From: Gammaproteobacteria bacterium
GTDB lineage: Bacteria; Pseudomonadota; Gammaproteobacteria; UBA4575
Direction of reading: 5' to 3'
Assembly (NCBI GenBank): GCA_026710875.1
Contig: JAPOQE010000018.1
Span: 1-48,293 of the forward strand
DNA: 48,293 nucleotides
Shown: one piece after another, positions 1-48,293 of the stretch
Layout of the letters: each line of letters begins with the position of its first letter
Numbering within the stretch: the first letter of the stretch is position 1
Notes under the pieces: generated by a model
What the model saw: the letters and a program-made list of their open reading frames with translations, nothing else
The model's database searches: none
What the model was told of the DNA's origin: nothing
Program-made: the position numbers and the translations under genes

Positions 1-1
1 C

Positions 2-162
2 ATGGCGGACGACGGCGCGCGCGACTGGCGCATCGGCTGGCGCCTGACGCCTGCGGTGCAGGGCGATTTAGGCTTTGAAGTGAGTTTCGATGCCACGCGC
101 AGCGAGCCTGAGAACGCAGATGTCGAACATGGCGTGATGCTGAGAAGCATCCTTCGGTGGTA
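2..162 (+). CDS. C-terminal end of an outer-membrane beta-barrel (autotransporter-like) protein, partial
   Basis: An open frame enters from the left edge and stops with TAG at 160-162, giving about 53 residues. The segment alternates polar and hydrophobic residues (DWRIGWRL, GDLGFEVSFDATR) and ends in LRSILRW. A terminal aromatic residue after an amphipathic strand is typical of the last strand of outer-membrane barrels, where it is the signal for the BAM machinery. Similar endings occur in large surface proteins with a C-terminal barrel. GC content is higher than in the island to the right, so this is probably the native chromosomal flank. The start lies outside the window and the ATG at position 2 is unlikely to be a real start. 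The family assignment rests on the tail only. Confidence 0.55.
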
Positions 163-407
163 GGGGGCGACACAAGGGTTGGTTGACCCGGGCAGCGGCA
201 CCCTGGGGGACGGCGAACGCCCGGGAGGACTTTTCGGCGAAACGACTGCCCCACGTACGTGGCCGTGTCACTGCCCAGCGAAGCGCGGTAGTGACGCGGC
301 CACATATCTGTCCCGAATCCAGTCAGTACCGCATCTTTCGGACTCCGGGTCCGAGTGCCCCGCGAATTACGGCGTCGTAATGTTAGCCAATGATAAGAAG
401 ATTTTCC
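163..407. other. Left junction region without a gene; contains a large inverted repeat
   Basis: I see no convincing gene between the barrel-protein stop and the promoter of the recombinase leader. The stretch should contain the left boundary of the island. The only clear structure is the inverted repeat at 259-303, plus a 12-base palindrome at 251-262. Confidence 0.5.
259..303. repeat. Imperfect 17-bp inverted repeat with a short loop
   Basis: Arms at 259-275 (GTGGCCGTGTCACTGCC) and 287-303 are inverted repeats with two mismatched positions, separated by about 11 bases. There is no T-run after it, so it is not a standard intrinsic terminator. It lies between the chromosomal flank gene and the mobile module, so it could be a recombination or boundary site, or a terminator for the flank gene. 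Confidence 0.55.
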
Positions 408-435
408 GTGACAGGATTGCACTGAATGGTATACT
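408..435 (+). promoter_or_regulatory. Sigma-70 type promoter of the structured leader and recombinase
   Basis: The -35 like GTGACA is at 408-413, followed by a 16-base spacer and the -10 like TATACT at 430-435, preceded by TG at 427-428 (extended -10). The same TGnTATACT occurs at the matching place before the second module at 33012-33020. Transcription would start near 442-443, a few bases before the conserved leader sequence begins at 451. Confidence 0.6.
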
Positions 436-442
436 CACCGTA

Positions 443-983
443 ACGATTTTGTACCGAGGCCATGGCGGTATATCCATGGCAAAGAGGCACCTTCGGATCG
501 TGTAACCGGTGCATCAGCCGCAAGGCTGCGATCCATCTTCAATATCAGCCTGTATCGCTGTACTCGGCGCGCAGGTACTCGGAACCAGGCCCCCTGGGCT
601 CGGTCCTGATCTTTAATACCAGGCTTCCTGCCTGCAGGCACGTGCGGGGTATCCCTGCGCGCGTCATCCAAAACGCTGTGTGCACGGCACATCGCCCGGA
701 CATTTTGGTCAGGCGTTCGCTGTGCTGTACACCCGGCCATTTGTTTCAACCCCGTGGAGTGGATCCACGTAACTTCAAAGGAGGTGTAAATCCTATCGCC
801 CGTATATCGGGCATGTTGACTGTCGCAGGTCCGTCTTCCACAGAAGTCCTCCTGCGTGGCCTTGACTGAGGCCGATATAAGTCATTACGGGCGTCGTGTC
901 CCGTGAGCGTATTCGCGCAAGCGAACCTGTACCGCCAAGGCGGCCAGGGGCTCAGAAACACTCACCAGAAAGGAAAGACACGT
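443..983 (+). ncRNA. Long structured leader RNA upstream of the recombinase, copy 1
   Basis: About 540 nt without a credible gene but dense in hairpins. Hairpin 1: arms 459-465 and 474-480 around loop CGGTATAT. Hairpin 2: arms 487-491 and 508-512. Hairpin 3: CAGCC 515-519 and GGCTG 524-528 capping a GNRA loop GCAA. GGATCG at 495-500 in the hairpin 2 loop is complementary to CGATCC at 529-534, a likely pseudoknot. Further hairpins: 798-812, 887-904, 912-925 (loop GCAA again) and 932-943. The same order of elements, with compensating changes, occurs at 33028-33555 before the second recombinase. Established knowledge: a conserved RNA named int-alpA has been reported near integrase and alpA genes, and alpA follows here. 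Whether this matches that model, and where the RNA ends, I cannot determine. A structured single-stranded DNA role is an alternative. Confidence 0.6.
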
Positions 984-1850
984 ATGAAGACTTTGAACCA
1001 CAACCTGAAACAGCTCTGCCGAACCTGCCGGGAAGGCAGCTATGCCACGCAGAGGAACAGAGAGAGGATATTGACCCAGGCTGCCAAAGAGCTGCATGCG
1101 ATGGGCTACCGGAAGATGCAGGCCAAATCGCTCAAGCCGAAACACATCGAGGCCCTGGTCAAGCACTGGCAGGAAAGGGATCTGTCCATTGGAACCATAA
1201 AGAACCGGATGGCCACCCTGCGATGGTGGGCCGAGAAGGTCAACAAGCAGAACGTCATGGCCCGATCGAATGAATTCTATGGCATTCCGGACCGAAGGTT
1301 CGTCACCAACGAATCCAAAGCCAGAGATCTCACAGAAACCCAGCTTGACAGGGTAAAAGATGAACATGTGCGCATGAGTCTTGAACTCCAGAGAGCCTTT
1401 GGCCTGCGGCGCGAGGAGGCCATGAAGTTCCAGCCAAGCCATGCCGATAAAGGCGACCACATTCGACTGAAGGCCAGCTGGACGAAGGGCGGTAAGCCAC
1501 GAACGATTCCTGTTCGAACGGATACTCAGAGAGCTGTCCTGGACCGTGCACGGGCACTGGCCGGCTTCGGCTCACTGATCCCGCCCCATCGAAGCTACGT
1601 GCAGCAACTGAGGATCTACGAGGGCAATACCACGAGGGCCGGACTCTCGAGCCTGCACGGGCTGCGTCATGCGTATGCACAGGAGCGCTACGAGGAACTG
1701 ACCGGCTGGAAGTGTCCGGCCACCGGAGGGCCGGACCGCACGGCCTTGGGTCCGGAACAAAAGGAACTGGACCACCAGGCCCGGCTGATCATCAGCCAGG
1801 AGCTCGGGCATGAGAGAGAACAGATCACAGCAGCGTACCTGGGAAGGTAG
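984..1850 (+). CDS. Tyrosine recombinase (phage-type integrase), copy 1
   Basis: A 288-aa site-specific recombinase. Catalytic residues are visible in order: Arg142 in GLRREE, Lys168 or Lys171 in the WTKGGKPR beta-hairpin, His225 and Arg228 in HGLRH, His276 in ELGHE, and nucleophile Tyr285 close to the C-terminus (TAAYLGR). The first ~110 residues form a helical SAM-like DNA-binding region, as in the Phage_int_SAM_2/Integrase_1 type families. I chose the ATG at 984 because AAGGAAAG lies just upstream and because the second copy (33556) then has exactly the same length. A ~540-nt structured leader precedes it and alpA follows immediately, so int and alpA are probably one transcript. The catalytic set looks intact. 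Identity to the second copy is roughly 70 percent by eye, without gaps. Confidence 0.9.
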   Translation: MKTLNHNLKQLCRTCREGSYATQRNRERILTQAAKELHAMGYRKMQAKSLKPKHIEALVKHWQERDLSIGTIKNRMATLRWWAEKVNKQNVMARSNEFYGIPDRRFVTNESKARDLTETQLDRVKDEHVRMSLELQRAFGLRREEAMKFQPSHADKGDHIRLKASWTKGGKPRTIPVRTDTQRAVLDRARALAGFGSLIPPHRSYVQQLRIYEGNTTRAGLSSLHGLRHAYAQERYEELTGWKCPATGGPDRTALGPEQKELDHQARLIISQELGHEREQITAAYLGR

Positions 1851-1891
1851 CTGTGACGATTGCAACGAAAGAAAGTATGAGGAACCCACCC

Positions 1892-2074
1892 ATGAACCAC
1901 AGGGTTGTAAGACTGAAGGATGTCCAGCGCATGACCGGACTCTCCCGCTCCACGATCTACGCCCAGATCGCCAAGGGCAATTTCCCGAAACAGATCAAGC
2001 TGACCGGGGCACGCTCGGTCGGCTGGCATGAAAGCGCGGTGATCCAGTGGATCGAATCCAGGCAGCAGACTTAA
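1892..2074 (+). CDS. alpA: AlpA-family small DNA-binding regulator
   Basis: A 60-aa protein with the MerR-like helix-turn-helix of the AlpA family: RLKDVQRMTGLSRSTIY forms the HTH and GWHESAVIQWIESR the wing and last helix. AlpA proteins control excision or expression of prophages and islands. The ATG at 1892 has GAGGA eight bases upstream and gives the usual family N-terminus; upstream in-frame starts (GTG 1853, ATG 1877) have weaker sites. It lies 41 bases after the recombinase stop, so the two are likely co-transcribed. It probably acts as the excision or regulatory factor of this module. The second recombinase module has no alpA after it. Confidence 0.85.
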   Translation: MNHRVVRLKDVQRMTGLSRSTIYAQIAKGNFPKQIKLTGARSVGWHESAVIQWIESRQQT

Positions 2075-2083
2075 TGCAGGAAG

Positions 2084-2100
2084 GACTAGTGTGTCTAGTC
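2084..2100 (+). terminator. Small hairpin after alpA
   Basis: GACTAG at 2084-2089 and CTAGTC at 2095-2100 form a perfect 6-bp stem with loop TGTGT, ten bases after the alpA stop. No T-tract follows, so terminator function is uncertain; it could instead be a protein-binding palindrome. Confidence 0.3.
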
Positions 2101-2230
2101 GTTGACTGCCCTGGAGAAGATCGGGATTACCTTGCCGGAGACCCGCAACTCGTCCAGATAACAAGCATGACAGGTGTAGGCAGCCCGGAACCCGTTCAGT
2201 ACGGTTGGACGAGTACTGTGTAACATGCAC

Positions 2231-3457
2231 TCATCTTTCCTGTTGCTTTCTTATGTGATCAATGAACTCACGAATGTCCATCAACCACATTTGCTGGACA
2301 TTCGTGTAGGTGCTATGTAACTCACTCGGCAAGACCAACTGAACCTCGTTGGCCTGCATTTCATTTGTCTGGTTTTCGCTTATCCCCGGCTCAAGTGTCA
2401 AAAGATGCTTTGCCGATATCCTGGCTGCTTCTGACAGAACCTGACGCCATCTGTCCTTGCAGGTTGACTTGACACCAAGCATGGAAAGACACGCTTCCGG
2501 AAAGTTCCTGTCATGGTATTCAGTGGCACCGGGGAAAAGGAAGTCAGGCCTTGAGTTGTGTTCCGTAACTGCCTGCCGTTGATATTTCAATTCGCAGATA
2601 CGAAAGATTTCTCCAAGATGATGCTCAAGGGCATATCCGGCGCGTGCCTTTCTTCTGTTCTGTACACTGAGGGAGAAGCTGATAAACCCGTCCACATCAG
2701 CAACCTCACCGGACCAGAACCCGTCTCTCAAACGCTGGGCTACTGCATGGTGCTCCATACGGCGAAACAGCATTTCCTCATGACCCATCCATGCAAGCAG
2801 GGCGGTATCAGGGTCATCCCGCGGATCGATATCAGGGAGTGTATTTCGGGCAAAACCGGAAAATTCAGCAGTCGTTGGAAAAACTCCCTTGAAGTGTTCG
2901 AGCAACCCATCCAGCCGGTCAGCTTCTGGTTCCTCAATTTCTATATCCAGCTCTTTCAGAATAAACCGTGCAGCAAAGCCTACCTGCTGATCATCGCCAT
3001 TTTCCAAGTCCTGGTAAGTGAAGCCTGCGCCTATCTCCAGAGCTGAAAGACCAAAAAGCCATGCAAGACGATTTTCTTCACCGCTTCCTCTGGAGACCAC
3101 AATGATCATCAGTTCGTCGGATGGCCGTTTTGCAATTATGAGTAGATCCTCCTCACTGGCACGTTCCATCACAGGGTTACCTCTGAAGTAAAGCCTGTAT
3201 TCAGCAGCACGGTTCGGATTCTGTTCGCGTGCGTCATACCACGTAACAGATGAATCTTCGGAGAACCCCTCATTTTCATCACCCAGCCAGACAAACCGGG
3301 TCGGCCTGTCTGTCTGCCTTTCCAGGCCCAGCAGTGTTTTCAGCGGTTCGACACCATTGAACTCATGCTGGTTAGATCGTTCAGGATGGGCTTCCACAGC
3401 ACTCAGCCGTTTTGCAATCACACCCGTAAAGTATTCAGATAGGTACCCTTTTCTCAC
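2231..3457 (-). CDS. EcoRII-like type IIE restriction endonuclease
   Basis: A 408-aa protein, close to the ~400-aa length of EcoRII. The C-terminal half carries the PD-(D/E)XK fold of the EcoRII-C family: Pro304-Asp305 in SRPDFLF, then Lys330 in LGVKSTCKDRW, followed by the conserved region KHLLTLEPGISENQ. The N-terminal ~180 residues would be the effector-binding, autoinhibitory domain. EcoRII enzymes cut before CCWGG and need two sites. It is the last gene of a minus-strand operon with a Dcm/M.EcoRII-like methyltransferase and Vsr. Its start overlaps the vsr stop by four bases (ATGA type), so translation is coupled. CCWGG specificity is inferred from the enzyme pair. It looks full length. 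Confidence 0.85.
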   Translation of the reverse strand: MRKGYLSEYFTGVIAKRLSAVEAHPERSNQHEFNGVEPLKTLLGLERQTDRPTRFVWLGDENEGFSEDSSVTWYDAREQNPNRAAEYRLYFRGNPVMERASEEDLLIIAKRPSDELMIIVVSRGSGEENRLAWLFGLSALEIGAGFTYQDLENGDDQQVGFAARFILKELDIEIEEPEADRLDGLLEHFKGVFPTTAEFSGFARNTLPDIDPRDDPDTALLAWMGHEEMLFRRMEHHAVAQRLRDGFWSGEVADVDGFISFSLSVQNRRKARAGYALEHHLGEIFRICELKYQRQAVTEHNSRPDFLFPGATEYHDRNFPEACLSMLGVKSTCKDRWRQVLSEAARISAKHLLTLEPGISENQTNEMQANEVQLVLPSELHSTYTNVQQMWLMDIREFIDHIRKQQER

Positions 3458-3936
3458 TTCTGTCCATCCTTTTTATTTCCCTCCCTAGTGCCCTCAATCC
3501 CGAGGTTCTCCTGTCTGGAACGCAACCATTTTTCTGTCTTGTCAATAACCCTGTCCGGGTCCAGTCTCGTCTTTCCTTTCAGGGCACATTCATGAATTAC
3601 ACCAACACGCCAGCCCTGCTTCTCGAGCGCCTGTCGGGTTTCCTTGTCCTTCTCCCTGTTGCGGGTGATCTTCCTGTGCCAGAACTCCTGGCGGGTAGAG
3701 GGCCATTTGAACAAATGGCAGTCGTGCCCATGCCAGAAGCAGCCGTTCACAAGAATGACAGCCCGGTATTTCGGAAACGACATATCCGGTTTTCCAGGGA
3801 GCTTGCTGTCATGGAGCCGGTACCGGAATCCTCTCGCATGCAGGGCCTTGCGGATGAAAAGCTCAGGCTTCGTATCCTTTCCCCGGATACCGGCCATCAT
3901 GCGGCTGCGGGTCTCCGGCGAAACAATATCAGGCAC
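3454..3936 (-). CDS. vsr: Very short patch repair (Vsr) DNA mismatch endonuclease
   Basis: A 160-aa protein of typical Vsr length. Motifs seen: SRMMAGIRGKDTKPE near the N-terminus, LPGKPDMSF with the catalytic Asp, and the zinc and active-site region GCFWHGHDC followed by WHRKITRNREKD. Vsr nicks 5' of the T in T:G mismatches that arise when 5-methylcytosine deaminates in the Dcm/EcoRII context. It therefore protects the cell from mutations caused by the neighbouring methyltransferase. It overlaps the methyltransferase stop by eight bases and the restriction gene start by four, so the three genes form one transcript. Confidence 0.92.
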   Translation of the reverse strand: MPDIVSPETRSRMMAGIRGKDTKPELFIRKALHARGFRYRLHDSKLPGKPDMSFPKYRAVILVNGCFWHGHDCHLFKWPSTRQEFWHRKITRNREKDKETRQALEKQGWRVGVIHECALKGKTRLDPDRVIDKTEKWLRSRQENLGIEGTREGNKKDGQK

Positions 3937-5230
3937 TGGCTACCTGCAACTCCTCTTCCATGGGCACAAATTCCAGCTCAAGTGCAGCCTGTTTCTCGTC
4001 GTTTTCCATGACGGTAAGAATATGGGGAAGCATGAACCGGGCAACTGTTTCCACAACCGGCACCACCACAGCATTGCCAAACTGCCTGTAGGCCTGGGTA
4101 TCGGAAACCGGAATTTCGAAACGCGGTCTGCCGGGACCGTCAAAGCCCATCAGACGGGCACATTCCCGGGGTGTCAGGCGACGGGGTCTTTTGCCGTGTT
4201 GACGGACCAGAATCTCTGATCCATCCTTGTAGTAGCGTGCGGACAGGGTTCGGGATGTATCCTCAGGACCGACAAGGCCAAAACCGAATCCGTTTCCCCG
4301 TGCCTTGTGCTTGGCTGCATAGTTTTCCAGATAGCTCCACAGTTTTTCTGTGAGGGTATATTTGGAATCAATCTTTCCATCCGGTGCATGCGTGTAGGGT
4401 AGCTCTTCCGGCTCGGAGCCATCCTGCGGGTGCAGGATCGTGCGCATCACAGGGCCATCAGCAGGATCCGGTATCTCAAGCTTGCTGAAATCAAAATCGG
4501 TATTTTCCCGAAAGCCGGCGATAAAAATCCGTTCCCGGTTTTGCGGCACAAACCCCTTGGCATTGATCACTCGCCACTCGATATGGTAACCAAGCTCTTC
4601 CTGCAGGGTTTTCCTGATCACACGGAATGTGTTCCCCCCGTCATGGCTGACAAGGTTCTTTACATTCTCAAGCAAAAAGGCAGCCGGGCGGTGATGCGCA
4701 ATGATACGGGCAGTGTCAAAAAACAGCGTGCCCTGGGTGTCACAGGCAAAGCCGTGCTTCATCCCCAGCGCATTCTTTTTTGAAACGCCGGCAATGGAAA
4801 AGGGCTGGCAGGGAAAACCGGCCAAGAGCACATCATGTGCAGGAATCTCTTCCTCTGCTATGGCTGTAATATCTCCCTCTACGGGGTGGTCACATGGAAA
4901 GTTCGCTTGATAGGTTGTCCGGCATGGCGGGTCCCACTCACTTGTAAAGATGCACCGTCCTCCGATGGATTCAAATCCGATCCGGAATCCACCGATACCT
5001 GCAAACAAGTCGATAAACGTGAACAAGGGTGTTTCTGTTGGGCGGTACTGCCCGTTGATCCAGGCCTGCCTTGAGAGCCAGTCGGTTACCGTCTTCTTCG
5101 GAGTAGTTTCTCCTGACCGCCAGCGGTAGATCGTCCTGATGTTGTAGCCAGTCCTTGAAGCAATCTCTTTTTTGGATAATCCGGATCTCTCAATAAGTCT
5201 GGAGATTTCCGACTGCCTAGCCACCAGCAT
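3929..5230 (-). CDS. DNA (cytosine-5) methyltransferase, Dcm/M.EcoRII type
   Basis: A 433-aa C5 methyltransferase. Motif I is DLFAGIGGF (~74-82), motif IV is GFPCQPFS with catalytic Cys141, motif VI is ENVKNL, motif VIII is PQNRERIF, and motif X is QFGNAVVVP. The stretch AGVSKKNALG after motif IV is closely like Dcm and M.EcoRII, which methylate the inner C of CCWGG. Residues ~17-38 (LSKKEIASRTGYNIRTIYRW) form a helix-turn-helix. In M.EcoRII the N-terminal extension represses its own promoter, and an inverted repeat fitting such an operator lies upstream at 5279-5299. It is the first gene of the M-vsr-R operon, so modification is made before restriction. Confidence 0.93.
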   Translation of the reverse strand: MLVARQSEISRLIERSGLSKKEIASRTGYNIRTIYRWRSGETTPKKTVTDWLSRQAWINGQYRPTETPLFTFIDLFAGIGGFRIGFESIGGRCIFTSEWDPPCRTTYQANFPCDHPVEGDITAIAEEEIPAHDVLLAGFPCQPFSIAGVSKKNALGMKHGFACDTQGTLFFDTARIIAHHRPAAFLLENVKNLVSHDGGNTFRVIRKTLQEELGYHIEWRVINAKGFVPQNRERIFIAGFRENTDFDFSKLEIPDPADGPVMRTILHPQDGSEPEELPYTHAPDGKIDSKYTLTEKLWSYLENYAAKHKARGNGFGFGLVGPEDTSRTLSARYYKDGSEILVRQHGKRPRRLTPRECARLMGFDGPGRPRFEIPVSDTQAYRQFGNAVVVPVVETVARFMLPHILTVMENDEKQAALELEFVPMEEELQVASA

Positions 5231-5270
5231 CTCTGATCCTCTGGGTCAATTTTTGACAGAATGACATAAA

Positions 5271-5312
5271 GAGTCAGTAAATACAACTGACCTGTATTTG
5301 TACATGAGTCAG
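5271..5312 (-). promoter_or_regulatory. Likely operator of the restriction-modification operon
   Basis: A perfect 7-bp inverted repeat, AAATACA at 5279-5285 and TGTATTT at 5293-5299, is separated by seven bases. It is flanked by two direct copies of GAGTCAG at 5271-5277 and 5306-5312. It lies 41-82 bases upstream of the methyltransferase start, where the promoter is expected. I infer that the N-terminal helix-turn-helix of the methyltransferase binds here. Confidence 0.5.
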
Positions 5313-5827
5313 ATTCTGCCCAGAAAACCGGCAAACTGAATTGTCAAAATAGTACAGATCAGTAACCACATGGTTTTCTCCTAATCCAGAAAACTTGGGT
5401 AGCTAGTTAGTTGCCCCAAAAGCAGGTTTGTGCGTCTTGAATCTCTCGATTTCACTTGTGAACATCCCCACAATTAATTTAAGCCTTAGTTTTTCCAAAT
5501 CGCACGCCATATCCACCTGTTTGGCGAACCCTAGCGACCTGCACCACGCTTGGACCTTTCAATTTTTAGGCTGTAGGTAACCTGCTAGTCTGTCGCGGCA
5601 AAAAAATCGATAATGATGGCAGATGCATGACAGTCCGCTTTCTATTATGGGGCGATTCAGGTACATCTTGTAGGTCGCGGTAAAACCGAAGTCAGCGCAT
5701 CCGCGAGTTTGTCTGTCAATCCTAACTTTTGATTAGGCTTTAAAAATGTTTAAGCAAAGGAAACATCTTCACAAATTGATCCAGATATCGCTTTGCTATG
5801 TTAGCCATCACTTTAAAGCCAATGTCC
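5313..5827. other. Intergenic region, nothing recognised
   Basis: About 515 AT-rich bases between the start of the restriction-modification operon and the end of the receiver-protein operon (both minus strand). I see no gene with a good start site and codon pattern, and no clear terminator. Confidence 0.4.
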
Positions 5828-7771
5828 TTATTTAGATTTACGCCTCAGCCATTCGTATTCTTCTAGCCCTATACTTCCCTGACGCCCTGACAATTGATCA
5901 CATAGTTTTTGTGCTAGGAAATCTTTCATGTCGGCAATCCATTCGAAACATAGTCCGCCATATTTAAAAACCCATACACCATCCTCTTTTACCGCTTCGA
6001 TGTAATCTGATGCAGCAGGCTCAAATTCCAACATGGTTTGACGGTATGGAAACGGATAAAGTAATAATCTAATATTTTTTGGGTTCTCGTTGGGAGTCAT
6101 TCGGCTTTTTATGACCAGACACTGTCTTGGGCTCGCTGAAATTCCAGCTGATGTCATGGTTAAGAATGGAAATGCCCTTAATTGCTTTATTCTTACACCG
6201 TCGCATCGAGGTTGAATACAGAGCAAGAAGTCTTTGTTATATGATCCATCATCATTAATTTTCCGGATAATTGAGCCTTGCCCCAGTTTTGGCGACCAGC
6301 ATTCCGGTAAATTCCGCGCCCCGTATTGCTCCCTTTTTAGCGTGGCCAATCGCGAAAAATCATGGTCAATTCGATTTCCCATGTTCTGGTTCTTAGAAAA
6401 AACAGCGGTAAGGTCATCAAAATTTAGCAAGGGTGCTTTAATATTCTTATGTAAATCTTCCAAATTTCCAGTCTTGATCAATTTTCTAAGTGTTGTTTTA
6501 GATAGTTTCCTAGGGATATTTTTGTGTTTAAAATTCACCCCTTGTTTCCAGGCATCATCGACCCACCGGTTTGCAATAGACTTTCTTACTTTTTGGAATG
6601 CGTCATCGCCCTTTGTTACCAGATCAAATGCTTCCTTTCGAAAAACGGATATATATTTTTTCAACTGAAATGCCTCTTGATCTTTTAGTTGATCCGCAAT
6701 CCAGTCTTTGTGAGCTTTTACATCAGCATGATTTTGACCAATCTGGTTTAAGGATAAAATTGACCTGAGTTCGCTGGCGACTAAATCTAAAACGAACTCT
6801 TCCGAATCCTGCGGATTAGGTAGAAGGCACCGATGACTTACCAATGCTGGATCTAAATCAGAACTGAATGTAGAGAGAAGATGATGGGTCGCATCTCGAA
6901 TTGAGGCAATGGAATGGAGTGCAATAGACGGTAAGAGCCCACGATTGAGTTTCACAAATTCTTTAATCAGACGAGCTGGAAGGTTCTCCTCAGAAACAGT
7001 GGTCTCGCTATTAGGTTCGGTGAATTTCGTACTCTTATTTAAAAATACAATGCGGGTTGTCTTGTTACTAAGAGATAAACTTGGTTTGTCTGGTTTAAAC
7101 TTTCCAGCAATGTAGTTGACCTCACCAACATCAGCGACTACATCATCATAAATGCCTTCTAAATTTGCCAATGCGGTATAAATTACGATTAGTCTTTGCC
7201 GACCTTTTATGGTGTCATCATCATTCAGGATGGTCTTGATTATTTCGCGAGCTTTCTGGCTCCCTTTAACGCCGTCCTTTTCTCCATCAAGTTCCCAGTC
7301 TAAAACGACGATATCAGCTGGACGTGCCATTTTTGCTGATAAGCTAATAACTGTGTGGCTTTTCTCATTATTAGCTTGGTTTTCTGATGTTGAAGAAATT
7401 TTGTAATCAGCTGGACGATAAATACTGCAAAGAATCTCTTCATCTGCAAATTTCTCGGTCAGAATCCAAGCACGAAGTATGTGTGTCCTGTCCAAATGAG
7501 GGTTTGCACTTGGATTTTCGTCAGAAGTCTCATTTGGAGTTCCATTCCTTGACCTAGTTGCACGATTTGATTGCTCATGGCTTAGACCAGTGACAGGTCT
7601 GCGACTGAGTTGTTTCTTTTTTAATGAAGCACGGTCTTCAGACATCCTCTGTTCGTTAGCCAATTCACCCTGATAAACCTCTGCTTGATCATCAATGACT
7701 ACCACCGACTGAAGAAAATGTTTTGCTGCATTTTCATAACGATCTAGAGATGTATTTTCAGAATAGGGCAT
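5828..7771 (-). CDS. Receiver-domain-like protein of a methyltransferase/GHKL system
   Basis: A 647-aa protein. The N-terminal part has the key positions of a response-regulator receiver: the acidic pair Asp27-Asp28 after a hydrophobic strand (SVVVIDD), a phosphoacceptor-like Asp158 at the end of DIVVLD, and Thr199 in LIVIYTA. About 120 residues separate the acidic pair from the phosphoacceptor, with a polar, probably disordered insert at ~33-95; a normal receiver has about 45. The remaining ~430 residues are not assignable. It lies 26 bases after the GHKL protein gene and is surely co-transcribed. I infer signal transfer from the GHKL protein to this one, with the C-terminal region as possible effector. 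Receiver-like domains in bacterial conflict systems have been described, but I cannot name the system. Confidence 0.7.
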   Translation of the reverse strand: MPYSENTSLDRYENAAKHFLQSVVVIDDQAEVYQGELANEQRMSEDRASLKKKQLSRRPVTGLSHEQSNRATRSRNGTPNETSDENPSANPHLDRTHILRAWILTEKFADEEILCSIYRPADYKISSTSENQANNEKSHTVISLSAKMARPADIVVLDWELDGEKDGVKGSQKAREIIKTILNDDDTIKGRQRLIVIYTALANLEGIYDDVVADVGEVNYIAGKFKPDKPSLSLSNKTTRIVFLNKSTKFTEPNSETTVSEENLPARLIKEFVKLNRGLLPSIALHSIASIRDATHHLLSTFSSDLDPALVSHRCLLPNPQDSEEFVLDLVASELRSILSLNQIGQNHADVKAHKDWIADQLKDQEAFQLKKYISVFRKEAFDLVTKGDDAFQKVRKSIANRWVDDAWKQGVNFKHKNIPRKLSKTTLRKLIKTGNLEDLHKNIKAPLLNFDDLTAVFSKNQNMGNRIDHDFSRLATLKREQYGARNLPECWSPKLGQGSIIRKINDDGSYNKDFLLCIQPRCDGVRIKQLRAFPFLTMTSAGISASPRQCLVIKSRMTPNENPKNIRLLLYPFPYRQTMLEFEPAASDYIEAVKEDGVWVFKYGGLCFEWIADMKDFLAQKLCDQLSGRQGSIGLEEYEWLRRKSK

Positions 7772-7797
7772 GAATCAATTACTATACTGCTGTGCAA

Positions 7798-10773
7798 TTA
7801 TTCTTTTTCTTCTTCATCTGGTTCTGGAAGGATTATTCGAAACGTTGGGTTATTTTGTTTACCTGCATTTTCCAGAACAATATCTGCACCATCTTTGGTT
7901 AGTGTCGTTTTTGAAATGTAGAGGCCCATCCCTCTGCCACCGTCCTTCTCTGAGTTCGCAAAGCCAAATATCCAATCCCTATTCTCCAACGGTATCCCAG
8001 GTCCCGTGTTAGTTACGGTAAAGCTATATTCATTAGCGTCAAGTAAGATTGATCTTTCCCCACTCCGGCGCGATACGATCCAATAAATTGCATTATCAAT
8101 TAAATTCACAAATGTCGGATAATAGGTAGAAGGGTAGGCCTCGATCAATTTTCGATCAAATTCACGTGTTGCAGACATCTTAATTTTATGACGTTGTAGT
8201 CGATCGCCAAAAATATGTTGGAGGTATCGACGGACCTCTTCCCCCACTATCGGAATCTTATGTCTCTGGAGACGTTTGTTTAACGGCGTGAATAATCCCA
8301 AATATCCGTCGAGATGCTCAAAACTTGCCCGTATGTCAGAATAAACATCAGCCAACTCCTCATCCAAATCAGCCCATTCCCCCAAACGCTGTATATTTTC
8401 TCGTACAGATCTGATAGTGGCACTAAACTCGTGCTGGATGATGCCAAGGGCGGTACCCACTTGTGCTAGCTCTGTGAAAAGGCCAAGTTGCTCTTTTGCG
8501 CCAAGATACTCGGCTTCTAAGGCTGCCTCCTCATCAGAAAGTGAGTCACCGGCTTTTATGGCCTCGACCATTGAATGAATGTGATTGATAACAGCTTCCA
8601 GATGATCCGTTTCTCTGTCTACCGTTCTCAAAATCTGTTGCTGAAGTTTTTCTTGAGTTTTTTTGATCTGATTTTCTGTTAGGTTCGTGGTGTCAATTTT
8701 TGCAAACTCTACCAGGGCACTGCTAATGGTTTCACTGACTTGTGAGATTCTTGAACTCGAGTCTTTTCTTACTGTCTCCACAAGTTCTTTGGCCTCCTTC
8801 AGAGCTTCGTGACCAGTGGATCTGGTTATCCTTATACTTTCGCTTTTTGTATCATTTATCGCTTTCCTTGCACGCCGTCTTCGATCAAGTGCTATGGTTT
8901 CCTTTCCTGCAACTTTTGTAATGGCCTTATCTATCCATGTTGATAATGGATGGAAAAGTATCTTCTCCATTTTTTCCATCTCGTCCTGGTAGGCATGCCA
9001 ATTGGCTTTGACTTTTTTCGACGTTGAAAAACCTCGGGGTTTTTTAACCATAAATTGACTGCGGAGTTCTTCAATTTTCTCCTTGGCAAATGACTCAAGC
9101 TTCAGAAGTTCGTGTGTGGCTTTTTCTGTATCATTCAGCTTTTCTATAGCATCCAATCGCTGTGTTATTTTAGAGATAATTTCTTCTGCTAATTCATCTG
9201 GCTTGCTGGACTGAACTCTTTCAAAAAAAGTTTTGAGAGAGCTTTCAAAAAATACTTTTCTGGCCTTAATCCGTTTTTCCCGTTTTTGGAGAAGCGATGC
9301 TCGGTGTTGCAGTTCCTCCTTGATCCTATTGTATTCGCCGCTTCGATCAGCTTCCTTTCGAAAAAACGTCTTTGCCAACTGCTTAAACAAATCTTCCATA
9401 ATATCGCGGAGTTGGCGGTAAGCAGCATTGGTAATGAAGCCCTCACGACCTGCTTTTTCCATCAAGTTACCATTAAACTCGGAGGACAATTCAATTGCTC
9501 CAAACATCCTTCTAAAAGAGAAAAACCAATCTTGTGCACTCTTTGTTCGCCGCCTTTCAATATTGAGAAAATCGTAGTCGGAATTTCCGTATGGAAGGAT
9601 ACGGATGCCATCTCGATAGATGTATAACCCTCCAATTTTGTTCAATTTTTCGCTTACGCGTGCAAATTCCTCTGGTGGAAGACGTGACTCATTCTTTAAA
9701 CCTTGGACATATGCAAATTTTACCGAGAATGGTCCGCAGGTTGTCTTTTTACCGTTGTTATATGGCCATTCAAAGGTAAATGTTTCTGGCTCGGCACCAT
9801 AAATTCTCAATGTCCCCGAGGACTGACCAAATTCGTCAATCTTGCCTTCAAAATGATGATCCGCATTTTCAAATTCCTCTGGAGTGAAGAATTCATGGTT
9901 ACCAATCAGGTCAATTTTTCGACCGTCCATTCTGTGATCCCGAAATGCAGTTTCAATAACGGGCGCTGGTCTATCAGGCATCATTGTATTTGAAAATCCG
10001 AGAAGCATTTTTTGCAACGGTGCAGCAACATCCTCTGAACCAATTTCATCAATGTCACGTTCCAAAATAGGGTCTGTTGGCATTACGTAGAAATGAGTGC
10101 CCTGACCTTGATTCCTTAGAGATGGCCCCTCCAAGATTTTATCCACTAATTCAGGATCAATTGAAAATGCATCCAGATTTTTGAGAATTGTGTTTGCATG
10201 TTTGGCAGGTATAAATTTCTCTAATGCTTGGACGTTATCAGCAACTTTCTTGGTTAACCTGCTAACGACAGTTTGATCTGGTAAAGTACCACCAAGTAGT
10301 GTTTCTATTGGAATAACAACACTATCTAAGTCCACACCTGGTACTTCGAATAGCCCCCAATGAATAAAACTAACTACTAAATCCTGTAGTCTTCCATTTC
10401 GTTTTGCACGAGAGAGAATTAGGACTTGACATCCAACTGTAGCAATTGCTAGTCGGCCAATCCCTTTTTCACCGAGTATGGCTCGGCGAATTGTATTTTT
10501 ACCTAGATAGCTTGGTAGTTTTTTTCTATTGGCGCCAACCTTGCTTTCTGTACCCAAAGTAAGCCAATTATTCTCAAATTCATCTCGTGTCATGCCGTAT
10601 CCGTCATCTCGAAGGACGAAAGTACCATCGGCACGGAAGTAATCGACCTCAACATGCGCTGCGTAAGCGTCATGGGCGTTCTTGAAAAGCTCATGAATTG
10701 CAGTTGGAATCCCTGCTATCTGTTGGCGCCCCAGCATATCAACTGCACGTGCCCGCACTCGTATTCTAGCCAT
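7798..10773 (-). CDS. Large protein with two GHKL-type ATPase domains
   Basis: About 990 aa. Counting from the alternative start at 10800, the N-terminal ATPase shows Glu37 and Asn41 in HELFKNAHDAY, the DDGYGM box at 65-70 and the glycine-rich GEKGIGRLA at 110-118, as in Hsp90/MutL/MORC proteins. A long charged coiled-coil follows (~470-770). The C-terminus is a second, histidine-kinase-like HATPase: LIDNAIYWI (N box), VTNTGPGI (G1), FANSEKDGGRGMGLYI (F and G2). A His in GIIQHEFSATIRSV sits where a dimerisation and phosphoacceptor helix would be. I prefer the ATG at 10773 because the conserved motif ARIRVRARAVDML starts there; neither start has a strong ribosome site. Its neighbours are a C5 methyltransferase upstream and a receiver-like protein downstream, so I infer a defence system using ATP-driven sensing or phosphotransfer. 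Confidence 0.8.
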   Translation of the reverse strand: MARIRVRARAVDMLGRQQIAGIPTAIHELFKNAHDAYAAHVEVDYFRADGTFVLRDDGYGMTRDEFENNWLTLGTESKVGANRKKLPSYLGKNTIRRAILGEKGIGRLAIATVGCQVLILSRAKRNGRLQDLVVSFIHWGLFEVPGVDLDSVVIPIETLLGGTLPDQTVVSRLTKKVADNVQALEKFIPAKHANTILKNLDAFSIDPELVDKILEGPSLRNQGQGTHFYVMPTDPILERDIDEIGSEDVAAPLQKMLLGFSNTMMPDRPAPVIETAFRDHRMDGRKIDLIGNHEFFTPEEFENADHHFEGKIDEFGQSSGTLRIYGAEPETFTFEWPYNNGKKTTCGPFSVKFAYVQGLKNESRLPPEEFARVSEKLNKIGGLYIYRDGIRILPYGNSDYDFLNIERRRTKSAQDWFFSFRRMFGAIELSSEFNGNLMEKAGREGFITNAAYRQLRDIMEDLFKQLAKTFFRKEADRSGEYNRIKEELQHRASLLQKREKRIKARKVFFESSLKTFFERVQSSKPDELAEEIISKITQRLDAIEKLNDTEKATHELLKLESFAKEKIEELRSQFMVKKPRGFSTSKKVKANWHAYQDEMEKMEKILFHPLSTWIDKAITKVAGKETIALDRRRRARKAINDTKSESIRITRSTGHEALKEAKELVETVRKDSSSRISQVSETISSALVEFAKIDTTNLTENQIKKTQEKLQQQILRTVDRETDHLEAVINHIHSMVEAIKAGDSLSDEEAALEAEYLGAKEQLGLFTELAQVGTALGIIQHEFSATIRSVRENIQRLGEWADLDEELADVYSDIRASFEHLDGYLGLFTPLNKRLQRHKIPIVGEEVRRYLQHIFGDRLQRHKIKMSATREFDRKLIEAYPSTYYPTFVNLIDNAIYWIVSRRSGERSILLDANEYSFTVTNTGPGIPLENRDWIFGFANSEKDGGRGMGLYISKTTLTKDGADIVLENAGKQNNPTFRIILPEPDEEEKE

Positions 10774-10853
10774 GCACTTTAGCCCAAGCCCTTTGAACAT
10801 TCATGGTTAGTACTATAACTAAAGTTCTTCAATATAAAGAGGAGTAGATCACG

Positions 10854-11888
10854 TTAATTTCTGACAAGAGCACGCTTGAGCGTTGGGGCGAGTGATTCAA
10901 TAAATGCTGGGGGAACAGCATTACCAATTTGTGTAGCTATCTGACTAGTATTCCCTTCGAACACGTAACTGTCCGGGAAAGTTTGAAGTCGGGCGGCCTC
11001 CCTGAGCGTGATTGCCCGATTTTGTGTCGGATGCATGTAGCGGCCCCGGGTAATATCTGTACACCCTGTTGTCAAAGTAGGAGCGACGCGATCCCACCAC
11101 ATACGACCATAGACATCGGGAAAACCCTTTACTCCTTTGTGGCATGCGAGCTCTAACTCGCTTGATAGAGAAAAACGATCTCCACCATTTTTTTTAATTT
11201 GGGACATTCTCCTTAATGCAATAGATCGGTGGTTACGTGCGAAATGAAGAGAGTCATCTCGATCTTTTTCGCCTGATGCCAATGGCGCTAGATTGCCGAT
11301 AGCCATCCGAACAGATTTCCTAAGCCTTCCAGGTGTCGTCGGCGCAGGAAGCTTGATGGAATATCCAGATTGGGTTGCAAACAGCACGCAACGCAATCGT
11401 CGTTGGGGAACGCCGTAATCTGCAAGATCAATGGTAGACGGGCTACTCAATTCATAGCCTATAGCCTTGAGTTTGTGTTGAAGGCTAACAAGGATTGCGG
11501 ACACTTCGACATTAGCTAGTCCAGGCACGTTCTCAAAAAATATAATCTTTGGCCTTAGAATCTTTGCAAACCGTGGAGCCTGCAATATTAGGTCTGCGCG
11601 TGAATCATCCCCACGATTTCTGTTCTGATTACTAAATGGCTGACAAGGCGAGCAAACAATGAGCAGGTCCAAGTCTGTTCCTTTTAATTGTTCCTGCCGG
11701 ATACTCTCCGGAGCTACCGCTCGAATATCCTCTAGATAGAGATGGACACCCTTATTGTTTCTGGTATAGGTCTTGCCTGCAAGCGAGTCATTATCTACAG
11801 CTGCAACGACCTTAAAGCGTTGATGTCTCAGCGCTGCAGTGACTCCGCCACAGCCGCTGAATAAGTCCACTACAGTTGGCCAGCGCAT
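10854..11888 (-). CDS. DNA (cytosine-5) methyltransferase of the GHKL/receiver system
   Basis: A 344-aa C5 methyltransferase. Motif I is VVDLFSGCGG, motif IV is SPCQPFS with catalytic Cys82, motif VI is FFENVPGL, motif VIII is GVPQRRLR (161-164 PQRR), and motif X is QIGNAVPPAF. The target-recognition region is ~200-280, and its specificity cannot be read from sequence. It differs clearly from the EcoRII-type enzyme at 3929-5230. It is first in a minus-strand operon, with the GHKL protein starting 80 bases downstream. There is no ordinary restriction enzyme next to it, so the GHKL and receiver proteins presumably supply restriction or signalling. Confidence 0.92.
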   Translation of the reverse strand: MRWPTVVDLFSGCGGVTAALRHQRFKVVAAVDNDSLAGKTYTRNNKGVHLYLEDIRAVAPESIRQEQLKGTDLDLLIVCSPCQPFSNQNRNRGDDSRADLILQAPRFAKILRPKIIFFENVPGLANVEVSAILVSLQHKLKAIGYELSSPSTIDLADYGVPQRRLRCVLFATQSGYSIKLPAPTTPGRLRKSVRMAIGNLAPLASGEKDRDDSLHFARNHRSIALRRMSQIKKNGGDRFSLSSELELACHKGVKGFPDVYGRMWWDRVAPTLTTGCTDITRGRYMHPTQNRAITLREAARLQTFPDSYVFEGNTSQIATQIGNAVPPAFIESLAPTLKRALVRN

Positions 11889-11941
11889 GTAGAGACCCTA
11901 TCAAATTATTCAATTAAAGTCATCGCTACTCAGTTAACATG

Positions 11942-12192
11942 ATGCGTGTAGTTGAAGGGATTCACAATTCCGTTGAATTTGAAAAAAAGCTTGCTGAGCA
12001 ACTTCTTTCTGATGGGAATAACATCAGACGCGACGTTATTTTATCAAGGACAATGAGCTCATCCACACTAATGGAAAAACTTTTGCAATGATAAAGATGT
12101 GGGGACAACTCACAACTGAGGCAATTGATCTTATTCTTGGAGAATTCAGCAGCTATGGAATTTCTTATAGAGAAAGCTCAGTGAATACTTAG
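11942..12192 (+). pseudogene. Small gene of unknown function, split by a one-base frameshift
   Basis: Frame one runs from ATG 11942 (or 11939) to TGA at 12091 (49 aa, start MRVVEGIHNSVEFEKKLAEQ). A second frame gives FIKDNELIHTNGKTFAMIKM and ends with TAG at 12190-12192. Adding one T in the T-run near 12038-12042 joins both into a plausible protein of ~83 aa. The second frame is much more protein-like than the end of the first, which favours a frameshift over two genes; a sequencing error is equally possible. It is divergent from the methyltransferase with a 50-base gap, so it may once have belonged to that system. Family not recognised. Confidence 0.45.
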
Positions 12193-12394
12193 TAGGACAG
12201 TTTTCCGTCTAAAAGCCCAAGTAGACAATGACTTAAGACAGAAATTCGAGTCCGGCCACCACAAGGAGTTTTGTGAGGGGCCTTTGGATCGCCAATAAAG
12301 ACTAGGCATCAAAATTCGATACAATGGAAACCTCAACGCAGTGTTAAATGATTAGGTTATTTTTCAATAATGAACATTTAAAACCGACAACTGA

Positions 12395-12586
12395 ATGGCT
12401 GCCAGATCATCAATCGAAAAAATTTGTCCGTATGCTGACAATTATAGAATAGAGTGTCTAGACGGTCCTGATCACATCTGCTTGAACTGGCCTGCTAAAA
12501 AGTGCGGGGATAGAGGTCCTCATGGAACACCAGACACAGGCTTGCTAAGTTCCTGTTTGGTACTTGATGCCACAGCATCAAGATAG
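12395..12586 (+). CDS. Possible small cysteine-containing protein
   Basis: An open frame of 63 codons directly before the cyclotransferase-like gene (six bases between). It has four cysteines in its first half (ICPYAD, IECLDG, HICLNW, KKCGD), which could bind metal. There is no ribosome-binding site and no family that I recognise, so it may be a chance frame. Confidence 0.22.
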   Translation: MAARSSIEKICPYADNYRIECLDGPDHICLNWPAKKCGDRGPHGTPDTGLLSSCLVLDATASR

Positions 12587-12592
12587 CTGTAA

Positions 12593-13183
12593 ATGAAACA
12601 TACTGTCGGTATTCTTGCTTACGGATCTCTGATTGACGCTCCTGATTGGGAGATTGAGGAAGTTCGGGTCCAGACGATCAAAGGCCTTTTTACACCCTTT
12701 CATGTTGAATTCGCACGCTCAAGCTCTAAGCGTGGCGGAGCACCGACACTAGTGCCGTATGAAGGTGGTGGGCATGTGCGCGCGCAGGTGCTTATTGTCG
12801 ATACGTCTGTCACCGATGCAACCAATCGACTCTACCGGCGTGAAAGCGATAAAGTCGGAACTGATCAACATTCCAAGCACAGCAACAACCCGGGGCCAAA
12901 CAAGGTCATCGTCAGGTCACTTGAGTGTCAATTCGGGCTCGACGTTGTACTCTATACTTGTTTTGGGGCCACAATTGATGAGCCGACCGCAGTAATACTT
13001 GCCCAGTATGCTATTGATAGTGTGGCCGAAGCCAAGCCCGGTAAAGACGGCATCAGCTATCTGAATAATGCGATGAACGCTGGCATAGAAACGCCGCTAT
13101 CGGCAGCGTATGCCGAGGAAATCCTGCGGCGTATGGGCACCCTCAATCTTGCAGACGCACTCGAAAAGGTGATGGCATCATGA
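12593..13183 (+). CDS. Gamma-glutamylcyclotransferase-like protein
   Basis: A 196-aa protein. The N-terminus VGILAYGSLID is the strand and YGSL substrate loop of the gamma-glutamylcyclotransferase (BtrG/GGCT) fold, and HVRAQVLIVDTS fits a later strand. The fold acts on gamma-glutamyl amines or peptides. I cannot point with confidence to the usual catalytic Glu, so activity is open. The gene stop overlaps the next start (ATGA at 13180-13183), so the pair is translationally coupled. Its partner is HEPN-like. Coupled small pairs of this kind in islands often behave as toxin-antitoxin or defence units, which is only inference here. Confidence 0.6.
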   Translation: MKHTVGILAYGSLIDAPDWEIEEVRVQTIKGLFTPFHVEFARSSSKRGGAPTLVPYEGGGHVRAQVLIVDTSVTDATNRLYRRESDKVGTDQHSKHSNNPGPNKVIVRSLECQFGLDVVLYTCFGATIDEPTAVILAQYAIDSVAEAKPGKDGISYLNNAMNAGIETPLSAAYAEEILRRMGTLNLADALEKVMAS

Positions 13184-13821
13184 GCACTGATGATGCGGAA
13201 GAGAAGAAGTGTGACTCAGTTTTTGCTATGCCAGAGAACTTTATTCCATTGGAGTACCGTTGGCCTAAGAAAGGTGATCATTTGCTTAGTGCAGTGGATG
13301 ACTTGCCACAAAGCATCACATTTGCAGAACATGTGTTTGAACGGGATGTTTTAATTTGGGATGGATACTTTAAGGCTGGTGCAGTGCTTGCCGACCAGTG
13401 TGAACACGGAGACAACCTGGATCGGCACACGCTCATTTATCCGATCCTGTTTTGTTACCGGCATGGCCTTGAACTGGCCATGAAATGCATCATTGGCCGA
13501 TATGACCAGTTTGCTGAAATCCCTATGCACCATGACTTATGGGTGCTATGGGAAGTCTGTAAGACTGTTATCCTGGAACAAGGATCAGATGGCGAGAACG
13601 AAGCGCTACGAGCGGTTGAGCAGGTCGTAAAGGAATTCCACGATCTTGATCAGGGGTCATTTTCTTTTCGTTACTCGACTGACAAAAAGAGAATGGTTAT
13701 ACCTTTGCCCGATGTACCGATTGATCTCACAAATATCAGAGATGTGATGACAGGTATAGTTCATTTTTTTGACGGAGTGGATGCACAACTTGGTTACAAC
13801 CGAGACCTCTCTTCACAATAG
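13180..13821 (+). CDS. HEPN-like helical protein, function unknown
   Basis: A 213-aa protein coupled to the preceding cyclotransferase-like gene by a four-base overlap. The middle part (LIYPILFCYRHGLELAMKCII followed by HHDLWVLWEVCK) has the pattern of HEPN-fold helices: a long helix with an R-H-x-x-E core, then an HDL turn and helix. I do not see the R-x4-6-H catalytic motif of RNase-active HEPN toxins, so it may be non-catalytic. It is followed by the helD gene on the opposite strand. Function unknown. Confidence 0.5.
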   Translation: MSTDDAEEKKCDSVFAMPENFIPLEYRWPKKGDHLLSAVDDLPQSITFAEHVFERDVLIWDGYFKAGAVLADQCEHGDNLDRHTLIYPILFCYRHGLELAMKCIIGRYDQFAEIPMHHDLWVLWEVCKTVILEQGSDGENEALRAVEQVVKEFHDLDQGSFSFRYSTDKKRMVIPLPDVPIDLTNIRDVMTGIVHFFDGVDAQLGYNRDLSSQ

Positions 13822-13927
13822 TCAAGTTTGGCAACAGTTCCACATTCAGTAAGTTCTTCTTCACGACAATATCTATGTGTCCTTGTATCATGGGTGTGAT
13901 GGCAGCACCGACGAGATTATAGTTTGC

Positions 13928-16879
13928 TCACACTCTAGGGGTGACTCTCCCAGCAGGATCTTTGCTCCCGGGTTCTTTACGTTTGATCTTCCGGGTGTAT
14001 TTACAGCTTGGATAACTTGTGCATCCCAGGAAGCGCCCGTATCTTCCCATCCTGGTCTGCAGCCAGGCGCCACATTCGGGACATGCCTCTATAGATTGAC
14101 CGCAGTCGCGGCACTTGTATTTCTCCTGATCCCTGCCCAACAGTCCCTCCCGGCAAACCGGACAGGGTTGCTGCCGGTGTTTGCAATAGGGAAAATTCGA
14201 GCAGCTGTAGAAGATGCTGTCATTCTTCTTGTTCTCGCGTCGCAGGAGCCGTCCCTCGATGCATAGAGGACAGGAAACATCACGTTCAGGGACTCGCCCA
14301 AAAGCCGTAGTATCGTAATCGTCACCCGTCAGCTCCGTTACAAAAGAAGAGGGTGGACCACCACTGGCAAGCAGATAGGCATGGCGTCGGGCACGGGTGA
14401 TCGCGACATACAGCAAGCGCCGCTCTTCGGCGTTCGGATGGGTTTCCGGAGTACCAAGCACCAGGTCGAGCAGCGGGTCATCTGCAATTTCGGTGGGGAA
14501 ACCGTATTTTGCTACACACAACCCCAGCACGACGACATAGTCCGCTTCCAGGCCTTTGGACCCGTGCACGGTCTTGTACGTGAACTGCAGGTCAGGGTAC
14601 TGCTTCTTCAGACTGAACAGGTTCTGCGGTCGCAAGTGGTTGTATCGCCCCAACAGCAACACACTCGAGGGTTCATTATATTGGGTGGCATCATCGACGA
14701 TCCTGTCAAGCGCCTCTTTTAGCAGAGACAGCTTCTGTTCACCTGGGAGTCCAACGTGTACCCGTGGACCTTCCGCGTTATGGATTGAACGAACCGTCTT
14801 GGAGATCTGTGCCGGGTTGCGCAAGATGAATTCAGTAGCGATTGCTGCTATTCGGTCCACACAGCGGAAGGTGGTCTCCAGGGAAAGCCGTTCACCTTCA
14901 CCGAAGTGCTGTGAGAACTCCCGCATGATGCTGATGTCCGATCCGGCAAACCGGAAGATGGCCTGCCAGTCATCGCCTACGGCGAACAGTTGGGTACCTG
15001 GTGTTCGCTCAAGTAATGCCTTCAGCAATCGAGCCCGGTCCGGCGAGATGTCCTGGAACTCATCGACCAGGATATAACCGAACGGGCTTTTATAGCGACC
15101 CGCTTTTACATGCGCTGCGGCCCGGGCAATCATGTCGTGAAAATCAATCTCTTTAGATTGTTCCAGCATCGCCTGGTAGCGCTCGAAGATCGGCTTGAAC
15201 ACGGCCAGGAAGGCTCTAGCACGTGCACGATCTTTCATGGTTGCAGTCCGTTGCATCACTTGCTCGAACGAGAGCTGGGCCGCCTTGAAATGCTGAAGGA
15301 AGGTGGCCACCAAGCGTATGAATGGGTCGATCCAGCCCTGTTCCTCCAGGGCAGTGAAGGTTTCAGTGGGTGGGAGAGGGGATAGGGTTACCTCATTGGC
15401 GAGGAGTTTCTTCTCAAGATTTCGAAGGAGGGTGCCAGCCGCGCACTCATGGCTGAAGGTCTCGATCAAGGTGGTGCCCTGCGCCTGGTGCAGAGCCTTC
15501 TTCCATGCCATCTGCTCCAGGTACTCCTCTTGTGGAATATAGGGGGCCGTTTTGCCCTCGGTATTGATCCCGAAATGCTCGATCCAGATGTCGGGGCCGG
15601 GCAGGTAGAAGTCGGGTCGGTAGGGGCCTTTCTCCGACGTACCTGTCTCGAACTCATAGAGACGTTCATACTCGTACTCGATACCATTGAGGTAGAGGAA
15701 GTTGGCAATCTCGCACTCCTCGAAACTCTTGACCTGCTCTCCCTTCAGCGATCGAATTTCGTAGCGACGGATGTAGTCGTAATACTTCCCCCAGGTCTTG
15801 AACTCGTGCGGGCTTCGATAGGGTGCGAACTGTTCCCTGAACCAGGCCAGTACGGTTTCAGAGATCTCATCGTCTGCGATCAGGTCCGAGACGATTCCTT
15901 TCAATTGATGAATAAACGCACGGTCATCCTGAGCCGCCCTGGCAATCGCCGGGCGCTGGCCTTCGACTGTGCCGATGATCGCAAGGCCCAGGCTGTGGAA
16001 AGTGCTGATCGTAATATCTTGGGCTGCATCCTCGCCAAGCTGTTTGCAAATCCGCTCTTGCATCTCCTTGCGGGCATCCCTTGCGAAGGCCAGCAACAGG
16101 AGTTCGCAAGGACGCCGATAGCCTCTTTACAGTAGCCAGCCCGCTTTAGCCGCAATTACCGAAGTCTTGCCGCTACCGGCTGCCGCGATAACGAGGTTTC
16201 GATCATCATCGACGACGACTGCCTTGCGCTGCTCCTCGGTGAGGGGCCGTTTCTCGATCCGATCGAACAGTTCCTGTGACCGCTCCAGTTCATTTCCAAT
16301 GAACGTGGTGTTGGTCTTTGACCTGAAGTGCTCAGGGTCTTGCAGAAAGTCCAGGACTGTCCTGAGCCTCTGGATTTCTAATGTATCCGAAAGGGAACTT
16401 GGCCAGTGGACGGTGAACTGTCCTGCAATGCTTTGCGCGTCATGCCTCAACGCATTGAATATACTGAGCCTGAGATACTCCGGTGGATCTTCCAGTTGCG
16501 CAAGCCTGTCGCAAACCGAGTTAAGTATTTCGATCTGGGAGGCCAGTGTTCTTAGCCACCAATCGACCCTGGCATCCTCCAGCGCTTTCACGAAGGTCTG
16601 GGCATCTTTCGGGGACAGGCCGGATACCACCGCCTCCTTACGGTCATAGCGCAGCCGTATCCTGGACCAGAACCATCCAGTGTTTATTTCGGCGGACTTG
16701 ATCTTGCTGAGAGAGATTTTTGAGGATCGAGAACTGAATTCCAGATTCAAGGCATGTGCATCCATGATGATTACTATAGCCTGCCGCGGTCGAAGTGCTG
16801 TGAACAGGAACCTTGCTAATCCAGTGCGGGCGACCCTATAAGCTTTTTTCATAGGGCGTATTTTTGGGGTTAGGTACAT
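13928..16879 (-). pseudogene. Helicase IV (HelD-like) gene interrupted by one in-frame stop
   Basis: Reading the minus strand from 16879 to 13928 in one frame gives 983 codons with a single internal TAA at 16127-16129. Part one (250 aa) ends with Walker A AAAGSGKTS and AAKAGWLL. Part two continues in the same frame with RGYRRPCELLLLAFARDARKEM, exactly where E. coli HelD continues after GWLL. Later motifs are LVDEFQDISPDRARLL (II), AVGDDWQAIFRFAG (III), TVHGSKGLEADYVVVLG (V) and YVAITRARRHAYL (VI). The C-terminus adds three Cys4 zinc-ribbon repeats of the topoisomerase I type (14000-14300). HelD-like UvrD-family helicases unwind 3'-5'. The stop separates Walker A from all other motifs, so neither part can work alone. 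A recent mutation or a sequencing error fits best, as the rest is undamaged. Confidence 0.85.
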
Positions 16880-17203
16880 ACTTTGAATATTTCACTCAGT
16901 TTTGAAAAATACACAACTCGATATCGCCACTTTGCTGTAGCTGTAAATGAAAGCTTGGTAATATATCTGGCCTTCAACCTTCTCCGTTTCAACCAAATTG
17001 GTATGCATACCTTAGTTATAAATCCTTACCCTTGCGTGATCTACAATTTCTCTGGGATTGTCTCGCGATGGAAACTGCGGCTAGCATGGAGGTGCCGATG
17101 AGCAGAGAACTATTGAGTTATCCAAAGTTGTAACAAACATACAGTATCCCCAATTCGTAAATACATCGTCAGAATCTCAGTAACACTTACTTCTAGGTAG
17201 GTC
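16880..17203. other. Intergenic region between divergent genes, nothing recognised
   Basis: About 320 AT-rich bases between the start of the helD gene (minus) and the next plus-strand gene. Promoters for both must lie here. I do not see a convincing gene or repeat. Confidence 0.4.
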
Positions 17204-18127
17204 ATGAAAGTAAAGGTACCCGTAGATGAGCATGCATTTGATGAATTTATGCATGAAATTGATTGTGAACTTGCAGCGTCTGGTCACGATATTCCTGTGC
17301 GTCCGATAAGAGCCTTAGGTAGGGTTAGTGATCGTTTTGGAATATCTTTGTCGATTCCACAACCTCATCCTAGGGCGGATAAAATTTTTGTGCAAAATCG
17401 GTCACTCTCGGAAAGAATTCTTGGATGGTATAAGGATCAGTACGGTGAGCGACTCAAGGTGGATCATTCGCTTGGTAGGATGGTGCTCAAGCTCGATGAA
17501 GATGTTTGGACGCTGCGCTTTCCTCTGATTCTTGGGTCAGCCAAGTTTATTGTTTCCACTATGAAAATTAGAAACGACGATCATGTATCTCGGAATAGAC
17601 CAGTCCATTGCAACGTTGTCGAACTCATTGAAGGTATGACAGCTGCACGGATGCGAACGTTGTCTGATTCTCAGCTTGAGAATATTTTTGAACTATTCAG
17701 CCTTGGAATACGGGCATTTGCTATCCTTGAGGGCACTTCAGAGAACAAACTCATCTGGAGCGCCCGTGCAGATATCATGGCCACTACAACTCTTTTGACG
17801 TCTAGACCGCCCCCGTACGGAGAGTCCAAGTGGGCCTCGCTTCAGGCAGCTGAGAAGGTGATGAAGGCAATCATCGCACTTCAGGGTGTCAAATTTAGTC
17901 ACACACACAAGCTGAAAACTTTGGCTCAAGAGTTGAGTCAGGCAGGGATTCAAGGAGAATGGGCTCCATTTATAAAAGCCATTCAATGTTCACCTGGTAT
18001 CAGATATGGTGAGGTGTCGTGTAGTCAAGACGAAGCTATTACAGCTCATCATGCTTCTTTGGGATTAATTGTGGCGCTTGCTGATGTTAGTTCTGGGCTA
18101 CGGTCGAACCTAGCTTGGGGGTCGTAG
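17204..18127 (+). CDS. Unknown protein with a HEPN-like C-terminal region
   Basis: A 307-aa soluble protein. The N-terminal ~190 residues are not assignable. The C-terminal third (SKWASLQAAEKVMKAIIALQ, then HTHKLKTLAQEL) shows the two-helix pattern of HEPN proteins: an amphipathic helix with a Glu-Lys core followed by an H-x-L-x-x-L helix. No RNase motif R-x4-6-H is obvious. It stands alone, with ~320 bases before and ~350 after it, in the defence island. Function not known. Confidence 0.6.
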   Translation: MKVKVPVDEHAFDEFMHEIDCELAASGHDIPVRPIRALGRVSDRFGISLSIPQPHPRADKIFVQNRSLSERILGWYKDQYGERLKVDHSLGRMVLKLDEDVWTLRFPLILGSAKFIVSTMKIRNDDHVSRNRPVHCNVVELIEGMTAARMRTLSDSQLENIFELFSLGIRAFAILEGTSENKLIWSARADIMATTTLLTSRPPPYGESKWASLQAAEKVMKAIIALQGVKFSHTHKLKTLAQELSQAGIQGEWAPFIKAIQCSPGIRYGEVSCSQDEAITAHHASLGLIVALADVSSGLRSNLAWGS

Positions 18128-18475
18128 AGTATCTGACGTGTAATATGGCGAAATGATTGCGGATGTAGAATTGTATAGCAATTGAAATTAGCTGTATAAA
18201 GCACTGCATATCTGGTCACAGTATCCTTAGATTACAGGTTTGAGTCTTAACTGCTACATCAAATTTCTCTGCAGTATCCGCATGCTCCGGGTGCTAGGAA
18301 GTCTCGACTAGGTATATTCATGTTGATGGGGGATAGTGCCCCATGAGCAAATCGCATTACATAAATCTGTTTTTCAGTTCTGGATATCAAGTGCGCCAGC
18401 AACACGTAGCATGTAGGGGAAAGAGCACGAATACTAATCAAAGTGCAATAGGCACTAGAGGCATACAGAGCTTCT
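18128..18475. other. Intergenic region, nothing recognised
   Basis: About 350 bases between two plus-strand genes. No gene, clear terminator or repeat could be supported. Confidence 0.4.
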
Positions 18476-20476
18476 ATGGATGAATATAACGAAACTGGTC
18501 GAGTCGAACCACGATCCGAGGCTGAAATCTTTGAGGATCTACGTTCACTTGCGCAATCCGATGGTGCACTTCACGAGATCTCTAGACTCATTTACAGGGA
18601 CATTTTTGTCACCGTAGATGGGCACGATGGTCACGTTATTGATGACCCAGAGCACCGATGGTTGACCTCGAAACTCAATAAAAACGAGCTGTTGCTGCTT
18701 CTCGGTCTCATGGTGCAGTCCCCTACCGACCACACATATACAGCCCAATCAACTAACGATGGATTTGCATCCAGGGCTGATGTGCTCTTTCATGAATTCC
18801 ACAATCGAATGGTTGCTGACTTTACTTCAACTTCCGACCCGAACATGCACCAAGTTGTAGAGGGAGAGAACTTCATAGGCCTTTTCGCGCGGGAGGCCAT
18901 CTACTACGGGGCCGACAGCTTTTATCTCCATCAGTACATCAATTTCAGCCGTATGCGCTACCGAGCGGATGCGACGTGGCTAACTCAGAACGTTGGCCTA
19001 GCAATCAGCTCGATACTAGATATAGCCAAATACATCCTCGACCGTATCAACACTCAGTTGACAGAAGTTGGGCGCGTTCAGAGGCTCGGGCACCAATTGA
19101 GCAACAGAGATCTCACGAACAGTCTGCTAATCGAAAAAGAAGATATAAGAAAACAGTTCGGTGCAAGAAGTGATGCATTCTTTGCGAAGTTTGCTACGCC
19201 CATTAGGGCAGCTAATCAGGGGTTTACAAGTCCATTCTCCCTAAACGCGGTCGCAATCGCACCAATCATTGAGTTTGGTGACTATCTTTATATTCCATTG
19301 CAGTATCGGCTCTGCGAAAGCATCTACGAGAGCCCGTTTTTTTGGATGATGGGCGACAATGAGTATAAAGACATGCATGCTGAACACAGGGGTAGGTTTT
19401 CAGAAAAGACAGCTGTCGACATCTTGAGTTCAGTTTTCGGTACTCAAAATGTCTACGAAAATGTCGTTATTTCGCGGAATGGTCGTGACCATGATAGCGA
19501 GATTGATGTTCTGGTGATTTATGGAGAATTTGCTATCGTGGTGCAGGCCAAGTCAAAACGTGTGACGCTTCCGGCGCGTGCAGGGGACACTGCTGCCCTG
19601 GAGAGGGATTTCAAAGGTGCGATACAAGATCCCTATCAACAGGCTTTTACATGTATTGAACTAATTAAGGCAGGTGCCAAATGTGTTACCAAGGATGACA
19701 AAGAGTTAGAACTGCATGCACTCCCGCGCTTCTTCCCTATGGTACTGTTGAGTGATTCTTTCCCAGCTTCGACCGGACTGTCCCGCGCCATGCTTGAACG
19801 GAGCGATCAAATTGCTCCAGTGATTTGGGACATCGGTATGCTCGACTGTATTGCACACCTGCTTCCCACACCAATAGATATGCTGTTATATCTGAAATGC
19901 CGGTCTGATGTTTTCAACAATGCTGTGTCGGATAGCGAATACAATTATCTTGGCTATCATATTGAATCAAAACTTGCTCTACCGCAGGACTGTGACATAT
20001 TGCAGTTGGATCGATACTACGCAACGGTCGTGGATAACTTCATGATAGCAACGGATCTTGGTATCAAAGCCGATCGTCCGGTGAGTATCCTGGAGCGAGT
20101 CAAGATTCCTGTGGTATCTGACTTGCTGAGGGAGTTGAGGAATGCTGATCCGATGGTTGCCTCTGTCGTAATTGACCTTTACGACTTTTCAAGTACTGCC
20201 CTTAAAGGTATTTCAAGGACTATTCAGGAAGTACGTAAAGAAATTGCTGCGACTAAAAAAGTGATCAAGGCTTTCTCGATTCCAACAGAGTCTGGAGGGC
20301 TCACTTATGCGGTTACGCTCCGCTGGGATGCAGAGTCCGTTGAGGCTGCATGCTTAATTGGTGCAAGGCACAAATACGATACGAAAAGTGATCGCTGGTA
20401 CGTCATAGTTGATTGCATCCAAACCGAAAATCCCATTGATGGTTTGTCGCCACTTATTTGGCCATGGGACGAATAA
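18476..20476 (+). CDS. Large protein with a PD-(D/E)XK nuclease-like domain
   Basis: A 666-aa protein. Around residues 335-362 it has a restriction-nuclease core: SEIDVLVIYGEFAIVVQAKSK, i.e. acid-Ile-Asp at the end of one strand and Gln-Ala-Lys at the end of the next, as in NERD and Mrr-type nucleases where Q replaces E. The helix before it (FSEKTAVDILSSVFG) fits the first fold helix. The N-terminal 300 residues and the C-terminal part are unassigned, and no helicase or methylase motif is seen. It is monocistronic. In this setting a stand-alone phage-defence nuclease is plausible, but the function is inferred. The start ATG at 18476 has no strong ribosome site. Confidence 0.6.
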   Translation: MDEYNETGRVEPRSEAEIFEDLRSLAQSDGALHEISRLIYRDIFVTVDGHDGHVIDDPEHRWLTSKLNKNELLLLLGLMVQSPTDHTYTAQSTNDGFASRADVLFHEFHNRMVADFTSTSDPNMHQVVEGENFIGLFAREAIYYGADSFYLHQYINFSRMRYRADATWLTQNVGLAISSILDIAKYILDRINTQLTEVGRVQRLGHQLSNRDLTNSLLIEKEDIRKQFGARSDAFFAKFATPIRAANQGFTSPFSLNAVAIAPIIEFGDYLYIPLQYRLCESIYESPFFWMMGDNEYKDMHAEHRGRFSEKTAVDILSSVFGTQNVYENVVISRNGRDHDSEIDVLVIYGEFAIVVQAKSKRVTLPARAGDTAALERDFKGAIQDPYQQAFTCIELIKAGAKCVTKDDKELELHALPRFFPMVLLSDSFPASTGLSRAMLERSDQIAPVIWDIGMLDCIAHLLPTPIDMLLYLKCRSDVFNNAVSDSEYNYLGYHIESKLALPQDCDILQLDRYYATVVDNFMIATDLGIKADRPVSILERVKIPVVSDLLRELRNADPMVASVVIDLYDFSSTALKGISRTIQEVRKEIAATKKVIKAFSIPTESGGLTYAVTLRWDAESVEAACLIGARHKYDTKSDRWYVIVDCIQTENPIDGLSPLIWPWDE

Positions 20477-21328
20477 TGAGAGTCAAGCACACGCGCCTTT
20501 TCAGGCCGCGAGAATGTTCAACTCAAGTCAGCAGAAACGCACTGTAGGCGAAGTGGCTGGATAGGAACAGAAAAAGTCCTGAAGCGAGCTGAGGAGAAAG
20601 TGTAAGTTTAATAGGCATGTATTATGCAGTGAGAGAGTTGGGCAGATGGACCCGGTACAGGCAGCCTGCAATCCATTGATTGATGGGGGCGGGTGTAGTT
20701 GTATTGTTAAGTTTATCGCATTTACACACTGTGTTTCATTTAGTAAGTAATTTCGGGTACTTGCTTAGCATTGGAAATGCTGAAGAAGAAAGTGAACAAC
20801 GTCGGTAACCGAAGAAGACGTGCCCGAACAAATTGTGCCAAGTGCCTAAATTTCATTTAGTCGGTACTTTTGTCGGTATCTAAAGATATTGAGTACAATA
20901 ATATCCTTTTGTAACAGTAATATAGTGTAAAAGTTCAAATCCGGTTATGGCTCCACTTGAACAGTCCGAGAACGTCCCAAGAAATCTGAATACGTACGCT
21001 GAATCTTCTGTATTTAGTTGTCCGTCTCAGTTTTGACATCTAGAAAATATTCCTGAATCACCTTGGTGATTCCAAATGATTCTATGTTTTGAGATTCTGG
21101 ATACACCAGAATTCGGAATGCAATCGCACAGCTCAACCTGCAGTCGGAACATTATCCTGCAAAATACGGTCAACTAAGGTAGGCAAAACAGGTAGTTCCG
21201 TGCCTGTTCGGGGCTTGCTGGATGGAGTTTATTGAAATGGGTCGATGCCAAGTTTACTAACTTTGCATGCGATTCTGATGCGCTGCTGACTGAAGCACAA
21301 AAGCAAATATTTGAGGCTGGTTGTTTGC
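20477..21328. other. Long intergenic region without genes; includes a tRNA-3'-end-like stretch
   Basis: About 850 bases between a plus-strand and a minus-strand gene that converge here. I find no credible gene. Near 20934-20962 the sequence GTTCAAATCC...GGCTCCA looks like a tRNA T-loop and 3' end with no tRNA body before it. Just upstream (20860-20880) GTCGGTA is repeated twice within 20 bases. This could be a scar of an integration site. Confidence 0.4.
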
Positions 21329-22186
21329 TTAGATGATCAGGTTCTCCTGAATTGCCTGCTTGAGTACTTTTCTAATCTCATCTATTTCCTTCTGATTTTT
21401 GGGGCTGCCTAAGTAAGCCTCCATCCAGTCCCCAGTCATTTCCATGAATTCCAATTTCATCTCGTACTGGTCTCTGGTATTTGATTTAAAAAACATACCT
21501 TGGTTTTGTGCAGCCTGGATGGCAAGTTTTACCAATTCTTCAATGAGAGCTTTTAGGGCCGTTGAATCAAAGAATGGGCCACAATGATAGTCATGACCCT
21601 TTGGAGCAAGCATTTGGAAACCTTTATATGTAGGGTGTACTGCAAGTTCACATAGCAGATCATATGCCTCTTTTCGTTTTTTCTTAGTGAAGCCATCTTT
21701 TTCATCAAGTGCAGTGCGAATTTTAGCTGGTTTGAATTCTTTTAAACGCGCAACTGTATCAGCAGTGCGCCAAACCGATATCGTTTCAGGATGTTGTTGA
21801 AAGTACCCTAACAAAAATACTGTCTCCAGTAGGTCACGCATAATCATGGCTGCGTTCTGGTAAAGACCTGATAACGTTAGCTGTGTAGATGATGCACAAC
21901 CATTGAACAAACGCATTCCAAGGAGCCTGACAACTTTCTCATCATCAGCCTCAAGTGATGATGAGCATTCCGTAGAACACATATACAAAATGTCCATTGC
22001 TCTTTCAATAAGTGACACATGTTGGAGCAAATCCTTATCGTCTGTAACAGCCTTGACAGACTCTGACCGGAGAATTAGCTGTCCTTCATGTATCGCAGTC
22101 AATCTTTTCGGAAAAGAACTCATAAACTTTGCTTTTAATAAATTTAGTAAGGTGTTAAGTCTTCCCATCTGAACCATGGAGGTCAT
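21329..22186 (-). CDS. Unknown protein, possibly DUF5677-like
   Basis: A 285-aa soluble, mostly helical protein. The section LSGLYQNAAMIMRDLLETVFLLGYF resembles the core helix of DUF5677-type proteins, in which an Arg and a Glu sit one helix turn apart near an aromatic tail. A clearer member of that type is at 34619-35848. It is monocistronic and convergent with the nuclease gene upstream. The ATG at 22186 and one five codons downstream are both possible starts. Function unknown. Confidence 0.5.
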   Translation of the reverse strand: MTSMVQMGRLNTLLNLLKAKFMSSFPKRLTAIHEGQLILRSESVKAVTDDKDLLQHVSLIERAMDILYMCSTECSSSLEADDEKVVRLLGMRLFNGCASSTQLTLSGLYQNAAMIMRDLLETVFLLGYFQQHPETISVWRTADTVARLKEFKPAKIRTALDEKDGFTKKKRKEAYDLLCELAVHPTYKGFQMLAPKGHDYHCGPFFDSTALKALIEELVKLAIQAAQNQGMFFKSNTRDQYEMKLEFMEMTGDWMEAYLGSPKNQKEIDEIRKVLKQAIQENLII

Positions 22187-22474
22187 AAGTTGTGTTTTAT
22201 ACTGTAAGTGCAGAGATTCAGGGTATAAATATATTTAACATTTTACATCCTGTAGCAGTAAATGAAATGAGACGGGACACTCGATTTTGCATTTCGTATA
22301 TGTCGGTTACTCTTCGTGTCTTGGTAAGCTGAAGTTCACTGAGATTTTCTAGAGAATTTCTTCAAGTCCACGGTTGGTGGTTCAATATCCAATTTTTGGT
22401 TGTTGGTACTAGTGCTAGTATTAACAACTGAACTCAATGATGTATATATTTGACTGTATCTAAGGAGAAATACA

Positions 22475-22696
22475 ATGGATGATCTATCTGCAGCTGCTAC
22501 TGCTTACTTCGTTTTCTTTGGCATTTTTGCCTTAATTGGAGGGGCATTAACAGATTCCAAACTGGGAGCATGGACAGGTTTTGTTGCTGGGCCATTGGGA
22601 CTGTTTATGATCTTGCATGCCATGCTCGTTAAGGAACTGATGAATGGAAAGAATGAGAAGAAACAAGACTCAAGAAAGCCTTGGGAAAATGTATAG
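22475..22696 (+). CDS. Small two-helix membrane protein
   Basis: A 73-aa protein with two hydrophobic stretches (AYFVFFGIFALIGGAL and WTGFVAGPLGLFMILHAML) and a short charged C-terminal tail (NGKNEKKQDSRKP). An AAGGAGAAA ribosome site lies directly before the ATG. The next gene starts inside it in another frame, so the two are likely co-expressed. Function unknown. Confidence 0.65.
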   Translation: MDDLSAAATAYFVFFGIFALIGGALTDSKLGAWTGFVAGPLGLFMILHAMLVKELMNGKNEKKQDSRKPWENV

Positions 22697-23420
22697 CTTG
22701 AGAAAACGTGACTGTATAGTTGAAACGGGTAGATTGTATGTGCTATCTACCCGCATGCCTCGTGAAAAACTTGCATCAACAATCGGCGGTCTGTTTGTTA
22801 TCTACCTCACTCTGCCGGAAATATCTGATTCTTATGGCTGGTGGAAGACCATGCTAGAGAATACGAGTGTAGTAGACATATTTTTGTATGTAGTTGCTCT
22901 TTGCGCAATTGCTTATGGTACAACTGATCTCTGGATGGGGTTTTTTGGTCAGCAAAGCTTGCTGACTACTAACCAAAATAAGAAGCCTACGGAAAGAAAT
23001 GAAATAACAGGCATACATCCAGTTATCCAGACTCATGCCTCTGACAAGGAGTTTTTATCAACACCCATAGTTGAAGTTTTCAAAGAGCTTCAGGCATTAA
23101 TCAGTATAAGAGAAAAGGAACGTGCGAAACTTTATATAGGTAAGTGGCTTAAGGTACAAAACACCATTGAAGATATTTCACAGTATAGAAGTGATGACAG
23201 TGTCAACGTTACATTTGCTGGTGATAAGTGTGTAAGTTACGTGAAAATGAAATTTTCAGATAAACAAACATGTGATGTATTGAAAACAATGGATAAAGAT
23301 GAACGATTAGCGGTTGTAGGAGAGATAGTAGGTATTACAGGTTACGAAGTGGAACTGGAAAATTGTGAGCTAGTGGATCTGAATCCAAATGACGATAACC
23401 TTGAAACATTTGAAGTTTAA
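22644..23420 (+). CDS. Membrane-anchored protein with an OB-fold-like domain
   Basis: A 258-aa protein. Two hydrophobic segments lie at ~47-60 (STIGGLFVIYLTL) and ~75-95 (VVDIFLYVVALCAIAYG). The soluble C-terminal half (GKWLKVQNTIEDI ... VNVTFAG ... AVVGEIVGITGYEVELENCEL) has the strand pattern of tRNA_anti-like OB-fold domains. The ATG at 22644 has AAGGA eight bases upstream, which puts the start 53 bases inside the preceding gene; ATG 22689 is an alternative with a weaker site. The overlap implies coupling with the small membrane protein. Function unknown. Confidence 0.6.
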   Translation: MERMRRNKTQESLGKMYSLRKRDCIVETGRLYVLSTRMPREKLASTIGGLFVIYLTLPEISDSYGWWKTMLENTSVVDIFLYVVALCAIAYGTTDLWMGFFGQQSLLTTNQNKKPTERNEITGIHPVIQTHASDKEFLSTPIVEVFKELQALISIREKERAKLYIGKWLKVQNTIEDISQYRSDDSVNVTFAGDKCVSYVKMKFSDKQTCDVLKTMDKDERLAVVGEIVGITGYEVELENCELVDLNPNDDNLETFEV

Positions 23421-23434
23421 AGCACGTCAAGACC

Positions 23435-23482
23435 ATGGCTAAGTCCAATTGGGAAAACTGCACCCTGTTTCACGGCGATAAT
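23435..23482 (+). pseudogene. Fossil N-terminus of a DNA methyltransferase (candidate)
   Basis: Sixteen codons in frame with the following gene read MAKSNWENCTLFHGDN. W-x-N-C-T-L-F-H-G-D-N is the typical opening of many amino-type site-specific DNA methyltransferases, just before their catalytic region. Here it runs straight into an unrelated signal peptide. I infer a recombination scar. It is short, so chance similarity is possible. Confidence 0.35.
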
Positions 23483-23989
23483 ATGATTAAATACCTCTTA
23501 ACTGTGTTTATGGTGTCGCTAACTCTTTTATTGGCAGGAAGTATACAGGCAGATGAGTTTCCAATATCTGCTCGTGAAAAATTGGATATGTACAAAGAAG
23601 TTTTTGGATTTCCAGAAGAATTCTGGACTGATTGGAAATATCAAAACGATGCAATGAAACTGCGATCTGATAATTCTGCTGTAGCTGCGTGGTCTTCGGC
23701 CAGAGGAATCAACAAAAATACCGAAGTTATGGCTCGACTAATACCAGATAGCTCTGGTGTTTTTTGCACTTTGACCTATTTGGTCCCCAATGATGACGGT
23801 TTTTCTTATTTTGTGCCTGACAGTTTCTCTATTGTGATTACTTACAAAGGGTTGCCACAAGCCATGGAGAATTGTAGAGAAGCCATTGAGACGGAGTTAA
23901 GTTTACAGCCTGCCCCTACTCTTTCGGAAGTCATGGAATCAAACAAATATTTTTTAAAACCTTCCACCCCAAAACAATCTAACGAATAA
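23483..23989 (+). CDS. Small secreted or periplasmic protein of unknown function
   Basis: A 168-aa protein when started at ATG 23483. This start places a clean signal peptide at the N-terminus: MIKY, then a hydrophobic core (LLTVFMVSLTLLLAG), then a likely cleavage site SIQA-DE. An earlier in-frame ATG at 23435 would bury the signal behind 16 residues that look like a methyltransferase fossil, so I reject it. The mature part has two cysteines (VFCTLTY, MENCREAI) that might form a disulfide. It follows the membrane/OB-fold gene on the same strand. No family recognised. Confidence 0.6.
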   Translation: MIKYLLTVFMVSLTLLLAGSIQADEFPISAREKLDMYKEVFGFPEEFWTDWKYQNDAMKLRSDNSAVAAWSSARGINKNTEVMARLIPDSSGVFCTLTYLVPNDDGFSYFVPDSFSIVITYKGLPQAMENCREAIETELSLQPAPTLSEVMESNKYFLKPSTPKQSNE

Positions 23990-24273
23990 TGGAAGGAAGA
24001 ATTCGAAATACTGATGTGGATAGTCTTATTGGCTATCGTTGCCTAGGTGGTGGTTTAGTGGGTGGACGCGAAGGAACGCAAAAGGATTCCACATCATATC
24101 AGTTGTAGAGCTAAGAAAAGATAAAATATGCACCCTGACTGTTCTTGATTGCATTCGGAGCTTGATCAAGATTAGGATGCACAAAATCGGATTGCTTTGG
24201 TTACCGATCATCTAATATACCGTGATGTCTGCCTGATTCCACTGCAACTAAAGCCGATTAGCGAGCACTAACC

Positions 24274-25347
24274 ATGAGTCTCGAAAATACATTGAATATT
24301 GCGGCCAATCGTATCAGCCTTGGCCAATTGGACAACGAGGCGCAGGTCAAGCAATCAATCATCTTGCCAGTACTGGGAGCACTGTGTTGGGACTATACCG
24401 ATCCAGAGATAGTTAAGCCGGAGTACTCGGTAGATAACGGCCTGGTGGACTATGCGCTGTTGGATAATTATTCCAGCCCACAAGTTTTCATCGAAGCCAA
24501 ACGAATTGACGCCATTGATACTGGGGGTGAAGAGCAACTGTTTAGATATGCATCTAATAAGGGAGTTCCTCTACTTATCCTGACTGATGGCAACCGCTGG
24601 GATTTCTATCTCAGCATGGCACCTGGTGTTCCAGCGGAACGGCGGTTCTACCGCATGGAATTACAATTGGAACACAAGATTCAGGAATACGTAGAGTTTT
24701 TGGAGAAACATTTTCATAAGGATCGTGTCGTTACTGGAGAAGCCAGACGCAGTGCAGAGGAACGGCATGAAAGCAACTTAGAACGCAAAAGAGCTCTCCG
24801 TGCTATTCCGATCGCTTGGCAGACCTTGCTAAGGGATCCCGATGAGATTCTTCGTGACCTGCTGGCTGAAAAGGTGGAAAGTGAATGCGGAACCAAGCCA
24901 GAGCTTGATGACGTTGAAGCATTTTTACGGAACATCACAACCACCCTCGTGCAACCAAAATCCCCCTCCTTGGAACAGCAAATACGACGTCCCAAACCTC
25001 AGCCGAAGAGAAACAAAATCATCGGCTTTGTCCTCAAAGGAGAGGAAGTCTCCACTGGCACCTCCAGAAGCACTTTATCTGAAATTTTGATGAGATTCAG
25101 TTGCGAAGACCCAGAGTTCATAGAACGTTTCGCCACAAAAACCAGAAGCAGGAATAGAAATTTGGTGGCGAAGAATCGCGCAGACCTTTACAACAAACCC
25201 CACCTAATAAAACACTCTACACAATTGGAGAATGGCTGGTGGCTAGGAACGAACCTCAGCACTTTGCAAATTCGAAAGCATATTAAAACCGCCTGTAGTG
25301 TAGCGGGTGTGCGATTTGGCTCCCAGTTAAAACTGATCGAGCGTTAG
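24274..25347 (+). CDS. HsdR-N-like restriction nuclease, stand-alone
   Basis: A 357-aa protein. The N-terminal half is a PD-(D/E)XK nuclease of the type I HsdR-N kind: Glu22 in the first helix (NEAQVKQSIILPVL), Asp59 in VDYALL, and Glu74-Ala-Lys76 in VFIEAK, followed by LILTDGNRWDFY. There is no helicase part, unlike a real HsdR (~1000 aa). The C-terminal ~120 residues (from GFVLKGEEVSTGTSRSTL to WWLGTNLSTLQIRKHI) form a second small domain seen in other stand-alone nucleases of this kind, possibly for DNA or modification recognition. The next gene begins 33 bases downstream on the same strand, so it may be part of the helicase module that follows. Confidence 0.75.
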   Translation: MSLENTLNIAANRISLGQLDNEAQVKQSIILPVLGALCWDYTDPEIVKPEYSVDNGLVDYALLDNYSSPQVFIEAKRIDAIDTGGEEQLFRYASNKGVPLLILTDGNRWDFYLSMAPGVPAERRFYRMELQLEHKIQEYVEFLEKHFHKDRVVTGEARRSAEERHESNLERKRALRAIPIAWQTLLRDPDEILRDLLAEKVESECGTKPELDDVEAFLRNITTTLVQPKSPSLEQQIRRPKPQPKRNKIIGFVLKGEEVSTGTSRSTLSEILMRFSCEDPEFIERFATKTRSRNRNLVAKNRADLYNKPHLIKHSTQLENGWWLGTNLSTLQIRKHIKTACSVAGVRFGSQLKLIER

Positions 25348-25379
25348 GCTTCAAAAATTTAATTGATGCTCATCATAAA

Positions 25380-26627
25380 ATGGCATCCATCTTTGCTTGG
25401 CTCGATCATTCAGAAGGTGACCGTCGTAAAGCACTCGATGTCGTTGACCTGTTCCGTGAACAAGACACTCGGGATGAGCTTGGCATTGGAACAGTTAGGG
25501 ACGCGCTTGCAGATTCATTGTTCCCCGGAATCAGCACGATCCAGACAAGGGCCAAGTACCTGCTGTTTATTCCATGGATATATAAGGTTCTTGAAGCTGG
25601 CAAGACAAAATCGAGTCATGTGGCCAGACTGGCACGCCGGCATGAAATTGATCTGATCTACCAGTTACTCAAGTCGGACGATACGGACGGCGTAATCGGT
25701 AAGGATGCGAAAGCCGGTTTGCAAAGATTACCAAGCTCAGTGTATTGGGCGGGTCTCAGTGTTTTTGGTATCCGTCGATACCAGGGTTCGCTGGATCAGT
25801 ATCATCGGTCACTTGATGGATTCTCCCTGAGTCGACGTCAGATTCATGCCTCTGCCGAGGATGGCGTTGTCGAACTGTTTAAGCCGCAGACCAACTGGCA
25901 TGAGGGTTTGCCACCTGCACTGGACGGGTTCCCTGAAGGAGCTTCGCTTCATCTGAAGGTAGAAGAGGCTGAGTATCTTCATCAGCAGATAATGACAAAT
26001 GTACCTGGTACCCTGATCGCATTTCTGGTCGACCAGGGGGATTGGTGGGATGCAGTCAGTTTTCCTTGGCACCATCCACAAGTTGGTAAATGCGCAAACC
26101 ATGTGAAGGTGCAGCTGCATCATGCGGAACTCTTCTCGCTGGTGATGCTGGGGGCTGCTCTGCTCTATAACCTGATGCTGGCGGAAAAGCGGGCGTCGAG
26201 CCGCAATGATGGAGTAGGCTTGCCGGAGGGTCTTGTTGGTCATTATCGAAGTTTACTGGGCGATTGGTATGGAGAGGTCGAAGACAAACGCCGAACATTA
26301 GTCCAGTGGGTTGATTCCCGCTCTGATTTCTGGGAGATCATTCATCGTGTAAATCCGCGTATTCCAATTCCAACTGTCCATTTCATAAATACCTGGACAG
26401 ACCTTGCAGCTGGCACAGATGGAGTCGACACTCTCATAAGTGCACCTGCAGCTAGAGACCTCATTCATCATCGTGAGCGTCGACTGAAACTAACGCTGGC
26501 TCGCCTTGATAACCCCAGAGCGCTTGAGATGTGGAGCGGTGCTGCCGGTACACAGCAACTCACATATCGTTGGCAGCAAGCTCAGACCATTGTGCAGGAT
26601 ATTCTCCGTGGTCTGGGAAGGGGGTAG
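25380..26627 (+). CDS. DUF6361-like protein of a helicase/PLD module
   Basis: A 415-aa protein. Its N-terminus (FAWLDHSEGDRRKALDVVDLF ... DELGIGTVRDALAD ... TIQTRAKYLLFIPWIYK) matches what I know of the DUF6361 family, whose members are found next to PLD-like nucleases and helicases in defence loci. No catalytic motif can be named. It is followed after six bases by the PLD-like gene, and that one overlaps the helicase, so the three are one unit. The role is perhaps scaffold, recognition or specificity; this is inference. Confidence 0.7.
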   Translation: MASIFAWLDHSEGDRRKALDVVDLFREQDTRDELGIGTVRDALADSLFPGISTIQTRAKYLLFIPWIYKVLEAGKTKSSHVARLARRHEIDLIYQLLKSDDTDGVIGKDAKAGLQRLPSSVYWAGLSVFGIRRYQGSLDQYHRSLDGFSLSRRQIHASAEDGVVELFKPQTNWHEGLPPALDGFPEGASLHLKVEEAEYLHQQIMTNVPGTLIAFLVDQGDWWDAVSFPWHHPQVGKCANHVKVQLHHAELFSLVMLGAALLYNLMLAEKRASSRNDGVGLPEGLVGHYRSLLGDWYGEVEDKRRTLVQWVDSRSDFWEIIHRVNPRIPIPTVHFINTWTDLAAGTDGVDTLISAPAARDLIHHRERRLKLTLARLDNPRALEMWSGAAGTQQLTYRWQQAQTIVQDILRGLGRG

Positions 26628-26633
26628 GGGATA

Positions 26634-28481
26634 GTGCTGGCGCCGAAAGATCGTACTCTGCTGCTTGAATCACTGCGCCCACCGCCGGGATTCCGGCTGG
26701 ATGCCGTGGTATCGACGACTTACTCCCTGGACCTTATGGCGCTATTGGTTGCGCCACTTGCCTTTACCTTCTTTGACTGGGAAGGGGACGATGGTCATCC
26801 TACCAAGGACCCGAATGCACTGCTGGAAGCGTTGCGCCGTAATGTAGATCGTATCCATGTGTTTTGTCAGGCAGGCCAGATCGCTGTGCCAAAGACCTAT
26901 CGACTGCTCTTTGGCTACCTGGAATCAAGTGTCCATGAGGTGCGGGCGGTCAGGGATGGAGGCGTGTTTCACCCGAAAGTGTGGATAGTGCGCTACGTAG
27001 CTGATGGCAAGCCAGCGCAGTATCGCCTGCTCTGTGCCTCCCGTAATCTTACTTTTGATCGTTCCTGGGACACCCTGCTTGTACTGGATGGAGTAGTAGG
27101 CAAGGAGGCGACAAAGAAAAATGAACCACTTTCACGGTTCATCCGTTCGTTGCAGGCGATGGCTGTACAGGAGCTAACGGATAATACAAAGAACACGTTG
27201 GCGGAGTTGGCGAGGGAGCTTGACACTGTAAAGTTCCAGTTGCCGGAGCATATTGAAGAAATTAAATTCTGGCCGTTCGGTTTGCCTGATGAGCAAGATA
27301 TATGGCCGTTCCCGGATAGCGCGGACCGGGGCCTCGTGATCGCACCATTCGTCGCGGAAAGCACTCTCAGTCGTCTGAATATCTCCGGTGAGCAGACGCT
27401 TGTTTCCCGCGTCGACGAGTTGGAAGCGATTGATCCCGACCAAATAGGCGACTACGAAATTTTCGCCTTGAGTGAGGGAACAGACATAGAGCAGGAAGAA
27501 GGTGTTGAGCCGGATGATGAATCGGACACAGGAAATCTACTTTCTGGCTTGCATGCCAAGTTGTTTGCTTTTGACGAATCGGGAAAAGGGCGGGTGTGGA
27601 CCGGCTCAGCGAATGCCACGAACGCTGCATTTCACCAGAATGTTGAGTTTCTCGTGGAGATGCGAGGACAAAGCAAGCACATGGGAGTAGAGGCGATTCT
27701 CCACCCTCAACAGAAAGGTATCAGCGTACTACGCGATCTCCTTGAGCAGTTTTCACCAGACGAAGAGGGTGGGGCTGACTCGACTCAGCAGGCTCTGGAG
27801 AATTTGCTCCTGCGTCTTCGCCGTTTTGTCGTTGACCTGGAGTTCGTGGTGCATGCTGAAAAGTCTGAAGAGAATCTATTCGATCTCAGGCTGTCTTCCA
27901 CAAAGCAACCGGATTTTCCAGATGCAGAATTCGATCTGCAATGTTGGCCACTGACGCTCAGGCAGGAGGCGGGCGCGGAGCGCCTGATACCGGATGGAGG
28001 CTGGTCGTCCTCGTTCTCGTCAGTATCGTTTGAGGGGCTGACGACCTTTTTTGCCTTCGAGGGGCGGATCTCTGTCGATGGTAGGTCAGGCGCTTGCCGG
28101 TTCATACTGAATCTCCCTTCACAGGGATTCCCTGAAAACCGGCGTCATCAACTGCTGCGCTATATGCTGAAGGATCAGCAGCAATTGATGCGCTACCTGT
28201 TTCTGCTGCTTGGTGAAGAGGGGGCGCTATCGCTTTCTGAAATCTCCGGTTCCTCACGGTATGCAGGAACAGGGAACGGAGGTTTTCATGCAAAAATTCC
28301 AATGTTAGAAGCGCTCGTTAAGGCACTGGAACGTGCCCCGGAAAAGATCGATCAGGTTGCCCACCTGGTGACCGACCTCCAGAACACCGAGGAAGGGAGG
28401 GCACTTCTCCCGCAAGAGTTCGAGCAGATCTGGCATCCCCTGTGGGAAGCGCGAGAGGAGTTAACAAGACGTGGGGATTAG
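26634..28481 (+). CDS. Phospholipase D-like (HKD-type) nuclease of the helicase module
   Basis: A 615-aa protein starting at GTG 26634, with AGGGGAT just upstream. Two H-x-K motifs are seen: HPKVWIVRY near residue 112 and GLHAKLFAFD near residue 306. Each is followed by the small-residue pattern of PLD domains (ASRNLTFD and GSANATNAAF). PLD-type nucleases use the two His residues across a pseudo-dimer to cut DNA phosphodiesters. The C-terminal ~270 residues are unassigned. It overlaps the helicase start by 11 bases. I infer that it is the nuclease component driven by the helicase. Confidence 0.82.
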   Translation: MLAPKDRTLLLESLRPPPGFRLDAVVSTTYSLDLMALLVAPLAFTFFDWEGDDGHPTKDPNALLEALRRNVDRIHVFCQAGQIAVPKTYRLLFGYLESSVHEVRAVRDGGVFHPKVWIVRYVADGKPAQYRLLCASRNLTFDRSWDTLLVLDGVVGKEATKKNEPLSRFIRSLQAMAVQELTDNTKNTLAELARELDTVKFQLPEHIEEIKFWPFGLPDEQDIWPFPDSADRGLVIAPFVAESTLSRLNISGEQTLVSRVDELEAIDPDQIGDYEIFALSEGTDIEQEEGVEPDDESDTGNLLSGLHAKLFAFDESGKGRVWTGSANATNAAFHQNVEFLVEMRGQSKHMGVEAILHPQQKGISVLRDLLEQFSPDEEGGADSTQQALENLLLRLRRFVVDLEFVVHAEKSEENLFDLRLSSTKQPDFPDAEFDLQCWPLTLRQEAGAERLIPDGGWSSSFSSVSFEGLTTFFAFEGRISVDGRSGACRFILNLPSQGFPENRRHQLLRYMLKDQQQLMRYLFLLLGEEGALSLSEISGSSRYAGTGNGGFHAKIPMLEALVKALERAPEKIDQVAHLVTDLQNTEEGRALLPQEFEQIWHPLWEAREELTRRGD

Positions 28482-31400
28482 GGACAGCGAACTGCCTGAT
28501 CTTGGAGAGATCAACCGCAGCTTGAAAGATTTTCAGCGACGTACAGCGGCTGCTGTATTTCACAGGCTGTATGAACAGGCACGGTCTACCCATCGGTTTC
28601 TCGTGGCAGATGAGGTGGGTCTTGGAAAAACACTAATCGCAAGGTCTGTTATCGCACGTACGCTGCATCATTTGTGGGATCAGGTCGATCGGATCGATAT
28701 TGTGTATATCTGCTCCAATGCAGACATTGCCCGGCAGAATATCAAGCGGCTGAATGTGCTGGGCGATGAGGGCAAGACGCTACCAACGCGCATCACGTTA
28801 TTGCCCATCAAGTTGCGCGATCTGAATAAGAATCGAATTAATTTCATTTCATTTACACCGGGTACTTCGTTTGATTTAAAAAGTAATCTCGGCGTAGCCC
28901 AGGAACGGATGCTGCTCTATTGGTTGTTGAAAGGCATCTGGCATTATTCCGGAACCGCTCCAATGAATGTATTTCAGGGAGGCGTACAGACCAAACGGTT
29001 CCGAAACCGGTTAAAAGCCTTCTCAGAAAAGCACCACATTGATCGAACGCTGGCAAAGGAGTTCAGGCGGACAGTGAGTGAGCGTGTGCGAAAGGAGAAG
29101 GACGAGGGTGAGTGGACATTGCGTGAGCGGTTCGACTGGCTTTGTCAGGAGTATCGGCGTTCAGATTCAAGGATTTCGCGTGAAGCCAGGCTTGAGCGTT
29201 CTGCCTTTGTGGGAAGACTGCGAAGTTTACTCGCTGAGACCTGCGTCCGAATGCTGGAACCCGATCTGGTTATTCTCGATGAATTTCAGCGTTTCAAGCA
29301 CCTTCTCAGCGGGCAGGATGATGCGAGTGTGCTGGCGCGCAAGTTATTCGAATACTCCGATGATTCGACTGCGGTGCGCGTGCTCTTACTCTCTGCCACG
29401 CCTTACAAAATGTATACGCTGCCAGACGAGAGTGATGATGAGGACCACTATCAAGATTTCATTGACACGATGGGCTTCCTGTTGCGCGATAAGCAGAAAG
29501 TGGAGAAATTTGCGGACCTGCTGCGGGAGTACCGTTACGAATTACTCCGATTTAATGATCAATCCCCAGATCGGCTCGAAAGCATAAAGTTGGATATCCA
29601 GAAATCGCTACGTCGCGTTATGGCCCGCACTGAACGGTTGGCAATGACTGATGATCGTGCAGGCATGCTCACCCAGATGGAACCAAAGGATGTAGAGCTA
29701 CTGGCAAACGACATCCTCGCATACGTGGAATTACAGTCGATTGCGCGTGAGCTGGAGATGCCGAATACGATCGAATACTGGAAGTCGTCGTCGTACCTGC
29801 TTAATTTCATGGAAGACTACAAACTGAAGCGGACATTCCATGATGCACTGGATGGTGAGGGTAAGACGGAAGTTATTGCGCGAGCACTGTCCAAAGTACA
29901 ACACCTGTTGCTTTCCTGGGATGACATTGAAGCTTACAGGAAGCTGGATCCACGGAACGCACGCCTTCGGGGCCTTATTAAGCAGGTCATTGACACAAAG
30001 ATGTGGCAGTTGCTTTGGCTGCCCCCGTCTCTGCCATATTATGAACTGGAAGGGTCATTCCGCAATCGCACCCATTCGCAGATAACCAAGCGGCTGATAT
30101 TTTCAAGCTGGCGAGTTGTACCCAAGGTTATTTCGACCATTCTAAGTTACGAAGCTGAGCGGCAGGCGGTCAAATCATTTGAGTCAGGCGCCCTGAATAC
30201 GGAGGATGAGCGAGAACGAAGAGGCCATACCCTGCTATTGCGGATTTCGGTGTCGAAAGAACGGCCCACGGGCATGCCGGTGCTGGCTCTAATGTACCCA
30301 TCAATCTCACTGGCTCGCCGCTATGACCCACTGAGTCTGGCAAGGAAGTGCGGCAATGGAGAGAAGCCCACATTAAAGCAGTTGCAAGGAGTTATCCGGG
30401 CAGATATTTCTAAAGGACTCGAGGCGCTGACAATGCCGATGGATGAATCCCGTGTCGATGAGCAATGGTATTGGGCGGCGCCAATTCTTCTGGATAGACA
30501 CTACTATCCCAAGGCAACACAGGAATGGTTTGGCCAATTTGATCTCGAAGGTCAGTGGGCAGGAGAAGATTGTAGTGAAGACGACGCATGGTATGAGCAC
30601 GTCGACCGAGCCAGACAGTTACTCAACGGTGAGCTGACCTTAGGTCGACCGCCAGATAACCTGGCAGAGGTTCTGACTCTGTTGGCCTTGGGTGGGCCGG
30701 CCATCTGTGCACTGCGTGCTATGGATCGTTTTACAGGTCCAACTTTGGCAAGTCATGTGGGTGCAAGAAATGCGGCAGGAAGGATTGGCTGGGCATTTCG
30801 AAGTCTTTACAACCGGGTTGAGGTAGCTGCGCTCTTACGCGGAATGAAGCAATCGGATCCGTACTGGCGGCGAGTGCTTGAATATGGTGCAGAAGGTTGT
30901 TTGCAGTCTGTGCTGGATGAATATGTACACATTCTCAAAGATTCACTCGGTCTTGTTGGTGAAGAGCCAGAGGAGATGGTTGGGGATATTGCCGAAGCAA
31001 TACAAACTGCGCTAACTGTCCGGGCGTCAGCACTGACTGTGGACGATATCCGGGTGGGAAATGGCGGCGTAACAGTCAGGACGCATCGACTCCCGTCGCG
31101 CTTCGCCATGCCTTTTGGCCAAGGGCGGGATGAGGAGAGTGGCGACACGGCTGCGTCGCGTGCGCAGAAGGTACGCGAGGCATTCAATTCACCTTTCTGG
31201 CCTTTCGTTGTTACCTCGACTTCTATCGGCCAGGAGGGCCTCGATTTTCACTGGTATTGCCATGCCATTGTGCATTGGAATTTACCCACCAATCCCGTGG
31301 ATCTGGAGCAACGTGAAGGGCGCGTGCATCGCTATAAGGGACATGCAGTACGCAAGAATATTGCGAGCCAATATAGTCATCATGCTATGAAATCGCGCGA

Positions 31401-31704
31401 CAAAGATCCATGGTACGGGATGCTGGAAGCAGGCAGAAAGGACCGGCAGAAAGGGGAAAATGACCTTGTGCCGTACTGGATTTACCCGATCGATGGTGGG
31501 GCGCGTATCGAAAGATATGTGCCATCACTTCCACTGACACGAGACAGGCAGCTTATCGATGCGCTGCGTCGGTCTTTGGCGGTCTATAGGTTGGTGTTTG
31601 GTCAACCCAGGCAAGATGACCTGGTTGAGTACCTGATAAAGCATGTTCCGAAGGACAGGCTGGACGAACTGGTCGGACGCCTGAAGATTAATTTAAGCCC
31701 ATAG
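28471..31704 (+). CDS. Large superfamily II (SNF2/DEAD-like) helicase of the module
   Basis: A 1077-aa protein from GTG 28471, with GAGGAG ten bases upstream. Motifs: Walker A region VADEVGLGKT near 46-55, motif II LVILDEFQRF near 269, motif III LLLSATPYK near 307, and in the C-terminal helicase domain STSIGQEGLDFHWYCHAIVHWNLP (V) and EQREGRVHRYKG (VI). The order and the large insert between the two RecA domains fit helicases found with PLD nucleases in restriction-like systems. It overlaps the PLD gene, so translation is coupled. No methyltransferase is part of the operon, which separates it from ordinary type I or III restriction and from complete DISARM loci. Confidence 0.85.
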   Translation: MGIRDSELPDLGEINRSLKDFQRRTAAAVFHRLYEQARSTHRFLVADEVGLGKTLIARSVIARTLHHLWDQVDRIDIVYICSNADIARQNIKRLNVLGDEGKTLPTRITLLPIKLRDLNKNRINFISFTPGTSFDLKSNLGVAQERMLLYWLLKGIWHYSGTAPMNVFQGGVQTKRFRNRLKAFSEKHHIDRTLAKEFRRTVSERVRKEKDEGEWTLRERFDWLCQEYRRSDSRISREARLERSAFVGRLRSLLAETCVRMLEPDLVILDEFQRFKHLLSGQDDASVLARKLFEYSDDSTAVRVLLLSATPYKMYTLPDESDDEDHYQDFIDTMGFLLRDKQKVEKFADLLREYRYELLRFNDQSPDRLESIKLDIQKSLRRVMARTERLAMTDDRAGMLTQMEPKDVELLANDILAYVELQSIARELEMPNTIEYWKSSSYLLNFMEDYKLKRTFHDALDGEGKTEVIARALSKVQHLLLSWDDIEAYRKLDPRNARLRGLIKQVIDTKMWQLLWLPPSLPYYELEGSFRNRTHSQITKRLIFSSWRVVPKVISTILSYEAERQAVKSFESGALNTEDERERRGHTLLLRISVSKERPTGMPVLALMYPSISLARRYDPLSLARKCGNGEKPTLKQLQGVIRADISKGLEALTMPMDESRVDEQWYWAAPILLDRHYYPKATQEWFGQFDLEGQWAGEDCSEDDAWYEHVDRARQLLNGELTLGRPPDNLAEVLTLLALGGPAICALRAMDRFTGPTLASHVGARNAAGRIGWAFRSLYNRVEVAALLRGMKQSDPYWRRVLEYGAEGCLQSVLDEYVHILKDSLGLVGEEPEEMVGDIAEAIQTALTVRASALTVDDIRVGNGGVTVRTHRLPSRFAMPFGQGRDEESGDTAASRAQKVREAFNSPFWPFVVTSTSIGQEGLDFHWYCHAIVHWNLPTNPVDLEQREGRVHRYKGHAVRKNIASQYSHHAMKSRDKDPWYGMLEAGRKDRQKGENDLVPYWIYPIDGGARIERYVPSLPLTRDRQLIDALRRSLAVYRLVFGQPRQDDLVEYLIKHVPKDRLDELVGRLKINLSP

Positions 31705-31840
31705 GTTGAGAAATGCTCGGAATAAATAGGTACAGGAGAATCATGCGGCGCACATAGTGGTCTTCTCCCCGTAATCTCATCCAGGCATTGTGTGTGAAAA
31801 ATCTCTTTAAGATGCCTCGGTAGGGGAAGGAGGTTATTGC

Positions 31841-32000
31841 ATGAGGAAGTCGCAGTTTACCGAAGAGAAGATCGCCTATGCCCTGCACCAGCATGAGGGC
31901 GGGATGAGTGTCGCGGAGGTGACCTGCAGGCTGGGGATCTCGGAGCAGACGTTCTACAGGTAGAAGAAGTAGTTTGGGGGCTGGCGCCTTAGAGAGTGCT
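31841..32000 (+). pseudogene. Fossil of an IS3-family transposase OrfA
   Basis: From ATG 31841 (GGAGG just upstream) the frame reads MRKSQFTEEKIAYALHQ ... GISEQTFYR. This is the classic helix-turn-helix start of IS3-family OrfA. A TAG at 31961-31963 replaces the usual Trp after YR, and a second TAG replaces a Lys three codons later (reading * K K * F G G). The frame then decays, and OrfB is missing. It is a dead remnant and no inverted ends could be identified. Confidence 0.8.
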
Positions 32001-32054
32001 CATCAAAAAGATATAGAAACCATTTGGCTAGGGATGCGTTCTAGTCCGGTTATG

Positions 32055-32726
32055 TCATTTATAGGTGCCGAAAAGCCAATCCCAGACGGGAACGATCGAG
32101 CAGTAGTTTTTGTCTAGGTCGTCCCAGTGGTGCCGGTCGTGTCGTATCACCCAAGAGTTCATAATCATGAACAGAGGGTGTGGAAACACCAGGCTGGTAT
32201 GTATGACGATGTTGACCCACGAGTGAATGAACGCGATGGCAAGGAACGACACGATATGCAACGGGGCGATCAGGTACATGCTGGTGAACAGGAGTGTAAG
32301 TGCTGCCAGGGATTCATAGGGGTTAATGTACAGCCCGTCCAGGGCTTCCGGATATCGAACTTTGTGGTGGGTTCCATGGATCCAGCGCATCAGTGTTGGA
32401 TGATGGAGTGAGCGGTGCATGACGTAGTACAGCAGTTCGTACAGTAGCAGGCATGCTGCAATCTGGATGGGTATGAGCCACGCGGCTACGGGTTGTATGA
32501 GCTGGTCTGAATATATCCACAGAAATGTCAGGTAGTACACGAGCGATACTGACCCGCTGAGTGCGATCAAAAGATACTGTCGCTTTGGTGGCGGATACCT
32601 AGCCGTGCGGGGTCGAATATGATATCTGCACAGTCGGTCGGAGCGTACTGCAAGAATGGCGCCAGTCCCATAGACCGAAATGAAGCCAAAGATGGCAGAA
32701 ATACCCACAATCAGCGTGTAATCCAT
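32055..32726 (-). CDS. Fatty acid hydroxylase / sterol desaturase family membrane protein
   Basis: A 223-aa integral membrane protein with about five hydrophobic segments. Three histidine clusters of the di-iron hydroxylase family are present: HRSLH (H-x3-H), HGTHH (H-x2-HH) and HDRHH near the C-terminus. Members insert oxygen or double bonds into lipids or sterols, using iron in the membrane. It sits alone between the IS3 fossil and the second recombinase module, with no defence link; it may be cargo or original chromosome. Confidence 0.85.
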   Translation of the reverse strand: MDYTLIVGISAIFGFISVYGTGAILAVRSDRLCRYHIRPRTARYPPPKRQYLLIALSGSVSLVYYLTFLWIYSDQLIQPVAAWLIPIQIAACLLLYELLYYVMHRSLHHPTLMRWIHGTHHKVRYPEALDGLYINPYESLAALTLLFTSMYLIAPLHIVSFLAIAFIHSWVNIVIHTSLVFPHPLFMIMNSWVIRHDRHHWDDLDKNYCSIVPVWDWLFGTYK

Positions 32727-33011
32727 TATCCCCCCATTCAGTGGTCCTGACGTACTAATGTTGGAGGATCAGGAAAATGCAGCCAGCAATTTTCTCGAGC
32801 CTGTAGCCATAGTCATTATACTACATAGAGGCTGGCGATCCTGAATCTGCTTATGGGATACGTTGCGTGTTCACTGTATGGGTCACCTCAATGATGAGCC
32901 CTTTTCAGATCTAACCGCAAAGAGCAGGCCGGGTATTTGAGTTGTCCGACAATGTTCAACTACATCCCATACTTTCCGCTGGCAAACTCACCTGTATAGG
33001 CTAAATCTGCA

Positions 33012-33020
33012 TGCTATACT
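33012..33020 (+). promoter_or_regulatory. Extended -10 promoter of the second leader
   Basis: TGCTATACT at 33012-33020 is an extended -10 element. The equivalent TGGTATACT lies before the first leader at 427-435. No good -35 box is visible 17 bases upstream. The conserved leader sequence begins at 33039, 18 bases after the -10, close to the 15-base distance in copy 1. Confidence 0.55.
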
Positions 33021-33027
33021 GGCCCCG

Positions 33028-33555
33028 CATTTGATTTAGTACCGAAGCCACTGCGGTATATCCGTGGCAATTAGGCACCTCCGGATCGTGTAACAGGTGC
33101 ACAGCGGCAACTCCGTCGATCCACCTTCAATGTCCCTCAGGGACTTAGGGCAAGTCTGTAACGGGCCTGTCCATCTTCAATACAGGCAACGCCTGTACCT
33201 ATTCACAACTCGCTTGTGAAGTTCTGCTATGCAGCTACGTGCTCAGTGCGCAAGTCTAACCTTTGAGGTTATGGCTGTGCTGTGTGCCTGGCCCGTATCT
33301 CAATCTGGCGGTAGGTATCCGCACAACGTAATAGAGGGGATGAGGTCGTTGTTAACGACTACCCTGATAAGGGCATCTGGACCTGTACAGGGGTCCATCT
33401 TCTACAGAAGGCAACCGGTATTGGTTTGACTGAGTCGTATACCAGTCGAAATGGGGGGTGGTATCCCGTAATCGTATGGCAGCAATGCAAACCAGTTGTC
33501 TGCTCCAGCGAGCAGGAAGACCCAGAAACACTCAACTGACAAGGAGAATACACGA
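33028..33555 (+). ncRNA. Long structured leader RNA upstream of the recombinase, copy 2
   Basis: This region aligns with 443-983 over its first ~95 bases and has nearly the same total length. Hairpin 1: arms 33047-33053 and 33062-33068 with the same loop CGGTATAT; a U-A pair of copy 1 is a C-G pair here. Hairpin 2: GCACCT 33075-33080 with AGGTGC 33095-33100. The pseudoknot partners are GGATCG 33083-33088 and CGATCC 33117-33122. Other stems include GTCCC-GGGAC and ACAGGC-GCCUGU (around 33133-33195), TTCACAA-TTGTGAA near 33205-33225, and CTGCTC-GAGCAG near 33500-33515. The downstream part has diverged strongly in sequence but is still rich in hairpins. No credible gene lies inside. It ends at the recombinase start codon. 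Confidence 0.6.
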
Positions 33556-34422
33556 ATGCGAAACTTAAACTACCAGTTGAAACAGATCTGCAAGCATTGG
33601 CGCGACGGCAGTTATGTCACGCAGAATAACAGGGAACGAATGTTGACCCAGATCGCCAACGAACTGCATGGCCTGGGCTACCATCATATGCGGGCGAATT
33701 CCTTAAGGCCCAAACACATCGAGGCCCTGGTCAACCATTGGCAAGACAAGGGTATTGCGATTGGAACGATCAAGAACCGCATGGCAGCACTGCGATGGTG
33801 GGCTGAGAAGATCAACAAACAGAATGTCGTTGCCCGATCCAACGATCACTACGGAATCCCGCACAGGTGCTTTGTCACAAATGAAAGCAAAGCCAAAGAC
33901 CTCACTCAAACCCAATTAAGCCAAGTCAAGGACGAATATGTACGGATAAGCCTGGAACTACAAAAAGCTTTTGGTCTCAGACGTGAGGAGGCGATAAAGT
34001 TCATACCGCACTACGCTGACAAGGGCGACCACATCCAGCTCAAGGGCAGCTGGACCAAGGGCGGCAAGCCCAGAACCATCCCAGTGCGAACAGAAGTTCA
34101 GAGAGAGATCCTTGAGAGGGCTAGAAGCCTGGCTGGCTTAGGATCCCTGATTCCGAGCCAGCGTAGTTACGTGAACCAGTTGAGGGTCTACGTAAGCTAT
34201 ATACGACAGGCCGGACTCTCCCAGCTCCACGGGCTGCGTCATGCGTATGCACAGGAACGCTATGAAGAACTGACAGGATGGAAGTGCCCGGTCACAGGAG
34301 GACCTGACAGCAAATCACTTGCTCCGAATCTGCGAAAAAGGGATCGGGAGGCGCGGCTGACCATCAGCCGGGAGCTGGGGCATGAAAGGGAACAGGTGAC
34401 GGCAGTTTATCTTGGGCGGTAA
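33556..34422 (+). CDS. Tyrosine recombinase (phage-type integrase), copy 2
   Basis: A 288-aa recombinase, gap-free homologue of the one at 984-1850. The same catalytic positions are kept: Arg142 in GLRREE, the WTKGGKPRT hairpin, HGLRH at 225-229, ELGHE with His276, and Tyr285 in TAVYLGR. The ATG at 33556 has AAGGAG just upstream and is preceded by the structured leader. Unlike copy 1, no alpA follows; the next gene is a DUF5677-like protein 197 bases downstream. It looks intact. The divergence from copy 1 suggests two separate element arrivals or an old duplication. Confidence 0.9.
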   Translation: MRNLNYQLKQICKHWRDGSYVTQNNRERMLTQIANELHGLGYHHMRANSLRPKHIEALVNHWQDKGIAIGTIKNRMAALRWWAEKINKQNVVARSNDHYGIPHRCFVTNESKAKDLTQTQLSQVKDEYVRISLELQKAFGLRREEAIKFIPHYADKGDHIQLKGSWTKGGKPRTIPVRTEVQREILERARSLAGLGSLIPSQRSYVNQLRVYVSYIRQAGLSQLHGLRHAYAQERYEELTGWKCPVTGGPDSKSLAPNLRKRDREARLTISRELGHEREQVTAVYLGR

Positions 34423-34618
34423 TGCTGTCGCTGTATCAATAGTATCAAGTTATATCTGCAGGGAGTATTCCAGTCCTTTTGCTACAAGTACAGGTCGCAC
34501 TAGATGTTTTGGCAAGCTTATGCCCATCAAATTCCGCATATTGGGGATATAGAGGTTTTTAATGTGCTTAAAATTTGGTCATGAAATAATTCTCAGAACT
34601 GACCCATAGAGCAAATAC

Positions 34619-35848
34619 ATGAATCTGAACTCATACTTCCGCCAAATTGTACTAGAGAGCCAAAAACATATTCTTTCTCAGTTTATCGAAGAGAAGCTGC
34701 GTGACTATGGCATTGAGAATGACGAACCTCTTGTATGTGCTATTGCTGAACACATACTCTCAGGCTCTGAGGGAAGTTATAAATGGGATGATGAAAAGTA
34801 TGGTGATGTGAAGTTGATATTTACTAATGAAGATATTGAAGAAATCCTTCAACGTTTAAAGTCTTTTTCCAAAAATGAACTTCCAACAGCGCTCGAAGCT
34901 GCAGTCACAGAAAGTGCAGGAATCGTTGTGAAAGAACTTGATAATAATTGGCCAGAGCAAAAAATATTTGAAAGGCACGACTTGCAAGTGTTTCGTGATC
35001 GTTTGGAGTTACGCTGGCACAAAGGCTTAGATCCATTGCGCATGCTGCTGACATGTGCACGTGAGATCTCTGAGAAGTTTGAAACTGCCTTTATGAAATC
35101 GAAAGCAAAAAGGGGAATCATCTGTCGTGAGGTCCTCATTCTTTTACACAAGCGCGCATGCCAGACGACGATGGAGGCCATTACATTGTTAGAAAATGGT
35201 CTTGCAGATGGCGCCCTTGCAAGGTGGAGAACCCTTTATGAAATATGGGTTATCGCGGCACTCATTGAAAAGCATGGTGATGATATCGCGCAAAGGTATC
35301 TTGACCACGATGCAGTTGCAATGAAACGGTACATGGACAATGAACTGAAATATCACAACAATGCATCTAAACCCCCTATTTCAAAAAAAATTCAAATGGA
35401 GATTAATAGGGATTTCAAGACAGTTGTTGACAAATATGGAAAAAGATTTAGTTCAAACTATGGTTGGGCGTCGTATCATTTAGCCCAAAAAGATCCAAAA
35501 TTCCAAATGCTTGAAGAAGCGATCCAGCAAAATTCTCTACCGCCTACATACAAATGGGCAAGTCTAAAGGTTCATGCGGGCGTCGCAGGATTGGTGCGAA
35601 GTTTGGGAGATCTGACAGGAGAACATGTAACCTTGATAGGGGCGAGCAATGCAGGCCTTGAAGAACCTACAATTAATACTGCTATTACTCTCACTCAAAT
35701 AACCAGTCTCTTGTATGGAAAAAGTAGGAAAATTGAGAACATGATCGAGCTGGCTGTACTTTGTATTCTGTGTGACAGAGTGCAAGTCGAATGTACTAAA
35801 GCTACCCGAAAATTGGAGAAAGATGAAAGCAAGCTCGTAGATGACTGA
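34619..35848 (+). CDS. DUF5677-like protein
   Basis: A 409-aa, mainly helical soluble protein. The section GALARWRTLYEIWVIAALI followed by DDIAQRYLDHDAVAMKRYMD is the recognisable core of the DUF5677 family. Its members are common in islands, but no biochemical role is known to me. It is monocistronic, just downstream of the second recombinase, which makes it likely cargo of that module. Confidence 0.7.
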   Translation: MNLNSYFRQIVLESQKHILSQFIEEKLRDYGIENDEPLVCAIAEHILSGSEGSYKWDDEKYGDVKLIFTNEDIEEILQRLKSFSKNELPTALEAAVTESAGIVVKELDNNWPEQKIFERHDLQVFRDRLELRWHKGLDPLRMLLTCAREISEKFETAFMKSKAKRGIICREVLILLHKRACQTTMEAITLLENGLADGALARWRTLYEIWVIAALIEKHGDDIAQRYLDHDAVAMKRYMDNELKYHNNASKPPISKKIQMEINRDFKTVVDKYGKRFSSNYGWASYHLAQKDPKFQMLEEAIQQNSLPPTYKWASLKVHAGVAGLVRSLGDLTGEHVTLIGASNAGLEEPTINTAITLTQITSLLYGKSRKIENMIELAVLCILCDRVQVECTKATRKLEKDESKLVDD

Positions 35849-36053
35849 ACACAATGAATGATTTCATCGAAATGTCTACTTATGAGCACTTCAGCAGACG
35901 AAATAGCCCACTTTTTATAAGCTTGGTATGACATTGTAGACACCAGCCCATTGACAACGTGGTATACATTCCTGTTTAGGATAGACAAAACAAAAATTGC
36001 AGCACAAGTTCAATAGAGGATAAGTGCTCTATTAGAACAAGCGAGTGTAAGTA

Positions 36054-36971
36054 ATGACAGTGAGTAAGAAGTCAGATCGCCGAAAATGGAACTGTTATAT
36101 TTCGGCACCAATAGGCACAAATATCGAAAATATTCGTTCTTCTCTGTTAGAACGAAAAGTACAGTTACTTCTTCCTAACGACATAGATGATGGTCATGAC
36201 CTGTACCCAAATGTCCTAGATTTAATTACTAATGCTGATCTTGTTGTCGGTGTACTTACACGGGAGCGTCGATCAGAGTCGGTTATATTTGAGGTTGGTC
36301 AAGCAGTCGCTCTTGGTCGCCAAATTGTCGTATTTGCCCCTCCAAAGAGCAGATCTATACCTTTTAATCTTCAACAATTTCTAGTCTTGCGCATAAGTCT
36401 CCTGAATCGCAAGGCGATTGATTTTGCATTCGACCAAGTTTTATCAGCACCTTCTTCTCCAAAAAAGTTAGAAAAGATGGGAGTACACAATACCCGCAGT
36501 ATGGGAGCACACATCGACAAATTTCTACAAAAAATACAAACAGCTGCAGTCGCTAATGATGGAGTAAGGTTTGAAAAAATTATAACTCAGGCAATACGAG
36601 AATCAGGTGTTGAAATTGCCGTGGAAGCACCCTTGAATAGTCGTAAGGCGGACCTCGTAGTCTGGTCAGACATATTCCAAAGTATGTTTGGGCACCCCCT
36701 TCTAGTTGAAATGAAAGTAAAGCTTCGATGTGAAGAGCATGCTAGGGGCATACTTAGACAATGTGCTCAAATGACTGCAGAGTCTGGAGCAACATGGAGC
36801 CTGTTGATTTATGGTGATGGTCCATCAATGACTAAAATCTCATGGACTTCAATCGCTCCCACTGTTCTCACAATTGCAGCGGACGACCTCTTGAGCAAGA
36901 TGCGTAATCAGTCATTTGTTAATATCGTCAGGAATCTTCGCAATCAGCGAGTGCATTGTGGAATTTCCTGA
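36054..36971 (+). CDS. TIR/deoxyribosyltransferase-like domain fused to a PD-(D/E)XK nuclease
   Basis: A 305-aa two-domain protein. Residues 13-130 have the flavodoxin-like fold of nucleoside deoxyribosyltransferases and TIR-like NADases: CYISAPIG at the first strand, ITNADLVVGVLT, and Glu80 in IFEVGQAVALGR, matching the family's catalytic Glu. Residues 170-260 form a restriction-nuclease domain: Glu174 in FEKIITQAI, Asp200 in KADLVVW, and Glu219-Met-Lys221 in LLVEMKVKL. The stop overlaps the next start (TGATG at 36969-36973), so the two genes are coupled, and the partner is a second nuclease. I infer a defence unit in which the first domain senses or makes a nucleotide signal, or degrades NAD or nucleosides, and the nuclease domains cut. 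Confidence 0.68.
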   Translation: MTVSKKSDRRKWNCYISAPIGTNIENIRSSLLERKVQLLLPNDIDDGHDLYPNVLDLITNADLVVGVLTRERRSESVIFEVGQAVALGRQIVVFAPPKSRSIPFNLQQFLVLRISLLNRKAIDFAFDQVLSAPSSPKKLEKMGVHNTRSMGAHIDKFLQKIQTAAVANDGVRFEKIITQAIRESGVEIAVEAPLNSRKADLVVWSDIFQSMFGHPLLVEMKVKLRCEEHARGILRQCAQMTAESGATWSLLIYGDGPSMTKISWTSIAPTVLTIAADDLLSKMRNQSFVNIVRNLRNQRVHCGIS

Positions 36972-37504
36972 TGCCTGTGATTAATAGACAGGAATTGGAA
37001 GAGTTTATCCGTACAGGAGAAAATGCTCCAAACACTACTGAACAAGGCCGGGCATTAGAGGAGCTTATTTGCTCGCTATTTGCACTAGTACCAGGCATCA
37101 CTATCACACATCGCAATGCACTAAATGTTTTTAATACTGAAGAGATAGATGTTGCGTTGTGGAATGACTGCGATGATGCCGGATTGAGTTTTCTCCCCAA
37201 CATTATTCTCGTGGAATGTAAAAATTGGTCCGTCCGGATTGGTAGTGAAGAGGTCAGCTGGTTTGATACCAAGCTACGGCATAGGGGGCTGGATTTCGGA
37301 ATTTTGATTTCACCTAAGGGAATTACTGGCAACCAAGATAATCTCTCTGCAGCACATAGCATAATTTCTAAAGCTCTTGCAGAAAGGCGTCGACTCGTAG
37401 TTCTTACAACAAACGAAATCCTAGAACTAGGGAATACAGATGGCCTTTCTCACTTGATCAAAGTGAAGCTTTGCAATCTTGCTGTAAATGGCGCTCTCGC
37501 TTGA
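36971..37504 (+). CDS. Mrr-like PD-(D/E)XK nuclease coupled to the TIR-like gene
   Basis: A 177-aa protein from ATG 36971. The fold core is complete: Glu24 and Glu30 in EQGRALEEL, Asp60 in EEIDVAL, and Glu82-Cys-Lys84 in ILVECKNW, followed by the typical SEEVSWFDTKLRHRGLDFGILIS. This resembles Mrr-type and type IV restriction nuclease domains. The TGATG overlap with the upstream gene sets the start and implies balanced expression of the two proteins, which may form a heteromer. The protein ends soon after the nuclease fold, so target recognition would have to come from the partner. Confidence 0.75.
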   Translation: MPVINRQELEEFIRTGENAPNTTEQGRALEELICSLFALVPGITITHRNALNVFNTEEIDVALWNDCDDAGLSFLPNIILVECKNWSVRIGSEEVSWFDTKLRHRGLDFGILISPKGITGNQDNLSAAHSIISKALAERRRLVVLTTNEILELGNTDGLSHLIKVKLCNLAVNGALA

Positions 37505-38074
37505 ATGGTTGATTACAAAATACCTTTGTTGTGCATTATAAAGTCTGCGGGATATGTCTAATGATGAGAATATACTCATGACAAAAAGAGAAAGTGCTGC
37601 TGTGTATAGTGTGCTGAATCTGACCGATCAGAGAGAAGTGTGACATCATCGCTTTGATGGAGGTAGATAGGTTCTTATCAGACAAGTACTGTTTTATCAA
37701 GTTTGGGTCTCACAAAGTTTATTTGGTAGTGCGATTAAAGAAATTATCGATTATCTAGGGAAGCGTTATGGACTGAATTTCGTCAAGTTGGAGTTCTCTG
37801 AGATAAAACTTTGAGTAGGGGCACCTGGTTACTTTGAGCGCCAAACTTTTCAAACACTGTGAAAAAACTACATTGTTAAAACACAGTCATAACTTTTGTA
37901 GAGGACTATGCTAGTAGGCACAATAAATCCTGAAGAAGAGTCAGGAAACCCTATGCCGGACGAATCTAAGCTCTGTGCCGCTATTGAGTCTACCAATTTC
38001 TCTACAGATTCTAAGGTGGGCCTCACTTCGTGAGGCTGCAATTTCGACGATCCCTCACACCTAGGGTGAGAAGT
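37505..38074. other. Intergenic region between convergent genes, with a possible gene remnant
   Basis: About 570 bases. One frame (about 37665-37815) reads a protein-like tail VLFYQVWVSQSLFGSAIKEI and continues IDYLGKRYGLNFVKLEF to a stop, without a usable start, so it may be the decayed end of a lost gene. At the right end lies the hairpin at 38020-38036. Confidence 0.35.
38020..38036. terminator. Perfect hairpin between convergent genes
   Basis: GCCTCAC at 38020-38026 and GTGAGGC at 38030-38036 form a 7-bp stem with loop TTC. It is about 40 bases after the stop of the minus-strand ATPase gene. No long T-run is present on either side, so termination strength is uncertain. Confidence 0.45.
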
Positions 38075-41000
38075 TTACATCTTATCGAATACGACACCGA
38101 CCACCTCTCGAACACGAAGCAGCATTGGACCGGGTTGTTCCGGATCCGTCGAAAGGCGGACCATTTCTTCGGCCCCAGTTTTGTCCAGACTTTCAAGTAT
38201 GACTGATTTGGCATCCAGCACTCGCAAGCGCTTGAAGAATGCACAGTCTTCACTATCTTCTGCGATGACAGGTTTACCATCCAATTCGTATAGCGCCTTC
38301 GCTAGATCATCCCTCGCAGACTTGGCTAGCAGGTACTGTTGATCCAATGCAATCGGTTCGGCACTGCTTCCTTGAACTTCGAAGACATCCGTATTTGCAA
38401 TGAGATTTGCCACCATTCGATTATCAGCCGCCAGACATGTAACTTCGGTGTCTGGACCGATCCTATCTCCCGGTTGAAGCTGATCAGCTGCGAACAAAAC
38501 TCCGATGATCTTGTGCCGATTGGCACCTTTAGCACGTGATATAACGGCTGGTGGGACCTCTCTCGGATTCGACGACGAGGCGGCAAGGACAGCTAAGGCT
38601 GGTGTTGCCTTGTACTCTAGCCATCGTCGGGCAACCCGGTGTGTGCCACGATCTTCTATGACCAGGTTGGGAGCACGACACTGACCATCCAAGCGGGTTA
38701 GCAGAATGTCTCCAACCCGGGCAACCGGAGAAAGTGTGTCTTTTTCAAGACGGTACGCAGCTCGAGCACTTAGGTTGACTGTACCGCCATTGTTCTGAGG
38801 ATAAATTCGGATGGCAGAGGCGGCTCGCCCATCTGAATAGGCCGATACTCGCCCAAGTATTTCTGGCTGGACGGCAGCAAGAACGACGGAACGGGACGGT
38901 GTGTGATTGCAATTCGCAGGAAGATGAATCGCGGCAGATTCGCCGATAATGGACTTCTGCAGAAACCGATACTCTTCCCAAATCTTACGAATGGCAGGAA
39001 ATAGTGTCTCGCGCCAGAATTCATAGGCTTGTTTCGCCTCACGGACGGTTATTGTCTCCGAGACCGAGTGATGTGGTTCACTCAGTTGGCTAAACTTACA
39101 GGGATATGACGATTTAACAGCCACTAGTTCACCGAAAATTTTGTCTCCATAGGGTGGTTGTTTGCTAGCATTCCGATTTGCAATCCATTCGATCATACGC
39201 CCGAGTGTTGCTTCTGGCTGCCTGACAAATATTGGATCAAAGGATTGGATTGAATGTTTTAATAGTGTCTCGGCCAACACTCGGATATCACCGATCATAG
39301 AACGCGCACGATCATCCGAATTCTCCGCTATCATCTTGTCGAAGCGAACCTTGGCGAAATCGCCTTCCACTATTTGTGCAGGTTGGGACCACGGATGGCC
39401 TGCTTCCATTGCAAGCATCCTGATCTCATGCATGGCCGTCATCTCTAATGCAAATGGCATGCTGTGCGTTGTTACTAGGAGTTGGCAAGATTGACGCTTT
39501 CTCAGACCATCTGAAGAACTCAAGAACTGAGCCCACCCTTTCAAGTTACGGCTATCAAAGGTTATCTGCGGATCGTCCAAGACAATGAGTTCAAATGGGC
39601 AGTGTCCCAATTCTTTGATAGCTCGGTCCCGGATTGCAAAAACGAACGACCACAAAATTCCTCGCATCCAAGAAACATTTGCTAATAGAGAGGCATCGAT
39701 TCGCCAGTTCAAATTGCTGCCGAGTTTAGCTTGAAAGGACAGCGATTGCCGGCCCCGAAACTCTGAAACCTCTGCCTTCTGGTAGCTAAGCGCTTCCGGA
39801 TTATAAATTTGCTGATGAATTATTTTCACCATGCCGGAGACATCGTCGATTGTCTGTCGGGTAGTTAAATTTACAAGACTTCGAAGCTTCCGAAGCGGTT
39901 TTATTGCATCTGCAATTTCCTCCCGCAACGCTTGGCGCTTAACGATTGCGTTGTATTTGTCTGCGATGGCCAGTGCCTGCTCAACTTTGTTACTTGCTGA
40001 GCGAAATGGCTCCACGCCATCAATCACGCCTTTGAGTTGGAGGATGCGAGTGGTAAGTGACTGATCTTCTTTTTTTGAGAACAGACGGGCCCAGCCATCG
40101 CGAAAGATTTGAAGAGACTGTTGCCAGTTCTCGGCCGCTTGGATGGTGCTGTTCAGGTGATCGAGAAACCTTGTGACTCGTGCTTCGTCCTCATCATTTG
40201 CTGGTTCCGATAGGTTGGAACCAAACTCGACTTCTTTGATGTCAGTGAAGGCCATATCCAGAGTGTTTTGAGCGATCTCGGCAAATCCAGGCAGGGATTG
40301 GGCGATATGTGGAGCCTTGACAAAGTTCGATAGCACCTCATCCTGAATGTTCTGCTTTATAGCGAAGCACTTGACCTGCATGAATTGGTCAGGAATCACG
40401 TTTCGGGAGGCTTGCCTGACATTCCCTTCAATCCGTCGACAAGCATCGGCAAGCCGGGTCTGAGCAGCTTCAGCCTCCAATTTAAGGGTACGGAGATCCT
40501 CAACCAAACTTTGGTGCTTAGCATTCTTTAGTGACTGCTCGCACAACGGGCACAGCGGGTCGTCACGGTCTTTGAAATGTATTGCTGCTACGGCTTTGAG
40601 CCGCAGCAGAGTGTCTTCCTTCTGCAGGACGGACCATTTGACAGCATCGGCTAGATCACTTCGTGCGACTTCCAATGTAGATTTTAGGATTTCGAAATCT
40701 TGTTCTCCAACCCGTTCGGAAAGGGTTGTTATACCTTTGAGATTTGCGGGCAAGTTTATTGGTTCATTCCAGCGCACGGCGTCCAGATGCAGTCGATTGA
40801 CTGTGTCCACGACGGATTGTCGGTGTTTAGCTTGATCGGGATCGAAACCTTCGAATGCTAGGTCTGCAAGCGCTTGAAATCCTTCTGCCTGTTTGCGGAT
40901 CAAGTCCTCTTTCGCATCACATAGATCCTTCAAGCGTTCGTCAGGAACTGGACTATTGACTTTGATGTCGACAGTCAAATCAAGCCCAGTGTCTAGCTCT

Positions 41001-41965
41001 TTAATTTTCTCCTGCGCCTTTTCTAGGAGCTCATTAGTATCTTTCCTCTTTTTATCCGAGTCATTGTCACTGGCGTATTTTAAAAATCGCTGACTTCTAT
41101 GACAGAGTCTGTCTACAAGACTAGCTACATCAAGCAACGGATCCAGACCGATCAGTTGGCGGATCAGGCCCACGAGCTGGTCATTATCGTCAGACTTAGG
41201 CATACGGATGTGCTGAATACGCATGGGCATCAGTAACCCGGTTTCGATGAGGGTAGGGACAGTAGTCAGTCTAGAGTCAATTGACACCTCTTCTTCAAGT
41301 GCTCCAGGATCACCATAAAGACGGCGCCTTGCCTCGGCCTCCTCTTCGTCACTCTCATTGCCGAATGTTAGTCTGACCGAGACGTCCACAGGTGCGCGGT
41401 CACTTCCCCAACTGCCCGGATAAGCTGCGATCGGAGGCCAATCTCCTAGCTTGCCCCCCTCATCGGACATCACAGGCTCTTGACGTGTGGGTTTGTCCAA
41501 AATGCCGTATTGATCACGGTGGATTCTGCCAGTCATGGCAAACAGCACCGCATTGGCTAGCGAACTCTTGCCACAGCCGTTTTGACCTTCGATACAAGAG
41601 TCTCGACTTGCCACATCAAACTCAAAGATGTCATTGGGCGCAGCGTTTAAACCGCCAAACCCCCGGGTCTCAACCTTTTTCAGTCGCCAAGATCTGGAAT
41701 CCTTCTTAGCCTCCTCAACATCACCCATCCCTACGGGCTGCGGCTCCATCTCGTTTGGACTCTCACGAAATGCGGCCTCAAGCGCATCAAAGAACTTCGT
41801 GTTCTTCACAAGAGTGTCGACAGTTGATGACTGAAGATGGTCGAAGACGACTTCTACTAGCCGTCGTCCATGAAGAGCATTCAATTCGATGGAATCCCCA
41901 ACCTTCGAATCAATGTATATGGTACTCCCCGTCAGCAAGGCTTCTTCAATTTCTTCGCGTGTCAT
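38075..41965 (-). CDS. Rad50/SMC-like ATPase with zinc hook and an S24/LexA-like C-terminus
   Basis: A 1296-aa protein. Walker A is GQNGCGKSS at 127-135. Long coiled-coil stretches flank a CPLC motif near residue 470 (DPLCPLCEQSL), the zinc hook of Rad50-type proteins. The second ATPase half has FELIVLDDPQITFDS near 795 (Walker B) and LLVTTHS soon after. Residues ~950-1050 are unassigned. From ~1080 the pattern VARVGDILLTRLDGQ ... LAASSSNPREVPP ... HKIIGVLF resembles the S24 peptidase fold of LexA and phage repressors. The catalytic Lys position seems to be Arg and the Ser is not evident. Such ATPases sense or process DNA ends. It stands alone, with no separate nuclease next to it, suggesting a single-protein defence system. 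The tail assignment is tentative. Confidence 0.75.
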   Translation of the reverse strand: MTREEIEEALLTGSTIYIDSKVGDSIELNALHGRRLVEVVFDHLQSSTVDTLVKNTKFFDALEAAFRESPNEMEPQPVGMGDVEEAKKDSRSWRLKKVETRGFGGLNAAPNDIFEFDVASRDSCIEGQNGCGKSSLANAVLFAMTGRIHRDQYGILDKPTRQEPVMSDEGGKLGDWPPIAAYPGSWGSDRAPVDVSVRLTFGNESDEEEAEARRRLYGDPGALEEEVSIDSRLTTVPTLIETGLLMPMRIQHIRMPKSDDNDQLVGLIRQLIGLDPLLDVASLVDRLCHRSQRFLKYASDNDSDKKRKDTNELLEKAQEKIKELDTGLDLTVDIKVNSPVPDERLKDLCDAKEDLIRKQAEGFQALADLAFEGFDPDQAKHRQSVVDTVNRLHLDAVRWNEPINLPANLKGITTLSERVGEQDFEILKSTLEVARSDLADAVKWSVLQKEDTLLRLKAVAAIHFKDRDDPLCPLCEQSLKNAKHQSLVEDLRTLKLEAEAAQTRLADACRRIEGNVRQASRNVIPDQFMQVKCFAIKQNIQDEVLSNFVKAPHIAQSLPGFAEIAQNTLDMAFTDIKEVEFGSNLSEPANDEDEARVTRFLDHLNSTIQAAENWQQSLQIFRDGWARLFSKKEDQSLTTRILQLKGVIDGVEPFRSASNKVEQALAIADKYNAIVKRQALREEIADAIKPLRKLRSLVNLTTRQTIDDVSGMVKIIHQQIYNPEALSYQKAEVSEFRGRQSLSFQAKLGSNLNWRIDASLLANVSWMRGILWSFVFAIRDRAIKELGHCPFELIVLDDPQITFDSRNLKGWAQFLSSSDGLRKRQSCQLLVTTHSMPFALEMTAMHEIRMLAMEAGHPWSQPAQIVEGDFAKVRFDKMIAENSDDRARSMIGDIRVLAETLLKHSIQSFDPIFVRQPEATLGRMIEWIANRNASKQPPYGDKIFGELVAVKSSYPCKFSQLSEPHHSVSETITVREAKQAYEFWRETLFPAIRKIWEEYRFLQKSIIGESAAIHLPANCNHTPSRSVVLAAVQPEILGRVSAYSDGRAASAIRIYPQNNGGTVNLSARAAYRLEKDTLSPVARVGDILLTRLDGQCRAPNLVIEDRGTHRVARRWLEYKATPALAVLAASSSNPREVPPAVISRAKGANRHKIIGVLFAADQLQPGDRIGPDTEVTCLAADNRMVANLIANTDVFEVQGSSAEPIALDQQYLLAKSARDDLAKALYELDGKPVIAEDSEDCAFFKRLRVLDAKSVILESLDKTGAEEMVRLSTDPEQPGPMLLRVREVVGVVFDKM

Positions 41966-42241
41966 TCCTGCGCTCCTGTACTGATCAACTTACAAATTAT
42001 TTGAAGTCACGGCCCATAGAAGTGGCTTAGTGTTACTTGTATTTTCTGTTCTAGCATCAAACCAAATCTTTATCGGCTGCATCGGCGTAATCGACAATGA
42101 GCGGTTTGCGAGAGTAGACCGTAATTGATACCCAATTTACCACGTACGGTGCTCTCAGATTGCTTATCAAGTACAGTAGTAAATAACGGTTCTGTCGTCA
42201 CGAACAGGAGCAAATGGAAATGATCGTTATGAGTTAGCAGG

Positions 42242-43111
42242 ATGCGACATCATTATCTACCTGAATTTTTGCTTAAACGCTGGGCAGAAACAACAGCAGA
42301 CAAAAAAGTCGAAGTTTTTCAACTGGACATTCCAAGAATTCCGTCTAAACGTCGTAGACCAAAGCACACTGGCTTCGAGCAAGACTTATATGCATTAACC
42401 CATGATCAAGTAGCTGGTCTCGAAAAACAACATGTAGAGACTAATATTCTGAAGCACGTAGATAACGAAGCAGCAAAAGTGCTGAACAAAATATTGATTG
42501 GAGGTCTAGGTAGCCTTACTAAGACAGACAATACTCATTGGATAATTTTCTTAATGTCACTCAGGGTTCGTAGACCAGAATTTATAAACTATCTCAAGTA
42601 TGGTGAGCCCGATGAATTTAAAGCAACTCTCATTGAGAGTCCTGAAAAGTATATTGCTAAATCAGGTGACTCTGACCCACACGCATTGGCAGAACATGCA
42701 GAAAAGGAGAATCCAGGGATTACTGATAACTTTGGGATGGTGTACTTTGGGCATATGATTACCGAACCAGATATAGCAATGAAGATAGGCCGCATGACAT
42801 GGAGCCTATATCATTTCAAAAAGCTAAAAAATCACCTGTTGCTTTCTGATGATCCACTAATACTTACTGAAAAAAGTATAGATCATCCCGATTTGATAAT
42901 TATGTTGCCTCTCAGTCCAGATAAAGTGTTTATAGCTACCAAGGCGCATCACGCTACACGCTGGCTAAGTCAACATCGAGCTAAGGATGTGTTGACATAT
43001 ATAAACGAGTGGTCACTTTTGCAGTCAAAGAAACGCATAATTGCTCGCAATAAGTCTCCACACAGATTTATTCTTAACCGCAATAATAAACGGCGCATGA
43101 AGAATAAATAA
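42242..43111 (+). CDS. DUF4238-like protein
   Basis: A 289-aa protein whose start (RHHYLPEFLLKRWAE) is the hallmark of the DUF4238 family. It continues with the usual YALTHDQ and NEAAKVLNKI sections and a late LSDDPLIL strand. Its function is unknown; members occur often next to defence genes. It is divergent from the Rad50-like ATPase, with 276 bases between. It is the last gene of low-GC, island-like composition before the chromosomal flank. Confidence 0.75.
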   Translation: MRHHYLPEFLLKRWAETTADKKVEVFQLDIPRIPSKRRRPKHTGFEQDLYALTHDQVAGLEKQHVETNILKHVDNEAAKVLNKILIGGLGSLTKTDNTHWIIFLMSLRVRRPEFINYLKYGEPDEFKATLIESPEKYIAKSGDSDPHALAEHAEKENPGITDNFGMVYFGHMITEPDIAMKIGRMTWSLYHFKKLKNHLLLSDDPLILTEKSIDHPDLIIMLPLSPDKVFIATKAHHATRWLSQHRAKDVLTYINEWSLLQSKKRIIARNKSPHRFILNRNNKRRMKNK

Positions 43112-43206
43112 CAAAAATGGATCAATACTGATGCATTTGGTCAAGCCGTGATCTCAGACCGGGAGACAGTGGCTACAATGGGTCGTCTATTTAGACTTCC
43201 TGGATC

Positions 43207-43980
43207 GTGCAAATTTGGTGGGTCGATTTGAAACTGGCCGCTTTGGTATTTGATGTGGATGGCACAATTGCCGAGACAGAAGAAGCTCACCGTCAATCAT
43301 TTAATCACGCCTTCATACAGGAAGGGTTGAGTTGGCACTGGTCAACTGAACTGTATAGTGAATTACTCGTGGTGACGGGTGGTCAAGAGCGCATTCGCCA
43401 CTATCTCACTCACTACTCGCCTGAACTTAAAGCACCGGACTGCCTGCCTGACTTCATTGAGGGTCTTCATAAAATCAAGACAAGAAAATTTCATGAGGCT
43501 TTGTCATCGGGTCGGATTCCGTTGCGCCCCGGTGTAAAACGCCTGATCCAGGAGATGCGCGCTGCCGACGTTCGTCTGGGTATTGCCACCACGACAACCC
43601 ACAGCAATGTGATTACTCTACTCGAGACGAGTATGGAGCCGGATGCTCCTGGGTGGTTCGATGTAATCGCCGCAGGGGATGTGGTTCCAAGGAAAAAACC
43701 TGCACCCGATGTCTACCATTTAGCTTTGCAGGAACTGGGTGGAGTCCCGGATGCGTGCTTGGTGATTGAAGATTCGCAAAACGGACTGAGATCCGCGCTC
43801 GATGCCGGACTCAAGACCGTAATCACGGTCAGCCAGTACACTCAAACCCATAATTTCAGTGGAGCCAGTCTCGTGGTGGACCATCTTGGGGAACCGGATA
43901 TGCCATCCACCGCCTCCAAAGGAAGCTTGAATGCAAGCCGCTGTATTGATCTCAACTTGCTGGAAAGTCTGCTCTGCTGA
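43207..43980 (+). CDS. cbbY: HAD-family phosphatase, CbbY-like
   Basis: A 257-aa haloacid-dehalogenase hydrolase. Motif I is VFDVDGTIAETE (nucleophile Asp and acid/base Asp), motif II is LGIATTTTHSN, the Lys motif is PRKKPAPDVY, and motif IV is CLVIEDSQNGLRSALDAG. CbbY-type enzymes dephosphorylate sugar by-products such as xylulose-1,5-bisphosphate that inhibit RuBisCO. The gene therefore suggests a Calvin-cycle organism, though no other cbb gene is visible. I give the GTG at 43207; a TTG at 43228 would give the more usual short N-terminus. GC content rises here, so this is probably native chromosome, and the island ends before it. Confidence 0.75.
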   Translation: MQIWWVDLKLAALVFDVDGTIAETEEAHRQSFNHAFIQEGLSWHWSTELYSELLVVTGGQERIRHYLTHYSPELKAPDCLPDFIEGLHKIKTRKFHEALSSGRIPLRPGVKRLIQEMRAADVRLGIATTTTHSNVITLLETSMEPDAPGWFDVIAAGDVVPRKKPAPDVYHLALQELGGVPDACLVIEDSQNGLRSALDAGLKTVITVSQYTQTHNFSGASLVVDHLGEPDMPSTASKGSLNASRCIDLNLLESLLC

Positions 43981-44344
43981 ACTCATGGCAACTCGTCATT
44001 GGCGGGCAAACCCAGGTTCCAGTGGGTCAGTACCAGCAGGGCATCTGCATCCATCGTCTGTATTATTTATTGGGTTAGAGATAAGCAGCCATGAGTACTG
44101 GGTTTCTGGCTGGATTCATTGGTTTTATCGAAAATTGCCAGTATGCTGGTCTTGGGCCACAATGATCGTTGAACCCGCAATGTGCTCTACTAGTTCATCT
44201 AGGACCTGAAGAAAGCCGACTAAGCACGAAGAGGGCCTCGAGACTCCAGGGCCTGAGATGGCTGTGAACTTTCTAAAAAGTGGTTCCAAACACCCTGAAT
44301 TCACGATATAGTTACTTGTTTGGCAATTGCAAGGTACTGAGTTA
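43981..44344. other. Intergenic region before tRNA-Trp, nothing recognised
   Basis: About 360 bases without a supported gene. In many related genomes tuf lies just before tRNA-Trp and secE; it is not here. The promoter of the tRNA-secE-nusG transcript must lie at the right end of this stretch. Confidence 0.45.
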
Positions 44345-44420
44345 AGGCCAGTAGCTCAATTGGCAGAGCGGCGGTCTCCAAAACCGCAGGTTGGGGGTTC
44401 GATTCCCTCCTGGCCTGCCA
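44345..44420 (+). tRNA. trpT: tRNA-Trp (anticodon CCA)
   Basis: Complete cloverleaf of 76 nt with encoded CCA. Acceptor stem AGGCCAG (44345-44351) pairs with CTGGCCT (44410-44416), discriminator G. The anticodon stem GCGGT/ACCGC encloses loop CTCCAAA with anticodon CCA at 44378-44380. The T-loop is TTCGATT. It lies just before secE, as in other gammaproteobacteria. Confidence 0.97.
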
Positions 44421-44475
44421 GTAACGGATGCGCTCAAGAGCTACTTACTCGACAGGTATAAATTTTAGGCAGGAC

Positions 44476-44844
44476 ATGGCAGGAAAAGCTGACGTTACTG
44501 CAGGCAGCGTGGACACCCTGAAATTGGCCGTTTCGGCAGGGATAGTGGGTGCCAGCTTGCTCGCATTCTATATATTTTCGGACCTGCCACTGCTGTACCG
44601 TGTGCTGGGCATCGTGGCGGGCGTGGTCCTTGCAGCGGTCGTGGCACTGACCACGGAGCGTGGACGCGCGTTTGCAGGCTTCATGCAGGATGCGCGCACT
44701 GAAGTGCGCAAAATGGTGTGGCCCACACGTATAGAGACCTTGCAGACAACACTCGTGGTACTTGTAGTCGTGATCATTCTTGCACTGTTTTTATGGCTCG
44801 TGGATCGCGGACTAACCTCTTTAATACAGCTCGTAATCAGGTAA
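44476..44844 (+). CDS. secE: Preprotein translocase subunit SecE
   Basis: A 122-aa membrane protein with three hydrophobic segments ([34 protein letters not shown] and [20 protein letters not shown]). The conserved amphipathic part [17 protein letters not shown] comes before the last helix. SecE stabilises the SecYEG channel in the inner membrane. The ATG at 44476 follows AGGCAGG; a farther upstream start would add residues not seen in SecE. nusG begins ten bases after its stop, as usual. Confidence 0.95.
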
Positions 44845-44854
44845 AGGCAGGCAG

Positions 44855-45388
44855 ATGGCGATGCATTGGTATGTTGTGCATGCATATTCCGGGTTTGAGC
44901 ACCAGGTGAAGCGCTCATTGGCGGAACGGATCGAGCGATTCGAAATGCAGGACAAGTTTGGCGAGATCCTGGTCCCTGTCGAGGAAGTGGTCGAGATGCG
45001 GGAAGGGCAAAAGCGCCGCAGCGAACGGAAGTTTTTCCCGGGCTACGTGCTGATGAAGATGGAAATGAACGATGACACCTGGCATCTGGTCAAGGATTGT
45101 CCTAAAGTGCTCGGCTTCATTGGCGGCTCGACGGAGAAGCCCGCGCCCATCACAGAGAAAGAAGCCCAGAACATCAAGGAGCGCATGCAGGAAGGGGTGG
45201 AACAGCCCAAGCCCAAGGTCCTGTTTGAGCCCGGCGAGGTGGTGCGTGTCACCGATGGTCCGTTCAACGACTTCAACGGCGTCGTTGAGGAAGTGAACTA
45301 CGAGAAAAGCCGCATGCTGGTGGCCGTGCAGATATTTGGACGCTCGACCCCGGTCGAGCTCGGTTTTGGCCAGGTAGAAAAAGGTTAG
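44855..45388 (+). CDS. nusG: Transcription termination/antitermination protein NusG
   Basis: A 177-aa protein of normal length. The NGN domain starts with [18 protein letters not shown] and includes [20 protein letters not shown]; the C-terminal KOW domain is [22 protein letters not shown]. NusG binds RNA polymerase and links it to Rho, ribosomes and antitermination complexes. It is co-transcribed with secE. Confidence 0.97.
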
Positions 45389-45401
45389 GGAATAACAAGC
45401 G

Positions 45402-45833
45402 ATGGCAAAAAAGACAGAAGCATTCATCAAGCTGCAGGTCCCTGCAGGCGATGCCAATCCAAGTCCTCCCGTGGGCCCTGCACTCGGACAACACGGGGTC
45501 AACATCATGGACTTTTGCAAGGAGTTCAATGCCCAGACACAGGGCCTTGAGAAGGGCATGCCGGTACCCGTGGTCATCGAGGTGTTCAGCGATCGAAGCT
45601 TCACGTTCATTACCAAGACACCGCCAGCCGCCGTGCTGCTAAAGAAGGCCGCGAAGCTGGACAAGGGAAGCGGGCGCCCCAATACGGAAAAAGTGGGCAA
45701 GGTGAACCGTGCACAACTTGAAGAGATTGCCAAGGTGAAAATGCCCGACATCACCGCCGCGGACATGGATGCGGCCGTTCGCACGATTGCAGGCAGTGCC
45801 CGAAGCATGGGCCTGGATGTCGAAGGAGTCTAG
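45402..45833 (+). CDS. rplK: 50S ribosomal protein L11
   Basis: A 143-aa protein with the L11 signature: [30 protein letters not shown] at the N-terminus, where the prolines bind the GTPase centre of 23S rRNA, and [18 protein letters not shown] near the C-terminus. It is followed after only four bases by rplA, with which it forms the classical L11 operon regulated by L1. Confidence 0.97.
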
Positions 45834-45837
45834 AAGG

Positions 45838-46530
45838 ATGGCGAAACCCGGTAAGAAAATTCGTGCCGCACGTGAGAAGACCGGAATCGATACGGTCTAT
45901 GCGCCAACAGAGGGGCTGCAACTGGTCAAGGAATGTGCCGGGGCCAGTTTCAAGGAGTCGGTCGATGTGTGCGTGAAGCTCGGTGTGGACCCCAGGAAAT
46001 CGGACCAGGTCGTTCGTGGCTCGACCGTGCTCCCGCACGGTACGGGTAAGGATGTCAGGGTGGCAGTATTTGCCGAAGGTCAGCAAGCCGAGGCGGCAAC
46101 CGCTGCAGGGGCCGATATAGTCGGCCTGCAGGAGTTGGCCGATCAGGTCAAGGCCGGCCAGATTGATTTTGATGTGGCCATTGCCACACCGGATACCATG
46201 AAGGTCGTCGGTAAACTGGGACAGGTACTGGGGCCGCGTGGACTGATGCCCAACCCCAAAGTGGGGACGGTTACGGCCAATGTAGCCGATGCCGTGAAGA
46301 ATGCAAAATCGGGCCAGGTACGCTTCAGGACCGACCGAGGCGGACTCATTCACTGTGCCATCGGCAAGGTCACGTTCGAGGCGGATGCCCTGGAGGAAAA
46401 CTTGAGGGTGCTGCTGGCAGACCTGGTCAAGGCCAAGCCGGCTTCGGCCAAGGGAATCTACATCAAGAAAGTGACGGTTTCATCCACCATGGGCCCTGGC
46501 GTTCGGGTGGATCAGACGGAACTGGTGTAA
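45838..46530 (+). CDS. rplA: 50S ribosomal protein L1
   Basis: A 230-aa protein. Typical segments are [37 protein letters not shown] and [19 protein letters not shown]1 binds 23S rRNA at the L1 stalk and also represses its own L11-L1 mRNA. The ATG at 45838 with GAAGG just before it gives the standard N-terminus; upstream starts would run into rplK. Confidence 0.97.
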
Positions 46531-46568
46531 GACCGGCGGATGTGTAGAGGAATATAGGGAGTGTAGCC

Positions 46569-47099
46569 ATGGCATTGCGACTTGAGCAAAAGAAAGATGT
46601 TGTGACCGAAGTGGCCCAGGTGGCCGCGAGTGCACATTCTGTGATTGCAGCCGATTACCGTGGCCTGACGGTCAGCGAATTGACGAGCCTGCGTGCACAG
46701 GCACGTGAACAAGGCGTCTACCTCAAGGTCGTCAAGAATACGCTGGCCCGCCGTGCGCTGCAGGGCACTTCGTACGAGTGCATGGACGAGGGCCTGGTAG
46801 GGCCACTAATGCTGATGTTCTCAAAGGATGACCCGGGTTCTGCAGCACGCCTTGCCAAGAACTTCATCAAGGAAAATGAATTACTGGAAGTCAGGATGAT
46901 TGCCGTGGGCGGCGAACTCCTTGAAGCTTCCGCGCTGGAGAAACTCTCCAGCCTGCCCAACAAAGAGCAGGCCATTGCACTGTTGATGGCCGTAATGAAG
47001 GCACCGATCGAGAAACTGGTGCGTACCCTGGCAGCGCCACATGGGACCCTGGTGAGAACCGTGGCCGCCATCAGCGAGCAGAAAAAGGCGCAGGGCTAG
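46569..47099 (+). CDS. rplJ: 50S ribosomal protein L10
   Basis: A 176-aa protein with EQKKDVVTEVAQVAASAHSV, DYRGLTVSELTSLR and VKNTLARRAL, all typical of L10. L10 anchors the L7/L12 dimers in the ribosomal stalk and, together with L12, represses its own mRNA. The space before it (46531-46568) is short, so the usual long L10 leader would have to overlap the end of rplA. Confidence 0.96.
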   Translation: MALRLEQKKDVVTEVAQVAASAHSVIAADYRGLTVSELTSLRAQAREQGVYLKVVKNTLARRALQGTSYECMDEGLVGPLMLMFSKDDPGSAARLAKNFIKENELLEVRMIAVGGELLEASALEKLSSLPNKEQAIALLMAVMKAPIEKLVRTLAAPHGTLVRTVAAISEQKKAQG

Positions 47100-47151
47100 C
47101 TAAAGATTTAGATTTTGTGATTTGGAATTTGATTTGACTAGGAGATGAAAA

Positions 47152-47526
47152 ATGGCAGTTACGAAAGAAGAGATTCTTGAGACGATCTCAGCAATGAGTG
47201 TGATGGATGTAGTGGATCTGATTTCCGCCATGGAAGAGAAGTTCGGTGTTTCCGCAGCCGCAGTCGCGGCAGCTGCACCTGTGGCGGACAGTGGTGGCGA
47301 GGCCGAGGCTGAGAAAGACGAATTCGATGTCGTCATGACGAGCTTTGGCAGTAACAAGATCGCCGTCATCAAGGTCGTGCGGGCCATAACCGGGCTGGGA
47401 CTCAAGGAAGCCAAGGATATGGTCGAAGGCGTTCCTTCCACGATCAAGGAAGGTGCTGCGAAAGAAGGTGCCGAAGAAATCAAGGGGCAACTCGAAGAAG
47501 CCGGTGCAACCGTAGAGCTCAAGTAA
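47152..47526 (+). CDS. rplL: 50S ribosomal protein L7/L12
   Basis: A 124-aa protein: N-terminal dimerisation helix region ([20 protein letters not shown]), an Ala-rich hinge, and the C-terminal factor-binding domain ([20 protein letters not shown] ... [11 protein letters not shown]). It recruits elongation factors to the ribosome. A 52-base AT-rich spacer and an AGGAG site precede it. Confidence 0.97.
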
Positions 47527-47546
47527 TCCTTGCTCTACACATTCCC

Positions 47547-47590
47547 GAGACTGATCAGTCAGTGTCCGCAGATGCTGTCGGGTCTCTTTG
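47547..47590 (+). terminator. Possible attenuator between rplL and rpoB
   Basis: GAGAC at 47547-47551 can pair with GTCTC at 47582-47586, followed by TTTG; a small palindrome CTGATCAG lies inside. An attenuator is known at this place in E. coli. The stem here is short, so this is only a candidate. Confidence 0.25.
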
Positions 47591-47620
47591 TATGCGCGTT
47601 TTGATAATGGGGTGATATCG

Positions 47621-48293
47621 ATGGCATATAGCTACACTAGCAAGAAACGAATTCGCAAGGATTTTGGCAAACGGCCTGAAATCCTGCCAGCGCCTTATCT
47701 GCTGCAGATCCAGCTGGCCTCGTACCGGCACTTTCTCCAGGATGACAAGGTAGGTGCAGAACGCGAGGATGCCGGTCTGCATGGCGTATTCAAGTCGGTA
47801 TTCCCGATTATCAGCTACTCTGGAAACGTTGAGCTGCAGTATGTCAGCTATCGTCTAGAGGCCCCTCCATTTGAAGTCAAGGAATGCCAGCTGCGCAGCC
47901 TGACCTACCATGCGCCGCTGAAAGTTCTGCTGCGCCTGGTCATCTACGACAAGGAAGCCCCGGCCAATTCCAAGAAGGTCAAGGATATCAAGGAGCAGGA
48001 AGTCTACATGGGTGAGCTTCCGCTGATGACCGACACCGGCGCCTTTGTGATCAACGGCACGGAACGGGTCATCGTCTCCCAGCTGCATCGCTCCCCGGGT
48101 GTGTTCTTTGACCATGACAAGGGCAAGACGCATTCCTCGGGCAAGCTGTTGCACTCCGCCAGGGTGATTCCCTACCGCGGCTCATGGCTTGATTTTGAGT
48201 TTGACCACAAGGATTGCCTGTTCGTGCGCATCGACCGGCGCCGCAAGCTTCCTGCCACCATTTTGCTGCGCGCACTGGGTTTCAGCAGCGAGG
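47621..48293 (+). CDS. rpoB: RNA polymerase beta subunit, N-terminal part
   Basis: The first ~224 residues of RpoB, cut by the right edge. Typical parts: [18 protein letters not shown] at the start, [48 protein letters not shown] and GSWLDFEFD. The protein forms the polymerase active-centre cleft. It follows rplL in the usual order. No truncation other than the window end. Confidence 0.97.

What the first reader, a model, noticed from the sequence alone, without database searches (positions are those of the whole stretch)
443..983. Recombinase gene preceded by a ~540-nt hairpin-rich RNA with a predicted pseudoknot
The leader has its own promoter and at least seven clean hairpins, two with GNRA loops (520-523 and 917-920). 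A loop-to-downstream pairing GGATCG (495-500) with CGATCC (529-534) encloses hairpin 3. A normal recombinase mRNA does not need this. Possible roles: a regulatory RNA, a trans-acting island RNA, or single-stranded DNA folding used in recombination. A known motif, int-alpA, has been described near such genes, but a match is untested and the full length here may be new.
Basis: partly seen in the sequence, partly recalled or inferred. Interest (0 to 1): 0.85.

Follow-up and report, generated by a model that had tools for sequence, protein, structure and literature searches.

The report
Structured RNA of a DNA-transfer module
The stretch before the 'recombinase' gene encodes a large folded RNA, conserved in many bacteria, that sits between a hairpin resembling a DNA-transfer origin and the gene for an unusual transfer enzyme; it probably helps mobile DNA islands move between cells, as a small RNA of Salmonella genomic island 1 is known to do.

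Summary
Window 443-983 has its own promoter (408-435), both GNRA loops and the GGATCG/CGATCC pseudoknot. It is not int-alpA: no Rfam family matches. The same RNA precedes the homologous gene in dozens of gamma- and some betaproteobacterial loci, and occurs three times in this window (one copy decayed). Covariation is strong: under a tree-aware null, the 13 highest-scoring of 11,325 column pairs are all pairs of the proposed structure.

The 'recombinase' (PF12834/PF12835) is homologous to MpsA, the tyrosine-recombinase-like relaxase of Salmonella genomic island 1 (SGI1). A conserved DNA hairpin (window 259-303), shaped like the SGI1 oriT hairpin, lies upstream. The order oriT - RNA - relaxase matches SGI1, whose sgm-sRNA is experimentally required for mobilization. 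Both RNAs end near CACTNACC, but a covariance model of this RNA does not match sgm-sRNA. Several loci keep the RNA, mostly with its hairpin, without the relaxase, which argues against a mere mRNA leader.

Best reading: an RNA component of an MpsA-type mobilization module. Its mechanism (perhaps a relaxosome scaffold) is inferred, not shown. New variant of a known kind.

The parts
259..303 (.). Putative oriT hairpin: arms GTGGCCGTGTCACT (259-272) and AGTGACGCGGCCAC (290-303) around an inner GCGAAGC mini-hairpin
   Evidence: Folded DNA z=-5.4 and same shape as the SGI1 oriT hairpin; GTC[ACT]CT..AG[AGT]GAC hairpin in 57 of 76 loci against 6 of 222 control windows; outer arms change together between loci
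408..435 (+). Promoter of the RNA, GTGACA-16 nt-TATACT with extended -10
   Evidence: -10 kept about 20-46 nt before hairpin P1 in most loci
441..969 (+). The structured RNA (5' end inferred from the promoter, 3' end from conservation)
459..480 (+). P1 hairpin (GCCATGG 459-465 with CCATGGC 474-480)
   Evidence: 98.7% paired, 3 pairs with double changes
487..512 (+). P2 stem GCACC (487-491) with GGTGC (508-512)
   Evidence: 100% paired
495..534 (+). Pseudoknot GGATCG 495-500 with CGATCC 529-534
   Evidence: paired in all 14 distinct sequences, 3 pairs with double changes; one of its pairs scores highest of 4,371 column pairs
515..528 (+). P3 hairpin with GCAA tetraloop 520-523
777..786 (+). AAAGGAGGTG, strong Shine-Dalgarno-like motif with no start codon suitably placed after it
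   Evidence: near-invariant in A1
798..812 (+). Pa hairpin GCCCG/CGGGC
   Evidence: MAFFT misaligns it in the Halieaceae rows
824..856 (+). Pb helix with inner hairpin 835-846
859..872 (+). Pc hairpin
889..902 (+). Pd hairpin, GGG/CCC almost invariant
904..954 (+). Pe closing helix TGAGC (904-908) with GCTCA (950-954), enclosing Pf (912-925, GNRA loop 917-920) and Pg (926-948)
   Evidence: TGAGC/GCTCA, TGACC/GGTCA, TGATC/GATCA in different loci
957..966 (+). Terminal motif AACACTCACC (family: CACTNACC)
   Evidence: 70 of 82 loci within 90 nt of the start codon, 0 of 222 controls; also CACTTACC in the SGI1 mob region
984..1850 (+). MpsA-like tyrosine-recombinase-fold gene (PF12834 + PF12835), putative atypical relaxase; R142, K168, H225, R228, H229, H276, Y285 conserved
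1892..2074 (+). AlpA-like regulator/excisionase
   Evidence: belongs to the neighbouring P4-type integrase module, also found without the relaxase in contig C120
33026..33539 (+). Second copy of the RNA, partly diverged (71 bits); no oriT hairpin found upstream
33556..34422 (+). Second MpsA-like gene, 72% identical
18257..18413 (+). Decayed third copy of the RNA 3' domain (22.6 bits, E=1.5e-5)

Best explanation
The leader encodes a ~530-nt structured RNA belonging to a mobilization (conjugal transfer) module: oriT hairpin - RNA - MpsA-like atypical relaxase. Shown here: promoter, conserved fold, conserved neighbourhood, homology of the protein to SGI1 MpsA, and survival of the RNA beside oriT where the relaxase is absent. 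Inferred: the RNA works like SGI1 sgm-sRNA, made next to oriT and needed for mobilization rather than for making the relaxase. It most likely acts as a folded RNA that binds the relaxase and/or the helper's coupling protein and helps assemble the transfer complex on the oriT hairpin. The RNA is also the 5' leader of the relaxase mRNA, so it may couple the two.
For: Protein: 36% identity over 171 aa to SGI1 MpsA, E=1e-22; MpsA is also PF12835; L102 identified as the SGI1 mob region by 321 aa, M32, R162 and Y319, matching PMC6414798. Catalytic residues invariant in 25 members including MpsA. oriT-like hairpin upstream in 57/76 loci, same folded shape as SGI1. RNA covariation. In 369 genomes all 21 protein hits with E<=1e-124 have the RNA just upstream. 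Starting from the RNA alone, 23 of 30 loci have the relaxase next to it. Relaxase-free loci keep the RNA: L114, L120/L136 and L132/L133/L142 with the hairpin, L121/L135 without it. SGI1: sgm-sRNA lies between oriT and mpsA, is required for mobilization, can be supplied in trans, and is not replaced by supplying MpsAB (PMC9299015). Small plasmids place this gene next to VirD4-type coupling proteins.
Against: No transcript or transfer data for any member. The covariance model does not match the SGI1 sgm-sRNA region, so homology rests on position, the CACTNACC motif and the partner protein. SGI1 makes its sRNA from the 3' end of a longer transcript, not from a promoter right before the RNA. MpsB has no counterpart in the window (AlpA there instead). 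Orphan RNAs could be recent remnants, and one reason for absence (IS or intron insertion) is visible in L106 and L130.
Confidence: 0.68

Rival explanations
1. A cis-regulatory 5' leader: the RNA only controls translation or transcription of the relaxase/integrase gene downstream.
For: It is transcribed into the gene; the AACACTNACC motif ends about 20 nt before the start codon; AAAGGAGGTG could compete for ribosomes.
Against: The RNA, mostly with its hairpin, is kept without the gene in several loci, with helices re-paired between diverged copies. In SGI1 supplying MpsAB does not rescue loss of the RNA (PMC9299015). The fold is much larger than needed for a leader.
Confidence: 0.17
2. The gene is a site-specific recombinase that acts on the folded hairpin 259-303, in the manner of integron attC sites, and the RNA regulates or assists recombination.
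For: Best structural matches are integron integrase IntI on attC (2a3v); full catalytic set; loop length varies while arms stay paired, as in folded sites.
Against: Islands carry a separate tRNA-type integrase; the hairpin is not repeated along cargo (own genome: three hits of the arm pattern, about the number of the reversed control, all at int/alpA modules); the closest studied relative, MpsA, is a transfer gene and its hairpin an oriT (PMC6414798).
Confidence: 0.1
3. An RNA guide in the manner of IS110 bridge RNAs, pairing with donor or target DNA.
For: A recombinase-fold gene preceded by a structured non-coding RNA; variable hairpins in the middle of the RNA.
Against: Own RNA matches own oriT hairpin region no better than RNAs of other elements do (7.6 vs 7.7 sense, 7.8 vs 7.6 antisense). 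IS110 recombinases are a different fold. Target-side pairing was not tested.
Confidence: 0.03
4. Int-alpA RNA or another known Rfam family.
For: Recombinase and alpA genes are neighbours.
Against: No Rfam match for the leader.
Confidence: 0.01

Closest known systems
SGI1 sgm-sRNA (Nagy et al. 2021, PMC9299015)
   Same: Non-coding RNA encoded between oriT and an MpsA gene; CACTTACC near the mapped 3' end of its functional core; required for mobilization in SGI1.
   Different: No match to the covariance model; shorter core (~280 nt); derives from the 3' part of a longer transcript with an upstream promoter; not reported outside the SGI1 family; its consensus fold is not known from covariation.
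MpsA atypical relaxase of SGI1 (Kiss et al. 2019, PMC6414798)
   Same: PF12835, catalytic R, HxxRH and terminal Y, oriT hairpin upstream.
   Different: Different N-terminal domain (PF12834 here); no MpsB-like partner in the window; transfer function here untested.
MobK of pIGRK and TcpM of pCW3
   Same: Tyrosine-recombinase-like relaxases with inverted repeats at oriT (literature, PMC8152469).
   Different: No associated RNA reported; not compared here by sequence.
int-alpA RNA (Rfam)
   Same: Lies near int and alpA genes.
   Different: No covariance-model match.
IS110 bridge RNA
   Same: Structured RNA upstream of a recombinase gene.
   Different: Different recombinase fold; no pairing to own hairpin detected.

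Membership tests
sgm-sRNA (SGI1) | Encoded between oriT and an mpsA gene | tested here: met
   Hairpin 259-303, RNA 441-969, gene 984-1850; same order in most loci
sgm-sRNA (SGI1) | Sequence/structure homology of the RNA | tested here: not met
   No R1 match in the L102 RNA region with filters off; only CACTTACC and position are shared
sgm-sRNA (SGI1) | Required for conjugal mobilization, active in trans | not testable with these tools
   Shown for SGI1 in PMC9299015 only
sgm-sRNA (SGI1) | Formed from the 3' part of a longer transcript started upstream of oriT | tested here: not met
   Promoter lies between the hairpin and the RNA and is conserved
MpsA-type atypical relaxase | PF12835 domain, homology to SGI1 MpsA | tested here: met
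MpsA-type atypical relaxase | Catalytic R-H-x-x-R-H-Y set | tested here: met
MpsA-type atypical relaxase | oriT with GC-rich inverted repeat upstream | tested here: met
   oriT function itself untested
MpsA-type atypical relaxase | MpsB partner gene next to it | tested here: not met
   AlpA-like gene instead in the window; small unassigned ORFs on plasmids
MpsA-type atypical relaxase | Nicks oriT / supports transfer | not testable with these tools
   needs a mating assay
int-alpA RNA (Rfam) | Match to the Rfam covariance model | tested here: not met
IS110 bridge RNA | DEDD/IS110 recombinase next to it | tested here: not met
   Tyrosine recombinase fold
IS110 bridge RNA | Loops complementary to donor and target DNA | tested here: inconclusive
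   No excess complementarity to own hairpin region; target side not tested
Group I / group II intron | Rfam intron match | tested here: not met

The most novel reading that the evidence does not exclude
The RNA is a physical part of the transfer-initiation complex: a folded RNA that the tyrosine-recombinase-type relaxase needs to act on its oriT hairpin or to dock to the coupling protein. This would be an RNA-containing relaxosome, used by MpsA-type elements across gamma-, beta- and alphaproteobacteria with lineage-specific folds.
Probability: 0.35. Interest if true: 0.92.

Novelty: new variant of a known kind. Interest (0 to 1): 0.77.

Why it matters
sgm-sRNA was described as unique to SGI1, with its mode of action open. 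A covarying RNA family in the same position across many unrelated elements gives that RNA a general setting, supplies a defined fold and testable helices, and points to a class of mobile islands and plasmids (some typed 'non-mobilizable' by relaxase-based tools) that likely transfer with an RNA-dependent, tyrosine-recombinase-like relaxase. The window shows such modules carrying anti-phage defence genes.

Tried and rejected
int-alpA and all Rfam families: no match. Bridge-RNA-like pairing with own oriT hairpin: not above mismatched pairs. REP-like repeat for the hairpin: only three hits in the genome, as many as the reversed control pattern. Small ORF in the leader as the conserved feature: reading frames after AAAGGAGGTG are not conserved by inspection; not tested formally. 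Solved structures by sequence: none. RNAalifold on the mixed or alphaproteobacterial alignments gave weak consensus because distant rows misalign, so helices were specified by hand and tested. All-against-all covariation on the smaller alignments had little power (1 of 38 and 1 of 21 pairs at E<0.05); the larger, model-fitted alignment gave 13 of 33 (two-set), with the caveat that it leans towards the structure.

Full report
1. The observation. Folding energy is better than shuffled sequence (z -3.1) but the other strand is nearly as good (z -2.9), so comparison was needed. No Rfam family matches the leader, at gathering score or (beyond chance-level matches to unrelated families) at E up to 10, and none in 13 related loci. 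Int-alpA is therefore excluded as far as its Rfam model goes.

2. It is a family. A DNA search of the window's own genome found further copies, one of them in the same window at about 33,030-34,421. A protein search of genome contigs gave 80 loci. Their upstream regions share the leader: P1 hairpin GGCCACT..AGTGGC, the pseudoknotted P2/P3 domain (in the nearer relatives), a variable number of middle hairpins, AAAGGAGGTG, and a 3' domain ending GGTCAGAAACACTNACC.

3. Covariation. In a structure-blind alignment of 37 sequences, 90.7% of cells of the proposed 3' domain pair (32-45% when partners are slid), 27 of 38 pairs show changes on both sides, and no shuffle of 500 reaches the covariation score. 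For the 5' domain (14 distinct sequences) it is 95.8%, the pseudoknot being paired in all. I wrote a tree-aware null (substitutions redistributed along a FastTree tree). On 72 sequences aligned by the covariance model, the 13 highest-scoring of 11,325 column pairs are all structure pairs, and 13 of 33 pairs have E<0.05 when only structure pairs are tested. That alignment is fitted to the model; on the structure-blind alignments power is low, but there too the three highest-scoring pairs of the 3' domain, and the highest of the 5' domain (a pseudoknot pair), belong to the structure.

4. The model as a probe. Covariance model R1 of the 3' core hits the position just upstream of the gene in most loci, including several not used in training (L026, L065, L066, L062, L069, L009) and two plasmids (L098 E=6e-5, L096 E=2e-3). 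It also finds a decayed third copy in the window, 18257-18413. In 369 genomes of the class it found 31 hits in 13 genomes. The protein profile in the same genomes found the gene family in 38 genomes; all 21 hits with E<=1e-124 have the RNA just upstream, and most of the more distant ones have no R1 match. RNA and this clade of the gene travel together.

5. What the gene is. It has PF12834 and PF12835. Kiss et al. 2019 (PMC6414798) showed that SGI1 MpsA, a tyrosine-recombinase-like protein, is essential for SGI1 transfer and probably its relaxase. Record L102 (OR851053.1, filed as a phage contig) is the SGI1 mob region: a 321-residue protein with M32, R162 and Y319 exactly as stated in that paper, followed by a 99-residue MpsB-like ORF. 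The window protein is 36% identical to it over 171 residues (E=1e-22), and MpsA is itself PF12835. R142, K168, H225, R228, H229, H276 and Y285 are invariant in 25 members, MpsA included. An AlphaFold model (pLDDT 88) matches tyrosine recombinases, first the integron integrase (2a3v; TM-score about 0.5). In islands a separate phage-type integrase sits next to the tRNA, so this gene need not be the integrase; on small plasmids it sits beside a VirD4-type coupling protein.

6. The hairpin. Upstream of the promoter lies an inverted repeat, window 259-303. Inner arms GTCACT/AGTGAC are conserved while outer arms change together between loci. Such a hairpin occurs in 57 of 76 loci with enough upstream sequence, against 6 of 222 control stretches. 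It folds as DNA into the same shape as the SGI1 oriT hairpin, a long stem with an offset inner mini-hairpin; the SGI1 oriT lies at L102 1100-1224 by the paper's coordinates. I read it as oriT. This is inference: no nicking or transfer was tested.

7. The published counterpart. Nagy et al. 2021 (PMC9299015) found that SGI1 needs a self-encoded RNA, sgm-sRNA, whose functional part lies between oriT and mpsA, acts in trans, and is not replaced by supplying MpsA and MpsB; they called the module unique and suggested the RNA may help assemble the transfer complex. Layout and partner are the same here. The 3' end of the sgm core maps near CACTTACC, the same motif that ends the window RNA; the motif lies within 90 nt of the start in 70 of 82 loci and in 0 of 222 controls. 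But R1 does not match the SGI1 RNA. So 'works like sgm-sRNA' is well supported, 'is homologous to it' is not shown.

8. RNA without relaxase. Of 30 loci fetched by the RNA alone, 23 have the gene. In L106 and L130 the gene is broken by an IS-like insertion or separated by a group II intron-like ORF. In L114, L120 and L121 only about eight codons remain before cargo; L114 and L120 keep the hairpin. In one genome (L132/L133/L142) three diverged copies (80-93% identical over shared parts) keep hairpin, P1, AAGGAGGTG and 3' domain, with no relaxase within the roughly 8 kb searched on either side of two of them, and with helices re-paired between copies. This is difficult to explain if the RNA served only to express the gene.

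9. Mechanism. The RNA shows no pairing with its own hairpin region beyond that of unrelated pairs, so a guide role there is unlikely. A compact, multi-helix fold with a pseudoknot suggests protein binding. I think the most likely role is to bind the relaxase and/or coupling protein at oriT. Steps shown: transcription unit by sequence, fold by covariation, partner gene, oriT-like hairpin. Steps inferred: function in transfer, protein binding, trans or cis action.

10. Breadth. Alphaproteobacterial plasmids have the same layout with another RNA: hairpin GCCCTGTCACTACCG..CGGTAGTGACAGGGC, then about 450 nt, then GGTCATTAAAACTTACC before the gene. Whether these RNAs share ancestry is open.

11. Limits. 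Single-genome draft of 90% completeness; no expression data; collections hold one genome per species; the library lacks most subscription papers and preprints, so an existing description of this RNA cannot be excluded (searches found none).

Noticed in passing
window 33026-34422: A second RNA + MpsA-like gene in the same window; its RNA is more diverged and no oriT hairpin is found upstream.
   Followed up: partly
window 18257-18413: Decayed third copy of the RNA before a NERD-domain ORF at 18476.
   Followed up: partly
window 17176-17204: CTCAGTAACACTTACTTC, resembling the RNA's terminal motif, directly precedes the ORF at 17204 (weak HEPN hit): maybe a module end fused to cargo.
   Followed up: no
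window 2231-11888 and 25380-28481: Defence cargo: EcoRII-type endonuclease, Vsr, C5 methylases, a HEF_HK/Response_reg_2 pair, and a ZacB match (E=2e-177).
   Followed up: partly
G000 contig C100, 5750-8901 (L140): The gap between the RNA and a truncated relaxase gene is occupied by a group II intron-like maturase ORF.
   Followed up: partly
L042, L043, L045, L047, L048, L050, L085, L086: A stretch of about 7.2-7.3 kb, 99.7-100% identical, carrying the module in several Halieaceae genera and ending inside a tRNA-Arg gene: very recent spread.
   Followed up: partly
L074, L076, L143-L149: Alphaproteobacterial leaders have an ATG soon after AAAGGAG; a short leader peptide is possible there.
   Followed up: no
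L102 (OR851053.1): Record filed as a Salmonella phage contig is the SGI1 mobilization region.
   Followed up: yes
L132/L137, downstream of the orphan RNA: ORF that looks like the FlhC-type transfer activators of SGI1/IncC elements, beside relaxase-free oriT-RNA modules; by eye only.
   Followed up: no

What the first reader, a model, noticed from the sequence alone, without database searches (positions are those of the whole stretch)
33028..33555. Second copy of the structured leader shows compensating base changes
Compared with copy 1, hairpin 1 keeps its loop CGGTATAT, but a U-A pair becomes C-G. Hairpin 2 shifts from 5 to 6 pairs with matching changes on both sides (U 33080 with A 33095). 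The pseudoknot halves are kept in both. After ~33135 the primary sequence diverges, yet hairpins remain dense and total length is nearly equal (about 528 against 541). Structure is kept more than sequence, which points to a functional RNA rather than shared junk.
Basis: seen in the sequence. Interest (0 to 1): 0.8.

Follow-up and report, generated by a model that had tools for sequence, protein, structure and literature searches.

The report
Conserved structured RNA before integrase-like genes
A roughly 530-base folded RNA, not in the public RNA family library, sits in front of an integrase-like gene on many bacterial mobile islands, and its setting suggests it helps DNA move between cells rather than merely preceding the gene.

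Summary
The leader is real RNA structure, although copy 2 is the weaker of the two copies. With homologues, the 3' domain shows 68 double compensatory changes on its tree (column re-pairing null: mean 4.3, maximum 16), and the 5' domain 21 (mean 1.0, maximum 11). Rfam has no match. Between copies 1 and 2 alone only one 5' pair is doubly changed; the 'matching change' at U33080/A33095 is one-sided. Copy 2 scores 41 bits against 127 for copy 1 and does not fold better than shuffles.

Each intact module reads: DNA palindrome, promoter, about 530 nt RNA, tyrosine-recombinase gene (PF12834+PF12835). In many genomes, including the window's own (contig C153), that gene heads a PFGI-1-type ICE conjugation operon with TraD, yet only 2 of 26 genomes have the usual MOBH relaxase. 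Several RNA copies persist without an intact recombinase gene. The closest known system is SGI1, where an RNA between oriT and the recombinase-like relaxase gene mpsA is required for transfer. Best explanation: a transfer (relaxosome) RNA. Expression and transfer are untested.

The parts
259..303 (.). DNA palindrome upstream of copy 1 (GTGGCCGTGTCACTGC / GTAGTGACGCGGCCAC), candidate oriT
   Evidence: comparable palindrome in 67 of 86 near and 12 of 17 distant loci; controls 0 of 85 and 0 of 103; arms covary
430..435 (+). TATACT, predicted -10 box of the copy 1 leader; start expected near 443
   Evidence: TATACT with at most 1 mismatch 12-50 nt before the RNA in 28 of 31; shuffles mean 6.4, maximum 13
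443..983 (+). copy 1 structured leader RNA (541 nt)
453..535 (+). copy 1 5' domain: hairpin with pseudoknot A, then pseudoknot B enclosing further stems
   Evidence: A4
777..787 (+). AAAGGAGGTGT, Shine-Dalgarno-like element inside the RNA, not followed by a conserved ORF
814..966 (+). copy 1 3' domain (nine helices incl. pseudoknot, ending AGAAACACTCACC)
   Evidence: A3 and R1, (126.8 bits)
984..1850 (+). tyrosine recombinase P0001 (PF12834 + PF12835), candidate relaxase
   Evidence: R, K, H, R, H, Y residues invariant in 32 relatives
1892..2074 (+). AlpA-type regulator
18257..18410 (+). relic of the 3' domain without a recombinase gene, just before a NERD-domain gene
   Evidence: 19.7 bits, E 0.0035
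33015..33020 (+). TATACT, predicted -10 box of copy 2
   Evidence: sequence
33028..33555 (+). copy 2 structured leader RNA (528 nt), diverged and partly decayed; no palindrome found upstream
33041..33123 (+). copy 2 5' domain, 21 of 25 pairs kept
33376..33536 (+). copy 2 3' domain
   Evidence: 41.3 bits
33556..34422 (+). tyrosine recombinase P0002 (72% identical to P0001)

Best explanation
The leader is a conserved structured RNA that belongs to a conjugative transfer (mobilization) module. The module is: palindromic DNA site (candidate oriT), sigma-70-type promoter, RNA of about 500 nt, and a tyrosine-recombinase gene annotated as integrase that probably acts as the relaxase. Proposed mechanism: the RNA is made from its own promoter as the 5' part of the recombinase transcript, folds into a 5' double-pseudoknot domain, a variable string of hairpins and a 3' multi-helix domain, and then works with the recombinase (and perhaps the coupling protein TraD) to assemble or license the transfer complex at the nearby palindrome, as sgm-sRNA is proposed to do for SGI1. 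The window's two islands carry defence genes and no T4SS genes among the ORFs scanned, and would be mobilized in trans by the ICE on contig C153 of the same genome, which has the same module in front of its conjugation genes. Shown here: conserved RNA structure, promoter-like element, palindrome, gene order, lack of MOBH relaxase in most of these genomes, persistence of the RNA without the gene. Inferred: transcription and processing, relaxase activity, oriT function, RNA-protein binding.
For: RNA structure. More G-U than A-C cells on the sense strand (111 to 46 and 14 to 5), while the palindrome is nearer to even (G-T 18, A-C 11), so leader = RNA, palindrome = DNA. Link to the recombinase: R1 hits 49 of 52 held-out loci, and two of the three misses have 1 and 20 nt upstream; many of the 52 are near copies of model sequences. 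RNA and protein distances correlate (r 0.67; null maximum 0.24). Transfer context: PilL2, TIGR03759, PFL_4695 and/or TraD behind the gene in L052/L205, L064 and own C153; TIGR03759 in L098; TraD in L206. TIGR03759 in 12 of 12 genomes (these 12 were picked by me, mostly for a like downstream ORF pattern). MOBH relaxase in 2 of 12 and 0 of 14 genomes, and both hits lie on contigs other than those of the modules. Small plasmids: a T4SS coupling gene right behind this recombinase in 4 of 15 plasmids fetched (L150, L151, L188, L190); 147 of 225 plasmid records with the gene are typed non-mobilizable. Role beyond the gene: RNAs without an intact downstream gene in L160, L167, L172, L174, L183, L186. 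Precedent: SGI1 oriT, sgm-sRNA, mpsA in the same order, RNA essential for transfer but not for MpsAB expression (PMC9299015: abstract and sections read).
Against: No expression or transfer data. The gene is annotated integrase and keeps all catalytic residues, so true integration is possible. Known recombinase-like relaxases lack the N-terminal core-binding domain (PMC8152469), whereas this one has PF12834. 11 of 15 plasmids fetched have no T4SS coupling gene directly behind the gene (one of these, L152, is unannotated), and L156, L192 and L193 also carry a MobA/MobL-type relaxase. MOBP relaxase occurs in 2 of 12 genomes; MOBF, MOBQ, MOBV, MOBC and MOBT were not searched in genomes. 19 of 86 near loci lack a palindrome by my criterion, copy 2 among them. 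Distant plasmids L150, L152-L156 give no R1 hit, so the RNA is not shown there. If the RNA worked only in trans, solo copies would not need to keep it; some could be decay products (L160 is).
Confidence: 0.58

Rival explanations
1. Cis-regulatory leader: the RNA controls translation or transcription of the integrase, for example by hiding its start or by a ribosome standby site at AAAGGAGGTGT.
For: Position directly before the gene on the same strand; Shine-Dalgarno-like element inside; co-divergence with the protein.
Against: Conserved RNAs remain where the gene is lost: L167, L172, L174 keep only about 25 nt of it, L183 and L186 none, with R1 scores of 53-124 bits. In the SGI1 precedent the RNA is not needed for MpsAB expression.
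Confidence: 0.22
2. RNA partner of a true site-specific integrase: the recombinase inserts the islands at the palindrome or element end, and the RNA guides or scaffolds the reaction (like bridge RNA of IS110, recalled).
For: Catalytic residues invariant; left end of elements sharp near -765 in one group; solo copies lie next to cargo such as AbiE-like and Fic/HsdM-like genes (names by eye).
Against: In islands such as L029 and L059 a second, P4-type integrase lies between the module and a tRNA gene; the palindrome occurs once per locus, not at both ends; no attR found; operon position with T4SS genes.
Confidence: 0.13
3. DNA-level structure (att site or single-stranded oriT DNA folding) rather than RNA.
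For: Strong hairpins; the palindrome itself behaves like a DNA dyad.
Against: G-U over A-C asymmetry in the leader, promoter-like box in 28 of 31, orientation always towards the gene.
Confidence: 0.05
4. Chance or shared junk between two copies.
For: Copy 2 alone folds no better than shuffles.
Against: Covariation in 32-sequence alignments with controls.
Confidence: 0.01

Closest known systems
sgm-sRNA of Salmonella Genomic Island 1 (PMC9299015; abstract, sections 2.1 part 1, 2.6 and Discussion read)
   Same: RNA encoded between oriT and a tyrosine-recombinase-like relaxase gene, running towards that gene; mobilizable island hitching on a conjugative helper.
   Different: Core about 200-280 nt of a 650-700 nt transcript that also spans oriT; MpsA has a separate MpsB; no sequence or structure homology tested here (SGI1 sequence not in hand). 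Here the RNA is about 530 nt with its own promoter downstream of the palindrome and is found on ICEs too.
Tyrosine-recombinase-like relaxases MobK, MpsA, TcpM (MOBM) (PMC8152469: abstract, section 2.1 and Discussion read; PMC6414798: abstract, passages, one section)
   Same: Tyrosine-recombinase catalytic residues; inverted-repeat site upstream of the gene and its promoter (MobK oriT lies just upstream of the mobK promoter).
   Different: Those lack the N-terminal core-binding domain; this family has PF12834 fused to PF12835. Relaxase activity not shown.
PFGI-1 class (MPF_G) ICEs
   Same: PilL2, TIGR03759, PFL_4695, TraD, TIGR03747, TraC ATPase behind the module.
   Different: The usual MOBH TraI relaxase is absent from 24 of 26 genomes searched; RNA plus recombinase module at the head of the operon.
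GOLLD, ROOL, int-alpA and bridge RNAs (all recalled, not looked up)
   Same: Large or integrase-linked RNAs on mobile elements.
   Different: No Rfam match other than tRNA in 19 loci and the window; only chance-level hits at relaxed thresholds.

Membership tests
Any Rfam 15 family | Score at or above a curated gathering threshold | tested here: not met
   Only tRNAs in the window and 19 relatives; relaxed search of both copies gave chance hits only
sgm-sRNA (SGI1) | RNA lies between oriT and a recombinase-like relaxase gene, same direction | tested here: inconclusive
   Order palindrome, RNA, recombinase found, but palindrome = oriT and recombinase = relaxase are inferred
sgm-sRNA (SGI1) | Essential, trans-acting transfer factor | not testable with these tools
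   Needs mating assays
sgm-sRNA (SGI1) | Sequence or structure homology | not tested
   SGI1 sequence was not in hand
Tyrosine-recombinase-like relaxases (MobK, MpsA, TcpM) | Catalytic R-K-H-R-H-Y set incl. Tyr nucleophile | tested here: met
   R142/R143, K168, H225, R228, H276, Y285 invariant in 32 proteins and present in copy 2
Tyrosine-recombinase-like relaxases (MobK, MpsA, TcpM) | No core-binding N-terminal domain (as described in PMC8152469) | tested here: not met
   PF12834 at residues 1-83, E 1.4e-20
Tyrosine-recombinase-like relaxases (MobK, MpsA, TcpM) | Nicks cognate oriT | not testable with these tools
   Biochemistry needed
PFGI-1 class ICE | T4SS gene set next to the module | tested here: met
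   Own C153 and L205; not in the window itself among ORFs scanned
PFGI-1 class ICE | MOBH TraI relaxase | tested here: not met
   0 of 14 and 2 of 12 genomes

The most novel reading that the evidence does not exclude
A widespread class of ICEs and their satellite defence islands uses a ribonucleoprotein relaxosome: a large, multi-pseudoknot RNA acting with a tyrosine-recombinase relaxase at a palindromic oriT. SGI1's sgm-sRNA would then be one outlying example of a general RNA-dependent mode of conjugation, and many 'relaxase-less' ICEs and 'non-mobilizable' plasmids would be mobile.
Probability: 0.33. Interest if true: 0.94.

Novelty: new variant of a known kind. Interest (0 to 1): 0.82.

Why it matters
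It would give a structured RNA family absent from Rfam, a likely relaxase for conjugative elements that seem to have none, and a testable role for RNA in conjugation, which to my knowledge rests so far on one system (SGI1). The same gene family sits on small plasmids of Acinetobacter, Shewanella and others, including one carrying mcr-4.3 (PMC9769806, passages read), where it is read as a phage integrase.

Tried and rejected
Rfam at curated and relaxed thresholds: nothing. The idea that the palindrome is an integron-like attC repeated through the cargo was dropped: one site per locus. A long direct repeat marking the right end was not found. Conserved mini-ORF behind AAAGGAGGTG: starts and stops do not agree between relatives (read by eye). 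Free energy as a test: fails for copy 2. Literature searches for an RNA in front of PF12835 genes, or for PF12835 as relaxase, found none; only open-licence PMC papers are held. PMC11104534 (passages) lists PF12835 among integrases frequent in marine elements it calls non-conjugative.

Limits: the A3 and A4 structures were derived from the same alignments on which they were counted, so the slide control leans towards them; the re-pairing null keeps phylogeny. Rows dropped: A3 used 32 of 37 de-duplicated leaders (five with long inserts or poor fit left out by hand); A4 used 32 hand-picked sequences, without the Halieaceae type whose 5' domain differs. Palindrome control windows came from near loci and from reversed upstream sequences only. 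One search covers 369 genomes with strict filters, so weak RNAs are missed.

Full report
1. The observation. Copy 1 (443-983) and copy 2 (33028-33555) precede two intact PF12834+PF12835 tyrosine recombinases that are 72% identical. The two leaders align well at the 5' end (87% over 69 nt) and again near the gene. One pair of hairpin 1 is doubly changed. The hairpin 2 'matching change' is one-sided (U492 and U33080 are the same base; C507 became A33095). Both pseudoknots are identical in both copies and so uninformative by themselves. Copy 2 keeps 21 of 25 pairs of the 5' domain (copy 1: 24) and 34 of 42 of the 3' domain on an alignment fitted to the model (copy 1: 37). Copy 2 as a whole does not fold better than shuffles (11 of 100 as good), copy 1 does (0 of 100).

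2. Homologues settle it. A protein scan gave 80 genome loci, most of them labelled Gammaproteobacteria, and 3 viral-collection loci. Two domains were aligned. The 3' domain (A3, 32 sequences, 47 pairs in 9 helices including a pseudoknot between a GACC loop and GGTC) has 87.7% of cells paired, 34 pairs changed on both sides, 201 such cells against 62.9 in shuffles, and slides at 32-44%. The 5' domain (A4, 32 sequences, 25 pairs: hairpin GCCAC/GTGGC with pseudoknot ACCG/CGGT; stem GCACC/GGTGC interlocked with GGATCG/CGATCC) has 94.5% paired and 15 pairs changed on both sides; the measure 'further pair types' was not above shuffles. Because the structures were read from these alignments, a tree-aware null was added: Fitch reconstruction on a FastTree tree, with 3' columns dealt out anew among 5' columns. 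Double compensatory events: 68 against mean 4.3, maximum 16 of 1000 (3' domain) and 21 against mean 1.0, maximum 11 of 1000 (5' domain). Pseudoknot B alone has 11 events; pseudoknot A has none because it hardly varies. G-U cells outnumber A-C cells 111 to 46 and 14 to 5, which marks the sense strand as the structured RNA.

3. Extent and link to the gene. A covariance model of the 3' domain (R1) found the RNA directly upstream of the recombinase in 49 of 52 loci not used to build it; two of the three misses have only 1 and 20 nt of upstream sequence, and the third (L046) has a damaged gene. Many of these 52 are close to model sequences. The window holds three places: copy 1 (126.8 bits), copy 2 (41.3) and a relic at 18257-18410 (19.7, E 0.0035), with no other hit there up to E 10. 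Among distant plasmid relatives only L151 matched (23 bits, E 4e-4); L150 and L152-L156 did not. In a class sample R1 hit 13 of 369 genomes; the protein at E 1e-60 hit 20 of 369. RNA and protein distances correlate (Mantel r 0.67, null maximum 0.24).

4. RNA without the gene. Of 21 RNA loci scanned for the protein, L160, L167, L172, L174, L182, L183 and L186 had no match. L160 has a truncated gene and an IS-like ORF; L182 has a group II intron RT-like ORF between RNA and gene fragment; L167, L172 and L174 keep only about 25 nt of the gene; L183 and L186 have a shortened RNA (5' hairpin, AAGGAGGTG, 3' domain) and palindrome but no gene trace. So the RNA is kept apart from the ORF in at least five places.

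5. The palindrome and promoter. Upstream of the promoter lies a palindrome around GTCACTA...TAGTGAC whose arms covary (GTCATTAC/GTAATGAC, GTCCCTAC/GTAGGGAC). By a fixed criterion (arm of 9 or more) it is in 67 of 86 near and 12 of 17 distant loci, and in 0 of 85 downstream windows and 0 of 103 reversed upstream sequences. G-T 18 and A-C 11 in its outer arms suggest a DNA element. TATACT with at most one mismatch stands 12-50 nt before the 5' domain in 28 of 31 (shuffles: mean 6.4, maximum 13).

6. Setting. Directly behind the gene in L052/L205, L064 and in the window's own genome (contig C153) stand PFGI-1 class ICE conjugation genes (PilL2, TIGR03759, PFL_4695, and TraD where the stretch reached it); L206 has TraD and L098 has TIGR03759. 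TIGR03759 occurs in 12 of 12 genomes that I picked, mostly for similar downstream ORFs, near the module in each by comparing coordinates. The MOBH relaxase usual for this ICE class is found in 2 of those 12, on contigs other than those of the modules, and in 0 of 14 further genomes including the window's. MOBP occurs in 2 of 12. Other relaxase families were not searched. In plasmids, 225 records hold the gene, 147 of them typed non-mobilizable; of 15 fetched, 4 have a T4SS coupling gene right behind it, three Rhizobiaceae plasmids also have MobA/MobL-type relaxases, and the rest have no coupling gene next to it or are unannotated. The window's islands carry defence genes: EcoRII/Vsr/Dcm, ZacABC and others.

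7. Reading. In SGI1 the order is oriT, sgm-sRNA, mpsA; the RNA is essential in trans for transfer, is not needed for MpsAB expression, and its mechanism is open (PMC9299015). MpsA, MobK and TcpM are recombinase-like relaxases; MobK's oriT lies just upstream of its promoter and its Tyr is needed for nicking (PMC8152469). The module here works like that in layout. It is not filed as a member: the protein has a fused PF12834 domain that those relaxases are said to lack, and homology of the RNAs was not tested. Confidence 0.58 for a transfer RNA, 0.22 for a plain regulatory leader, 0.13 for an RNA partner of a true integrase.

Noticed in passing
window 25380-31704: Complete ZacABC defence gene set (PADLOC ZacA, ZacB, ZacC, E down to 0) between the two leader copies.
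   Followed up: no
window 18257-18410: Relic of the leader's 3' domain directly upstream of a NERD-domain gene, without any recombinase.
   Followed up: partly
They look like non-autonomous versions.
   Followed up: partly
L052 about 3235-3345 and relatives L034, L036, L040, L044, L045, L103, L183: Sharp left element end GCTGTCCAC..., an inverted-repeat stretch of about 110 bp at about -765 from the gene.
   Followed up: partly
L029, L056, L059, L071, L079, L087, L093, L094, L095, L097, L099, L101, L104-L108: A tRNA gene lies at a steady 2.2-2.6 kb from the start of the recombinase, with a second integrase between them in the four checked (L029, L059, L099, L107).
   Followed up: partly
L160, L183, L186, L036: TTACACTGTAA dyad upstream of the palindrome or near the left end of the element.
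   Followed up: no
L194 (pSBP2_mcr4) and L188 (A. baumannii 14.6 kb plasmid): PF12835 gene beside mcr-4.3 in the first; followed by a T4SS coupling gene in the second.
   Followed up: no
L182 (own genome contig C100): Group II intron RT-like ORFs lie between an RNA copy and a fragment of its recombinase gene.
   Followed up: no
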